From positions 7,187,246 to 7,251,245 of the forward strand of contig NC_087081.1 in assembly GCF_026151205.1 (NCBI RefSeq): 64,000 nt of DNA. The letters run 5' to 3'. Below are positions 1 to 64,000 of the stretch, in pieces; the stretch's first letter is position 1, and every line of letters starts with the position of its first letter. Both the position numbers and the translations under genes were made by a program. The notes under the pieces are model-generated. The model did not search any database, had not been told where the DNA came from, and was given only the letters and a program-made list of their open reading frames with translations. This DNA comes from Bolinopsis microptera. Its lineage: Eukaryota > Ctenophora > Tentaculata > Lobata > Bolinopsidae.

Positions 1-1363
1 TCGCAGATCAGACCTGGAGTTTCAGCTGAAAGGTTGTCACGTGACGTCATCATGTTCTCACGTGATCTCATCGAACCGTTGCGTGATGGCACTGTTTGGT
101 TGCTAAGCGTTGGTTCTACTTTGCTTTTCATCTCCTTGTAAAGTGATGTAGCGAACATTCCTTCTATATCGTCAGTGGTGTAGGCTGTGTCCCTGAAAGC
201 AAATAAATAGTTCAAAAACAATATATTTAAGTTTAAAGTGAGATATTGGGCGTGAAAACGAATAATTGACTATAATATTAATAACTTTAAAGTAATCTAA
301 GACAATTGGGCTGTGTCCTTACAAACATATAATTTACTTTTAATATAATAGTTTAAAGTACACATCAGGCGTGTCCCTAAAAACAAATAATTTACTTAAC
401 AAGAACAGATAACTTTAAAGTGAGACAATTGATAATTTAAAATATTATGTATATAATTTAGACAAATAAGTTATTTTAGGCAATAAGTTAAAATACACAA
501 TAGAGCATGCGTAAAAGAAAATATGATTTAATAGCTCAAAACTTAGTAAGTAAGTATAAATCATATGGGAATGTTGAACTTAAAAGTTTTTCTCACGTTA
601 TATGACGTCACAAGTCTCGTGATATCAACATCACGTGATATTAACATCACGTGATATGAAGAAATGTGCTGCAAAGGCACGTGATAGAAGCCACGTGGTA
701 CAAAGTCACGTTCCCTCACCTGTGAACACGTTTCTTGAAGTAGAGGCAGATTCCTAGTCCGGTAGCGGTAAGGCAGACTACAAACATGACCCCAACTATA
801 GCAGCTAGTGATGAGGTCGAGGACTTCATACAACAGGCTTCCTGTAGAGTTGATATTAAAATAAATAAGTTTTTACAGATATTAGGCCAAGTAGATTTAT
901 ATGCCATGAAGTTTGGGACTTGGGTCGAGATGAGAACTCCTTCCACTTTTAGGATGAGGATTACTTTCGAGTACCATGCTTTATGTTTCAAACCGGGTTA
1001 ATCCCTGTCTTCCATAAAATGTAGGATATATTATACTAAATATAATGTACAGGACTGTTACTTAATAAACACATAAATAGATATAATAATCAATTATTAT
1101 ATCTATTTATAATGTGTTTATTGTGCTGTTTAAATTATATTGATTATTATTAATAATCAATATATAATATAAACAATATTTTAATAAACAGCACAATTAT
1201 AGTAACTAAAAGGTACCAATTATAATAACCTAGAAGTATTACCACTGACCTGATCAGCACAACATGTTTGTATATTGCTACAAGTCACGCCTCCACACAC
1301 CACATCACCCAGCGTAACAGCTGGAAGCAGAAGTAGTGTGGAAACAAACACTGTTATCAGCAT
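1..1363 (-). CDS. Shisa-like six-cysteine single-pass membrane protein (3' end outside window)
   Basis: Predicted small type I membrane protein of the Shisa/VOPP1/CYYR1-like class (single transmembrane, six conserved cysteines), whose known members act as membrane adaptors. Three exons join in frame: 1250..1363 (38 codons from ATG), 720..841 and 1..192, still open at the edge. Junctions are CAG|GTCAGT and CAG|GTGAGG donors with TACAG and TTTCAG acceptors; phases agree (0, then 2). Residues 1-19 are a signal peptide (MLITVFVSTLLLLPAVTLG). The roughly 30-residue ectodomain has cysteines at 23, 28, 34, 35, 41 and 42, including two CC pairs. A hydrophobic helix spans about 50-73 and ends in the basic stop-transfer KKR. 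The cytoplasmic tail begins with DTAYTTDDIEGMF. Family-typical PPxY/proline-rich motifs would lie beyond the window. The gene is divergent from the gene starting near 2076. Structure is well supported; the exact family is inferred from the cysteine pattern. Confidence 0.75.
600..719. repeat. Intronic cluster of CACGTG palindromes next to a splice donor
   Basis: At least four ACGTG/CACGTG-type copies (for example TCACGTGATAT repeated near 630-660) fill the first 120 bases of the intron that starts at 719 on the minus strand. The same motif type recurs beside exons of the gene at 10.7-21.8 kb. Function unknown. Confidence 0.6.
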
Positions 1364-2075
1364 TATCTCTGTATTTTAACACAGCGTTTGTTAGGGGAGT
1401 TTCTACTTGAATCTCCTTGATTCTTGTGTGGTTTTCTTTTGGAAGTCTTCAGATATCTCTGATTAGAGTTATCAGCTATCCTTGATAGCTTTTCGGAGAG
1501 TTCAATGGTTTAGTCCATTCTAGTTCTTAGCGATTTTAAGATATCAAAAGGTTTTAAAAAGGTTTAAAGAGGACTATTGAGCTATTGTAATACAAATCAT
1601 AATAGTCTGGCTGCGGATACGAAGTTTGAATTTTAAAATTAAGAAAAATACGCCTGATACCTCACCAACGCTGACCTCTATAAATAAACTAGAATACTTG
1701 GAGCGGAGTTAAATTAATTCGATGCTCAATACAAAACCTAGCTTGCCATGAAAACAACACTCACAAAAACACACAAATTGAAATAAAAGCACTTGCAAAG
1801 CACGAGTTTGTAAAAGCCTTGTCCTTTTTAAAAACAGAGAAGACACCAGAGTACTGGAGCAGAAACCAGACCTACTCCGACAATGTTGTAGCTGAGCTGT
1901 GAGCAAATATGTTTCACAGTGCAGCGTAACTAACAAGCAATCTCAACTGATAAGCATAGCTCACAAGTCTCTCTCTCTCTCTCGGCGTCAGTTCCAAGAC
2001 TTGTGAATTGAGAATTTATTGACTTTCACCTTCGCCGGCCGACATTTTAAATTACTTGCACGCAAAAGTTTTAAA
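1364..2075. promoter_or_regulatory. Intergenic region between divergent genes, probable shared promoter area
   Basis: This lies between the ATG of the minus-strand membrane protein (1363) and the proposed ATG of the plus-strand gene (2076). It includes a short (CT)n tract near 1971-1984 followed by a CpG-containing stretch (CGCCGGCCG at about 2033-2041), the least AT-rich DNA nearby. No coding sequence was found. The promoter role is inferred only from the head-to-head layout; transcription starts cannot be placed. Confidence 0.35.
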
Positions 2076-3566
2076 ATGTCTGTAGTTGTTCGAGACGGAG
2101 CGGTTAAATCGCATCTGTTTGTGGGTCTGGAGCTGTTGTTGTTATCCATGTTGTTGTTTTGTTTTTGCTAATCTGTAGGTGTGATAGCAATACAGTGCTA
2201 CTTTTCTTAGGTTACTGGTCAGATTAAAAAACAGATTAAGATATATTATATGATAAATATTATACATTATACAGTATTAAAACGCATGATTTTATATGTG
2301 TGCTAAAAGCGATTAATGTTACGGATTAACATGTAAAACAGCATGTTCTAGAATGGTAATTGTAGCTATTGTTCACTGAACTGTTGTAGTAAATAGAGGT
2401 GGTAAACAGTGTTAAATAGAGGTGAATAATGGTAAAATCATTATGCATCACAAAATATTTATGCGACTCTTTTTTAAGCTTTAAGATGCAGATTGCATAT
2501 TTAATCTATATTTTTTTGAATGTGCACTGCTGCGAAGCAACAGTTCACGTTGTAAATGTTATGTTTCAAATCATGTTAATGTTATGTTACGTATTAACTA
2601 TGATGATAGTCTATATAAATCTATTTTAATGTAATATTGATTGAAATCATTCTGCATCACAAAATATTTATGCGACTATTTTTGGTTTAAGATGCATTTT
2701 ATAGGGATATAAAACAATCTACAATCTTTTTTTAGGGGGACAACCACTACAAATTTAATTACTGGTAGTGATCGTTAATTGTGCGGATTCTTAAATATTT
2801 CGCAATATAATCATAGATCTAACCCGATCGTTTGCAGCCAAAGTTGGGGACAACGGTTGATAGCGGCAGGGGATCAGCAACTGATTTTCTGGATACAATT
2901 ACCGACGGTTATGATCCTTATAATTACCACATTCCTGACACTCCTGCCTCTCAGCCTGGTAATTCTTTGACTAAAACAGTTATATGTTAAAATAAATTTC
3001 ATTTGTTATATTGTTTTATCATCATCGTATTTATACTCAATCACAAATACAGTTAAATTTTTTCATTCACATAAACTATCACACGCTGAATGTGTAGTTG
3101 TTAACGTTATCTTGCAATTCTAATCGTTCAGTTTATCTTCAATGCAGTGTGTAATGCGTAACCGTCCCTTTATATTAGTCGTCCCTTTACGCCAGGTACA
3201 CAAATATATGAATGTCGAATTATTACACTGTGTGTAGTGTTTATTCATTTAACAATGATAATCTTTACTTTTGTTTCAGATCTTGTTGTACGTGGAGTAA
3301 AGAAAGATTTTATCGACGTTGTGGATAACCTGTATCACGACGAGATTATGAAGGAGCAATACCAGCATTCCTCCCTGTCCAAACCTCACGTTACCTCTCT
3401 GAGGAAACAACCAATCAGTGATCAGTATTCTAGTCACGTGATTAATCAAAAGTCGATGAGAGACCAATATTTTCATTCAAACAAGGAGAATAAAGATCCT
3501 AATGGTGGGCGGAAACGTGTCCAGAAAAATAAACAATTCTACTTAAAGAAAGAGTGGCTTAAATAA
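2076..3566 (+). CDS. Unrecognised ~150-residue protein with a KEN box
   Basis: I do not recognise this protein. Two exons are well supported: 2838..2958 (acceptor TTGCAG, donor CCTG|GTAATT, phase 1) and 3280..3566 (acceptor TTTGTTTCAG, stop TAA). They join through a GAT codon and give an acidic segment (DTITDGYDPYNYHIPDTP) followed by a basic, glutamine- and serine-rich tail. A first exon 2076..2120 (MSVVVRDGAVKSHLF) is in phase but its donor, TTT|GTGGGT, is weak, so the start is uncertain. Near the C-terminus NKENKDP contains a KEN sequence, the APC/C degron consensus; with the charged, low-complexity composition this could mean a cell-cycle-regulated disordered protein, but that is inference. 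There is no signal peptide and no membrane helix. It sits head-to-head with the membrane-protein gene upstream. Confidence 0.5.
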
Positions 3567-4670
3567 CGTATTATGTAATGTAGTATTTAGGAGTACTTTT
3601 ACACGATTATTATATACCATATAATATATTGTACCATATATATTGTATACATTACAGTGTTAAAATTAAATGATAAGACACGGCATGTGTTAGATTGTGT
3701 TAACTTGAGTGTACAATGGGGATATGTATTATGTACCCTGAATATATACATTATTACAACTACTAAAAGCTGTTTGGAACGTTCTGTTGTTGTAACGAGT
3801 CCAGTTAACTTTACTTTGCCATAAAATGATAACAATATTTGTAATGATAATTAGAGGGGATTTTTTTCAATCTGTACTGTTTATGATATTGCAGTCAACC
3901 AATTTAAAAGTTATAACTATATAATACATACATGTGTATAAAATTGATAAACCCTCAGTTTTTTCCGGGGATTCAATGAATCATAAATTCAAACTAAGCT
4001 ATATGACCTGAGTATTGATTCGCACAGCTACATTATAATGTACACATGTGGCATCATGCCTCTGTGCAATCAATATAAGAGTGTATTTTTGTTTAATTAT
4101 TAATGTTATTGAAACTTTTTGAGTTTTCCTGGTAGATTGTATTTTCCATTTCTTTTTTCAATGATAATTAATGAACTTATAATTTTTTTGAATGATAATC
4201 GCCAAGTTTAATTAAAAAGATTAACCGATGCAATATTTGTTTTGCATATTTACTTTTACTTTTTGCGTTGAACAATCTAAATTGAGTTAATTTATTTTAA
4301 AAGATTCTTCCGTGTATGTTAAGATCGTGTGTGTACGTTTGTTAATATTTGTAAATTAATCTAAACTTTCTACTGTTCAAATTATAACGTTTTATTTTCT
4401 ATCAGTAAAATTGTATCGTACACTTTATCAACGCATAGACCACGACCGTGTCCCTTTCCAGTTTCCCCTCCAAGTTCCAACTTGTAAGTTGTAGGCTCTT
4501 TGTATTACATTATTAGCTTTGCTGAGCGATGAATATAGCAACAGCTCCGCATGCTCGACCTATTGATACTTTATCTATCTGCTAACTTTTTATCAATGCA
4601 AAGCATCATTGATCATAGGGACATCAGCTACTTAGACTTGATAACCGAAGGAGTTGGACTTTCTGTTCCA
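3567..4670. other. AT-rich intergenic DNA, no gene seen
   Basis: Downstream flank of the small KEN-box gene. Weak poly(A)-like hexamers (ATTAAA near 3666) are present, but no open reading frame with splice signals and no clear repeat could be supported before the satellite begins. Confidence 0.4.
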
Positions 4671-4679
4671 TTTGTTCCG

Positions 4680-6495
4680 CGGAACAATATCTGACGAAAG
4701 TCGATTATCTTGAGATCCTACTGATAAATTTTCTTTAAACTTTCCAGATAGTTGTATGGCTATGAGACGGATATTCTGTGCGATTTTGGGCGAATTTCTA
4801 TGTGCCAAACCTGATATATGACTTCAAACACAAGAAAATATCTCAAAATGGCGGTTTCTAGCGGAACGCAGGCACATATTTCGAGATCCTACTGATAAAT
4901 TTTCTTTAAACTTTCCAGATAGTTGTATGGCTGTGAGACGGATATTATGTGCGATTTTGGGCGAATTTCTATGTGCCAAACCTGAGATATGACTTCAAAC
5001 ACAAGAAAATATCTCAAAATGGCGGTTTCTAGCGGAACGCAGGCACATATTTCGAGATCCTACTGATACATTTTCTTTAAACTTTTCAGATAGTTGTATG
5101 GCTATGAGACGGATATTATGTGCGATTTTGGGCGAATTTCTATGTGCCAAACCTGAGATATGACTTCAAACACAAGAAAATATCTCAAATTGGCGCGTTC
5201 TAGCGGAACGCAGGCACATATTTCGAGATCCTACTGATGAATTTTCTTCAAATTTTCCAGATAGTTGTATGGCTATGAGACAGATAATCTGAGCAAGTTT
5301 AGGCGAATTTCTATGTGCCAAAATTGAGATATGACTTCAAACTCATGAAAACATCTCAAATTGGCGGTTTCGGAACGATATTTGACGAAAGTCGATTATT
5401 TTGAGATCCTACTGATAAATTTTCTTTAAACTTTCCAGATAGTTGTATGGCTATGAGACAGATAATCTGAGCAAGTTTGGGCGAATTTCTATGTGCCAAA
5501 CTTGAGATATGACTTCAAACACAAGAAAATATCTCAAAATGGCGGTTTCTAGCGGAACGCAGGCACATATTTCGAGATCCTACTGATAAATTTTCTTTAA
5601 ACTTTCCAGATAGTTGTATGGCTGTGAGACGGATATTATGTGCGATTTTGGGCGAATTTCTATGTGCCAAACCTGAGATATGACTTCAAACACAAGAAAA
5701 TATCTCAAATTGGCGCGTTCTAGCGGAACGCAGGCACATATTTCGAGATCCTACTGATAAATTTTCTTCAAATTTTCCAGATAGTTGTATGGCTATGAGA
5801 CAGATAATCTGAGCAAGTTTGGGCGAATTTCTATGTGCCAAAATTGAGATATGACTTCAAACTCATGAAAACATCTCAAATTGGCGGTTTCGGAACGATA
5901 TTTGACGAAAGTCGATTATTTTGAGATCCTACTGATAAATTTTCTTTAAACTTTCCAGATAGTTGTATGGCTATGAGACAGATAATCTGAGCAAGTTTGG
6001 GCGAATTTCTATGTGCCAAACTTGAGATATGACTTCAAACACAAGAAAATATCTCAAAATGGCGGTTTCTAGCGGAACGCAGGCACATATTTCGAGATCC
6101 TACTGATAAATTTTCTTCAAATTTTCCAGATAGTAGTATGGCTATGAGACAGATAATCTGAGCAAGTTTGGGCGAATTTCTATGTGCCAAAATTGAGATA
6201 TGACTTCAAACTCATGAAAACATCTCAAATTGGCGGTTTCGGAACGATATTTGACGAAAGTCGATTATTTTGAGATCCTACTGATAAATTTTCTTTAAAC
6301 TTTCCAGATAGTTGTATGGCTATGATACAGATAATCTGAGCAAGTTTGGGCGAATTTCTATGTGCCAAACTTGAGATATGACTTCAAACACAAGAAAATA
6401 TCTCAAAATGGCGGTTTCTAGCGGAACGCAGGCACATATTTCGAGATCCTACTGATAAATTTTCTTTAAACTTTCCAGATAGTTGTATGGCTATA
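4680..6495 (+). repeat. 171-bp satellite array, about 10.5 monomers, direct orientation
   Basis: The phrase GAGATCCTACTGAT recurs at 4712, 4883, 5054, 5225, 5403, 5574, 5745, 5923, 6094, 6272 and 6443, giving steps of 171 or 178 bases. Two monomer types differ just before that phrase: type A carries TAGCGGAACGCAGGCACAT, type B carries GATATTTGACGAAAGTCGAT and is 7 bases longer. From 5225 the order A-B-A repeats as a 520-base unit, a simple higher-order repeat. Copies are nearly identical, so amplification is recent. No coding potential. Confidence 0.9.
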
Positions 6496-7479
6496 TATAT
6501 TATTCAAAGTGCAAGTCGAAGAATTTTTGAAAATCATGATCTTAATTTAAAATTCTTACTTAAATCAATTCTCGTCCAATACTTTGCAGAGAGGGCATCT
6601 AAGAGAGTAACAGGACGGTCGCAATATCAATTTAGGGCTGTTGCATTGAGTAGTCGTCTGAAAGAAACTTATTTAAAACAAGTACCTATTATTTTAAACA
6701 AATAAATGTCCCCAAATGATGCTGTCGTCCTTTACAACACTGTATTTTGCAAGACACCTTGGCTTTTATTTCTTACCGCACTCCATTTTATGTCGAAGTT
6801 CTCTACCTTTCTATGACACTGTACTAACCTTTATTATACCTACATGTATTGTATGGTCTCTGCTTCTTTTTAGTTTAGTGTGGTTTAAAATAAAAGATGT
6901 TTTAATTTTGTCTTGGTCTTATATTAATATTACGTTATAATCTTGTTCATTTCTACACATTTGCTCACATCACTCACAGTCAGCCGCTCTGACATGGTTA
7001 ACCACCTTCCTTGTGTTGTTGGTTAATCATACGAGCGGGATATAAATACCTCATTTCATTTCATTTCATTTCAAATTATAATCTTATATTCAGATTTCGG
7101 ATCACGTGTCCGCAATATTCAATCTATACCATGTCCCACGATATTAGGATGTAAAAAAGAAGTAAAAAGTTTTTAACCTGAATGTACCACGAAGGAGACA
7201 AGGGAACGATACGATTGAAAGACCTGCTGTTGAGAATAATGTTAGCGTTACGTAAAAACTGGCAGTCATCTGTTTTTAGATGCTGAATCCATTCTGACAG
7301 TTAAAGTTGCATTTTCTATTTAATGATACGTGGTCACCCTCACCGTAATACTCCACTCATTACTTATTACATTAATACTTGTTGGAGAAAGAAGATCTTC
7401 GAGCATAACTGTTCAAGGTCTATTAAGCTCTATTATGTTATGTGCCATCCTTGGTAACACTCTAAACCACCGATTTGTA
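6496..7479. other. Spacer between inverted satellite arrays, with a LINE/SINE-like 3' tail
   Basis: About 1 kb separates the two satellite arrays. Positions roughly 6960-7072 end with GAGCGGGATATAAATACCTC followed by four or five ATTTC units. A conserved end plus a short tandem tail is typical of the 3' end of L2/CR1-type retroposons, so this is probably a 5'-truncated copy. The short open frames at 6487..6705 and 6716..6940 match nothing I recognise and have no splice or domain support. Confidence 0.4.
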
Positions 7480-8285
7480 GATTTTAATATTTGGGGCATA
7501 AGAATTCAACGAAACTCGCACAGATTGTTCCTATTATAGCCATGTAACTATCTGGAAAGTTTTAAGAAAATCTATCGGTCAGATCTTGAAATATATGCCT
7601 GCATCCTGCAGAAACCGCCAATTTGAGATATTTTCTTTGTTTGAAATCATATCTCAAGTTTGGCACTTAAAAGAAATTCACCCAAACTTGCTCAGATTAT
7701 CCGTCTCATAGCCATACAACTATCTGGAAAGTTTAAAGAAAATTTATCAGTAGGATCTCGAAATATGTGCCTGTGTTCCGCTAGAACGCGCCAATTTGAG
7801 ATATTTTCTTGTGTTTGAAGTCATATCTTAAGTTTGGCACATAGAAATTCGCCCAAACTTGCTCAGATTATCCGTCTTATAGCCATGTAACTATCTGGAA
7901 AGTTTAAAGGAAATTTATCCGTAGGATCTCGAAATATGTGCCTGTGTTCCGCTAGAACCCGCCAATTTGGAGATATTCTCTTGTGTTTGAAGTCATATCT
8001 CAAGTTTACCACATAGAAACTCACCCAAAATCGCACAGATTATCCGTCTTATAGCCATGTAACTATCTGGAAAGTTTAAAGAAAATCTATCATTCAGATC
8101 TCTAAATATATACCTGTGTTCCGCTAGAACCCGCCAATTTGGAGATATTTTCTTGTGTTTGAAGTCATATCTCCATTTTGGCATATAGAAATTCTCCCAA
8201 ACTCTTACACATTATCCGTCATATAGCCATCTAACTATCTGGAAAGTTTAAAGAAAATCTATCTGTCAGATCTTGAGAAAATCAA
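7480..8285 (-). repeat. 171-bp satellite array, about 4.5 diverged monomers, inverted orientation
   Basis: The same monomer as at 4680-6495 but reverse-complemented. TATCTGGAAAG recurs at 7549, 7721, 7892, 8063 and 8236 (steps of 171-173). Copies are more diverged than in the direct array. The array ends near 8285 before a non-repetitive segment. The 192-base open frame at 7993..8184 simply reads through monomers. Confidence 0.85.
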
Positions 8286-8638
8286 AATTATATTCTAAGT
8301 TATTCACTAAAACACTCGATTTTCGATCTTTTTATTTGGAACAGATTTGTCGAAAGTCCTTCTGAACCGAAGGGAATTTTATGCTGTTTACGTAACGCGC
8401 GAACAAATTTACGTGATCCAAGCACAGACACCGACTATGCAAATAAAGCTGCGCGCGAGTTAAGTTAGAGCGATCCACGCGCGCACATGCCGCATGTGAT
8501 GTGCGGCTACGATGACCAAGTTGTGGCGAATCGCCAATTTAATCATACGGTACACGGTATTAAAAACGATCGAAGTGAAATCGATAGCCCTTTTTCATAC
8601 ACGATAATCGTATTTGAAGACTCTTGTCGTATTTGAAA

Positions 8639-9734
8639 GGGGGGGATGGGGGGGTACCAATGGCATAAAATGGCATAAATGGCATACGTTTTATGGCATA
8701 AATGGAAATTTTTATTGGCCAATTCTCCATTTATGCCATGAATTTAGGTCTTCATATTTGACTTTCAATTCGCAAATTATTATTAGTACTTGAATAAGAG
8801 ACATGTTTCATGCTTTATAACGCTTGGAATGATTGTTAAAGATTCATATGACAAATAAAGAAAATAGAAATGTATTATATCAAAAATGGCATAAATGGCA
8901 TACGTTTTATGGCATAAATGGAAATTTTTATTGGCCAATTCTCCATTATGCCATTTATGCCATTGGTACCCCCCCCCCCCCCCGGGGGGATGCAACGTCA
9001 ATTAATGTCAGTATTCCATAAAAACCCCAAACTGACATTGACATTAATTGACATTAATTGACATTAATTGACATTAATTGACATTAATGTGTCTTGAAAT
9101 TTGAGATTATCATTATTCGATAAATATTCAAGATATTCACGTCTATGTAAGTTAGACCGGTTCAAAAAAAACAAAATGTCCTTGAATTATTATGAGTATG
9201 TTCTTATCTGTTGATCCTTAGGTTCAAAGACCACAAAAAAAAAAGTCAGCTCCCAACTCTTACATCTTCGGTCCCCACCGGCCACGCCCATATTTTATTG
9301 GTTTCTTATACAGGTAAAATATCTAGAATCGGCTTTTTTAGTATGAAGGAGTAATGTTAGCTGTTTAAGATTCGTTATTCACATATAAATGTCATGAAGG
9401 TATTTCGTTTAATGTGGGTTTTAAGTTCTGATTATGTTGAGAACCACGCCCTTGGATGGCCACGCCCATTTAAGAAAAATAAATTTCGGAAAACCGTATT
9501 ATTTTAGTTTTATTGTTTAATGATCTGAATTTTTTCACATTTCACATTTCCATATGTGATAGTAGTGAATAAATTGATGATATAAACGTTCTAAAGTGCT
9601 AAAAATATGGTAGAACTACATAATCTCTGGTCGAAAAATATCGTGTCAATTAATGTCAGTATTCCAAAATTTTGCAAAACTGACATTGACATTAATTGAC
9701 ATTAATTGACATTAATTGACGTTGCATCCCCCCC
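8639..9734. mobile_element. Inverted-repeat DNA transposon (non-autonomous) with poly-G termini and 8-bp target duplication
   Basis: Left end GGGGGGGATG..., right end GACGTTGCATCCCCCCC (9718..9734). After removing a second element inserted at 8649 the left terminus continues as GCAACGTCAATTAATGTCAG and is the reverse complement of the right terminus. The 8-base sequence ATTTGAAA flanks it exactly on both sides (8631..8638 and 9735..9742). Subterminal regions carry tandem copies of the decamer ACATTAATTG (four or five at about 9043-9090, three near 9690-9720). About 750 bases remain without the insert, with no transposase frame. An 8-bp duplication is typical of hAT-type elements; superfamily assignment is inference. 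Confidence 0.85.
8649..8984. mobile_element. Small poly-G-ended MITE inserted in the terminus of another element
   Basis: Ends are GGGGGGTACCAATGGCATAA and its reverse complement (TTATGCCATTTATGCCATTGGTACC plus a 15-base C run in three pieces: ...GCCATTGGTACC then C's). It interrupts the left end of the element at 8639..9734; the host sequence GGGGGATG is present on both sides (8641..8648 and 8985..8992), an 8-9 base duplication. Inner repeats of TGGCATAAATGGCAT and two copies of a segment ending TTGGCCAATTCTCCAT form extended inverted arms. No coding capacity. Confidence 0.8.
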
Positions 9735-9742
9735 ATTTGAAA

Positions 9743-10749
9743 ACAACTGAAGTTTTATTAAAAAACAGTTGTCGTTTTTGGATACGATAGTCTCACCACT
9801 CACGTCGCGATACCCTGATTTCTGTTACTGTTAGGCAGATCCCCAGTTACATTTCTATGTGAGGTCAAGCATAAAAAAGTCTCAGGACAATTCTCCTTTG
9901 TTCCGGGTTGAACTACGGGAAATTATTAAGAATATCAAACAACAGTTAACAACTGGAATTTAAATCTAAGCTTCAATTTACAAAATATTACAATTACAGA
10001 ATGTTATTGTTAAGGCTGACTTCATAAAAATTATGTTTTTTCAATCTATCCACTGCAGTTTATGTATTGCAGAAATGAAAATGAATCATTAATCGAATAA
10101 TATAAGGAACGACATATTTGTTTTCAACCTCTGCAAATATTACACGTAGTGTAATATTTGGAGACTTCATATAAGTACGTATAAATGATGAAGAAATCGA
10201 ATTCCGGGAATGTAATTGTACAAATTTTAATACTGAATTCCGATACACAGAAAGTAAAAATGATAATAATATTTGCTGTAACATGTCGACAATCACATCT
10301 TAAAATCACTGTAAAACAATATAAAAATTAAAACTGATCTCGGCCTTGCTGTTTTGTCTAATATAACCATGATTGAGATACCTGCTATTAGTGCTACTTG
10401 ACTGATAATTTGATTTACTGTCAACTGGGCGAGGAGTCGTTAACACTTATGACCCCTCACAGCTCCGTAAGCCAGTTTACACATATAGCTACTGTGCAGA
10501 TATTATTATTGTCATAGTATACTCATAGATCCCATATCATTATCATTTTACTTTATTAATTATTGTCAGCAGTATTAGAAAGGAGGGTCGACATAAAGCT
10601 TATCTTATTGTAGATTGTAGAATCACTGTGTTCGACCAGTAATTTTGACTATCATGTGCTTGCTCTTCTGAATTCTGTAGTAACTCGTATTTCCGGCATT
10701 CAATCGAGTAAAAGAGGTCTCATCAAGAGGCCTATCTCTATTTATAGTT
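9743..10749. other. 3' flank of the docking-protein gene, no gene seen
   Basis: AT-rich DNA downstream (minus sense) of the TGA stop at 10750..10752. An AATAAA hexamer on the minus strand lies at 10552..10557, about 195 bases past the stop, and is a plausible poly(A) signal. No other supported feature. Confidence 0.4.
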
Positions 10750-13428
10750 TCAGCTATTTGAAAACGTTAAATTTGAATACTTATCAGGGACACTGGCCGA
10801 GGAATTCATCGCTAAATAATCGCTATGAGGCTCCATCGCTAAATAGTCATCTGCAGGAGGCCGGGCCTCCATCTCAAGATAGTCCCCAGGTGGAGGAGCC
10901 ATAGCCAGGTAATCATCATGAGGCTGTGATCTACCCTGATAAGATCCTAAACTTTCCATCGTTAAATATTCATCCTGGTAGTCATCCCCAGAAGTCATGG
11001 GCAGAAAGTCACTCAGAGTCATATCAATCTCACCTAGCCTCATAAACTCAGGTTGATGTGATATATCTGCAGTTATTTGGGCTTGCAATCGTCCGGACTC
11101 CACGAATATTGGGGAAGGTGCGGCTCCGGAGGTGGCTACGTAAACTGGCGAGGGGGCGGCGCCTGTAGCGTCTACATACTCCGGGTCACGACCTGTGGAG
11201 AGACAAAGAGGTTAGTTAGGGTGTAAATGTTAATAGTGATGACTTATATTTGTTAATAGTCAATACCGATTTGTTAACAATTTGTTAATAGATACGAGGG
11301 ATATTTGTTGATATTTTAAATTAGTGACGCCAAATATTTGTCGTATTCGTCAATATAGCTGTGAACACGGATAACTAAGATTTGTTAATGAGGGAGGGGA
11401 ACTCTATCTCGAGCCAAAAAGTCACTATTCAAGTATTCGTGCCCCAAAGACTGGATACTCTTGAGAGGATGACGATATAAACATGGCTTTTATACTTCTA
11501 GTTCCACACTTTTAGAACACTTCAAAGTTCAAAGTAACCCCTGTAGTTACCAACCACATAGTAACCACACAGTAACCACACAGTAACCACACATGAACCA
11601 CACATGAACCACACAGTAACTACAAAGTTACCTCATAATAATAATCATTAGAATAGGACGGGAAAAAAAACTTCACGACCCCAAAGCTCAAATACTCGTG
11701 ATTCTTAACTTTAAGCTTTTAAGAACGCGGAATTTACGACTGAGAAAATAATGCACGGACAATGTTTGACGCAGTTTCCTCATTTCCTGCCTTGTCATTT
11801 GTCGTTTGTCTACCTCTAATATTATTGTTTTCCTGAAGTGAGCAGTGACAGGCAGCACTAATTGCTAATACTAATGGTGAATACTGATATGAGCGACAAC
11901 ATTGCAGCTCAATGATAAGATAGATTCGTTAATAGTAGTAACAAATATCATGGTATTAAGTGATGATATGAATGCATCGTTCAGCACGTACCGCCTTCAA
12001 AACCGCCTATATTAGCGTCTTATATAAACTAGGTAAACTTTATAAACTATCTGAGTTTGGGAGTAGACCGTGGCGAATGCTAGCTGCTCCTCGTGTTCTT
12101 ATCAATGCTTTGCCTTATTCCTTAATATTATGCAATACTTTATAGTGTTATGTAATGATCGTAATGGTCACAAAGATCAGAACAGGACCCAGAAGGTCAA
12201 GGTTTAGGTCCCTGGCCATTTCATGGTAAAATAAATATGTGGGACTAGCATAGTATAATATGTGGGACTAGCAGAGTATAATATAGGGCCACATGTCACA
12301 TCACAGTTATTGTGAAATAGGGAGTCAGGATGCGATAGCAGTCTGGTGTCTGATACCGTCACATTTATTGCAGTGACCCCAGTAGGTTGGACCTTCTATT
12401 AATCTGCTGTTTTTGTTATGGTTATAATTGCTTATTGTTGTCAAGGCTTTAGCTGATTAAATTTTTGTCAGTTAATTTTATTGCACTATTATTTTATCAT
12501 GAGGCAGTTGCAGTCGCTACAACCTACTGGTCATGTTGGAGTTTGAATGTTAATGACCATAATCAAATTGTAGACAGAATTACGATCCGTCATCAGTTCT
12601 GCAATTTAAACTATGACACTGGTGCTTTAGACATAGTTATCATTTCATCAATGGTAAATATCAATCCCACAGTCCCCCTCCAATATTACTGTTAAGATTT
12701 CATTTTTACCTGAGACCGCCAGAGTACGCGGTGGGAGAGGTCGAGAGTTTTGTTGGTTTATCTGAGCATTTGCCATCCTCGCTTCGTGCGACATCATCGG
12801 CTCGTAACCCTGGAAGTATTATCTGATGACGTCATGTCACGTGGTGTGACGTCATATCACGTGGTGTGACGTCATAATAACATTAGCTGTAAAGTTGCAT
12901 CATTTACTGGTTACAGCAACCAGCAGATTATGGTATATATCTGGATTAAAGTAGCACATATTCTACTTGTAGTGATAGGTCCGATAATAATTCCCAAATC
13001 GTTAGTCTAAGATACCAGTCTCCCATTGGCCAACGCAAGTCACGTGATGTGAGTAAAGGCTGCTGATTGACTACCTCGCTAATAGTCTGCGGAGGAATTT
13101 CAAAAATTCCCGTGACACATATCCCCTCATCCCTGTCAAAGAACTGACACTAGCAGCCTTCAACCTGAATCTTCACGCCTGTCGACTCTCGAGTCTCACC
13201 CACGTGAATTGTAATCTTATCCCACTTGACATGAAATTCTTTACCACGTGACATGACTTCTTTGGCCATCACATACCGAAATATGCTGTCGCCTACATTT
13301 TTTGTACCTGAATAGCATTAGAAGAACTTGAAGGTCTATCGTTGCTAGTTTGTCACAAAGTGCCTCGGTTTTAGGACGCGAAATTAAGATATAACACATA
13401 TTTTCACTTGTTGACACTCTCCAGAGCT

Positions 13429-13514
<86 letters not shown>

Positions 13515-16500
13515 AGAGAGAGAGAGAGAGAGAGAGGTTCACTAGGTTAAATCACATTTGTCTTTATCGGTTCTTAATGTTTCGAATGCCCTGGATGCAA
13601 TGTTCTCACGCTTTACTGGCATTTTAAAACTTTACAGTTGACAAGTTTATTGATTTATCGAATTTTATAGTTGTCAGATATTTAGGGCTTTCCTCTATGA
13701 CTGACAGATATTTTGGGGTTTTCTCCGCTTTTAATAAGTTTGCGTGTTGATTCTATATCACTGAATCAAACATTTTCTTTCGACCAAAAATGTTTGAAAA
13801 TAAAATAAATCGTGTGAAGCGGTTGTTGTCATAAACTCCTCTCTACTGGCGGAGAAAAGAGAACTTATTCTGGTGATTCATCACAGAGCAGTAATTTAAT
13901 GAATATTTAGTGATGAATTATTGAATTAGTCAAGCTTTTAAATTTCAACTATTAATATGTTGGCCGCAGCCGCTTTTTACAAATGACTATTAATACAACT
14001 TAACTCACCCACACTGTGCAATAAAATTAAATCGATTCACTATTCATAAGCCAGTCAACTAATTATACAACATTTACATAATAATTATATAAAATGTATG
14101 CAAATTTGTACAAATTATATTATATAATAAAATGTTAACTAACTTCTCTCTCATTGGAAGCAGCGGCTCGTTTCATCCTCTCTTCCATAGTCCCCATTGG
14201 AGTGTAACCCGGCTCGGGTACTGGTCTTCTGTTTAGTTTACCATGCCTCTCTCCTGATAAAATTAGTCAATTAGCTATTGGGTTAATTATTTAATTGGAA
14301 AATGCAAAATTATTTACTTTTGGTAAGTTGTACGGATTAGTTATTCGAATATCAGCCAATGGTGCGGGGAAGTGCGGTATTAGGTGAATAGTTCGATTCC
14401 GCACCCACCGCACTTAGATCTTTACATGTTACCTCTGACCACATTCAAAAATCCATTCAAAAATCCGAGACCCATTTACATAAATTTACATTAATACATT
14501 CGAACATATAAATATTTTCTGTAACACTAATACGAAAGTATTTATCCTACTTAGCACTAAAGCTAAAAGTTCACTCGTAACATTATCAAACACTTTCAGA
14601 AGGACAAGCTACCTTGATAAAATAGGTTAAAAATAAATTACCAGCTCTAACGGATTACTGCACTGATTAATAGCTAATTTAGAAAATTAAGAAAGCAGTT
14701 ATTTTAATAATTTACCTTGAACTGAGTCCCCTCTACTTTGAAGGGCTCCTTTAACTTCTGTAACATTTTGATATCCCGGCTTAACTTTAACCATACCTGT
14801 TACATGGTAAATGAGGTTTTTGTTGACTTATTTTACGTAAAAATTACCGTAATTATCTACTCAATATTAAGATTAACAAGCTCATCATCTTTATTTACGG
14901 TCTTCTCCCGTTTAATTAAAATTATACGATTTGTTTGCTGCACTGACCTGGATTATTATTCTGTATGGTAGGATATTTGCTGTTCCCGCTCTTTATGATT
15001 GTAGTGTTTGCACTACTCTGTATAGGGTCGCTGGTTGAGCGATGTAGTTCCTCTGTAGGAGTCGGGGAGTCTGGAATGGCGTCAAATTCGTCCTGAGATG
15101 GACAAAAGTCACGTCACGTTGTGTGACGTCACGTCACGTGGTGTGACGTGATGCATAACATGCTTATTCAATCAATAGTATTGATTTGTATGACGAATGA
15201 TCATTCCACTTTAATCGTTGTAATAATTATGGAAATGTAAGAACCCGGATAAGTATTAATTCAGCGGTTTTAATAAAATAAAAATTTACAAATTAGATTC
15301 CGACCAAACAAAACCTATCTTTTATGATTACTTATAACTTATTACCAGTCGATTTACGCATAGTTGGTCAGTTCGTACAAAAGTCGTACAAAATTCGTAC
15401 AGTTCGGCACCTTTTTTCAGTTCGGAATTAGTTCGGGAAAAATTCGCCTCATAAATTTTCGAACTTGGATTTAACCGAAAGAACTTAAATTAACTCAGAT
15501 GTCAGGCCTTTGATAGATAAGTACCTTTTCAAACGACCGGTGCTTTTAGCGAGGTTAAAATACTCTTTATTTACCATTATCACGAAATCAGATATGAGTC
15601 AAGATTTATTTTATGGTTTAAAATCATTAAGAATTTTGTTCAAAGAAAGCGACCACTAAAGATAATTTTCATTTGACGCAATATTATCGATTTTAATTGG
15701 ATTTCTTTGCGATATCACTACTAAATACTAATATATCATAGAGATCAGGATTGATGCTACAGCACTCATTAAACGATTGCATTTTATAAACCAGATTTTA
15801 AAGTTATTTAATTGAATTGAAAAGCTGTTTCTAAAACAACCGTTCCATAGAAAAGTAGAAGATTAGAAAATTCAGTGCTGAACTTTTATAGATGAACGTG
15901 CAATTTAAAAGAGATCGAAAACTTTGTAAAGCAGATTATAATTACATATAGTACTCCCACTCCCGATACATCTCAACCTGTGAGAGGGTATATTCTTGCC
16001 ATTAGTTTAACTGCGTCAACGTTACGATGGTCTAGACGCGATATTTTCTCCTGCGTGGTGCTATATAACGAGAATTACATAACCGAGATTTTATTTTATT
16101 TTATACTCCAAATAGTCGGCATCGGTTTGTGACTGACTTTTATACCACTGTACATCAGGGGTCGCTCCTATAATGAACTTTACCAAGGCAAGAATGCCTC
16201 CCTCCGTGACAAGTAACACTGTTCATTACATCCCAAGACTGAACATCACTGAACTTGGAAATGTTTTTGGCTGGGAAAACTATGTGCTCTATATAATCGC
16301 TGCTATTGACTTCTTCCTCGCTATAATCGGTGAGTATTATTAACGAACGAATCTAGTATATTATAACCAATATAAACTAATAATCTCAATAGATGTGTGT
16401 GTGTGTCTGTCTAGTGTATGTCTGTCTGTATAGTGCCCAAATAGTGCTGACAAAACTATGACGAAGCCAAATGATTAAGGTTTTTCAAATCGGTCGGTGG

Positions 16501-19500
16501 TAAGTGGTTTAAAATTCGGTAAAAATTCCTCGACAGCTTTTTAAAATTCGTACAGTTCGGCACCTTTTAAAAGTTCGTACAGTGCGTACAGGGACAAAAG
16601 GATTTCGCGATTATTTTGGCCAAAATTCGCGATACCGCGAATTTTAACAGACTAGGTATTCATTAAACTATACATAAAATTTGTCGCAAATAATGGGAAA
16701 TATCGCGGTTCCGTACATGCCGCGATTTCCTTTGTCACTGAGTGCGTACTATGGTGTGATTTACGGCGAATAACTGAATAACAGGAAATTAGACATTTCA
16801 GTAAAGTAGACTTAAGTTAGATGCAATGCTAGCTGCAGTCATAATTCAAACACTTATCAAATGTTAACTATCTACTTTCCGCCTTACAATGGTTTCTCTT
16901 ACAACAGAATTTAAATTTTAAACCACCAAACAAACAAACCTGCGCTTTCTTGCTCAACGTAAGGATGCCAGGTTTAGGTGGTAAAGTGGCCCCTCTATTG
17001 GGGGGAGGCAGTGTCATAGCCCCTCTGTTAGGTCCATGGTACAAGCTGCCGCCCCGTGGGGAGGTGGAGGGTCGTGAGAGGCTCATGGTTGATTCTTTGG
17101 GTGGGGTGTAGCCTTCTAGGAAGGGGTTGTGGTGTTGTCCCCCCGCTACAGTTCCTGGAACATGTTTTGTGTTATTATTGTGCCTTTGAGATTTACTTGT
17201 TACTCTACTCACAAGCCTCTTTTGAAAGATAGGTATCGATTTTCATTTTGATGCGCAAAATTGACTCCGAATTTTTTAGATCACTGTATTTGCAATTGGT
17301 CAAATCTCCAACGAGCAATGAGGAGAATTAAAATAAGGCAGACCCACCTGCTCTCTGAGGAATCCTGGGAGGGGTGAAGGGTGCCCCAACAGCAGCAGTA
17401 GTAGCTGACAAGATCCCTGCAGAAATAGTACCTCTAGGAGGAGTTAGGAGGGGTTGAGCGGTAGATCTGGTTGGGGGTGTTCTGGGAAGTAGAGGTGGAG
17501 GTACGGGTCTCTCTTCCCTAGGAGGAGGAGGTGAGGGAGTGGCTCTCACTTCTAAATACTCGTTATCAGGCGCTGACTTCCTCTCCAGACTCGGACCAAA
17601 CTGGTCCCTGTGATTCATCTTAGCTCTGGTTAGAGTATTGTTGGTCACAGTACCGGACTGTTCAGCTGGAAGAACCTCCGTTAAGTGAGAGTCCCTGGTT
17701 TCTGGGGGTAGAAGTGGTACAGGACGGTTGGGTCTACACATTGTCTCAGATTGGGGTCTGGCTGGTTTAGGGTCCTCCACTGGAGGGCGGGAGGGACGTC
17801 CTAGAGTCTGTCCTCGAGAAGGGACAGGAGGTCTGTCTGTGCGAGGTGGAAGGTAGGGTTTGGGAGGGGATCGGGCGATGGGATCTGAAACTGGGACCCG
17901 GAATAATGGGTCTGATACAGAACTGAGGGGGCTGGGAGGGGTGGTTCTTGCAGGCGGGATATTGTAGTGGGGTTCTTCATATTGTGGAGGAGGCGGGGTC
18001 TCTCGCGGTGGGAGCGGCGTTGCGTGTGGAGGAGGCACGGTTTCTCGCAGTGGGGGCGGCGTTGCTCGTGGTGGCGGGGGCGTATCTCGAGATGGCGGTG
18101 GTATATTGTAGATAGCTTCCTCCTCTATTTTAACAACTTGTCCAGCGCTCTCCTTGTCGTCGATAACCAGCATTTGATAGGCGGAGTCTATGGAGTCGTG
18201 TCTGCCCATAGACATGGTAGTTGTTCTGATGTAACTGCTGTTACTCGTAGTTTCGCTCGAGCTGGGGGAATATGTCGTTAGTTAATTATTAATTATTCAA
18301 ACTTAATATTATGTTTGCATATTGTTTGTCATGAATGTTAACACAGTGTGAAACAATTGTTATGAAACACCTTATTACATAACCCTATTTTATAAGAAAG
18401 TATTAAGAAGTATTGGGTCTATGTTTTAGAGCAGAAGCTGTCAGAATTTGAGCCAGGTGTCATCGTCGGATTGTAGGCTTAGATGTGGATGAGAAAAATT
18501 CCTTAGTATGTCATATCCTTACTACTTTAAAAGGTTTGCACTAATTGTTTATCACTTTTGTCAAGTTTTGCTCTAAACTTCATTAGAAATACTCAGCACC
18601 TATATAAGACAATTAATCACTAATTTATAATTGTCATATCCATACTATTGTTCTAGTTCAGTTATTGTCGTAGCCTTGGTCTTGGGTAAGATAGACGGAC
18701 CCATATTATCATTAGATTTAGTCAGTTGAATTAGATGGAATTGAGATGTTGACAGTTGATATCGCTATTTTTAGAGAGTAAACGTTAGAATTTAACAGTC
18801 TGACACTAACAGTCACAAATTATCAAACAGGTCCCCAAATATTCAGTAACACATTTAAAAACGTCGCACTCAAGTCACCAAGAAGTCACTAACACGTCAC
18901 TGATTTAAGTCACTTACTTGCTCAAAACGCTATTTCCAGTAGCTCGTCTGCTGTTAAGTTCCAGGCTGGATCCTAATAAATTAGGCTCTCTTTTTGGAGG
19001 AGGAGTATCGTAGAGAGGCTCCAGATCTGCTACCTGAGTAGATATTAGGGTTTACCTTTGATTAAATGGGAGATCAGCTACCTGAGTAAATATTAGACGT
19101 TAGCGTCTAATTAACAAGGGGTGGGGGACGGGGTCGGCTGCAGTTTTATCTACTGAACCTTTCCAAGAGAAGAATTGCTTCATTGTAAAATATTGTAGCT
19201 AAAAGTTAAGACCATTTTTCTGCTTTTCTGAAAACTTTACGTGACGCTTGGATCGGCTACATTCCAGTAGATACAAATCGGACTGACGAATATTTTTGTT
19301 GACGTAAAGATGCCACGCGAGGGATTGCAGAAGAGATTATATCTTTTAACATGGCGGGTTTAATAATTGTCAAGATACCTTATTAATTCTGATCTAGATT
19401 CCGAATCCAGTTAATTCTCCCAATTCGGTCATGACACCAGACTGGAACGGCCCACTAAAATATGTCTTGGAATGGTCACGTTTAATATTGTGGATACTTT

Positions 19501-21757
19501 CATGGTTTCATTTGCCGCAATAGAGCGTGAAAATTCATCAACAATGAATTTGTTTCATTAATTTCGATTAATATAGGGCTTTCACATAAGATTGAGAATG
19601 TATCAATGCCTTATAGATGAGCAAATATTAGATAAAAGTGACTGCTACATGACACAACGGGTATTCACAAAGCATATGTTGTTCTTTGTCCTAACAAGTG
19701 CGATACAAACTGTTATTTCTATCCCGCTCAAAAAGAGCCGAAAAAGTGTCGGGTCTCTTTCCGGCCTTTGTAGTGAGTAATTTTTAGAGTAAATATTTTG
19801 TAGTAAATACTTTCACGGTACTTCCTGCTTCTCAGGCTTTGCAGAAAATACTTTTGTAGTATCTTATCTAGGCTGTTTCTGTACTACTGAATCATCAGCA
19901 TGTTACTGATGGAGATTTAGCGCGAAAATACATTACGGGACGTGCTGTACCACGTGTCTCCAAAGAATACTTGATTAGAGACACGTGACATGACTGCTTG
20001 TGCGTGCACCAAAACCTTTGACAAGACATGTACAAAATCACGTGACCAAGCGTGCAAAGTCACATGACTGCACGTGCAAAGTCCCATGATTGTGCGTGCA
20101 AAGTCACGTGACTGCACGTGCAAAGTCACGTGATTGTGCGTGACTGCACGTGCAAAGTTACATGATTGTGCGTGGCTGCACGTGCAAAGTCACTTGATTG
20201 TGCGTGACTGCACTTGATAAATCTATTTACCTGTATACCATCCACCTCAGTCGGCTCAGAGGGTTGTTTAGTACTCCTCAAGCTTGGAACGTCGTATATA
20301 TCCTCAGCATCTTCTGTACTTACTGCCTGTAAAATATATATTTAATTAAAGACCAATTATGTAGTTTACAAGTTATAGGTCGCAGCTAAACATTAGGCAC
20401 TCGGGTCACACGATACACCAGGTGTGAACACTTAGTCTAGTTGTGTGATCCACTATTTAACACCAGGCTATACTCTTTTAATGAAATAGAAACGTATCAA
20501 TTACGCAAAAATCAGTGGCGGCTAGAATTCAGACTAGTCTCGTCACTGCAATTGGGATCTCTTTTGACACAACCCTATCGGTAATACTTGCTACTACAAA
20601 GTACAAAATACTCAGGTATTTCGGATTTCCACATTTTTGCTGCTAATTTTCCAACTCAACGTTCATTTTGTATGGAAAACTCGTCGCGAGAGAGAAAATT
20701 GGATTCACCGCTAACTCAAACAAATATAGTTGTTCAGAAAATCTATTTTGTGACTAAATATTTGTACTTTATATTTTGTCAACTCTCGATTCCCTTGTGA
20801 CTAAAAAGAGACTGCGCGTTTTTGATTTAGTCGAATGAGTCATGTTAATTGTTAATTTGAGGTATCTTTCCCTGGATAAATTTATTTTAAGTTATAAAAT
20901 TTAAAAAAGGTTATATTTAATTTTTAAAGTTATATCATACCTCTGGAGCAGGAGCAAGTGAGTCGTACAAGATAATTTTAGGCTTCGGTGCAATTTTAGG
21001 CTTCTGAGCGGGCAGGGATCTGATAACGTTGCTTGGAATGTCGTAGAGATCTTCATCGGGAGAGGAAATAGTTTTTGTCACTGTTTCAACCTGATGTACA
21101 GAGGGGTTTGGTGTCAAGAATCAGGTGATTGGTGATTAATTAGTTAATAAATTACTGCGAACTTGCTTTTTTACTAGTAGGCTGTGGAGCAACTTTAAAT
21201 TGTTAAAAACAGTTCATGTTAAGAAAACTCAGTCAATTCTAAATTTAACTTTAATTGATAAAGAAAGTTTATATTAGTTTATATAATTATCCCAATTATG
21301 AAGTCATTGTGATGTCATTACCCTAATTATGAGTTATAGTATCAATATCAAAGAAACGACAGAGTATAATTATTCATCATGTTCTCTGTTGTTGCAACTC
21401 AGTAACTGTTAGTCAGTAGTATTTATATTGAATTGAATTAAACAATTAAATAACTTTATCTACAGTCTATATTATTATGATGCTATCTTTAAAACGTTTT
21501 TAGTTTTCAACGATGGTACATTTACTTAGATCTAAATTACTTAAAGTTAGTCATTTTTCAATGCTGAAACAACGTTGTCATGTTCAACTCATCATAATTC
21601 TTACAGTGTCAATTGAATTTACTTTTGTTCTGTCTCTCACCTGTCTGAGACTGATAGCAGGGTCTTGAGCCGGTATGTCATAAGTTGGCTCAGCAGAGTT
21701 GTTCTCATCGAACAGGTAGTCGTGATCGGCGTCGTATAACGGCGTCTTTTCATCCGC
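10750..21757 (-). CDS. Multi-site tyrosine docking protein (YxxP plus YxxM arrays; 5' exons not identified)
   Basis: Eleven exons join in frame with GT-AG introns: 21641..21757, 20941..21090, 20231..20326, 18918..19033, 17348..18261, 16940..17154, 14948..15092, 14716..14796, 14144..14253, 12710..12809, 10750..11192 (828 codons plus TGA; every phase agrees). The N-terminal part carries YxxP motifs of the CRK/ABL/NCK-SH2 type (TYDIP, LYDIP, IYDVP, LYDTP, IYNIP, HYNIP) and a 914-base exon of TPPPP-type repeats with SH3 ligands (RPVPLLP, PPVPSR). GYQNV and KYSNL fit the GRB2 YxN rule. Seven YxxM motifs (GYTPM, GYEPM, EYLTM, DYLAM three times, DYLEM) fit PI3K p85 SH2 sites; five are packed in the last exon. 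No kinase, PH, PTB, SH2 or membrane segment is visible. The design resembles GAB/IRS/p130Cas scaffolds or a receptor tail; orthology is not established. Introns hold microsatellites and CACGTG arrays. Confidence 0.85.
12822..12880. repeat. TGACGTCA/CACGTG tandem repeat at a 3' splice site
   Basis: Three copies of a roughly 20-base unit (GTCACGTGGTGTGACGTCAT) lie 12 bases upstream, in minus sense, of the acceptor that opens the exon 12710..12809. Both embedded palindromes are consensus sites for bHLH (CACGTG) and CREB/ATF (TGACGTCA) factors; binding is not shown. Confidence 0.7.
13432..13537. repeat. (GA)n microsatellite
   Basis: About 100 bases of almost pure AG dinucleotide, with one GGGGG interruption near 13508-13513, inside the intron 12810..14143 of the docking-protein gene. 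Confidence 0.95.
15103..15150. repeat. TGACGTCA/CACGTG tandem repeat upstream of an exon
   Basis: Units of GTGTGACGTCACGTCACGTG-type sequence lie 10-60 bases upstream (minus sense) of the acceptor for exon 14948..15092. This is the same repeat type as at 12822..12880. Confidence 0.65.
16173..16329 (+). CDS. Orphan first-exon candidate: N-glycosylation sites plus one membrane helix
   Basis: An ATG opens 52 codons ending ATC G|GTGAGT, a strong donor in phase 1. The segment has NFT and NIT glycosylation sequons and then one hydrophobic helix (ENYVLYIIAAIDFFLAII). The FGWENYVLY lead-in followed by the first helix is reminiscent of the N-terminus of SLC5-type sodium-coupled transporters, but 52 residues are too few to be sure. 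It sits on the opposite strand inside the intron 15093..16939 of the docking-protein gene. No continuing exons were found downstream on the plus strand, so it may be a fragment left by duplication, the first exon of a gene with a very long intron, or chance. No function is claimed. Confidence 0.35.
19935..20218. repeat. Degenerate minisatellite of GCACGTGCAAAGTCACGTGA units
   Basis: Around eight alternating copies of GACTGCACGTGCAAAGTCAC and GATTGTGCGTG, each holding CACGTG or near matches. The array ends 12 bases from the donor (20230) of exon 20231..20326. Open frames read here are repeat artefacts. Confidence 0.8.
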
Positions 21758-21760
21758 CTG

Positions 21761-21910
21761 AGTTAGAGTTAGAGTTAGAGTTAGAGTTAGAGTTAGAGTT
21801 AGAGTTAGAGTTAGAGTTAGAGTTAGAGTTAGAGTTAAAGTTAGAGTTAAAGTTAGAGTTAAAGTAAGAGTAAGAGTAAGAGTTAGAGTTAGAGTTAGAG
21901 TTAGAGTCTA
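21761..21910. repeat. (GTTAGA)n array forming the 3' end of an intron on the minus strand
   Basis: About 24 hexamers with a few AAAGTT or TAAGAG variants. In the sense of the docking-protein gene it reads (CTAACT)n and runs directly into the acceptor (CTAACTCAG) of exon 21641..21757, so it supplies both the pyrimidine tract and many copies of the branch-point-like CTAAC. Degenerate hexamers trail to about 22100. Confidence 0.9.
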
Positions 21911-24900
21911 AGTTTAAGTTTAAGTCGGAGTTAGATTGAAAGTTGTAGTTAGTATAAGTATTCAGAGTTAGAATAAAAGTTAAAGTTATGGCTAAAGTTA
22001 GGATAAGAATTGGATTATTAGATGCAGAGTCGGGATAGAGCTAGAGTTTAAGTTGGAATTAGGGTTAGCTTGTAGAAACTAGAAGTTAGATACAGTTAGA
22101 GTATCTACAATAGCTCACAGTTTTTGAGGCCTTGAAGTTTGTGAAATATTTATACCTTTGAATTTTTCTTACGTTTCTATTAGGCCTTATTAATTGGATA
22201 AAATTTGAAGCTACTCAGCATCCAATTTACAATTAAATTTTCTGGAATGCTCTCTCAAAATCTCAAATAGCTTGTTATCTACAGAAAATAATAGGAATGT
22301 GCTACCAATATATGGTTTGGCAAACAGCCCAATTTTAATTATTTTCTTCCTTTACGTGTTACTCTGTATTCCTATTAATATCTAACAGTGGTGAACACTG
22401 TTTTATTGTAGATGTTATTTAAATTTATAGTCTTTGATAGGGGACTTTATAAGGGATATAAGGAAGATAAGGGATATAAAGAAAATACTGCGTTACAATA
22501 TCTTACTGTGTTACCATATCTACAAACTCTACACTAATAACAATGACAGTGATTAAAGTTTCCAGTGATGTTACACTTTCTTAGATTAAATCCTCCCTTG
22601 TTTAAAGGAACGAGGATGTTGATCACTTTCATCACCACCCCAAAATATACCAAGAGGCTCCTAAATCATTGTGATAATAATACTTCACTCTCACTAAACC
22701 TAAGTTATGTTTGATTGAAGATGCCCCCAAAATGCAGGAATCTATCTTCTGGCAAAAACTCACCGTCTATAATCAATCCATCGGAGAGTGACCTAATTAA
22801 TGGTAACTAAAGTTAACCTAGCTAAAGTTTAGGCGGATATGTCATGATAGGTCATGGGATGAAGCTAGAGTAGTCTAATATTAGTCTCTCATTAACTTTG
22901 CGAGTGTTATCCCACGATTAAAACCCGCTCCCAATACAGCTATTATGACATAATCCTGTCTACAGTTGATAAGAAGTCGTTACTATGGTAGTGTTGCTAT
23001 GGTCACGTCACTTGGTTACCATTATGTAATGTTCCAATATTGGACCAGGTTATATCCGTGTACTGATGTTTAAAATTCTTGTAAGTCTGTAAAAACTGAT
23101 GTGTTAATACCTTAGTATTAAACAAGATGGATCGGTCCAGGCTCTTATCCTTAATCTACATGGTCCGGGGCCAGTTGTATTTCTAGAGTTCTTGTTGGTG
23201 TCTCTTAGTTTGGGTTTGTGGTGTTGTAAGTGTGACTTCTAGGGGTCATTACTAACATTTTATATAATAAAATAAGACGTCTGGTCAACTATTTTGTAAC
23301 ACGGTCAACTATTTTGTAACACGGTCAACTATTTTGTAACACGGTTTAATCTTGCCCAATGCCCACTTTATTCATGTGAAATAGCCCCAAAACATTTACA
23401 TTATTAATTGTGAATTAAACCTTGTTCTCGTTGCTGCACAATCCTGATTTACTATTTGATAGAAATTAAATCAGATCATTTTTATTCTCAAGATGGAGCC
23501 AAAACACTTACTGAGACACTCTAATCGAGTAGGAGGTGCGAATGTTTATCAACAGGTCTTAATCTAACATTTTATTAATAGCAGTAGGGGTTACATGAGT
23601 GGATACTATTATTAAAGCTGTAATAACTTGTAATTCCCCACAACTCGTTACTCCAGAATCCAGATGGTGGTAATTGCCAATTATCTCGTAATTATCTCGT
23701 ACTACCACTTGGGAGATTTTAATAAGATCTGTGGCCGCAGCTGTAACAGATCTCGCACCGGGTGAAACATATTCATTTAACAGCTTGATAGAATATATAC
23801 AGTAGTATGATATAGTATAGACTGATATCCATATAGTATGTGACCCTTCACCCCTGATCATTTGCAATTGTTAAAAAAACGTGGCCCATCTCGTGCTAAC
23901 GTTCCTAATGATCAGGTCATATAATACTGTTTACAGATCTGATATTTTACTTTCTGATTCACAATCCAGTTGCCCAGTTGGTTGGAATGAACGGGAACAG
24001 GTGATCTACAATAAAAATCTTGGGAGGCTGAATTTATTATTTAGAGGCAGCTGCGTTGCTTACTGAGTTACTGGACTTTTTAGTAGTCCAAATAAATCAA
24101 TATATTGTATCCATCACCCGTCTTTTTATACTTGAAAATTACAGGAATTATATTAAACCTTATATTAGATTGAATCAACTGATCTAGCTCTGAAAGTTGA
24201 AACATCAGCTGCTACCAATACCAAGGCTAAATAGAGGCCATACCATGGTCATAAATAGCTGGCCCCTAAATTCAGAACTTTTAGTTCAATTCTATTGTAA
24301 ATGTGAGATTTCAGTGACCAGAATTTCGCGGCTGGGGTAAATAGGTGTTATATATCCCAACGCTAACCTATTTAGATTGGGTACTTAATGTATTTAATGA
24401 GTTATAGGAGTAACGGTATATCAACAGCTGCTTTATGTCGAAATACCCTGTCTAACTAAGTATTGTAGAAAAACATATGACTTATGGTTGAAATTTGTGA
24501 TTCTTGCCATTTTTGAGGGTGTCATTTCCTTTTTGTATCAGGTTCAAGTGCGTTGATAGATCAAATTAAGGAATGTTCGTTACACATGTTGAGTATTAAT
24601 CACGTGTGAACAACTCGGCTGTTTGTTCAAAAATGTCGCTCAAAAAGCGGTATACTCAAAGTGCTGTCGAATATGAAACGGCACAATCTATTCATTATGT
24701 GTGCTATGTGTTCTCCTCAGCTTGCTTGACATATTTAATTCATAAATAATCTTAATTGGCGAATATTCAAAAATCCGTCTCATCTAAATGCATCGGACAA
24801 GCTTTCCTAGTTGTTCAATGTTTCAATACTGAAGAATCCTCCTCAACAATTTTTCACAAAATCTATAAATAGCCTGCCCTCTGTTCCACCGAGTGCCAGG

Positions 24901-25736
24901 ATAAGTGACGTCATGACACGTGGTGTGTGACGTCATGACGTCGGCTAAATGTCCCTCATCAACATACCAGGAGTTAGTTTGGCTGTGAAGCTCTTGATTA
25001 GTTGATAGCAGCGCAGACCGCTTTAACTTGACCAATCGCACCGTTTAGCAAGTTGTTAAAACTTAACCTTATAAGTTGTCGTTACTTAAATCAAGTTTGA
25101 TGGGAGTAAAAAAACTAAGGTATTTGATGTTACTTGGCAGGTCGATGAAAAGGTCAAATACTCTAGCTAGACTGGCCGGCGCGACGCACTAAAAAGTTAT
25201 AAATATCTTTGAAAACTACATGTTTTTGAGTAATTCTACCCATTTTATATAATGCTACCTGGGGAAGGAAGGTATTAAGGCGCCATTTATCCAGTATGCC
25301 TAAATACCAAATGTGGTATGAGAAACTGAGAACAGAGTTATGTCATTACAGAACATTTTTGTCACATCATTTTTTTCATATCATTTTCCTTCAAGTATAT
25401 TTCAATGAGCTATCAAATGATAGATAATATTTGACCATGCAAACTTTCAATATGTACTTATAGTTGTCCCGTCCTGATCTTCCAACAGAATAACTTCCTG
25501 ATAAGTACAAAGCGCAATTGTTCTGATCAGAGGATAGTGATATTGTAGCGTCTACTGGGTGGCAAGGTCCTCCTCAAGTCACTATTTCACAATATTCCTC
25601 TGGCAGCTGGCGAGGTAACATGCATTCATTCAGAAATTGAGCGTCAATTCTCTACAAATATTCTCTTCATTGTCTTTGTTTTCCAGCACTCCCTATTATT
25701 GACTGAAACCTGACTGTTTTGTCGTAACAATGATAC
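21911..25736. other. AT-rich intronic or intergenic DNA without a supported gene
   Basis: Upstream side of the docking-protein gene. It contains a 20-base unit repeated three times at about 23283-23344 (ACGGTCAACTATTTTGTAAC) and a short TGACGTCA/CACGTG cluster at 24904-24940. A strong GTGAGT donor (minus strand, near 22770) follows a possible 29-base exon, but its phase does not fit exon 21641..21757. Nothing else could be supported. Confidence 0.4.
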
Positions 25737-25740
25737 TTAA

Positions 25741-27106
25741 GGGGGGGGGCCAATGGATATTTTTTTGTGAAACTTGATTTCGAGATAGCAGTTGACCAAC
25801 AAACTTAGACCAGTGACCGAACTTTTGAGGGGGTCCCTGACCCTAACCGCCAAACGGTGCCTGCGGGGCAGCCACGCCCATATTTGGTCCAAATTAGGCC
25901 CAATTTAGCCAAATACCCTGAACATGCCCAAAACCCAAATTTTAGGTGCTCTACTTGTAGCTAGTGGTCTCCTGAACTCGTATATGAAATTTCATCAAGA
26001 TTGGACAAAAAATGACTGAGTTATGAGCCAAAAACCATATGCCCATATTTGGGCATACGCACCAAATTTGGTAGATTTCGTCCCATAAATTGGTCAAATA
26101 TCAATATTTTTCATTGAAACTTACTTTACATGAAAGGTAAGCCTAAACTACATATTCTCTGTAAGTTATAGCTTTATATCTGTTTAAATGTGGATACTAA
26201 GGCGAAAAGACCACAAAAAATGAACTAAATTGCCCATATCTTGGTTCGCGATATTCGCGGAATTGATCTCATTAAAATTGTAACAACTCGATCAGTTTTC
26301 AAAATTTTTCCATGAAATTTTCGGAATCGACTCGAAATCGCATTTCCACCTTAGTTTGAGAACAGATTTTTGATTTAGGCCTCCAAAAAAATTTGGCGGC
26401 CAAATTCCAAAATTTTCCCGGAGAAATTCAGAATTTGGCCGCCAAATTTTTTTTGAGGCCTTAATCAAAAATCTGTTCTCAAACTAAGGTGAAAATGCGA
26501 TTTCGAGTCGATTCCGAAAATTTCATGGAAAAATTTTGAAAACTGATTGAGTTGTTACAATTTTAATGAGATCAATTCCGCGAATATCGCGAACCAAGAT
26601 ATGGGCAATTTAGTTCATTTTTTGTGGTCTTTTCGCCTTAGTATCCACATTTAAACAGATATAAAGCTATAACTTACAGAGAATATGTAGTTTAGGCTTA
26701 CCTTTCATATAAAGTAAGTTTCAGTGAAAAATATTGATATTTGACCAATTTATGGGACGAAATCTACCAAATTTGGTGCGTATGCCCAAATATGGGCATA
26801 TGGTTTTTGGCTCATAACTCAGTCATTTTTTGTCCAATCTTGATGAAATTTCATATACGAGTTCAGGAGACCACTAGCTACAAGTAGAGCACCTAAAATT
26901 TGGGTTTTGGGCATGTTCAGAGTATTTGGCTAAATTGGGCCTAATTTGGACCAAATATGGGCGTGGCTGCCCCGCGGGCACCGTTTGGCGGTTGGGGTCC
27001 GGGACCCCCTCAAAAGTTCGGTCACTGGTCTAACTTTGTTGGTCAACTGCTATCTCGAAATCAAGTTTCACAAAAAAATATCCATTGGCCCCCCCCCCCC
27101 CCCCCC
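25741..27106. mobile_element. 1.37-kb palindromic element with poly-G/poly-C ends, flanked by TTAA
   Basis: Left arm 25741..26407 and right arm 26431..27106 are near-perfect reverse complements around a spacer of about 23 bases. The element starts with nine G then CCAATGGATAT and ends with ATATCCATTGG plus about 18 C. TTAA lies directly outside both ends (25737..25740 and 27107..27110), fitting a TTAA target duplication as made by piggyBac-type transposases. Arms differ at only a few bases, mostly in the homopolymer ends. There is no open frame of note. As RNA or single-stranded DNA it could fold into a hairpin of about 670 base pairs. Confidence 0.85.
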
Positions 27107-27447
27107 TTAACTTGAAAAGATAGTCAGAGGAGTCACATTGTGGCTAAATCCATTATTCAGTTTAAAGTAAGAGGTCTAAATATGCTTGACAATTTCCACT
27201 AAGCTGCGAATTTCCGGGTTCACCAGAACCATAATTTCAAATTGCTATTTCGTTATAGGGAAAGACATCAACGACATCAAAACAGCTGATTTTGCTGATA
27301 AGATCATCTGATTGATGACAATATCACCTGATCGCTTGTGATATCATCTAATTGCAAATAACATAACACATATGATGAGAAAGCAATTGTTTAAGACCAC
27401 CTCCCTCTTGCTCATGTATTATATATACTATTTATATATATTATATA

Positions 27448-27511
27448 TTAATAATTAGTTGTTGCTTGGTTTCCCAAAGAGTGTTCAACTACAAACAAGC
27501 AGGAGCATTAT
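27448..27511 (+). repeat. Dispersed repeat fragment shared with the 35.3-35.9 kb foldback element
   Basis: The segment TTGGTTTCCCAAAGAG followed by GCAGGAGCATTAT matches two closer copies at about 35321..35383 and 35809..35870. It is a third, diverged copy of a repeat family, with no coding content. Confidence 0.6.
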
Positions 27512-28040
27512 GTAAAATATATAGGATGGATCCAGGGTTGGTATGAACCAGTGACCACCACTTGAAAATGATTTAGGACACCCACAATAATTAGAGCTGA
27601 TAAAATACCAGTGAAGCACCAGCCTAGGAGATCACCTTACAACACCACTTCACCAAATCACAGCTCACCGATATCACCCAACTTCCTACCAAGTTCTTGC
27701 GTGATAACTTGCACGGCCTCCCTGGAACAGTGAAGTTGGGTGACAGAGCAGGGAAGGTGTAGAGAACTAGGTCTGAACAGTGGGCTGGATCGTTGGTACC
27801 AGCTGATCAGTTATCTGATAATATCTAGCTCGTACCAAGATACAACAGTTTGATCTAAGGGGTATGAAGCAGATCACGTTATAGTTCCCAGACGTATCTT
27901 GATATTGTACTTAGTACTAGGAAGCTTATATTGCATCCTGATGCTATCGCACTTTCCCATAGAACTCCAGCTACAATCACACCCCAGGGCTGTGGTTTGT
28001 GAACATGAGTAATCCACTACTAATACATGAGTAATGGTTT

Positions 28041-28082
28041 ACAACTGTCTTATCTGTCTTATCTGTCTTATCTGTCTTATTA
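28041..28082. repeat. Short 9-bp tandem repeat
   Basis: Four copies of CTGTCTTAT, just outside the candidate exon at 28094..28272. Confidence 0.8.
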
Positions 28083-28093
28083 TTCCGACCCAC

Positions 28094-28272
28094 CCTGTGC
28101 CAGGTACCAGCAAGTCTCAGCTGTACTACACTAAACCTATAACTCCCTGTGCTATAGTTCCTGTTCCCACTATCAGCGCGCCCACGTGATATACCACGTG
28201 GGCGAGATGCGCGCCCTGTTTTGTCATGTAATCGTGATGCCATCATGGTCAGTTCCCGTGGTTGGAGGGGTT
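28094..28272 (-). CDS. Candidate upstream exon of the docking-protein gene
   Basis: This is a 179-base open segment between a good acceptor (AAAGTATTATTACAG) and a usable donor (CACAGG|GTGGGT) ending in phase 0, which is the phase needed by exon 21641..21757. It encodes a basic, serine- and tyrosine-containing segment (for example SGNRNYSTGSYRFS). It contains two adjacent ATG codons at 28241..28246, so it could also be a first exon. The CACGTG palindrome lies within it. No known domain. Supported only by splice consensus and phase. Confidence 0.3.
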
Positions 28273-30753
28273 CTGTAATAATACTTTGTGTTGTTATATA
28301 ATAGTGACATTAATATAAGTTAGTATCTTGTATTAAGTAGAGTTATGGAGTTGTTTTATTTGCTGGATTACTATCAATGTCTGGGGTGAATGTTTGGAGT
28401 TGGTTAAGTGTTTGCCGAAAATTGTAGCATTAGTCAGAGCCTGCTGTCACCGTCAAATATAATATTTCCTTGTGCAATTACTCGAAATATCGTGAAAATT
28501 AGGCAATGCAAAGTTAACATGTTTAGTTGTTTATATTTGGTCGTAATGCGAGGGCTTCAAGTTATTCTAGAAATATGTTCCCATCAACTTGGAAGCTCTC
28601 CGACATGTCGACACTGTAGACATGTTGGCCTGGAATAGTTCTCTCCTGGAATTCAAATTATTGCTGAGTTCTCTTTCGACGTAAAATGGATCACACTCCA
28701 CAGAGCTAAACTAGACTGAAGTAAGAAGATCTTTTTGTGTCAACTACTAAAGAAGGGGCTTCAGTTTTGGGACAGAAATAGTCTACTTTTAGCATAGTTT
28801 TTGTCTACTTCCATGAGCCCTAATTGTTCTGTAAATCTAGATTTGAGGGTATACGTCGATTTTGCCGCCTGTATTGTTTGCATATGTATAGATTTGAGGC
28901 GACCATTAACGTCATAACCAGTTTGTTATTTCATAACCAGTTTGTTACGTCGTAAAGTGTTTGACCTGCTCCCGAATATTTGGTGAATTTCTAATTACAT
29001 TTCCTTGTTACGTTGCCATTTGGACGAGAAATTACTTTACCATTTAAGGCATTTAAGAGTAAATGAAGCCCTAAATCTAGCCTCATATTACTGTTCATTG
29101 CGTCATTCGTTGGTTGAGTCACACTAGCATGACCCCAATTACTTGGCACGTTTCCGCTGATTTGCAAACAATTTTACACGTGATTAACTTTGATAGTTTA
29201 TCGTTTATTAGCTGTTTATACTCTTTAAAGTACTTTCTTATAAGCATATGTAAATGTTTCTTAGTATTATGCTTGTCTCGACTTTCATTGAGCATCATGG
29301 GGTATCTCTTGGGTCTTAGAGAACACAAACACATAACTTTACCCGTTCATTCGTCAAATTCCTTAATGTTCTAATAAAAAACTTAACTGTTATACAGAAA
29401 TATTCGCTATAAGTATTATTCAATTAGTCCGTATAATTATGTAAACAATATGCACGGGAACATCTTGATATAAGCTTCAATTGTTTACGCTTCTTTTATC
29501 TAGTTCCACAGCTCCGTAGCTACTACGCACTGACGTATTACATAACACGTAAAACCATACCAAGATAGATAGCACGCCTCATGTGACCCGCGCGCGAGCC
29601 GTGACACCACGTGCTATCACGTGATACACCACGTGGTACACCACGTGGTGTGCACGTGTCATGAAGGGAAGTAAAGGAGAACATTGTATTAAGACAAGAT
29701 GGCCCGCACGGAAACTTTACAATCCTCACTTCAAGTAAAGTTCCATTGAGCTAAATGTTTGCAATTATCGCACTAGCCGAGTGGCTGGGAGGGTAGATTG
29801 TGTTTATTTATCGCCTATATTTTAGAATACCTTTCGTTTTACAACTACTGATTTGACGCCCACCAATGGGGTTTCTTCTGCTGTCGAAATTTAGCGTATT
29901 ATGAATATTATTAAGTTATTAGTATGTTATACGGAGTACTTAGCCTCTTTGATGTCTCCCTGGCTTTATGCTTACTAACCTCTGTGCCGATAAGTTTACC
30001 AATATAACGGTATTCGTATATCGATAAGCCAAGTGACAGATAGTATAATGTTCACACTTCACAGTTCCTATTAATAACAGGACTGCGCCTTTTATTTATT
30101 AATTTGATTTGGATATATCCAATATTAAACTCTCGACCGGGCTGTAATATCGGACGTGATCGTTCTTTTCTCATCTTGTGTACTACGACGCAATGAGTTT
30201 GTAGTCATTCTATCATAAAAATGTAAAGCGTCGCTTGATGCATTTTTGTCTTTCTGATCAGGACTAACTACAGCGAATAATGTTTTAATCTTTTCCCAAT
30301 GAATCTGGCAATATACAACACACTGTGCAACGGATCTTGCATCATTCTGAATACGTTTGATCTGATTGAACTACCCTCATGTGTCTCCACACACAGCTCG
30401 TTTTAAGCACCAGGCACAAGCCGCTTCCAGACCAAGTTTAGTATCAATAACTATTACCTGCACTGAAGCATGCGCTTCTTCACCGTGCCCGTCTTCAACA
30501 CAGAAGTTAAATCACTATTCCATCATTTCCGGGAGACTGAGAAACCCAGAATACTCCCACTGCTAATCGTACCACCGGACAACTACCACTTCTATCACAA
30601 CTAAACATATCATCCAGAGAACCAGTGTAAATATAATAATATATAATATATGTAGTAACTATTATAATCAATATGTAGGATTGATCCGGTAGATCCAGAC
30701 TAGAAATCTCCACTATCAGACAGTAAAGAAGTGTAAGATGCCAATCTCAGTTG
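28273..30753. other. Non-coding DNA, no gene seen
   Basis: AT-rich sequence with a CACGTGG/ACGTGGTGT cluster at about 29608-29657 of the kind seen in the docking-gene introns. Short open frames (28408..28638, 29114..29374, 30366..30566) lack splice signals, domains or codon bias and were not accepted. Confidence 0.4.
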
Positions 30754-30755
30754 TA

Positions 30756-31431
30756 CAGTGGGATGACATATGTTTTCGTCACTTCTGAATGCGCGCATTT
30801 TAGCGCGCGAGTTTGCGTGCACGTCACGTGATATTGTTAGCAGTGAGTGTAATCACGAGTCTGGAGAATTTTTCTAGTACAAGGCCCAGACCCTTTAGCG
30901 TATCTGTAGTAAATTTTGTGGCGATGTAATATCTATGACACCACTAAAAATTGAGGAATAGGGAAGTGTTCACAATATCCAACTTAGCATGGAAAACTTA
31001 TGATATCTCAGGCTGAAGATTAACAACTCTAACAGTAATTATTTTAATCAGCTGAGAAACATTTGGTCTTGTTACCTTATCAATTTTATCGAAATCGAAC
31101 GATGCAGTACAGAGATATTCCGTTTTAAACTTCATGGTAATATTGAAGTAGAGAAAAGTTCGTCGCTTGCTATTAAAACATGTGCTCCTTCATAAATAGT
31201 ATCATTATCGTGATCAAACCCCTTATTTATGGGCCTGCCAGTCTCTTCTGAAGCACGAATGAACTTAATTTCTACTGTCCGAGAAAAGTTCAGAATTTTC
31301 TCTAAACACCCATTTTTGAATTTTGTAAATCGGTGGTCCGGAAGCGGAGTTATGGTTCAATGAAAATTGTTAGTTTAACGCTGTTTGTATTGTCATTATC
31401 AGAAGTGACGAAAACATATGTCACCCCACTG
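30756..31431. mobile_element. TA-flanked MITE, Tc1/mariner-like
   Basis: Terminal inverted repeats of about 33 bases: CAGTGGGATGACATATG... at the left and ...CATATGTCACCCCACTG at the right, including the shared inner CGTCACTTCTGA. Both ends abut TA (30754-30755 and 31432-31433), the duplication made by Tc1/mariner transposases. It is 676 bases long with no transposase frame. A second, reversed copy of the family lies at 60192..61240. Confidence 0.85.
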
Positions 31432-31433
31432 TA

Positions 31434-31936
31434 GGAGTTTGGCGCATGGTACCCGGATCGCCGATTTGTCAGCATTAATAATTATTCCTATATATCATAT
31501 ATTTATCTATTTACTATCTGTCGTTGTTTTTCGTTGATATGTGCGGAGTTTGTTGTGGTTGCTGTTGCAATTTCTAGCCACGAGATTATGTCATTTTTGA
31601 TTATGTACATGTATTGTTTTATGATGCTTTGAAATGAAGATCACTTAATCTAAAATTCTGATAGCTACTTTTATAAATAACAACAAATACTTCTAGAATA
31701 TATTTATAGGACTTGTAGGTAATTAGTTACTTCTCTTTTTATCTTTTTAGCCCCCTCATTACATTGTTCAGATGAGTCGACCAGCATTGCCCCAGTCACA
31801 GAAAACTGAATACCCCACTATAAGACAAAATAATTAATTACAAACTATTTATAAATTAACTAACTATTTAACTGAGATAATTGATCAACATTTATAAATT
31901 ACCTAACTAATCCAACTAAATTAGCAGTTAGGTGCG
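31434..31936. promoter_or_regulatory. 5' flank of the GPCR gene
   Basis: No coding sequence. A pyrimidine-rich stretch ending TTTTTAG at about 31741-31751 could be an acceptor for a 5' UTR exon leading to the GPCR start at 31937. No TATA box is clear. Confidence 0.25.
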
Positions 31937-33844
31937 ATGATAAGATGGATGACAGACCTCTCGGAGGAACAGCTCCGGGCTGTCAACTTATTTGTTATTC
32001 TCTTACTCTTCAGCGGGTTCTTTGTTTCCAGCTTCCTTAACCCTGTCATCCTACTTTACTACAAGTAAGTACTTTGACTTTGTTAACTTAATTAATTAAA
32101 TTAAATCATTAACTTATTTGATTAAATTAAATATTTCACTTATCTAACAGTCCAATTAATAACCAAATCTACTATTAAATAACTTAATGTAACTTAAATA
32201 CTTCATCGAGTTATTAAATTATTGAAAATATATTTTACTGCAATTCTTCCCAGTTTCTCTTGAGCACAAGTAAAACATTAAAAATATCCACGTGACAAGC
32301 ATATATTATTAAATAATCTAAATATTTGTCGTAAGAAACGTTACTTATTTACGTGTCATATAGTAGAATACTAGAATAGCCTAATGTGCCAAATACTTTA
32401 AATATTTGTCAAGATATAACGATTAAAGTTTGATAACAAACAACAAGACGCGTCCTACTCTGTTCTGATTCAACTAATTAATTTCTAATCCATTACTTTA
32501 CAATTAAGTTAAATTCACCCATCATCTTAACATGCTTAACCAACCAACCAATCATCCGATAAACTAAGACACTAATTTAACCTAAGAAGTAACCTAACAA
32601 TTAATTAATTAATTAACTAATTAATTAATTAACTAATTAATTAGCTAATTAACTAATGACCAACCACCCCTCAGCAAGAACAAGTCCCAGAAACTCAGCA
32701 GAAAGCTGTTCATGCTGCTGTCAGTCTCTGACTTCTGTACAAACAGCTACCCTGTCCTACACATTCTCTACTTTTGTGTGTCTCCTAACGTTAACTTTGG
32801 GGTTAACACAAACTACGATCAGACCATTGATTACACATTCAGGTAATATTTCAGAGTTTATATAAAGATATAAGATATAAGATATTATTGTTAATGTTCC
32901 TTATTATACGATGATGTTCTGCTTGATAAAATAGATATTTCATAGGCATTTTACCGATATGACGTTCATTTCAGTTATCAATTGATCTCCAATGTTCGCT
33001 ACCGTAATATAATCATGATAATAATGTTACCATGGTAGGATGTTGTAGTAATCTCTGTCTTGTATGTAGTGGATTACAGGACGAACCTATAAAATGCCCA
33101 CTAAGCAACACCTAACCCCGTACTCCCCCCAGGTTCTACGCAGTTCCCAGTCTAATAATGTGCACATTCGGCTGTCTCTCCCAAGTAACAACCTCTGTGC
33201 TAGCCATCGTCCGGATGATCTCCATCTTCAGCCCCTTCATCCGGCTGCCCCAGTGGGCATTCCTCACCTACATAGCCGTCTACACCTGCATCATGGCCAT
33301 CAACAACTTCGGGTTTGCTCTCTGTCAGTTCCTGGAACTGACCCCCAAAGTACGGGGGATAATAATCCTGACGGTGGACTGTTGTTACTGGTTAAACATC
33401 GCCCAGTGCATCCTGGGCATTGTAGCTTCACTGCTGACCATGGGCAGGATCTTCTCCAAGAGACGAGTCAAGGATACGAGAACTAGAAGCTGTTGGATCA
33501 TCCTGCTGATGAACATCCCCTACTGCATGTCAACTATCAACTTTATATTATCCAAGACTAATCTAGCTAAATATGGATATGTTTATTTGTCGTTTGTGTG
33601 CGTGCCAAGTTTCACGTCTATGTTTAACCCGTTGATTATCGTGTTTTTGAATCAGGAGATAAGAGATTTTACACATTTGTTGGTAACTAAGGGTTTTATT
33701 CAGACGTATAGTACCCGGAAATTAAGTAGAGTTGGGCCTGATACCAGCACCACTGTTATGTTGACCTACAATTTGACTCTCAACAACAGAAACGGAACTC
33801 TTAACAAGACTAAGCTTGAGGAGAAAAGCTCCGAGAACTTTTAA
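31937..33844 (+). CDS. Class A (rhodopsin-like) GPCR, 335 residues, ligand unknown
   Basis: Seven-transmembrane receptor in the plasma membrane, presumably coupling to G proteins. Three exons: 31937..32064, 32675..32842, 33133..33844; donors CAA|GTAAGT and CAG|GTAATA, acceptors CCCCTCAG and CCCCCCAG, all in frame. TM1 has the conserved Asn (SFLNPVILLYY), TM2 the conserved Asp (LLSVSDFC), the end of TM3 has VLAIVRMISI where DRY is usual (Arg kept, flanks changed), and TM7 has FNPLIIVFL in place of NPxxY (Asn-Pro kept, Tyr lost). The ectodomain is very short (about 17 residues). The second exon ends in a Tyr/Asp/Asn-rich loop before TM3. The C-tail is about 60 residues with several Thr/Ser and NxT. 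Such atypical DRY/NPxxY variants are common in lineage-expanded invertebrate receptors. It may be nested in an intron of the minus-strand gene if the exon at 34882..35064 belongs to that gene. Confidence 0.85.
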
Positions 33845-34881
33845 TCAAGACATCCGTTTTTTTTAATTAAAGTTATGTTTTTTTAAATATGGAAAATCAG
33901 AATGTTCATTGAGTTGATATATTGTTTCTAAAGAATGTCTTATTGCTTCTAAAGACGTGACCCGGTAAAATTAGTCGGAATTTAGAATATTTGATGCATG
34001 GTAAAACTTTGTGTTGATATCGATTAAATTTGCGCTATTTGCCAAGCTGTGATCGGCAATTGTGGTGACCGGGAGATAAAAATATGTTGATATTACATAC
34101 TAACCAATAATTAATTAACATAATTAATCAACAGTTTATAATTAATATGTGCAGTGTGCTATAGACTGACTATTTATTGTTAATCTTGTTACTGTATCAT
34201 ATTCTGTGCATGTTATGAAGTTGGGCCCCGATTTACTAGATTTTTTTGAAAATTTTTTGAAATGTTTCAAAACATCTAAGATCCATGAGAATGGTTCAAG
34301 TTGGGTAATAAGTATTGGTATAAGCTAAGAAAATCATACTGATTTATCAAGCGTTCAGTAAATAGGGGCAATTTCTTTATCAATTGATAGTATAACAACA
34401 GTTCGTTGATTTCGATTTTGTCTAAATTTTGTTCTATAATATTAAAGTATTAAGTGCGTGCGGCTCTATTTTGAAACTTTTCTTGAATTTTGCATGGTTT
34501 TATCAGTGTGACCTGAGACCCTCGAGGACACACTACAAATATTAAAAATAAAAACAAGTTATTGGATACATCTTCCTTTGTTTTCTTTTAAAAGCTGTTA
34601 CGTTGTGTATATCTGTTGTTGAATATGTATTAATTTGTGATATAACTAATAACTATGTTAACATTTCTTGTGTTGCTGTAAATTGTTCTTTAAAAATTCG
34701 ACCTTTTAGATCATCCATTTCATTTTTCTTGCTGCGTTAGGTATTGACAATGCCTGCGACTTCATAATCGCATTCTATTGGACCTAAAAGCCTATAAATT
34801 ACAACACACATAGTGCTAAAAATATGTAACACACTCTAAAAAACATCCGAAACTATTCCAAAAACGCAGATTATTCCTCAC
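33845..34881. other. 3' flank of the GPCR gene, AT-rich
   Basis: No gene seen. ATTAAA follows the stop within about 25 bases and AATAAA-like sequence occurs near 34545, either of which could serve polyadenylation. A segment (TTTCAAAACATCTAAGATCCA) recurs at about 34264 and 35094, indicating a short dispersed repeat. Confidence 0.35.
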
Positions 34882-35064
34882 CTCAACATCAAAGTTGTAA
34901 GCAGGATCAGTATCTCGGTTGAGAGTAGGACTCATAATCTGGGTCCTCATCATAAAGTTACTGCTGGGTAACAACATGTCGTTACTATTGGTCACGTGAT
35001 GGGACACCTTCTCTGCGCTGGAGTTCCGCTGGTTCATCCGCAGCATCCACTCTCGTTGTGACAC
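34882..35064 (-). CDS. Internal exon candidate, possibly a 5' exon of the docking-protein gene
   Basis: 61 codons, phase 0 at both ends, between acceptor AATATTTTCACAG and donor GTTGAG|GTGAGG. The peptide is Met-, Asn- and Ser-rich and ends with a tyrosine in an acidic context (RDTDPAYNFDVE), matching the style of the docking-protein exons. Phase would allow direct joining to exon 21641..21757, which starts with ADEKTPLYDADHDY. The join would span a 13-kb intron holding the GPCR on the other strand and several transposons. No domain recognised; the exon is likely real, its gene assignment is tentative. Confidence 0.5.
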
Positions 35065-35318
35065 CTGTGAAAATATTTAAAATGTTTCAAAATGTTTCAA
35101 AACATCTAAGATCCAGGAGAATGGTTTAGGTTCAGGTTGGGTAACCTAAGAGAATCATACTGATTTATCATCCACTCTCGTTATGACACCTGTGGTTATG
35201 GTTTAATGAAATGATATTCTTGTAATACCACTCATATGGATGGCAACTGAAACAAGTGCCAGGACCATTTGGGAGCGGTTCTTAAGTGTGCGGAATAATA
35301 TATATATATATCATATCA

Positions 35319-36275
35319 TAATAAATAGTTGTTGTTTGGTTTCCCAAAGAGAGTGCTCGACTGCAGTTAAGCAGGAGCATTATAATTCGAACAATTGAAA
35401 CAAATCAAATTGGCGGGCAAACGATCCGTTTCATGATATGTATAAAAACAATACCAATCATCAGTGCCAAATAGAATAATGAATTGTAGCGCTATGACAT
35501 GTTGCTCCTTTATAAAATAATTTTTATCGATCATGAAACATTTTCAAAATTATCAAAATTTACAAAATTTCCAAAAAAACAGTTTATTGTGTCCGTCCCA
35601 ATTTTAAAATTGTCTATGAAGTAAGGTAGTAAGATATCTTTGGCTTTTAAAGTTGTAAACTGCGTTGGCCTTCGTGTAGTGGTAGAGGAAAATTCTTTAC
35701 TGAGTTCCGTGAAGCTGGTAGAATTAGGATCCGTATTTGAGAGTTAATTGTTGATTCTGGTTATCAAACGAGAGTGCTCAACAACGACGAGTCGAAGGAG
35801 CATAACTAATAAATAGTTGTTGTTTGGTTTCCCAAAGAGAGTGCTCGACTGCAGTTAAGCAGGAGCATTATAATTCGAACAATTGAAACAAATCAAATTG
35901 GCGGGCAAACGATCCGTTTCATGATATGTATAAAAACAATACCAATCATCATAGAGGAAAATTCTACCACTACACGAAGGCCAACGCAGTTTACAACTTT
36001 AAAAGCCAAAGATATCTTACTACCTTACTTCATAGACAATTTTAAAATTGGGACGGACACAATAAACTGTTTTTTTGGAAATTTTGTAAATTTTGATAAT
36101 TTTGAAAATGTTTCATGATCGATACAAATTATTTTATAAAGGAGCAACATGTCATAGCGCTACAATTCATTATTCTATTTGGCACTGATGATTGGTATTG
36201 TTTTTATACATATCATGAAACGGATCGTTTGCCCGCCAATTTGATTTGTTTCAATTGTTCGAATTATATCATATC
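35319..36275. mobile_element. Foldback element with about 305-bp arms and a repeat-containing loop
   Basis: Arms 35383..35686 and 35963..36267 are near-identical reverse complements, with outer ends TAATTCGAACAATTG. The 276-base loop contains a direct copy (about 35807..35950) of the left flank plus arm start (35321..35466), so the same unit appears twice in direct and once in inverted orientation. The inner arm end GGCCTTCGTGTAGTGGTAGA resembles a tRNA-gene A box, suggesting a SINE-like origin. (AT)n tracts flank both sides. No coding sequence; the frames across it are artefacts. Confidence 0.75.
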
Positions 36276-36289
36276 ATATATACATATGA

Positions 36290-37670
36290 TATATATATAT
36301 TGTTTTCTACATATTATATTCTTTCAGACTTTTACTTAAGTCTAGTTATACATTAATTTATCATTTTTTAATGAATTAAGGTGTACTAGTATTGCAAGAT
36401 CCCATTTCAATTTGTAACGGAGCTTTATATTAACAGGAAACGATGTAACAGAGTCGATATATTTTAATGTTGCCATGGGGTGGCAAGTCCCCATACATCG
36501 TGGTCCGGTACTCGGTAGTTTCATTGCGTCCTAATATAAAGTATATAATTTGAAATAATAGACTGTGCTAAAAAGTTTACAAATGTTTCTATTTCGCTTA
36601 TTATTAGTCGAGCATTTGTACAAAACCTCCAAATATTGATAGAAATTCTATAATAAAAGATCATGATAAAGTTATATTTTGATCATCATTACCATAGACT
36701 TGTCTATAGTCCAAGGGGAACTGTTTTGACACGAGGCAGCTGCTAACCGATCAGGTAACAAGTGTAATTGATGTCACGTTTGAGAAATAATGTTTATCGT
36801 CTGCCTTACAATACAAACACAAAGAAAGCCTTTAGGCGGCATGATGTGGAAGAGTAGTTGGAATAGTTGTTAATGTATGCAGTAGACGGCCATGAATTGT
36901 ATGAGGTGTCATTATTATTCACTTCATCTATATCGGCTTACAGAACTGCGTTACAATTTTATGATGTTATTACTCCCATTAATATTCATTTCTGGCTTAA
37001 AGTTCATTTATTGAACCAAATAGGTTATCCGTAATAAGGATTTTGTTTCAAGCACAGAGAGTATTTCAATAGTACAGTGTATTAATAAATAACCAGTCCA
37101 GAAGCAGCGAATAACAAGGGTGTACCGGGCACATCAACAAGTGTGGGGATAATAAACAAACCTCCAACAGAAATGTACAGTGCCATTATTTTCATACTCT
37201 AAAATGTATCCTTGTGTTCGAACAGAGATTTAGTCTTTAGAGACAATTGATATATAATAATGCACCCACCTCTGTGGCATTATATACGATAACTTTAAGT
37301 GTCACTTATTTTATCACATTCCTAGTTAAGTTTGTTTGACGGTCGTAACCATTGAAGTTGAGACCACTTAAGGGTGGTCAATTGCCGGCCAATTGACTGG
37401 AACTCACTTTATTATAATATAATCGACCGATCTTTGGAAAAGCTCATTCGAAAAATGCTTGTTGAGAGTAAGTTGTACACTCTAATAATTTAATTTCAAT
37501 TTATAGTTCTAGAAGCTTCAAAAGTTCAAAGTATACAGTGACACTTCTGTTGCCGCACCAATTCAATTCCGTTAAAATTGCAATAATTTGATTATGATTT
37601 TTAACTCCCATACCCACAATTTTCAGATATGCACAATCTTTTGTAGTCGAGACGGCATCAACAGCGATAA
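36290..37670. other. AT-rich DNA, no gene seen
   Basis: Neither strand shows an open segment with splice signals or a recognisable domain, and no tandem repeat stands out. Confidence 0.4.
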
Positions 37671-37675
37671 AAATG

Positions 37676-40194
37676 GGGGTGGGGGGGGGGGGGGGGTGGG
37701 AGGGGGGGGGGGGGGGGGGGTGTCACGTCCGTCTATGTCCGCTTGTCTCAGATCCATAAAGGACAGGACATAGGCGGACAAGGAGGCGGACATATGCGGA
37801 CATAGGCAGGCGGACATAGGCGACTAGGCGGACATAGACGGACATAGGCGGACCTAGGCGGACATAGAAACGGACAAAGACTGGACATTAATGGACAACC
37901 TAAAATGCTAACTAAAATTTAAATTTGCTGTATAGGGTATCATTTTTTAGTCCGTCGGTACCTATATTTTCAAAACGGACAAAAAATAGAGCGGACAAAG
38001 ACGACAAAATGGACAAAACCGACAAAAATGGAAATAACATTTAGATGCTTCCTACTCCTACTCTTCCTCCTCCTCCTCCCTGGGTCTATCCAGATCTTTC
38101 CTCCAGTCCCTCTTCCTCCTCCCCGCCTCATCCTCCTCCTACACCACTCCTCGTCCCTCATCCTCCTCATCATTCCTCAACATCCTCCTCCTCCCCAGTT
38201 CTCCTCCTTCTCCTGAGTCCTCCTCCGGGTCCTCCTCCTGTGTCCTCTTCCTCCTCTTCATCCTCCTCCTCTTCCTCCTCAGTCCCACCCTTTCAGTCCG
38301 TCCTCAGTCTCCTCCTCATCCTTCTCCTCAGTCCCCCCATCCTCCTCCTCATCCTCCCCCAGTCCCCCCCCTCCTCCTCCAATTCATTCTCCTCATCCTA
38401 CTCCTCTCCTCAGTCCATCCCTCCTCAGGCCCTCCTCCTCAGTCCTCCTCCTCCTGGGTCCTCCTCCTCTTCTTTCATCCTCCTCCTCTTCTCTCGTCCT
38501 CAGTCTCCTCCTCAGTCCTCCTCCTCATCCTTCTCATCATTCCTCCTCCTCCTCAGGTACCACTCCCAGTCCCCCTACTTCTCTCTCCTCCTATTCAGTC
38601 ACCCACTGATCCTCATTCCCTCCTCACTTCTCCTACATCTTCCCTCCTGAGTCCTCCTCCTCTCCTCCTCTTCCTCTGAGTCCCTCCTGATCACTCCTCC
38701 TCCGCCCTCTCAGTCACCTCACTCAGCCATCCTCCTCAGCCAACCTCCTCACCATACTCACCTCCCACCTCATTTCTCCTAAGTCCCTACTCCTGTTCCT
38801 CCTCCTCCTCTTCCTCTGAGTCTCCCCCGAGTCCTCCTCCTCCTCCCTCTCAGTCTCCTCCTCAGCCATCCTCCTCAGCCATCCTCCACAGCCATCCTCC
38901 TCAGTACTCCTCATCCTCCTCCTTCCATTCTTCGTCCAGGCTCCTCCTCAGTCCTCCTCCTCCCCTGGGTGTCCTCTCTCCTCCTCCTCCTGGGTCCTCC
39001 TCCTGGTCTTCCCTGATCCTCCCCAGTCCCCTCTTCCTCCTCACCCTCCCCTCATCCTCCTTCTACTCTCCTCCGACCTCAACAGTCCTCCTCCCTCCCC
39101 AGTCCCTTCCTCCTCCTCCTGGGGCCTTTCCTGGTCCCTCCCCTGGTCTTCCTCCTCTGGGTCCTCCCACCTCCGCGGGTCCTCTTCTCCTCCCAGTCCT
39201 TTTCTCCTCCTCCTCCTCCCAGTCCTCTTCCTCCTCTTCCTCCTCCTCCTCCCGCTCATTCATCCTCATCACCATCCTCTCACCCATCTTCCTCAGTCCC
39301 GCCGCCTCTCAGTCCTCCTTCCAGTCCTCCTCCTCGAGTCCTCCCTCCTCCTGAGTCTCCTCCTCCTGATCCACCTCCTCAGTTCTCCTCCTCCACAGCA
39401 GCCCCTCCTAGGTCATCCTTCTGGTCTCCTCCTCCTCTCCTCCTGTGTCTTCCTAATCCCCTGTCCTCCTCCCACTCAGTCCACTCCTCAGTCATCCTCC
39501 TCAGTCATCCTCCTCAGTCCATCCTCCTTTAGCCATCCTCCTCAGTACTCTTCAGTCCTCCTCCTTCTCAGTCCTCCTCAGTCCTCCTCCTTGATTCCTC
39601 CTCCCCTGAGTCATCCTCCCTCAGTCCTCCTCCTCGCTCCTACTGGTCCCTCCTCCTGGGTCCTTACCTGATCCTCCCCAGTCTCTTCCTCCTGCCAACC
39701 GAGCTGTAAGGTGATAAGTCCTCAGTCCACCACCTCCACCCATCTGAACCATCCCAGCAACCTAGCAGCACCTTCCTCATCAGTCCTCTACATCTCCTGC
39801 TCCAGTCCTCCTCTCCCCATCCTCCTCCTCCTCCTCCTGGGTCCTTTTCCTGGGTCCCTATAAAATTGATATAATAAGTTAAAGCTATCCATAGCTTTAG
39901 TGTGAGGAATAATTCGTTTGTTTTTGTAACAATTTATAATATATAGAAGTTGTCGAAAAATTTCTCAAATGTATTGTTGCTGTGCAAAAGGTCCACCAAT
40001 GACCGCTAATGTCGACCAATGTCGACGAGTCCGCCAATGTCCGTCGGGTCCCGCAAATGTCCGTCCGAGTCCGCCAATGTCCGTCCGTGTCCGTCCAATG
40101 TCCCAAAAAACACGTCCTTTGTCTCATAAAATCCAAATAGGAAGGACTTGGCGGACATAGACGACGTGACACAACCCCCCCCCCCCCCCCCCCC
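37676..40194. mobile_element. 2.5-kb inverted-repeat element with G/C-run ends and a polypyrimidine interior
   Basis: The left end is a G-rich run (37676..37720) then TGTCACGTCCGTCTATGTCC; the right end is the reverse complement GGACATAGACGACGTGACAC followed by an 18-base C run (about 40176..40194). Inside each end are clusters of a 10-12 base unit (AGGCGGACAT on the left at 37757-37870; its complement on the right at 40005-40100), as expected of subterminal transposase-binding repeats. The centre is the TCC-rich tract described separately. No transposase frame. No target duplication could be fixed because the homopolymer ends vary. Confidence 0.7.
38047..39860. repeat. 1.8-kb polypyrimidine (TCC-rich) tract
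   Basis: The plus strand is almost continuous C/T built from degenerate CCTCCT and CAGTCCTCCTCC units. The minus strand is therefore GGA-rich polypurine. The open frames read in it (Pro/Ser on plus, Glu/Arg/Gly on minus) follow from composition and are not genes. Long mirror-like polypurine tracts can form triplex DNA. Confidence 0.9.
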
Positions 40195-40790
40195 AAGAAT
40201 TTAAATTCCCATGATCATGTTCCATAATGAATGAAATGAAAGAGAGATTAATTAGTAACCGAATATCAACAAATATTACACGATATACAGTAGGGACCGA
40301 CCGGAAGGCTTTTGGCTGCCGGACCGGAGTTTTAACCGATATCAAATCTATTATCCGTTAGCCGATTTTGCCGGTCCGAAACCGGTTATAAGGCTGCCGA
40401 TCTTGCGGAAAATTTTTAATTTATAATCCTTATAATTGGCTTTTGTCATTATCATCTATGATATTAATACTACTAGCATAGTCATTGTATTACACGATAA
40501 GTTCTGCCTTCCAAGACAAATTAATACAACCACACCGATGATGTTTCCTGTTTAGGCCTAGCAGTAGATATTCCACAAGGTCAATAACAAATCACAAGCA
40601 GTACGTTGTAACAGATAAACAGAAGTAGACAAGATCAGAGTAAACAATTTATTACTCAGTAAGATATGCAACTGCATATCCTATCAGACCCCTTGACGCA
40701 ATTGGGCTGCAACGACCTTAGGGAAACCCCCCCCCAAATTTATTTATAATTATTTCAGGGGTCCCTCGTTGAATCAGATCATACATCAAG
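40195..40790. other. AT-rich flank, no gene seen
   Basis: Nothing supportable apart from a run of nine C near 40728-40736. Confidence 0.35.
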
Positions 40791-41600
40791 GAGGCTTGCA
40801 TATACGGAACATATGACACGGTGCAGAGTTGAGTCTGTACGAACTAGTATTCAGATCCTTGTTTAACTTGCCGTACAGCAAGGTCATCCACTACTTTTAG
40901 CCCGGCGAGTCACATAACTCCCTCCACAACTCATGACAAATGTTTCATATATACTAAGCCGATTTTCACAAAGTTATATCCAGTTTGTTTTGAAAGAGCT
41001 CGTTAGAACTGCTTCCTTTCCCTTCAGTTATCCCAAACTCGCGAGTTTCGTAACTGGCCCAGAGAACACTCTTAACAATTACTAGACTCGGAGAATATAA
41101 TCAAGAGGCTTGCATATAATGAACATATATTGACACGTGCCGAGTTGAAGGTCTGTACGGAACCTAGTTTTCAGATCCTTGTTTAACTTGCAGTACAGCA
41201 AGGTCATCACTACTTTAGCCGGCGAGGCACATAACTAGCCCACACACTTCCATGACCAATGTTTCATAAATACTAGCCGAGGTTTCACACGTTATATCCT
41301 TAGAGTTTGAGAAGAGGCCGTTAGAAATACAGCTTTCCTCCCTCAGTATCCCACTGTCGCTCGAGTTCGAACTCCAGAGAACTTCTCTTAAACAATTACT
41401 AGACTCGGTTGATAAAAATCAAGACTTGCATATAATGAACATATGACACGGTGCAAGAGTTTGAGTCTGTACGGAACCTATGTAGGTTTCAGTCCTTGTT
41501 TAACTTGCCGGACAGCAAGGTCATCCAACTACTTTAGGCCCGGCGAGGCACATAACTCCCTCCACAACTCCAGACAATTTTCATATAAACTAGCCGAGTG
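40791..41600. repeat. Tandem repeat of about 316 bp, 2.6 copies
   Basis: Copies begin GAGGCTTGCATAT at 40791 and 41105 and AGACTTGCATAT at 41422; each continues with GAACATAT, then TTGTTTAACTTGC and CAGCAAGGTCATC. Copies differ by many one- and two-base insertions and deletions rather than substitutions, which suggests uncorrected long-read sequence as well as real divergence. No coding content. Confidence 0.75.
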
Positions 41601-41840
41601 TCACCAATAAGTGACGTATAATAAGTAATGTGATCATCCAGTAGAATTTTAATTGTAAATTTCCACACACACACACACCGATATATTGAGGTTATACTGA
41701 AGATTTGTATAATGTATTAAGTATAATCCCGTTATTATTAATTAGCGGACTACAATGCTCGCTCCGCGTATTCCCATTCATACCACGGCCTACACATAAT
41801 TTTATTAATGGCGAATGAAATTTCCTAAGGGTTTTAGGCG

Positions 41841-42213
41841 GCCAGGTAGCGCAGTTGTTAGAACGCCTGCTTACAATCGATTGGTTTTGCGAGTATCGAA
41901 ACCCACTGACATGCCTGTCCGTTGGTGGCGTCGTCGACGTTACAGCTAATGATCATGGAGTGGACAATGCAGCCCCCCGTCAACTCAGCCGATACTCTAA
42001 AATCGTGGTGTGAGGGTTAAATGAGGAGCAGCACATTGTCGCAAAAGTCTCGGACGAAGAAGTATGGTACACACTACCATAACCGTCACGAGGCCCAAAA
42101 AGATCCTTCGGCTTCCAGTTAATTGGCTGGTTGCACTTTTGTAACATTGTGCTGTTGGGAAACAACCGAAGTAAAATAAGTTGTCAGAATAAAAAAAAAG
42201 ATCTTAAGTTAAG
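41841..42213 (+). mobile_element. tRNA-derived SINE
   Basis: The head carries an A box (TAGCGCAGTTG, 41847..41857) and a B box (GAGTATCGAAACCC, 41891..41904) at tRNA-like spacing, the internal RNA polymerase III promoter of tRNA-derived SINEs. A roughly 250-base body follows and an A-rich end (AATAAAAAAAAAG, near 42188-42200). The acceptor stem does not pair as in a functional tRNA, so it is not called a tRNA gene. Confidence 0.6.
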
Positions 42214-42235
42214 AGTTAAGAACACTGCCCACGCA

Positions 42236-43437
42236 CCAACAGCTGAGTTAGCAAAAGGCAGTGATTACAGTCAAATAACTGTTGATGGACCCTTTCCAGA
42301 CTCGTAGAGGTCTGCAACCCATGCTCGCTTTGGCCAGCATTGTTTTTATCTCTCAATGACTATAATAATAAAGTAATAAGAAATTTAAAGTCATGCCGTA
42401 GCCCCTCTCGTCGCACGTTGCCTTAATTATGAGTAATATAAACTTGCCATGATGTACTGCTGTATCCGTTTAAATTATTTATTTTACCAAAACCCCTAAT
42501 TGGGGGTAGAGTGGACCGTTGCCAGTGTCTCCTTTTCTCGCGGAACCAAAGTAAATGAAAATCAGTATGGGAAAACGTTTCTCAAATGCAAAATGATACC
42601 GGAGAATAAAAATCGTTCGCTACGCAGAGAGAATTGAGAGATTGTCTTGATAGGGAGAGATGAGCCCAGAACAGGGGATACTTCGTAGAACGTTTTATGT
42701 GCTTGCAGCACCGCACAGACATCTGTGAGGGCTGAATCCTTTCCCTTTCTTCTCGAAGTTAATGTATCCATCAAGTCAAGTAGCCTGTTAGATCCTGTCT
42801 GATTTAATAATAACATAAACCCGCCACGCAAAGGGTTAATAAAACAGATCACCCGCGCGCTGCCCCCGCAACCACAGCTTGAGATAGGCACAAGGGCAGT
42901 GATACATTGATAACTGTTGATGGACCCCATCCAGATCTTAGAGAGGTCGCAACACACATGCTCGCTTTGCAAACCTGCATTGTTTTTATCTCGTCTTTGA
43001 CTAAAATAATACAGTAAAAAGAAATTTAAAGTCCATGTCCGAAGCCGCTCGTCGCTCGAGCATTAATTAATGAGTTAATTAACTTTGCATGTTGTACTGC
43101 TGTAGCTTATTATTATATATTTTACCGAAACCCATAAATGGGTAGAGTGTACGATTGTGCCAGGTCCCCCTATTCGCGAACAAAAAGGAAATGATATCAG
43201 TTGAGAAAACGGTTCTCAAATGAAAAATGATACGAGAAGAATGTTTCGCTACAGCAGAGAGAATTGAAGAATTGTCTGAGAGGGAGAGATACAGACAGAG
43301 ATCCTTAGTATAAAAGTTTGTGGCATGCCGCAGACCGCCAGGCCATCATTTAGGCTGAATCCTGATCCTTCTTCCGAAAGTAGATGTATCCATCAGAGTC
43401 ACGTAGCTTTTTGAGATCCTGTCCGATTATAATAATA
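42236..43437. repeat. Tandem duplication, two diverged copies of about 600 bp
   Basis: Positions about 42255..42835 and 42890..43437 share order and sequence (AACTGTTGATGGACCC, ATGCTCGCTTTG, GCATTGTTTTTATCTC, AGAAATTTAAAGTC, GAGAGAATTGA, ATGTATCCATCA). Copy differences are rich in small indels. A 136-codon minus-strand frame at 42562..42972 is interrupted in the second copy, so coding is unlikely. Confidence 0.7.
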
Positions 43438-45061
43438 CGTCCCTAATTGCCGTAATTGGTGACATGATCTGACCCTGATAATCGGGGTCCCCTAATCGGC
43501 CTCCCCGCGATTGCACGTGTGAGACACAGTTGTTCTCTTTTTGTCAATGCGTTCTGAAGATCAAAGCACAATATATTCCCGGATTCAGGCACAATTGTAC
43601 CTTTAAGCATCAGGCATAATTTTATCACTGATCGTTTTTACTAGACCGCAGCAGCCTGTCTGCACAAATTGAACTCGGAGCCAAAACTGGATCATGATAA
43701 TAATAAAAAAATGTGAATAAAGAGCGGTAACAAGAACTACTGTTTCGTAATAAGGTTCGGTCTCCTCTATAAGTAAATAGTTTTTGACTTGAAGCTTCCC
43801 CCTAGTAATGCGATCTCGGAAGGCAGCCTCCCCTTTGCAACACAAGCTCGGAAGCGGGAGGTACGAATCGAGAAAGACTTGGACCAAAATTTACTAATCC
43901 AAAACTTTTATCTGGAAACCCCTATTTCTTCCACGTGTTTTCATGCTACCGCTGTTCATAAATAAGAATATAATAGACAATCTTTATCGGCTTTTGAATT
44001 CCGCCCCTAGTCAAAACATTGATTTTTATAAAGATTCGCGATAAATTTGACGAAAAATATGCATATCAAATTTTTTATAAATACATTTATTTATAAAGAA
44101 ATAACCGTCCAAAATTCCGCGGCAAAAATACTCTGAAAACCGGACCGGCTTATTGAAGCCGTATATCCTCCGGAACCGGATTCAGCCGGATAGCCGGACT
44201 TTTTCCAAATATACGGCAACAAAAAGGTTGCATTAAAATTCAAAAAAATGGTTCGGCACGTATCACAAATTTCATTCGAGATAGTAGTGTCACAAAATGG
44301 TAATACCAAACAGTAATAAAACATTTGTTTTCAACATAGCCGATGTACCCTATAAAAATATAACTGGTACCACTATTGCAAACATAGCCAGTAAAACACA
44401 TTCAAGTCAAAAATCAAAAGATATCAACAGGTATTTGAGAGTTCTGATGAAACCTAAGCCAAATACGGATAGTGGATTAAACTCTATGCGTAAATTAGAT
44501 AGTTTGATAACTAAGGACGGCTAAAACGTCATGACTTAGCAAAGTTGTCTCTGGACGTGATAAAACTTAATGGTGGGGAAAAAGAGAAAACACATTATAA
44601 TTACAAATGTTTGACTGGGCTTGCTAAGAGTTGAAACTCGAGAGCTCATAAAACCATACTCAATGCGAATGATAGTAAAGCTCTAGAACAGAATTTCTAT
44701 CACAAAACAACAACCAGTAACCCCATGTATCATCCTGCTCGCTGCGGCTTTTGGTATAAGTTCCCAAAGAACTCACGTGACTGAACTAAGCCTGATAAAG
44801 CAAAGTGTTAGCCGCCAGCCAATTGCAAACATACAAAGCAAGCTTTGCTTGTCCTGAGTCCTCACCCGAATAACAAGTGTAAGTGTGCATCGTTTCCGTG
44901 TTACAATGAGCTAATAAATCGAAAGAATATTCCACTTACCTGTTGATGGCTCCAGAGATAGTCCCGTTTTAAACATTTTATTATACATAGCAGGATAAAA
45001 CTATAAAAGAGCGCATAGACATAGAGGTTGAGAGAAGGTGTTCATAAATTGTAAATTGAAC
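43438..45061. other. Low-quality or decayed repeat region with a broken coding-like fragment
   Basis: No complete gene. Around 44297..44524 (plus) a 76-codon frame is followed, after a stop and frame changes, by further coding-like sequence to about 44770. It may be a decayed transposon fragment, but I recognise no domain. The rest is anonymous. Confidence 0.3.
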
Positions 45062-45690
45062 TGACGCCCTGAACCCTGACCCTGACCCGACCCAGGACCC
45101 TGACCCTGCACCAGACCCAGACCCTGACGCTGTACCCTGACCTGACCCTGACCCTGCCCTGGACCCTGACCCTGACCCTGACCCTGACCCAGACCAGACC
45201 CTGACCCTGACCCTGACCCTGACCCTGACCCCCTACCCGACCCCTGACCCTGACCCTGACCCTGACCTGACCCTGACCCTGCCCTGACCCTGACCCCTGA
45301 CCCTGACCCTATACCCTGACCCCTGACCCTGACCCAGACCCTGACCCTGACCCTGACCCTGACCCAGACCCAGACCCTTACCCCTGACCTGACCCTGACC
45401 CTGACCCTGACCCTAAAGCCGGGTTAGGTTAGCCGTTTAAGGGTTAGCCGGGTTAGGGTTAGCCGGGTTATAGGTACGCCGTGTTAGGGTTTGCTGGTTT
45501 AGGGTTCGCCGGTTAGGTGTTCTTCGGTTAGGGTAGCCGGTTAGGCAAGGATAGCCGGTTCGGTTTATCCGGGTTTAGGGTTTAGCGTGTAGGGTAAGCC
45601 GGTTAGGGTTAGCCGGTTATGGTACGCCGGGTTAGGTAAGCCTGGATTAGGGATAGTCGGTTAGGGTTAGGCTTACCAGGGGACCCCAGG
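45062..45690. repeat. Telomere-like repeats that switch strand
   Basis: 45062..45413 is (CCCTGA)n with many one-base slips. From 45415 to about 45690 the same strand becomes G-rich, with GGTTAGGGTTAGCC-type units that contain TTAGGG. The G-rich strand is therefore minus on the left and plus on the right. Unit-length noise again suggests unpolished long-read sequence. Confidence 0.8.
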
Positions 45691-46397
45691 CTAATAATAG
45701 GGGTGCACCATAAAAATAAACTTGCTCTGATTTAAAAAATTTTGTAACCATTGTTTTCTAGAGACTGAGAGAATTTTTCAAAATACCAAATTTGTTTACT
45801 CCATTTTGGAAAGAACAGAGAGTAATCGCCTAGGTGCCAAAATTTGATGGATGCGCGTCATTTGGAGGCAAAATTAGCTGTAAAAGTTGCGTACATTTGA
45901 CCAAATTTGACCAAAATCGTTGATTTTTGTCGTATCACCTTTCTAGTTTTTACCTTATATGTCATTGAGCTGCTGGAGATAAACAGGTAGAAAAAAACCG
46001 CATAAAATTTTGACCTTGCGTTGCTGCGATATTGAGGCCAAAGTTTGAGGTTTACCTGTAATTACATGGAAAACTTTAACTGAAATCAAAAAAGGTAAAC
46101 TTTAACTTTTGGTAAAGACTGGCCACACCCATGACCTGAGACTTGGCACAGGTGTTCCTTGGGCTATTACCCACAAACGGTATGCACAGAATTTTGATAT
46201 TCGCCTCTGTTCTTGAAATATGAGGTTTACTTTAACCAAATTCATTGTCATTCATATTCATATATATTATAAATATATATGCTTTCCGGATCCAAAATTT
46301 CACTGTTTTGACGCAAGTGACAAAGACAACAAAAATATTTGAATATTGCCTCAACTAACAACTTAATGAAAGTAATATGACTGTCCTGTTTAGCAAG
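45691..46397. other. Non-coding DNA, no gene seen
   Basis: Anonymous sequence with no supported frame, splice pair or repeat. Confidence 0.35.
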
Positions 46398-46502
46398 ATG
46401 TCCGGTAGTATCGACCCCTCAATTCCTCCCTTCCGGTACACACTTACAGCTTCCCCAGACGGTGAAATATGGGACCACACTGACGACACCAACAAATTCC
46501 AG
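46398..46502 (+). CDS. Small first-exon candidate, product unknown
   Basis: ATG opens 35 codons (MSGSIDPSIPPFRYTLTASP and on) ending TTCCAG|GTAATC in phase 0. A 53-base AT-rich intron-like segment ending TTTTATTAG follows. Reading on in phase 0 from 46556 gives only 28 more codons before a stop, and the frame that makes sense there is another one (the esterase-like fragment). It may be the 5' part of a retrotransposon ORF1 or a chance frame. Confidence 0.25.
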
Positions 46503-46555
46503 GTAATCGATTAAGAAATAATTATAAATTACTAATTAATATTTCATTTTATTAG

Positions 46556-47119
46556 ACAGAAGCCAACTCAGAGATGTCCCTTTTGACCTTCCTTACGTAC
46601 ACTGCATCAAACGCGAAATGTACCAGTTATCCAAAATTTTAGATCACGAACAATATATTTCTGGCTCTAAAATTGTCATAATTTCTTCAATTCTGGTATA
46701 AACGATTTATCTCGCTATGACCACCACCACCTCTCCCTTTCATGTGATTTTAAAAGAAATATTGATTATCTAATTGAGAAATATCCTAACACGACTTTTA
46801 TATTTAATTCTTTAGTTCTCACACGTTTCTCGTGGCTTAATGAGGAAGTTAAGCATTTTAACAGCTTTATTTTTGAACTAAGCAATAGAGTGTCCAAGCT
46901 ATGGTTCTTTGACTCGCACCATATTTGTACTGTTTTATACCAGAGAAGAGAGGTCATTGTAGATCCTGATGGAAACGGAATCCACCTAACAGTACTGTCC
47001 AAGAGAGAGATAGCTCGCTCTCTTGCTACCTGTGTCAAAGAATTTATGGGGCGCAGCTACTTAATTCGAAAACACTGGCCGCTAAGACGGGAGTATGTTT
47101 CTTCATTGGGCAGACCTTA
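46556..47119 (+). pseudogene. Decayed SGNH/GDSL-esterase-like fragment, as in CR1-type LINE ORF1
   Basis: Two frames joined by a shift near 46685 carry, in order, a predicted strand (SGSKIVIIS), a GxND block (SGINDLSRYDHHH), a hydrophobic strand (TTFIFNSLV), FN and WFFD segments, and a C-terminal Asp-x-x-x-His region (DPDGNGIHLT), followed by a helix (KREIARSLATCVKEF). This order matches SGNH hydrolase folds; esterase domains of this kind are known in ORF1 of CR1 LINEs. The frameshift and the lack of an upstream start mark it as non-functional. It lies 2.1 kb left of the LTR element's pol, while a CR1 ORF2 lies just right of gag. Confidence 0.5.
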
Positions 47120-49251
47120 GAACAGCAATACAATCGGCAAACATACTATATCGAAAATTTGGACAAAATTATTAATCTACTAAGAATCGTACAGTATACG
47201 AACCATGTCTTATCTGCACCAGCTTACGGCTAATCGAAATCTTATCTTTACTAAGTTGAACCACGTAATCAGACCACTAAGTACATACACTTACAAGTTA
47301 CAAATACAGAATACAAGTCACATTCACATTTCACATACTTCAATTAACTTTTTAAACTTATTCCCACAGAATACTAGTGTAAAATAAGATGGCACCCAGA
47401 CCAGTCCTCCGCGGCGTACCAATGGTAAACAGTGCCTGCTCACAAGTCTCTCACTACACACTATACTCTCAGTCGTTGTAGCGACTGACAACTGCAATAA
47501 CTCTCAATAACTAAGTATTGAACTCTACGTTAATACGACAATCACGATAACTTGTATTGCCAATTACTCTGATATGACTACTACATACATGCAACCAAGT
47601 GCGGTACTGTGAATCAAACGGTTCAAATGCTACAATTCGGTCCTAAGCTAGAGTTGAACAAAGGAAACAGTTGAATCGAGTAATAACGTTCGAATGATGA
47701 ATATAAAGATATTATCAACAATCACAACTTAAACTGTGGCAAGACGGGCCACGTTGGGCGTTCTAGATCAGCGGTTAACACTTTGATTAAACACGTCACC
47801 TAAAGAGCTTTTCCAGAACTAATCCTAACGTGTCCAGAAATGCGTTATCGACACGCGCCACGTGATACCACGTGGTCACTTAACTACCTAAATCTACACT
47901 CATTACTAACGGTCGTATTAATCACTAAATTACAATCTACACAACTGCTAAAACTACTCTAAAACTGCTGCAACCAGCCTCCATAATACACTATATCCCC
48001 GGGAAAATTTAATCGATTTCGTCAATATCTCCAGGAGGTATTGACAAATTCGACTAAATCCCCCCCTACCTACTAAATCCTTAAAAAAATCCTAAAACTC
48101 CCTCTTAAACAACACCCTATTAAAATAAAATTACCAACAGAATCCCCGTGATGCAACTCACGCGAAAAAACTACCCTTTAAAAAATTTACACGTGCTACA
48201 AAAATATAAAATTTAAAGAATACGTGTACCATCACGTACCAAATCTGAATAATTAAAACTACACGTGAAATCTCACTTGACACAATACAAATAAATTATA
48301 AAAACTAACGTGATACACTTCACGTTACAAACTTCAACTACTTCAAAATATTTACAAAACTTGCTACCCTACTAACTGTCCTTCTCCTAAACTGTCCCTC
48401 CTACTTCCCTTACTTCTTCTGCCGTTCTGTCGAAGTCGTAGCACCGTCTACCATCCACCGTCTCTCCGTCCACACCACCCGTTGTTGAACACGTCCTCCA
48501 CAACCATACTCCTAATCCAGGTACCGTACATCTAGGCACGAACCTACACTTACACCATTATTTCCGTACACCTAGTTACGAACATAACTAACACAATTAT
48601 TTCCGTACACCTAGTTACGAACATAACTTACACAACTATCTCCGTACACCTAGTTACGAACATAACTTGCATAATTATTTCCGTACACCTAGTTACGAAC
48701 ATAACGTATACAATTATCTCCATACACCTAGTTACGAACATAACTTACACCATTATCTCCGTACACCTAGTTACGAACATAACTTACACCATTATCTCCG
48801 TACACCTAGTTACGAACATAACTTCACATAAGTCACTGCAGACCGTCATATTTATAGATATGAAGTCCAATCATCTAGATTAAGACCTTATCGGCACACG
48901 AATATCAAAAGTCAACTAAAGGCAAATCTAGGCATCAGGAGCGATGCTCTACCGGATTAAAATGTGACTCAACCTCTACACTCTACTCTACTCCACGGTT
49001 CAACAACTAACTCCACCTCTCGCAAACTCTCCACTCTCCAGGGTAGCAAGCCCTTCAAAATAAAAACCAGACATCACTAACAATATCAACTGATATCAAG
49101 GACACCAGGCATACCCTAAGCACGGCGGGAGATAAGAAATGCAACGATGACCACCTTCCACAGGTTCCAGGTAGTCTGCAAAACATGACAACAATCGTCG
49201 TATCTGCCCGAGCAACAGTTAGTTAACTGGCATCCCTTGACCAGCAATCCT
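47120..49251. other. 3' region of the LTR element and its flank; LTR not resolved
   Basis: No gene. It should contain the 3' end of the LTR element, but I could not find by eye a sequence matching the 5' flank of gag, so no LTR is called. CACGTG-type sites occur at 47858-47875. Confidence 0.35.
48526..48826. repeat. 39-bp minisatellite, about 7.5 copies
   Basis: The unit TCCGTACACCTAGTTACGAA plus CATAACTTACACCATTAT recurs at steps of 39 bases (for example 48562, 48601, 48640). It is located just downstream (minus sense) of pol, in the likely 3' untranslated part of the LTR element. Confidence 0.9.
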
Positions 49252-52200
49252 CTAAAAACCAAGTAAACTGTCCTTTACCACCTTCAATACAACACTAATT
49301 CTCGACACCGGTCTGTAGTAATCCGGCTTCTTTAATTCTGCTCTATTCCTTAGAGAACGTCCTCCACTGACTACAGGTGTACTCTGTTCCTCAGGTGAGT
49401 AAGCTAGTGTACTGTTACTCTCCCCCAGTATGACAGGACTCAAACTATCCTCCATCCGGGATGTAGGTTCCTCAACCCCTCTGCCCCACCCGGGTGTGTG
49501 GAAAGATCCAAAACTCGATTCTGTCTCCTGGATAGGTGATGAAATATGAATAGGAGTGTTAACCCTAGCTGGTGTTTGAGGGTCATGTTGGATTGAAATT
49601 TCCTGACTTTCCGTTCTGAAAGGAAGTGTATACTCAGGTGATAGAGGTTCGTCAGGAATTTCAATTCTCTGATTAGACAAAGTACTCTCTCGAATCACAG
49701 GATTCCTTCTCTCTACTTGCTCAGGCATCCACTCCTCATCACTACTGCTATCACTATTCTCACTGTCCCTTCTCACTGGGTCTTTTCTCACTGGCTCCGC
49801 AGTATATCTGCTGCCCTCACGAATCACTACTCTTTTCTCCGAGAATCTGTTCATCTCGTAGTGCTTCATTTTACAAATATTTGTGACCTTCTCTAACCCA
49901 GGTCCGTACTCCACTACATATAAGTGATCATTTATCACCTTCTTTACCTTGCACGGACCCCTAAATCGTGGAGCAAACTTGTGTTTAGGACATTGCACTA
50001 ACACGAAACAAAAGTCGTTCTCCTTAAAGTAAGGACCATGCAGTTTACGATCATGTTGCCTCTGTGCATACATGAAATCTACATTAGCACTCTCTCTCAC
50101 TCTCCTGATGATCCTCTTCATTTCTCTGTGAAGCTCGTATGCCTCTCTGGCAGCGGCGTTCCTCGTATCTGGCTGATGCTTTTCTCTATCATCTAACATC
50201 AGATTCAACGGCAAGTTTACCTCTCTGCCAAATATCATCTTGTGAGCAGAATACCCAGTTCTCCGGTTCTTCAAACAGTTCAAGGCAAATGTACTCTTGT
50301 CCAGATACATATCCCAACAGTGCTCCTTTCCCTTAGGAATGCATGCACGTAACGCTCGATTGGTTCTCTTGTTGTTGCTCTCAGCACGGGCCGTGCTAGA
50401 CGCTTTATACGATGTTCCGTGAGTTTTCTTGCACTCGAAAGACTCCCAAACTTCCTTGAAGAATTCTGCTCTGAACCCGGGGTGATTATCCACAATTAAC
50501 TCCCGACACATTCCGAACTTTAATACCCAGTTCTTCATTATCGCTGCTATATTCTCCTTAGCAGTTTGACTCTTGACTGGAACTGCCACTAGATAGTTTG
50601 ACCAGGCATCAGAGATAGTAAGGATGTATCGATATCCTCGGGGTGTTCTCTGATTTGCTGTCGGTACTATGTGATCAATTACTATAGCGTCATTGAAATG
50701 GTGGAAGAATAAATGCTTTAACGGTGCTTTCAGATAAGCTTTCGGCTGCTTCATCTCTCCGCATCTTATGCACGCTTTGATGTACATTTTGAAGTCCTGC
50801 TCCATCTTTGGCCAGTAGAAGTACTCCCTGCATTTCTCCACACAGGTGCTGATTCCCGGGTGACAGTTGGTGATGTTGTCGTGAAACAGTCTCATGATCT
50901 CTTCTTCATAGCTGTCTGGTATCACGATCAACTCTCTCGAATCCTTCTCTTTTCTTTTAACCCACTTTCTCTTCAAGAGTCCACTTTCATCCACTTTCAT
51001 CAAGCTAAATTGGGTCCAATAGGTGATCAATTTGTCTGGCACACGGTTCACCTGGATTGTTCCCCGGGCGCCGTCTTTAACCCACTGTTTCACAATCCTC
51101 AATATTGGATCCAAGTTCTGCTCTGTCTTGATCCTTTCCAAATCTGGTAAGCATTGTTTGTCTGTCTCTGTATCTGGTACTGCAAAGGTAACCTGTTTAC
51201 AATTACCCTGCTTCTTCTGAAGTCGTGGCATCACATCGATGCTGCAAATACATACAGGAACATCCTTCTCCTTGAGCTTTACCATCCTCACATGTCCATC
51301 ATGATTGTCCTCGAACAGGAGTTGTAGATCACTTTTCTCCGTTTGATCTCTCTTAGTCACCTTTTTTTCATCATGCTCATCAATTATCTCATCTGTACTC
51401 TGCTCTCTCCATATCTCATTCTTCCAGCCATTTATCCCCTCACTGATTACTATCTCGCTCCCACTACTACACACTCTGCTGTTCTCTCCCATACCACACA
51501 TGACGTTATCAGCGTCACTCACCACACCAGGACTCTTCTCAGAGGATTCACTAACGTCAGAAGCGTTGTGATCACGTGTAACATTACTAGAGGATTCACT
51601 AACGTCAGAAGCGTTGTGATCACGTGTAATATTACTAGAGGATTCACTAACGTCAGAAGCGTTGTGATCACCCGTAACATTACTAGAGGATTCACTAACG
51701 TCAGAAGCGTTGTGATCACGTGTAACATTACTAGAGGATTCACTAACGTCAGAAGCGTTGTGACTCGGGATGGTATCGACACCCAGAGACCTGGTAAACT
51801 CCTCTCCTCTCGATCTCTCCGCTCCACTGACTTCTGTCTGGCATGATGCTTCCACGAATTTCCTTCTGAATGGAAATCTGCTCAAAAAGTCACATAGCGT
51901 GTTCTCTTTTCCTTCAATGTGCACGATATCAAAGGAGTAGTTGGATAGCTCCTGGCACTTCCTGATTAAAGCAGGATCTGATTTTGAGAACAGGGTGTCG
52001 CTCGCTGATAGGAGACTCTTACAGTCCGTTATAACTTTGAACTTGGTGTTTCTGAGATACATCTTCCAGTGATCAATGGCTATCACCATGGCATCAAATT
52101 CTAGCTGTGTCTGGCTCCTTTCTCTCTTGTAGGGTGGTACAGCTTTACTATAGAATGCTACTATTCTCCTCTCTCTCTTTCCATCTCGTACTATCTCCTG

Positions 52201-54204
52201 GCTCAAGGTAGCTCCGTATCCATGTTTGCTAGCGTCCACTGTCAGGTGATATGACTGGAATGGGTCCTCTGTATCAAGTATAGCCAACATCGTACTCTCC
52301 GCCACCGCTCTCTTTAGCTCCTCAAACGCCTCCTGGCACTCACTTGTCCACTCAAACTTTGCTTCCTTCGTAGTGAGCTTGTGAAGAGGCTTCGCAATTA
52401 CGCTGTATCTGGGTATCCACTTCCTCACGTAGTTCAAGGCACCTAACACTTCTTGAACCCTCTTCACAGTGGTGGGAACAGGTAAGGCAAGTAGATCCTT
52501 AACCCTGTCCTCTGTGATCTGTACTCCGTCCTCGCTGATTGACACACCCACGAATGTAACTTTCTCCCTCAGTAGCATACATTTTTTGGGGGTCAACGTC
52601 AGATTCGCTTGAACCAGTCTCATCAGCAGGATCTCCAATCTGTCGAGATGTTCGCTCACAGTCTTTGAACTCAGGAACAGATCGTCGATGAAGAATATCA
52701 ACTGTTCTATCGGAACTGTTGCCAGAAGTTTCCACATCACCTTCGAGAACACGCTACTGGAGTTCTTGTGACCCATGATCATACGAGCCCAACAGTATGA
52801 CCTTCCCCTGTGCATGAACGCTGTAACCTTCTTCGAATCTTCAGAGTATGGTATCTGCCAGAAACTCTTAGAGAGATCGAAACTTGAATAAATAGAGTCT
52901 GATCCTATCGTGTCTAACACGTGATTCAAGTTGGGTAACGGGTATTTCTCATCCATGCAGACTTTGTTGGTACCCCTCAGGTCTGCTACCAACCTCCATG
53001 ATTCAGGATCTGTATTCTTTTTGACCAGAAATATAGGATGGTTGAAGTCACTGGGTCCTTTCAGGGGCTCTGCTATTCCCGCTCTCACCATCTGTTCAAT
53101 TTGGCGGTCCATCTCTGGCTGAAGTTTGTACGGGGTAGGTATAGGATATGTCCAGCTGGGCGACTCTCCCTCCTTCATCTTGATCTTTGCTTCATACATA
53201 TTGCAGCACCCGATATCAAATTCATCATGCGAGAAGCAGTCCCTGAATCTCCAGATTATCTCCTTCAGTCTGGTCTTCTCAGTGTTAGACATTGCCACCT
53301 CTATCTCGTCCAGCCCGAGCCTCTCAAACAACTCACTCTGAATCCATTTCTCCCCACCTATCTGTCCTGGCTCACTCCTGGTCTCCTGAGCTTGGTCATC
53401 AATTGTAGTCCCTCTCACTCCGACATCGTGACTCCTGCTCCTTTGCACGCCGTGTATGAAATCTTGATCGCCTACAGGCTTCAACAGTGCAATGATCTTG
53501 TTCTTGTGAATTGTTATCGGTTCATCAGTTGCGTTAATACACTTCATCGGAATCAGTCTCTTCTCAGAGTGCACAACTGCATGAGCGAACAGAATTCCTG
53601 TCTCTCCAATTCCGTGCTTGTACTGTGGCTCAATCAAACCCTTGAAGTTCACTCCTTTCGCCTGCAGCTTTCCACTGATGTATTGCACCGTGTTTGGAGG
53701 AATGACTGTGACTCTGCTACATCTCACTTTTATCTGCTGCTTTACATTCTCCGGCTTCTCCGTGAACGGCACCTCATCTCCGTTATGCAGCACCAATCTG
53801 CACTTGTTATAATCCAGCGTCACTCTATTCGATCTCAAGAAGTCATCTCCAATCAGGAACTCTGTGTCTAACAGATCAGTTACCACGAAAGTGTGCACAA
53901 ACTTATTTCCAGCAACCACCACTTCCATCTCTAACTCTCCTCTGATTTGTATCGTGTCTTGAGAAAATGACTTCAAGGTCATGTTACACGGTCGGATCCC
54001 GCTCTCTAGTCTCAGTCCTCTCACAAAACCCGTGGACACAATACTCACAGCCGACCCGCTGTCAACAAAAAGGTAGGCTGCCACTCCTCTGCAACTCCCA
54101 GCCACCAAGATGTGTTTCCAGTTCACCGCATTCACCTCCTTCTGCTTCCCATATGATTTTAATTGCGACTGATGGGAAATGAATTTTGTCCAGTCGCACG
54201 CCCG
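49252..54204 (-). CDS. pol: LTR retrotransposon Pol polyprotein (PR-RT-RNaseH-IN), expressed by -1 frameshift
   Basis: Enzymes for copying and integrating the element. Coordinates run from the predicted -1 shift at 54204 to the stop. Counting residues from 54135: aspartic protease active site VDSGS at about 25; reverse transcriptase about 300-520, with the catalytic box FFIDDLFL near 480 (Phe-Ile in place of the usual Tyr-Val); RNase H starting LTVDASKHGYG near 630; a linker of five 16-residue repeats (HNASDVSESSSN) at about 790-863; integrase zinc-binding HHCC region at about 1083-1125; integrase core with D near 1156, D near 1213 (VDNHPGF) and E 36 residues later, a D,D35E pattern; then a GPF/Y-like module (FRGPCKVKKV) and a long Ser/Glu/Pro-rich tail. 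No frame damage. There is no ATG near the 5' end, in line with expression as a Gag-Pol fusion. Confidence 0.9.
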   Translation of the reverse strand, partial: RACDWTKFISHQSQLKSYGKQKEVNAVNWKHILVAGSCRGVAAYLFVDSGSAVSIVSTGFVRGLRLESGIRPCNMTLKSFSQDTIQIRGELEMEVVVAGNKFVHTFVVTDLLDTEFLIGDDFLRSNRVTLDYNKCRLVLHNGDEVPFTEKPENVKQQIKVRCSRVTVIPPNTVQYISGKLQAKGVNFKGLIEPQYKHGIGETGILFAHAVVHSEKRLIPMKCINATDEPITIHKNKIIALLKPVGDQDFIHGVQRSRSHDVGVRGTTIDDQAQETRSEPGQIGGEKWIQSELFERLGLDEIEVAMSNTEKTRLKEIIWRFRDCFSHDEFDIGCCNMYEAKIKMKEGESPSWTYPIPTPYKLQPEMDRQIEQMVRAGIAEPLKGPSDFNHPIFLVKKNTDPESWRLVADLRGTNKVCMDEKYPLPNLNHVLDTIGSDSIYSSFDLSKSFWQIPYSEDSKKVTAFMHRGRSYCWARMIMGHKNSSSVFSKVMWKLLATVPIEQLIFFIDDLFLSSKTVSEHLDRLEILLMRLVQANLTLTPKKCMLLREKVTFVGVSISEDGVQITEDRVKDLLALPVPTTVKRVQEVLGALNYVRKWIPRYSVIAKPLHKLTTKEAKFEWTSECQEAFEELKRAVAESTMLAILDTEDPFQSYHLTVDASKHGYGATLSQEIVRDGKRERRIVAFYSKAVPPYKRERSQTQLEFDAMVIAIDHWKMYLRNTKFKVITDCKSLLSASDTLFSKSDPALIRKCQELSNYSFDIVHIEGKENTLCDFLSRFPFRRKFVEASCQTEVSGAERSRGEEFTRSLGVDTIPSHNASDVSESSSNVTRDHNASDVSESSSNVTGDHNASDVSESSSNITRDHNASDVSESSSNVTRDHNASDVSESSEKSPGVVSDADNVMCGMGENSRVCSSGSEIVISEGINGWKNEIWREQSTDEIIDEHDEKKVTKRDQTEKSDLQLLFEDNHDGHVRMVKLKEKDVPVCICSIDVMPRLQKKQGNCKQVTFAVPDTETDKQCLPDLERIKTEQNLDPILRIVKQWVKDGARGTIQVNRVPDKLITYWTQFSLMKVDESGLLKRKWVKRKEKDSRELIVIPDSYEEEIMRLFHDNITNCHPGISTCVEKCREYFYWPKMEQDFKMYIKACIRCGEMKQPKAYLKAPLKHLFFHHFNDAIVIDHIVPTANQRTPRGYRYILTISDAWSNYLVAVPVKSQTAKENIAAIMKNWVLKFGMCRELIVDNHPGFRAEFFKEVWESFECKKTHGTSYKASSTARAESNNKRTNRALRACIPKGKEHCWDMYLDKSTFALNCLKNRRTGYSAHKMIFGREVNLPLNLMLDDREKHQPDTRNAAAREAYELHREMKRIIRRVRESANVDFMYAQRQHDRKLHGPYFKENDFCFVLVQCPKHKFAPRFRGPCKVKKVINDHLYVVEYGPGLEKVTNICKMKHYEMNRFSEKRVVIREGSRYTAEPVRKDPVRRDSENSDSSSDEEWMPEQVERRNPVIRESTLSNQRIEIPDEPLSPEYTLPFRTESQEISIQHDPQTPARVNTPIHISSPIQETESSFGSFHTPGWGRGVEEPTSRMEDSLSPVILGESNSTLAYSPEEQSTPVVSGGRSLRNRAELKKPDYYRPVSRISVVLKVVKDSLLGF
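51541..51766 (-). repeat. 48-bp coding minisatellite inside pol
   Basis: Nearly five copies of a 48-base unit that keeps the frame and encodes HNASDVSESSSNVTRD. It lies between RNase H and integrase, where length variation is tolerated. Its acidic Ser/Asn repeats resemble a flexible linker. Confidence 0.9.
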
Positions 54205-55523
54205 TTTAAATGGTCTGTCTGCATTCCATGCTGTTCATTCACTGTGGGTCTGTACTGCCCTCCTCGTTCTCCAGATTGCCCTCTGTTGACGTTACAGAAT
54301 CTCTGAATGTGTCCCTCACCCTGACAATTATAACAAATCAATGGCCTGCGACTCTCTCCTCTACTCGCACCTCCACTCGCCCCTCTACTCGCACCTCTAC
54401 TCGCACCTCTGCTACTCCGCTCAACCGGACTCACTCTACTCCTACAAACACTGGCAACATGCCCTTTACCTCCACACAGCTGGCACACAATATTGCTCCA
54501 ACACGAGTCAGCCTTGTGACCCTTCTTCCCACACATTTGACAGTTATTCTCATCCTCTTCTTTCTCACCTTGCCTGCCAACACCATAAGTAGGTGCCCGG
54601 AATTCCAGTGTATTTATTGGATCACTGTCAAGCTCTCCCTCTACTGCCTTGGATATGTGTTCCTCCTGTACAGCTAAACGGATCACACTATCAAAATCCT
54701 CTGTCTTCGTGTTCATCTGAAGGAGCCGTCTTTTAATAGCAGGGTCTCTCACGCCCTGTATCAACACAGTGATACCTGCACTCTCTCTCTCCACAGCTCT
54801 CGGGTAAATCTTCTCAGCAGTATCCTGTATTCTCTCTGCGAACTGCTCTACGTTCTCTAACGCTTCCTGCCTCATTTTGTGAAACGTTGTCCTCATGATT
54901 CTCGCATCAGTGGCTGGATATAGCTCTCGTTTCACCGCACTGATCAGCATTTTTACGTCACCTCTCTCCTCACTCGACAGTCGAATGTTCTTGACTTTCT
55001 TGAACTTTCCATCGTCTTCTATCTGACTGGCAAGTCTCAAGTCGAGATTGTCCTTTACTCCGCATAACAGGACCCACTGCTCGAATCTCTGCAGAAATGT
55101 ACAGAAGTCATCATTTTTCCTGTACCTCGGCGCCTTACATTTCATCGTGTACTCTCCCTTATCTCTCTCTGTATTTCCGGGTTGCAAATCACCACTCTCA
55201 GTTGTTCTCGCTATTTCTTGCAACAAGTTGCTTGTGTTCTCCATCTTTACATCTCGTTCCCTCATCAATTCCTCTCGCTCAAGCTCTGCTTCTTCTCTCC
55301 ACCTGTTCATATCTCTCTCCAACTCTCTCACTCTGCTCAAACACTCCTCTCTCTTCTCGCTCAAATCAAACAACTCCACTTTGCTCTCTTTTATCTCCGC
55401 CTCTTTCTCACTTGTGTCCCAAGACTTCATTTCCAATTTCACCTCCACAATCTGATCCACAATCCGTTTTTCCTCCTCTACTAGTTTTCTCATCTCCTGC
55501 TCCATGTTTGTGAGTCCAGACAT
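54159..55523 (-). CDS. gag: LTR retrotransposon Gag protein (454 residues)
   Basis: Structural protein of the retrotransposon particle. ATG at 55521..55523, stop TAA at 54159..54161. Residues about 5-105 are a charged coiled coil (Glu/Lys/Arg heptads such as KREECLSRVRELERDM). The middle (about 130-300) looks like a retroelement capsid domain (FLQRFEQWVLL, then helices with MRQEALENVEQFAERIQ). Three CCHC zinc knuckles follow: CQMCGKKGHKADSC, CQLCGGKGHVASVC and, after a run of RGAS repeats, CYNCQGEGHIQRFC. The last 16 codons overlap pol in the -1 frame at the frameshift signal. Complete and undamaged. Confidence 0.9.
   Translation of the reverse strand: MSGLTNMEQEMRKLVEEEKRIVDQIVEVKLEMKSWDTSEKEAEIKESKVELFDLSEKREECLSRVRELERDMNRWREEAELEREELMRERDVKMENTSNLLQEIARTTESGDLQPGNTERDKGEYTMKCKAPRYRKNDDFCTFLQRFEQWVLLCGVKDNLDLRLASQIEDDGKFKKVKNIRLSSEERGDVKMLISAVKRELYPATDARIMRTTFHKMRQEALENVEQFAERIQDTAEKIYPRAVERESAGITVLIQGVRDPAIKRRLLQMNTKTEDFDSVIRLAVQEEHISKAVEGELDSDPINTLEFRAPTYGVGRQGEKEEDENNCQMCGKKGHKADSCWSNIVCQLCGGKGHVASVCRSRVSPVERSSRGASRGASRGASGGASRGESRRPLICYNCQGEGHIQRFCNVNRGQSGERGGQYRPTVNEQHGMQTDHLNGRATGQNSFPISRN
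54164..54210 (-). promoter_or_regulatory. Programmed -1 ribosomal frameshift signal, gag to pol
   Basis: In the gag frame the codons CAT TTA AAC hold the slippery heptamer TTTAAAC (54210..54204), exactly in X XXY YYZ register. After a 5-base spacer (GGGCG), TGCGACTG (54198..54191) and CAGTCGCA (54171..54164) form a perfect 8-bp stem with a 19-base loop. Gag stops three bases after the stem. The -1 frame is open from just upstream of the heptamer straight into the protease. All elements of a -1 frameshift site are present at the right spacing. Confidence 0.85.
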
Positions 55524-55775
55524 AGTACCACTTTCCTAGGTTCTCCAGATAGTGTTCACTGAATTGATTTCTCTAGTTAGAAGCTGAAGTTAGGGACCCG
55601 GACAGAGTGTTCACAAAACCTCGCACGTTTTCTCACTCTTCCCTGGCCCCATTTTCTTGGCTCACTCATCTGGAGTAGATACTTTCAGTGACTGTTTTCC
55701 GTGTACTTTATTATATTACATATAGTAGCAAACCTATATCTACATTTAAACAAGAGTATCATTTACAGCTAAAAA
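55524..55775. other. Junction between LTR-element leader and CR1 ORF2
   Basis: On the minus strand this is the leader upstream of gag: TGGAGAACCTAGG near 55545 and TGGGGCCAGG near 55645 are both possible primer-binding sites, and AATAAA lies near 55710. On the plus strand the LINE reading frame starts at 55776. Where one element ends and the other begins could not be fixed. Confidence 0.3.
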
Positions 55776-58700
55776 ATGGTAGTTATCCGAAGTAGTAAAA
55801 ATAGCTGTAAGGCCTGTGCAAAGCGCCTAGTCTCACACAAGGTAAGCATCACTTGTAGTATTTGTTATACGACATATCACCCAAAATGTGCTCACCTAAC
55901 ACCTAGCGACATAACTGAACTTACTGGAGAATGGTCTTGCTACAGCTGCATTTCAGAAATTCTTCCAGTGGGTGCCGTCATGCCTCTATCACCATCACGT
56001 CCTATACAAATCCAAGTCTCCAATAAACGAGAAAAATGTCACACTTGCACAAAAATTGGGAATATAAGTCAAATGATGCTACTGTGACAACCTATCCCAC
56101 ACAAGATGTTCTGCTGGCTCAACAGGCTGCAAAGAATGCTTGAGAAAAATTTTCCCAGCATACGATGTCTCCATTAGACAGCTTCACATGATAAATTTCA
56201 GTAACACTATTAGGTTTAACCCCTTTAATCGCGACCACCTATCAAATCAAATAGGTGATCATGATGATACTGATGCTGATTTGAATCCATGGGAAACAAC
56301 GTCTAGTCTTCTAAATAACTGCAAATATTATACCGCGAACGCGATCAAAAATACGAAGGAGTATGAATTAAAAGTTTTCTCGCTAAACGTTAGGTCACTT
56401 AATGGGAAAATTGAAGAATTTCGGGAGAATATAGATCAATACACAAAATACGACGTTCTCTGCTTCAATGAAACAAATTGTAACACGGAATGTTTGCCTT
56501 TTCAGGGAGAGGAGCTCGAACTAGACGGTTTCTATCCACCGTATGTTCAGACTCCCGCTAGAGCGTCAAATCGTGGTGGAGGATTAGTCATATATGTTAA
56601 CAAAAAACTATGTGAATTATCTGACATAAACGTTAAGAGCGCTCTATGTTGCCACGATAATCCTAAGATAGGAGAATTCTTGGTTGCAGAACTTACCTTG
56701 AAAGGGCACAAAAACGCGTTAATCTGTAATATATATCGCTCTCCAAGTGGGGACTTGAATGGTTTCCTTGAACAATTGAAAATTTTCCTCCGTAACTTAG
56801 CAAGACATCGAAACAAAAATATCATACTGGCTTGTGATACTAACATAGACCTACTAGATTACGGGAGAATAGACTCTGTTACTAAGTATGTGGACACTTT
56901 AGCAGAGCACGGATTCGCTCCTGTGATATCAAGACCAACTAGAGTCACAGATCACAGTGCGACTATCATTGACCATATTTTCGTCAATAATTGCCACGCT
57001 GTTACAAAATCGGGAGTAATTTCTGAATCAATCTCTGACCACTTGGCAACTTTTGTCACAATTATGGTTGATCAGAATAGGCTCAGTTGTAAACTTCAAG
57101 AAGATACAACAGAAACATCTTCTCGAGTAATAAACGATGACAGCATCAAAAAGTTCGAGAACGACATTTCTGCCGTAGACTGGAACTTGGTTAATAACTA
57201 TGATTCTGCAGATGAAAAATTTGAGGCTTTCGAGAAAAAATATAGTGAACTATACGACCGAAATTTCCCAATGAAGGCAAAAAAGAGTAAACCAGGCCGC
57301 CGTAAAAACACAAAGCCGTGGATCCAAGAATGGTTACGGTGCGCATGTGATCGCAAAAATAAATTTTATGAAGATTTTGTCACAAACCCGACCACTGAAA
57401 ATGATATTAGGTACAAGAAAATGAAAAAATTTGTGAATAAACACGTGGATAAGGCCAAAAACAAATATTACAACGCATACTTTACAAAATATTCTAGCGA
57501 CAGCAGAAAACAATGGCAAATGGTTAATAACTTGTTAAACAGAAAGAAAAAAGGCAAAATCAAGATAAACAAAATTAACTATAATGGGAGCGAGATAACA
57601 GATTCTCAGCAAATTGCGAATAGCTTCAATGACTATTTCTGCAATATAGCTGAGACTCTTAAGAGAGAAAATGGTCTCGTATGCTCCGAGGGCCGGACTA
57701 TCGTAACAGAAACTCAAGATAGCAAATGCCAGCGGAGCATGAATCTCGAAGACTCGTCCGCATCAGAAATAATTGAAATAGTTAAGGGTCTGAAGATTAA
57801 GTCGACTTCTGATATGAGTATACTTCCCCTGAAAAAAGTGAGCAATATACTTGCGCCAGTGCTTAGCTGCCTAGTCTCTGCTTCTCTACAGCAGGGGAAG
57901 TTTCCACATAAATTGAAAATCGCGAAAGTAATTCTACTTCACAAAGGTGGGTCACGTGCTGAAGTTTCAAACTATCGACCTATCTCACTACTTTCGTGTT
58001 TCTCAAAAATCTTTGAAAAAATTATGCAAGCGCGACTATTAGATCACTTAAAGACAGAGAAAATCCTATTTGACTCTCAATACGGATTTCGAGCTGGGCA
58101 TAGCTGTGAACATGCTTTACTAGAAGCCCAAAACCATATCCACAGGGCACTAGAAAAAAAAGCAGGTCACAGCACTGCTTCTATTGGACTACAGCAAGGC
58201 GTTCGACATGGTTGACAGCAGTATTCTTCTGAGAAAACTTGAGCACTATGGAGTTCGGGGATTGGCTTTATCTTGGTTTCACTCATATCTTACCGATAGA
58301 GAGCAATACGTGAGCGTCAACAACTGCAAGTCCTCTCACCTCAAACTTAACTACGGAGTACCACAGGGCTCCATTCTCGGACCAATTCTGTTCATAATTT
58401 ACATCAACGACCTTCCTCAGATTAGTAATTTAGCTAAACATATTTATTTCGCTGACGACGCAAACCTAATAATAAGTACAGATACATTTGAACAACTTAA
58501 TGCAATGGTGAATGAGATTCTGACTTTGATAATTGATTGGGCTACTAATAACGGGCTTAAATTGAATGCTAGCAAAACTAAATATTATATGATCTTTACA
58601 AATAAGAAAACTGAGGATATAGAAATTTACATGGGAGGTGAACGATTAAAGCAAAGTGATCACGAAAGGTTTCTTGGCGTGATCATTGATACCAAGCTAA

Positions 58701-59327
58701 ATTGGGCCCACCACATTAGACATTTAGCCACTAAAGTCTCTAGAAATGCGGGCATACTCTACAAACTCAAAGGCTCTGTACCTAACAAAGCACTCAAGTT
58801 GATATACAACAGCTTTGTTCAGTCTCACTTGTACTACTGCTGCACAGTTTGGGGAACAAGATCGCTAAACTCCGTTAAAAGAGTCTTCTCGGCCCAGAAA
58901 AAGGGCATTCGCGCTGCAGATAACCAATACCACCGCTATTTTTATGACAAAGATCTGAACAGTACACCTTCACACACAAAGGAAACTTTCAATAAACTAG
59001 AAGTATTAGCTTTACCGAACGTGATAGCTAAATGTATATTATGCTTAATGCACAAAGTTTATTCTAACACTGCACCACCAAATATTTGCAGTACCATTTA
59101 ACCGTTTATGTAATTCAGACAAGAGCATTTCTTACATTGGGCTTAAGTTATATAACAAAACAGTCAACATTATTAACAAGGACATAAAATATGTCACGAC
59201 TTGCCTACAAGACAAATTCCTAAATTCATTCAAGTCTACAGTCAGCAAGCATGTGCTTACTGCACAAGCACTCAACCCGGATGACAAGGACTGGAACAAC
59301 TCAAATTTCGTACTTTTAGAAATTTAA
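55776..59327 (+). pseudogene. CR1-type LINE ORF2 (PHD-like finger, AP endonuclease, reverse transcriptase), broken by three frameshifts
   Basis: A non-LTR retrotransposon protein read in four consecutive frames: 55776..56087, 56140..58215, 58184..59101, and on to a stop at 59325..59327. The first segment is a Cys/His-rich finger (CKACAKRL, CSICYTTYHPKC, WSCYSC), PHD-like. The second has endonuclease motifs LNVRSL, ETN, IYRSP, DTNID and SDH, then RT blocks NYRPISLLSC and SQYGFRAGHS. The third has DYSKAFD, GVPQGSILGP and the catalytic FADD. The shift between the second and third lies at an eight-A run (about 58156-58163). The last segment (about 80 codons) restores the usual C-terminus. Breaks make it non-autonomous unless they are sequencing errors. 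The order fits CR1/L2-group elements. Confidence 0.85.
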
Positions 59328-60189
59328 ATAATTTGGTACAACATACGTTGATAATAACGAGCAACAAAACTTTAACCTCATAACGAAATATGACTATCTT
59401 CGAGCATTTTCTACAATGCTATCGCTACCGCGCAATTTCACTGTCATTTACAAAACAAAAATATCACCGCGCATTCTTCAGACCCTGTGTCGCTGTTCTA
59501 AATTTATGTCAAGAGATAAGAGTTATTTAGAAATTCTTAATAGTATTACTATTCAAATTTGCTAATAGCGTAATCATTTTTTTATTTTTTTATTTTTTTT
59601 ATTTATTTTTTTTTCATATTTTATACATTATTCATATTTTATACATTGTGTGCATATATTTATATTTGATTGTAATTAAAGATTTTAAGGCGTTAGTGCC
59701 GAGTAATGCCTCTGGGTAGTGCTCCTCAATCAAAAAATCAATCATATGTCATTGCCGGCCGCCTTTTTTCGTTGACCGATGCTAAGTCAGGGTGAGGTAT
59801 TTTGATTCAACAACTTTTTTCTAGGATTATATTGTCAAAATGCCGCCCCAAAGGTAGCAGAGTCGGTCGTTGCGCTACTGTATTCTCGGACCCTTGTCAT
59901 AGCATTTATACTAGTAGCATTACAAAATAAAGCTACCTCGTGAGCCTTTTGCTGTGTGGGGTTTATATTTATCTGCCTAAATATCTGTCTATATTTATCC
60001 GCAAAAACCACCTTAACTAATATCGTTCTAATGTACAGAAGTTTGGTTGGAGGACCACAACGACGGAAAACGCTTACGAAACTAAAACCAGGATAGGGAA
60101 CTGGAACGAAAGGTGTTTTGGTATTGATGAGATACAAAAGAAACATCAACCTAAATCTCAGGTTCAAATTGTACTTCTAGTTATTGTAC
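59328..60189. other. 3' untranslated part of the CR1-type LINE and anonymous flank
   Basis: AT-rich, T-rich sequence, then a short GC-richer motif (GTGCCGAGTAATGCCTCTGG, 59696-59715) and CAATCAAAAAATCAATCA near 59726-59743, plausibly the LINE 3' end and tail. Beyond that nothing is recognised; the minus-strand frame at 59835..60167 has no support. Confidence 0.35.
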
Positions 60190-60191
60190 AG

Positions 60192-61240
60192 TGGGGTGCC
60201 ATATGTTTTTGTCATATCTGATAATATGACAATACAAACAGTGTTAAACTTACAATTTTCATTGAACCATAACTCCGCTTCCGTACCACCGATTTACAAA
60301 ATTCAAAAATGTTTCTCAGTTGATTTAAATAAATACTGTCGGAGTTGTCAATGATCAATCTGCGGCAGTATCTAGATAGCCCGACCCCTGTCCGCGGACA
60401 ACTGTCCACGAACAACTGTCCACGAACACCTGTCTACCAGATCATATTATAACTGCATAATAACAGTATCCCCTGAATCAAGCAACAGGTGTATGTGAAT
60501 AGTTGATTGGTTACCAGATCATATGACCGCAAATGTTATGAAATTTAATGGTATGTATGGTATCTTGGATGCAATTAGTTACGACTACAGACTAGCATAA
60601 TTAATTGTAGCGTAGTAAATTACTGGATCAAACTATTGATTACGATTCAAATGTGGTCTCTCAGATATAATTAGTTACGAATAATATTGATTGTAGCGTA
60701 GTATATTGCTCAATGAAATAAATGATTACGATTTAAATGTGGTATATAAGTCGTTCGTTTTTGGTGAAGTATATTATCAGTTGCCATCATCAACAACAAC
60801 AACAACTATTCCAATTCCTGACATGGTACTCTTCTGTCTAATGGACGAAATTAATGGACCCACGGCCTCCCTAGAGAATGATTCAGGGGATACTGTTATT
60901 ATGCAGTAATATGATCTGGTAGACAGGTGTTCGTGGACAGTTGTTCGCGGACAGTTGTCCGCGGACAGTGGTCGGGCTATCTAGATACTGCCCAATCTGC
61001 AGCCAGAGATATCATAAGTTTGCTATGCGAAGTTGAATATTGTGAACACCCTGTTACTCAGGTTTTAGTGGTGTCAGAGATGTTATATCGCCACAATATT
61101 TACTATAGATACGCCAAAGGGCCTGGGCCTTGTACTAGACAAATTCTCCAGACTCGCTATTACACTCACTGCTAACAATATCACATGACGTGCACGCTAA
61201 CTCGAGCGCTAAAATGTGCGAAAACATATGGCACCCCTCT
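60192..61240. mobile_element. Second copy of the Tc1/mariner-like MITE family, reversed and interrupted
   Basis: Left end TACAGTGGGGTGCCATATG; the sequence to 60355 and from about 61001 matches the reverse complement of the copy at 30756..31431 (shared runs such as ACAATTTTCATTGAACCATA). The right end keeps CATATGGCACCCC but the last bases are degenerate, so the TA there is uncertain. The middle is split by another element at 60364..60992. Confidence 0.75.
60364..60992. mobile_element. 629-bp MITE inserted in the preceding element, 8-bp target duplication
   Basis: The perfect terminal inverted repeat starts GGCAGTATCTAGATAGCCC. CAATCTGC lies directly on both sides (60356..60363 and 60993..61000), and the uninterrupted copy at 30.8 kb shows the continuous target (reverse sense), so the boundaries are exact. 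The arms hold repeated TGTCCGCGGACA/TGTCCACGAACA units over about 120 bases. An 8-bp duplication suggests a hAT-type element. No coding sequence. Confidence 0.9.
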
Positions 61241-61452
61241 AGCTCTGTACTATTGTAGATCTTCGTTATCTTATGGAATCAAGATATTCTATTCGTGAAA
61301 AGTTACAATAATGCAACCGTTCCGTACTTCATAAAACATCATGTTTTCAGTACGGGCACTACTTTGAATCAACTCAGAAAGTTATGACCTCTGCAGTAAA
61401 GGCTCCCGACTATCCTGACTCAATTAAGTATCTTTTAAGTAAGTATCACGGA

Positions 61453-61476
61453 GGGGGGGGGGGGGGGGGGGGGGGG
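61453..61476. repeat. 24-base G run
   Basis: Homopolymer within anonymous DNA between the MITE and the right-edge gene. Other long G or C runs in this window mark transposon ends, but no matching inverted end was found here. Confidence 0.8.
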
Positions 61477-62116
61477 TGCGGTGGGGGCAAGTTTGATTTG
61501 TCACGCATGACTGGTTACACAAACTTTAACTGAATGCTTAAACCCTAATTATTGAATATTTATTCGTGTTGCAAAATTTCCTTAATGAATTATTGAACAG
61601 GGAATCTAAAAAATGGAGATGTAAGAAATGTAAGAAAATAGGGGGAAATCTTTGTCGTGCACAGTGGCAAAACACAGAATCGCATACAAATTACGTAGCG
61701 CGCAACGCAAATATTGTAACTAAAAGTTTTATTTTACGCACTTACTTTGACATAAAGGTATCATATTAACAACAAGGTATGCATTTCGGGCTGCGATTTA
61801 CTTTTAATTTTTCATCATTTTCAAACATTCAAATTCCATAAAGTTATAAAAATTTACTCCACATCTTTTTGAAAACCCTCGTCCGCCTCATTTCGAATCC
61901 TAATTCCTAGTCCAGTAGAACTTGCTCACTGCACAGGTATTATACTCGACAGTGCCTCCGAATTCTAGTGTCAGTGTGACCGTTGTTATGCCAACCAATT
62001 CTAATTAAGATATTGCATTACCTGAGAGCAAAGTGTGCTGCTATGTTGGATTTATCATATAACAGTATTTTATGCACAGCATGGTATTATTTTATCAATA
62101 TCATTGTGCACTGCAG

Positions 62117-63725
62117 GGAAGGAAGCAACAGCGTTTCCATGTCACCAGCCAGAGTTGTGTAGTGATTACACAAACCAGCTGCTTAGTGACATGTACAAAA
62201 CCAACACTTCAAGCAACTACTGCAAGTAAGTCCCATTATTTCTAATACTTACTTCACAGACAAATTTCAAGTTTATAATTATATAAAATTAAAATCGATC
62301 AGTATATTGCTGCGACAAACTTCTTCGGGAAAAATAGATAATAACAAAATGAAAAAGTTTTAATGCAGTGACCTTGTACTAGGCACGCTATCTCGACCCC
62401 AGCTGAAGCTAAAGAAGAAGGAGAACAGTCCTAATTACCAGATTTGTATTCCTCCCAAGTACCAACCCTGGCCTCACACCTTTCATACGTTTTTAAATGA
62501 CTGATAGCGTGTTGCCAGTTTTTGAATTTTCATAAAACTGGCAGACACAAGAACTTAGATTTTACTATCCATGCCAGTCAATCACAAATTGTTTTGTGAT
62601 AGATCAGTGACTTGTAATAAGTCGAGTCGAGCTTCTATTTTATTTATCAAAGTTTACCGATTTTACAGCGTTATTAAATGTTAATAGTGTACATTTGGAA
62701 AAGGTTTTAAATACAATGAAATCTACTTTTAATCACGCATCTTCTTTGTTACACCCCAATAACAATGTAAATTTTTAAAAATATCAAAGTTGCTGGTTAT
62801 CATGGTACAGTAAAACGGTAGTTTTTGTTTAAAAGTTGGTGTCGAAACAATTGAATTGTTTTACAGCACAGTGGAGTTCACTAAACATTGTTCAATAAAA
62901 ATAACAGTTTTGATATTCTTTATTCACTAAGTCTTGCATGTTGGAAGTGTGTGGCCACTGCTAACTAAATTGAGTCACAATTCATATGTAAAGCACATGC
63001 ACATGGGCTTAGAAGTTTGTTCCGCTTCACCTGGAAATAGTATGACTCCTCCGTTTCAGTAACACGGTAGAGGTTAATCACTGCGGATTTCTCAGCTTAG
63101 TACAAATTACGATGCACCGACCGGTCGTCGATGTCTCAAGTCCGTAGGATTTGAAAAGCCACGATTGCCATTCGATGTTGTCTCCTTCCAGTTCCAACCC
63201 AAAGTTTAAACCTTTTCCATCCTGTAGTAGGTACAGAGAGGCCGCATAGTTCGGGACTCGAGTAATGAATAATGCTTTGACAATTAATGTCCATGCTATG
63301 TAGGGACTCCCTTGAAGTCATTCCCGATCTCATTTTTAAATCCCTGAAAACTTGCCGGTTGCCCTGTACAGGGGCTACATCATGTCTTCAACCCAGGGGG
63401 GGCAAGGGGGCGAAGCCCCTTGCGGGGTCCAGGGGCGGAGGGGTAGGGGGCGAAGCCCCCCCAATAGCAGGGGTCTGGGGGCGCAGCCCCCAGTGGGGTC
63501 AAGGGGCGGAGGGGGGCGAAATCCCCCCGGAAAATTTTAAAGGAAATTAGACAATTTTGACGCATTTTCCAGTACTTGAGGGACACGAATTTATGTTAGC
63601 AGCAACTAAAAGAAAAAGCAAATTAATGTAAGTAGTCCGAATTTAAGCTTGACAGTACATACTTCACAATCTCTTTTAACTACACATTAGTACTACACTG
63701 TTGTAGAATAAATTTTCATGTTTTG

Positions 63726-63758
<33 letters not shown>

Positions 63759-64000
63759 TGTTGCCCATGCTGTAGGGTTATGTCTAGCGACACAAATTGC
63801 GTACCTAAACGATTTTGGTTAAGAATGATCTAACAAACAACCCTGTGTTGTCAGAAATCGTATACATCGAAGTGCACACTCCACTATTCCCTGCTACTAG
63901 AGTAGTACTATCATGTCATATGTCGAAATGATACGTTATTAATGATATTTCAGTGGGCGAAACTTTTACAATTCTGAGAATAAACTGCGGGCGACAGTCT
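62117..64000 (+). CDS. Right-edge gene, two exons visible (cysteine-containing, probably extracellular)
   Basis: Exon 62117..62225 lies between acceptor TGTGCACTGCAG and donor TGCAA|GTAAGT and ends in phase 2; exon 63954..64000 follows acceptor GATATTTCAG and continues in frame through an Asn codon to the edge. The joined peptide has CHQPELC and NYC cysteines, NTS and other Asn/Ser-rich segments (QLLSDMYKTNTSSNYC, then NGRNFYNSENKLRATV), the style of a secreted or ectodomain fragment. No domain is recognisable from 51 residues. Neither start nor end is in the window; exon 62117..62225 could also be preceded by exons left of 62117 that I did not find. Confidence 0.5.
63395..63532. repeat. GC-rich cluster of four short hairpins
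   Basis: Four palindromes with GGGG stems and GAAG/GCAG-type loops: 63406..63419, 63446..63460, 63476..63492 and 63511..63528 (for example GGGGGCGAAGCCCCC). They are separated by GGGGTCCAGGGGCGGAGGGG-type spacers and form a sharp GC island in AT-rich intronic DNA. They look like a tandem structural repeat; open frames through it are compositional. Confidence 0.8.
63726..63753. repeat. 28-base C run
   Basis: Homopolymer in the intron of the right-edge gene. Confidence 0.85.

Follow-up and report, generated by a model that had tools for sequence, protein, structure and literature searches.

The presence, in a ctenophore genome, of a coding region in which CRK-type and PI3K-type tyrosine sites occupy separate halves of one protein raises the question of whether a new kind of scaffold or a member of a known family is encoded there. 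The window analyzed here, a 64,000-nucleotide stretch of Bolinopsis microptera DNA, carries eleven minus-strand exons (21757-10750) that join in phase into 828 codons plus a stop (2487 nt); this chain had been proposed in the original prediction and is borne out by AG acceptors at 11 of 11 exons, GT at all ten internal donors and phase agreement at all ten junctions. Upstream on the same strand we have placed nine further exons, only one of which (exon 9) lies inside the window, so that the exons found within it are, in the numbering of the whole gene, the following:

34882..35064, minus strand: exon 9, found in this analysis; 61 codons, phase 0/0, in phase both with exon 10 and with exon 8, which lies beyond the window; links the PH part to the YxxP block.
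21641..21757, minus strand: exon 10; AG/GT sites, phase 0/0; a YDIP site; opens the set of the original prediction.
20941..21090, minus strand: exon 11; YDIP site; AG/GT sites and phase agree.
20231..20326, minus strand: exon 12; YDVP site; AG/GT sites and phase agree.
18918..19033, minus strand: exon 13; YDTP site; AG/GT sites and phase agree.
17348..18261, minus strand: exon 14; open frame of 317 aa, which has four YxxP sites and carries the greater part of the proline-rich SH3-ligand region.
16940..17154, minus strand: exon 15; the final two YxxP sites; AG/GT sites and phase agree.
14948..15092, minus strand: exon 16; AG/GT sites and phase agree.
14716..14796, minus strand: exon 17; the YxN site GYQNV; AG/GT sites and phase agree.
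14144..14253, minus strand: exon 18; GYTPM, the first YxxM site; AG/GT sites and phase agree.
12710..12809, minus strand: exon 19; GYEPM; AG/GT sites and phase agree.
10750..11192, minus strand: exon 20; five YLxM sites, KYSNL and an in-frame stop codon.

The full model places all 20 exons of the gene on the minus strand of the chromosome-scale contig C10, from 7,305,313 to 7,197,995 (107 kb), with the PH exons at C10:7,280,720-7,305,313 and the docking exons at C10:7,197,995-7,222,309, and it yields a single open frame of 1121 residues across 19 phase-matched junctions, the 828 residues forming its C-terminal three quarters. The protein runs from a PH domain (residues ~6-117), coded outside the window, through a Ser/Thr-rich linker to a YxxP block (319-796), which encloses the proline-rich SH3-ligand stretch, and a YxxM block (921-1100); this is the Gab/DOS layout, and we consider it probable that the product is a Gab/DOS-type docking protein encoded, from PH to YxxM, by one 20-exon gene. 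It looks like a divergent member of the known Gab family rather than a scaffold of a new kind. A genome search with the 1121 residues returned 21 matches, 20 of them the gene's own 20 exons and the remaining one a weak, proline-rich match on contig C1; at the sensitivity of this search, the gene is single-copy. Elsewhere in the genome, iGluR matches are plentiful (32), and for the one compared, no name among the 60 PDB matches shown suggested a ctenophore; contig C232 (10,124 bases), considered as a candidate mitochondrion, resembles tandem repeat over the 4,000 bases read.

The central claim of the original prediction, namely about ten YxxP sites N-terminally and seven YxxM sites C-terminally, holds in full: the 828 residues include 30 tyrosines, with 10 YxxP, 7 YxxM and 2 YxN sites, and every YxxP precedes every YxxM, a complete separation with p ~1e-4 for 17 sites in random order, taken in either direction. 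Over 20,000 residue shuffles of the same 828 residues, YxxM averaged 0.79 and never reached 7, YxxP averaged 4.75 and reached 10 in 253 shuffles, and YxN averaged 1.16 and reached 2 in 6547; the announced YxN sites are therefore present but at chance level. The long SH3-ligand region is likewise there, residues 471-780 being 24% proline, and a motif scan of the protein returned 22 PxxP, five [KR]xxPxxP and four PxxPx[KR] motifs, all predicted SH3 ligands. What did not survive, in the case of GAB1, is the view that known scaffolds mix a few sites of each type. In the 694-residue sequence taken here to be human GAB1 and used both as query and for comparison, six YxxP (242-406) stand ahead of all three YxxM (447, 472 and 589), and the order of YxxP before YxxM thus has a precedent; the unusual feature is instead the number of predicted p85-type sites, seven versus three in GAB1. 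A published account numbers the GAB1 p85 sites identically, with Y259, Y307, Y317 and Y373 preceding them (PMC10453317).

Pfam gave no match on the 828 residues, and the earlier remark that no globular domain was in sight is correct for the window; it fails for the full model, in which a complete PH domain begins the protein (PF00169 at residues 6-117, E 5.3e-10; 40.2 bits, where the cut-off is 25.1; profile positions 2-103 of 105). Of the PH, PTB, SH3 and transmembrane segments that the original prediction suggested looking for in the missing exons, the PH domain was recovered and the other three were not; minus-strand Pfam scans of 21.7-49.3 and 55.5-64 kb produced no credible domain. The genome (264.65 Mb), searched with the PH domain of this GAB1 sequence, returned two matches: exon 5 of this gene and, scoring slightly higher over one exon, a PH gene on contig C2. 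By phmmer, the gene's PH domain reached 37.8 bits to the GAB1 sequence versus 18.2 bits to DAPP1, its top match among PDB chains, and BLASTP aligned it to GAB1 at 50.4 bits and 27% identity; among the sequences compared, which covered eight of the 20 genome PH matches listed, GAB1 was the nearest. With GAB1 as the query, Myosin X (48.7 bits) ranked above this gene and TAPP1 (37.3 bits) about equal to it, and the usual K-x-R basic motif is partly replaced (WCYRYF versus WKRRWF in the GAB1 sequence). From these scores we infer a PH domain that may be of Gab type; standing at the start of a same-strand model and scoring higher to GAB1 than to any PDB chain, it upholds the GAB-like hub among the options first offered. 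PH exons 1-4 were chosen partly by eye, on resemblance to a PH domain. An earlier assignment of the exon 9 start (QREWMLRMNQ) to the end of the PH helix was dropped once PH exons had been found upstream; the second-ranked frame of the local GAB1 search (171165-171010 of the extended stretch, E 0.16) was too far upstream and was left unused, and Pfam matches to PRIMA1, RUN, PCEMA1, Sec63 and CFAP143 were set aside as low-complexity or under the curated cut-off.

The continuity of the model depends on intron 8, between exons 8 and 9, which spans 58 kb and contains two retroelements together with a Laminin_G_3-type unit on the gene's own strand. Such contents would suit two adjacent genes, one (exons 1-8) for a PH protein ending in a Ser/Thr-rich tail, the other, beginning at about exon 9, for a PH-less docking protein, and the join is inferred from phase and from the scarcity of better candidate exons alone. 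The latter was assessed over 21.7-96.2 kb with a codon score trained without exons 7-10, in a scan confined to internal-type exons; outside the retroelement stretch the ranking ran from an extended exon 10 through exon 8 and a 16-codon candidate with a repeat-like frame (89156-89107) to exon 9 in fourth place. The codon score is weak, its leave-one-out values for exons 1-7 being near zero or negative, and exon 7 was missed because its donor score of 1.6 fell below the threshold of 2.0; as real exons can be missed in this way, the 58-kb intron may hold further ones. Against two genes, the end of exon 8, marked by a GTAAGT donor, and the start of exon 9 are both in phase 0, and one of only two GAB1-PH matches in the whole genome shares its strand with a GAB-like tail located ~62 kb further downstream, a placement that we estimate to arise by chance about once in 1,600 (two matches, 160 kb of upstream sequence, both genome strands). 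On balance we regard a pair of genes as unlikely.

Other families share single features with the product. IRS proteins carry clustered G/D-Y-x-x-M sites, and the gene has both such a cluster and a PH domain; an IRS- or DOK-type protein would combine the latter with a PTB domain, and because residues 121-293 are 26% hydrophobic, not clearly poorer than the PH domain at 28%, a divergent small domain there is compatible with composition alone. Nevertheless, no PTB (PF02174) appeared in the 1121 residues at E <= 1, and the IRS-type PTB matches among those listed for the genome are two, on contigs C2 and C5, which makes an IRS or DOK identity highly improbable. Likewise, p130CAS carries a dense run of YDxP sites resembling the YxxP block of this gene, and the options first offered included a CAS-like protein and a receptor tail, which could have belonged to a transmembrane receptor or to a receptor kinase. 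The gene, however, has a PH domain in place of SH3 and a YxxM block in addition; the full-protein Pfam scan at E <= 1 contains no kinase or CAS domain and neither the N-terminal SH3 nor the C-terminal FAT-like domain of CAS/BCAR1, the minus-strand scans contain none of these, and hydropathy peaks at a 19-residue mean of 1.17, with no transmembrane segment, which leaves such readings only the slimmest of chances. A Dof/BCAP/BANK assignment was disfavored, the DBB domain and ankyrin repeats being absent from the 1121 residues (Pfam, E <= 1). Although the model was made without transcripts, 20 exons with 19 phase-matched junctions in one 1121-codon open frame, together with a YxxM count matched in 0 of 20,000 shuffles, make a spurious exon chain barely conceivable.

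A Gab/DOS-type protein thus being the preferred reading, its closest comparison is human GAB1, which shares the N-terminal PH domain, the proline-rich body and the placement of CRK-type YxxP N-terminal to p85-type YxxM. It differs in having 694 residues, six YxxP and three YxxM versus 1121, 10 and 7, and its PH domain is only 27% identical; moreover, the gene lacks the Grb2-SH3 site PxxxRxxKP (0 matches in a motif scan of the 1121 residues, with three bare RxxK cores, by our estimate about the chance number) and the C-terminal SHP2-type pair, [IVLS]xYxx[ILV] being absent from the final 250 residues and its three matches starting at 372, 479 and 867. The hallmarks used here are those given in a 2009 Gab/DOS review, where PxxxRxxKP is not universal, DOS and SOC-1 being without it, and where the earliest Gab is that of Nematostella, none being recorded for Trichoplax or Monosiga (PMC2747914). 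As described in the same review, NeGab resembles our gene in its PH domain, in its SH3-ligand motifs and in motifs that would bind the SH2 domains of p85 and CrkL, and bona fide SHP2 motifs are missing in both, but NeGab keeps aligned Grb2-SH3 sites whereas ours has the bare RxxK cores (PMC2747914). A 2023 paper reports GAB1/GAB2 morphologs in the sponge Spongilla, a Gab-type annotation outside cnidarians and bilaterians that was assigned by predicted structure (PMC10176882). Among the papers listed by our literature search for Gab in ctenophores and early animals, none reported a ctenophore Gab. The published Bolinopsis annotation, which drew on both RNA-seq and Iso-Seq (PMC10232365), may already contain a model of this gene.

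We tentatively suggest, with rather less than even confidence, that a single-copy Gab/DOS protein ordered as PH, CRK sites, SH3 ligands and p85 sites was already present in the last ancestor that ctenophores shared with other animals. If so, the linear site order of GAB1 would be ancestral and functionally constrained, and the Grb2-SH3 and SHP2 connections would be later additions.

Candidate readers of both site types occur in the same genome. CRK SH2 exons have a Crk-like protein as top PDB match (E 1.1e-22), and the nSH2 of a p85-like gene matches PDB p85-alpha (E 1.7e-13) and is followed downstream, as judged by eye, by a coiled-coil-like stretch and a second SH2-like stretch; the PI3K iSH2 family gave 0 genome matches at E <= 0.001. 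These would be the expected readers, on sequence grounds, of the YxxP and YxxM sites respectively, and a ctenophore protein of Gab layout accompanied by them would date the hub to the animal root or close to it. The age and order of the effector arms would then become testable, CRK/PI3K sites being present and Grb2/SHP2 sites not recognizable. Recruitment to activated membrane receptors may depend on the PH domain and on adaptor SH3 domains, and tyrosine kinases would phosphorylate the protein there; phosphorylated YDxP sites could then bind CRK-type SH2 domains, leading to Rac/Rap and cytoskeletal responses. At the YxxM sites, bound p85 could give rise to PIP3, which may keep the PH domain membrane-bound through a positive loop of the kind described for GAB1 (PMC10453317).

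The docking gene, a 20-exon minus-strand model, most likely encodes a PH-tethered docking protein with CRK and PI3K arms. The eleven phase-matched exons and 828 residues of the original prediction are borne out, with AG acceptors, GT donors, fitting phases and 828 codons followed by a stop; the whole chain codes for 1121 residues with a single, terminal stop, and an in-frame TAG stands three codons 5' of the start ATG.

Exons of the docking gene (C10, contig coordinates; otherwise window positions). Basis: exons 1-8, inspection and phase; exon 9, an addition within the window, phase 0/0 and good splice sites; exons 10-19, splice sites and phase; exon 20, splice acceptor, phase and stop.
C10:7,305,313-7,305,248, minus, exon 1
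C10:7,301,953-7,301,904, minus, exon 2
C10:7,301,636-7,301,590, minus, exon 3
C10:7,296,982-7,296,896, minus, exon 4
C10:7,284,015-7,283,884, minus, exon 5
C10:7,283,646-7,283,507, minus, exon 6
C10:7,281,120-7,281,032, minus, exon 7
C10:7,280,804-7,280,720, minus, exon 8
35064-34882, minus, exon 9
21757-21641, minus, exon 10
21090-20941, minus, exon 11
20326-20231, minus, exon 12
19033-18918, minus, exon 13
18261-17348, minus, exon 14
17154-16940, minus, exon 15
15092-14948, minus, exon 16
14796-14716, minus, exon 17
14253-14144, minus, exon 18
12809-12710, minus, exon 19
11192-10750, minus, exon 20

The window occupies C10:7,187,246-7,251,245. The missing 5' exons were sought in the 160 kb upstream of it, the minus strand of the first 80 kb being scanned with Pfam (2 x 40 kb) and the last 80 kb by local PH search only. 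Pfam gave a PH match in the first 40 kb (E 0.0067) and none in the second. In the local search, the PH domain of human GAB1 placed the exon of that match at the top (E 1.4e-5), followed by a far-upstream frame (E 0.16), which was left out of the model, and then by a candidate for the first exon with the sequence MESDIVCEGYLTKAPP (E 0.24). Of the domains suggested for these exons, PH was found (PF00169, residues 6-117, E 5.3e-10), whereas PTB and a membrane segment were not; the noted absence of any globular domain holds for the 828 residues, which have no Pfam match, but not for the full model. GAB1-independent evidence lends some support to joining exons 1-3: in a phmmer search of PDB the stretches EGYLTK, FTLH and LKYFKD align with DAPP1 across the junctions (whole-sequence E 0.018). 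At the sensitivity of the search the exons are single-copy, being themselves 20 of the 21 matches of the 1121 residues in 264,652,675 bases on 232 contigs. Thirteen contigs sum to 258,070,895 bases (97.5%), the next measuring 198 kb; PMC10232365 gives 13 chromosome-scale scaffolds (97.23%) and about 254 Mb for Bolinopsis microptera, and the corresponding figures for Mnemiopsis in PMC11797021 are 247.97 Mb and, as karyotype, 13.

The tyrosine motifs are as numerous and as ordered as predicted: the 828 residues hold ten YxxP (four of them YDxP) and seven YxxM, counts reached in 253 and 0 of 20,000 residue shuffles, respectively, and every YxxM follows every YxxP (p ~1e-4 from order alone). The YxN sites are present, but their number, two, is at chance in the same shuffles. 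The YxxP block spans residues 319-796 and the YxxM block 921-1100; the expected SH3-ligand region is recognizable as a proline-rich part (residues 471-780, 24% Pro), and residues 121-293 are 25% Ser/Thr and 26% hydrophobic, close to the 28% of the PH part. Receptor or Src-family kinase activity would be taken up by the PH-tethered protein, the YxxP block serving a CRK arm and the YxxM block a PI3K arm, with the SH3 ligands placed between them; phosphorylation, binding and lipid feedback are predicted parts of this mechanism.

Candidate readers are encoded in the genome. An SH2 search returned 33 matches, 30 of them taken as loci, of which the truncated L025 and L028 were set aside. A CRK-type SH2 occurs twice, on the small contigs C74 and C19, which probably carry the same region in two copies; the two joined exons of this SH2 best match a Crk-like protein in PDB (E 1.1e-22). 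The CRK-type SH2 exon lies at C74:8959-9078 and C19:32713-32832 with similar flanks, perhaps as alternative haplotypes. A p85-type nSH2 at C1:21,446,092 matches p85-alpha (PDB, E 1.7e-13) and is followed within about 1.3 kb by two stretches recognized by eye, one resembling a coiled coil and one a second SH2; a genome search for iSH2 (PF16454) gave no match, which counts against p85 identity.

Among the affiliations proposed, GAB, IRS, CAS or a receptor tail, the first fares best. The gene's own PH domain would be of Gab type, scoring 37.8 bits against GAB1 and 33.8 against GAB2 (phmmer), with DAPP1 its best PDB chain (18.2 bits). Support from the reverse control, in which the GAB1 PH finds Myosin X (48.7 bits) and TAPP1 (37.3 bits) in PDB, is weaker: our domain is not GAB1's nearest relative, though GAB1 is the nearest to it among those compared. 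Searched exon by exon with only the best candidates considered, the genome gave the GAB1 PH two matches, C2:18,840,558 (25.5 bits), a putative PHETA/sesquipedalian PH by its appearance, and docking-gene exon 5 (21.4 bits). Among the eight of 20 listed PF00169 matches that have loci, GAB1 scores the docking gene highest (pieces of 20.9 and 15.5 bits, against 20.1 for the C2 locus), while the best single piece for GAB2 is the C2 locus (23.4 vs 16.3 and 15.3). The GAB1 sequence used has 694 residues with YxxP at 242, 259, 307, 317, 373 and 406 and YxxM at 447, 472 and 589. The sites in PMC10453317 (Y447, Y472 and Y589 for p85; Y259, Y307, Y317, Y373 and Y407 among those for CRK/PLC-gamma; Y424 also for CRK, not YxxP in the sequence used) largely fit, so this sequence is broadly sound. 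PMC2747914 defines Gab proteins by three features, all of them found in the 1121-residue model: a PH domain at the N-terminus, SH3 ligands rich in proline, and several tyrosines in SH2-ligand motifs. A typical Grb2 motif and an SHP2 pair were looked for in the model and neither was found; the same paper describes DOS and SOC-1 as without the former and NeGab as without bona fide SHP2 motifs. Against an IRS affiliation, no PTB was found in the model, and the two PF02174 matches listed for the genome lie on C2 and C5; a receptor tail is disfavoured by hydropathy, which revealed no membrane segment in the model. The docking protein is thus most likely a new, divergent representative of the Gab/DOS group, and its chief interest is what it says about how old that group is.

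Whether one gene or two is involved turns on intron 8, where exons 8 and 9 are separated by 58 kb that hold two retroelements, one Ty3/gypsy-like and one LINE-like, plus a Laminin_G_3 unit. A scan for splice-bounded open stretches (21.7-96.2 kb), with exons 7-10 withheld from training as they had not been in an earlier run, placed an extended exon 10, exon 8, a 16-codon stretch (89156-89107) and exon 9 at the top outside the retroelement stretch; exon 7 was missed because its donor scored under the threshold, which shows that the scan can overlook real exons. We infer that exon 8 joins exon 9. By eye, the Ty3/gypsy-like element (49255-55535, minus) has gag- and pol-like frames that are long and open, and the LINE-like element (55773-59324, plus) has a Cys-rich N-terminus. 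The multi-exon Laminin_G_3/pentraxin-type unit (minus) exists in closely similar copies separated by about 70 kb (C10 ~7,254,500-7,256,300 and ~7,324,800-7,330,800).

Several local features deserve mention. Exon 9 (35064) has its acceptor and opening bases duplicated some 125 bases upstream (~35190), the copy running into a stop, and a hexamer array at 21760-21907 (GAGTTA on the plus strand, CTAACT on the gene strand) abuts exon 10 as about 25 tandem branch-point-like units reaching into the acceptor. Seven-helix-receptor-like exons, identified by eye without a Pfam 7TM match, lie on the plus strand at 16173-16329 (TM1), ~32670-32841 (TM2) and ~33131-33844 (TM3-7), within two docking-gene introns (15 and 9); if these candidate exons are joined, the two genes would interleave. 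A second such region (C10 ~7,309,700-7,310,500, minus) lies directly upstream of the docking gene, and arrays of a ~171-base satellite occupy 4712-6494 and 7503-8273, the consensus apparently inverted between them.
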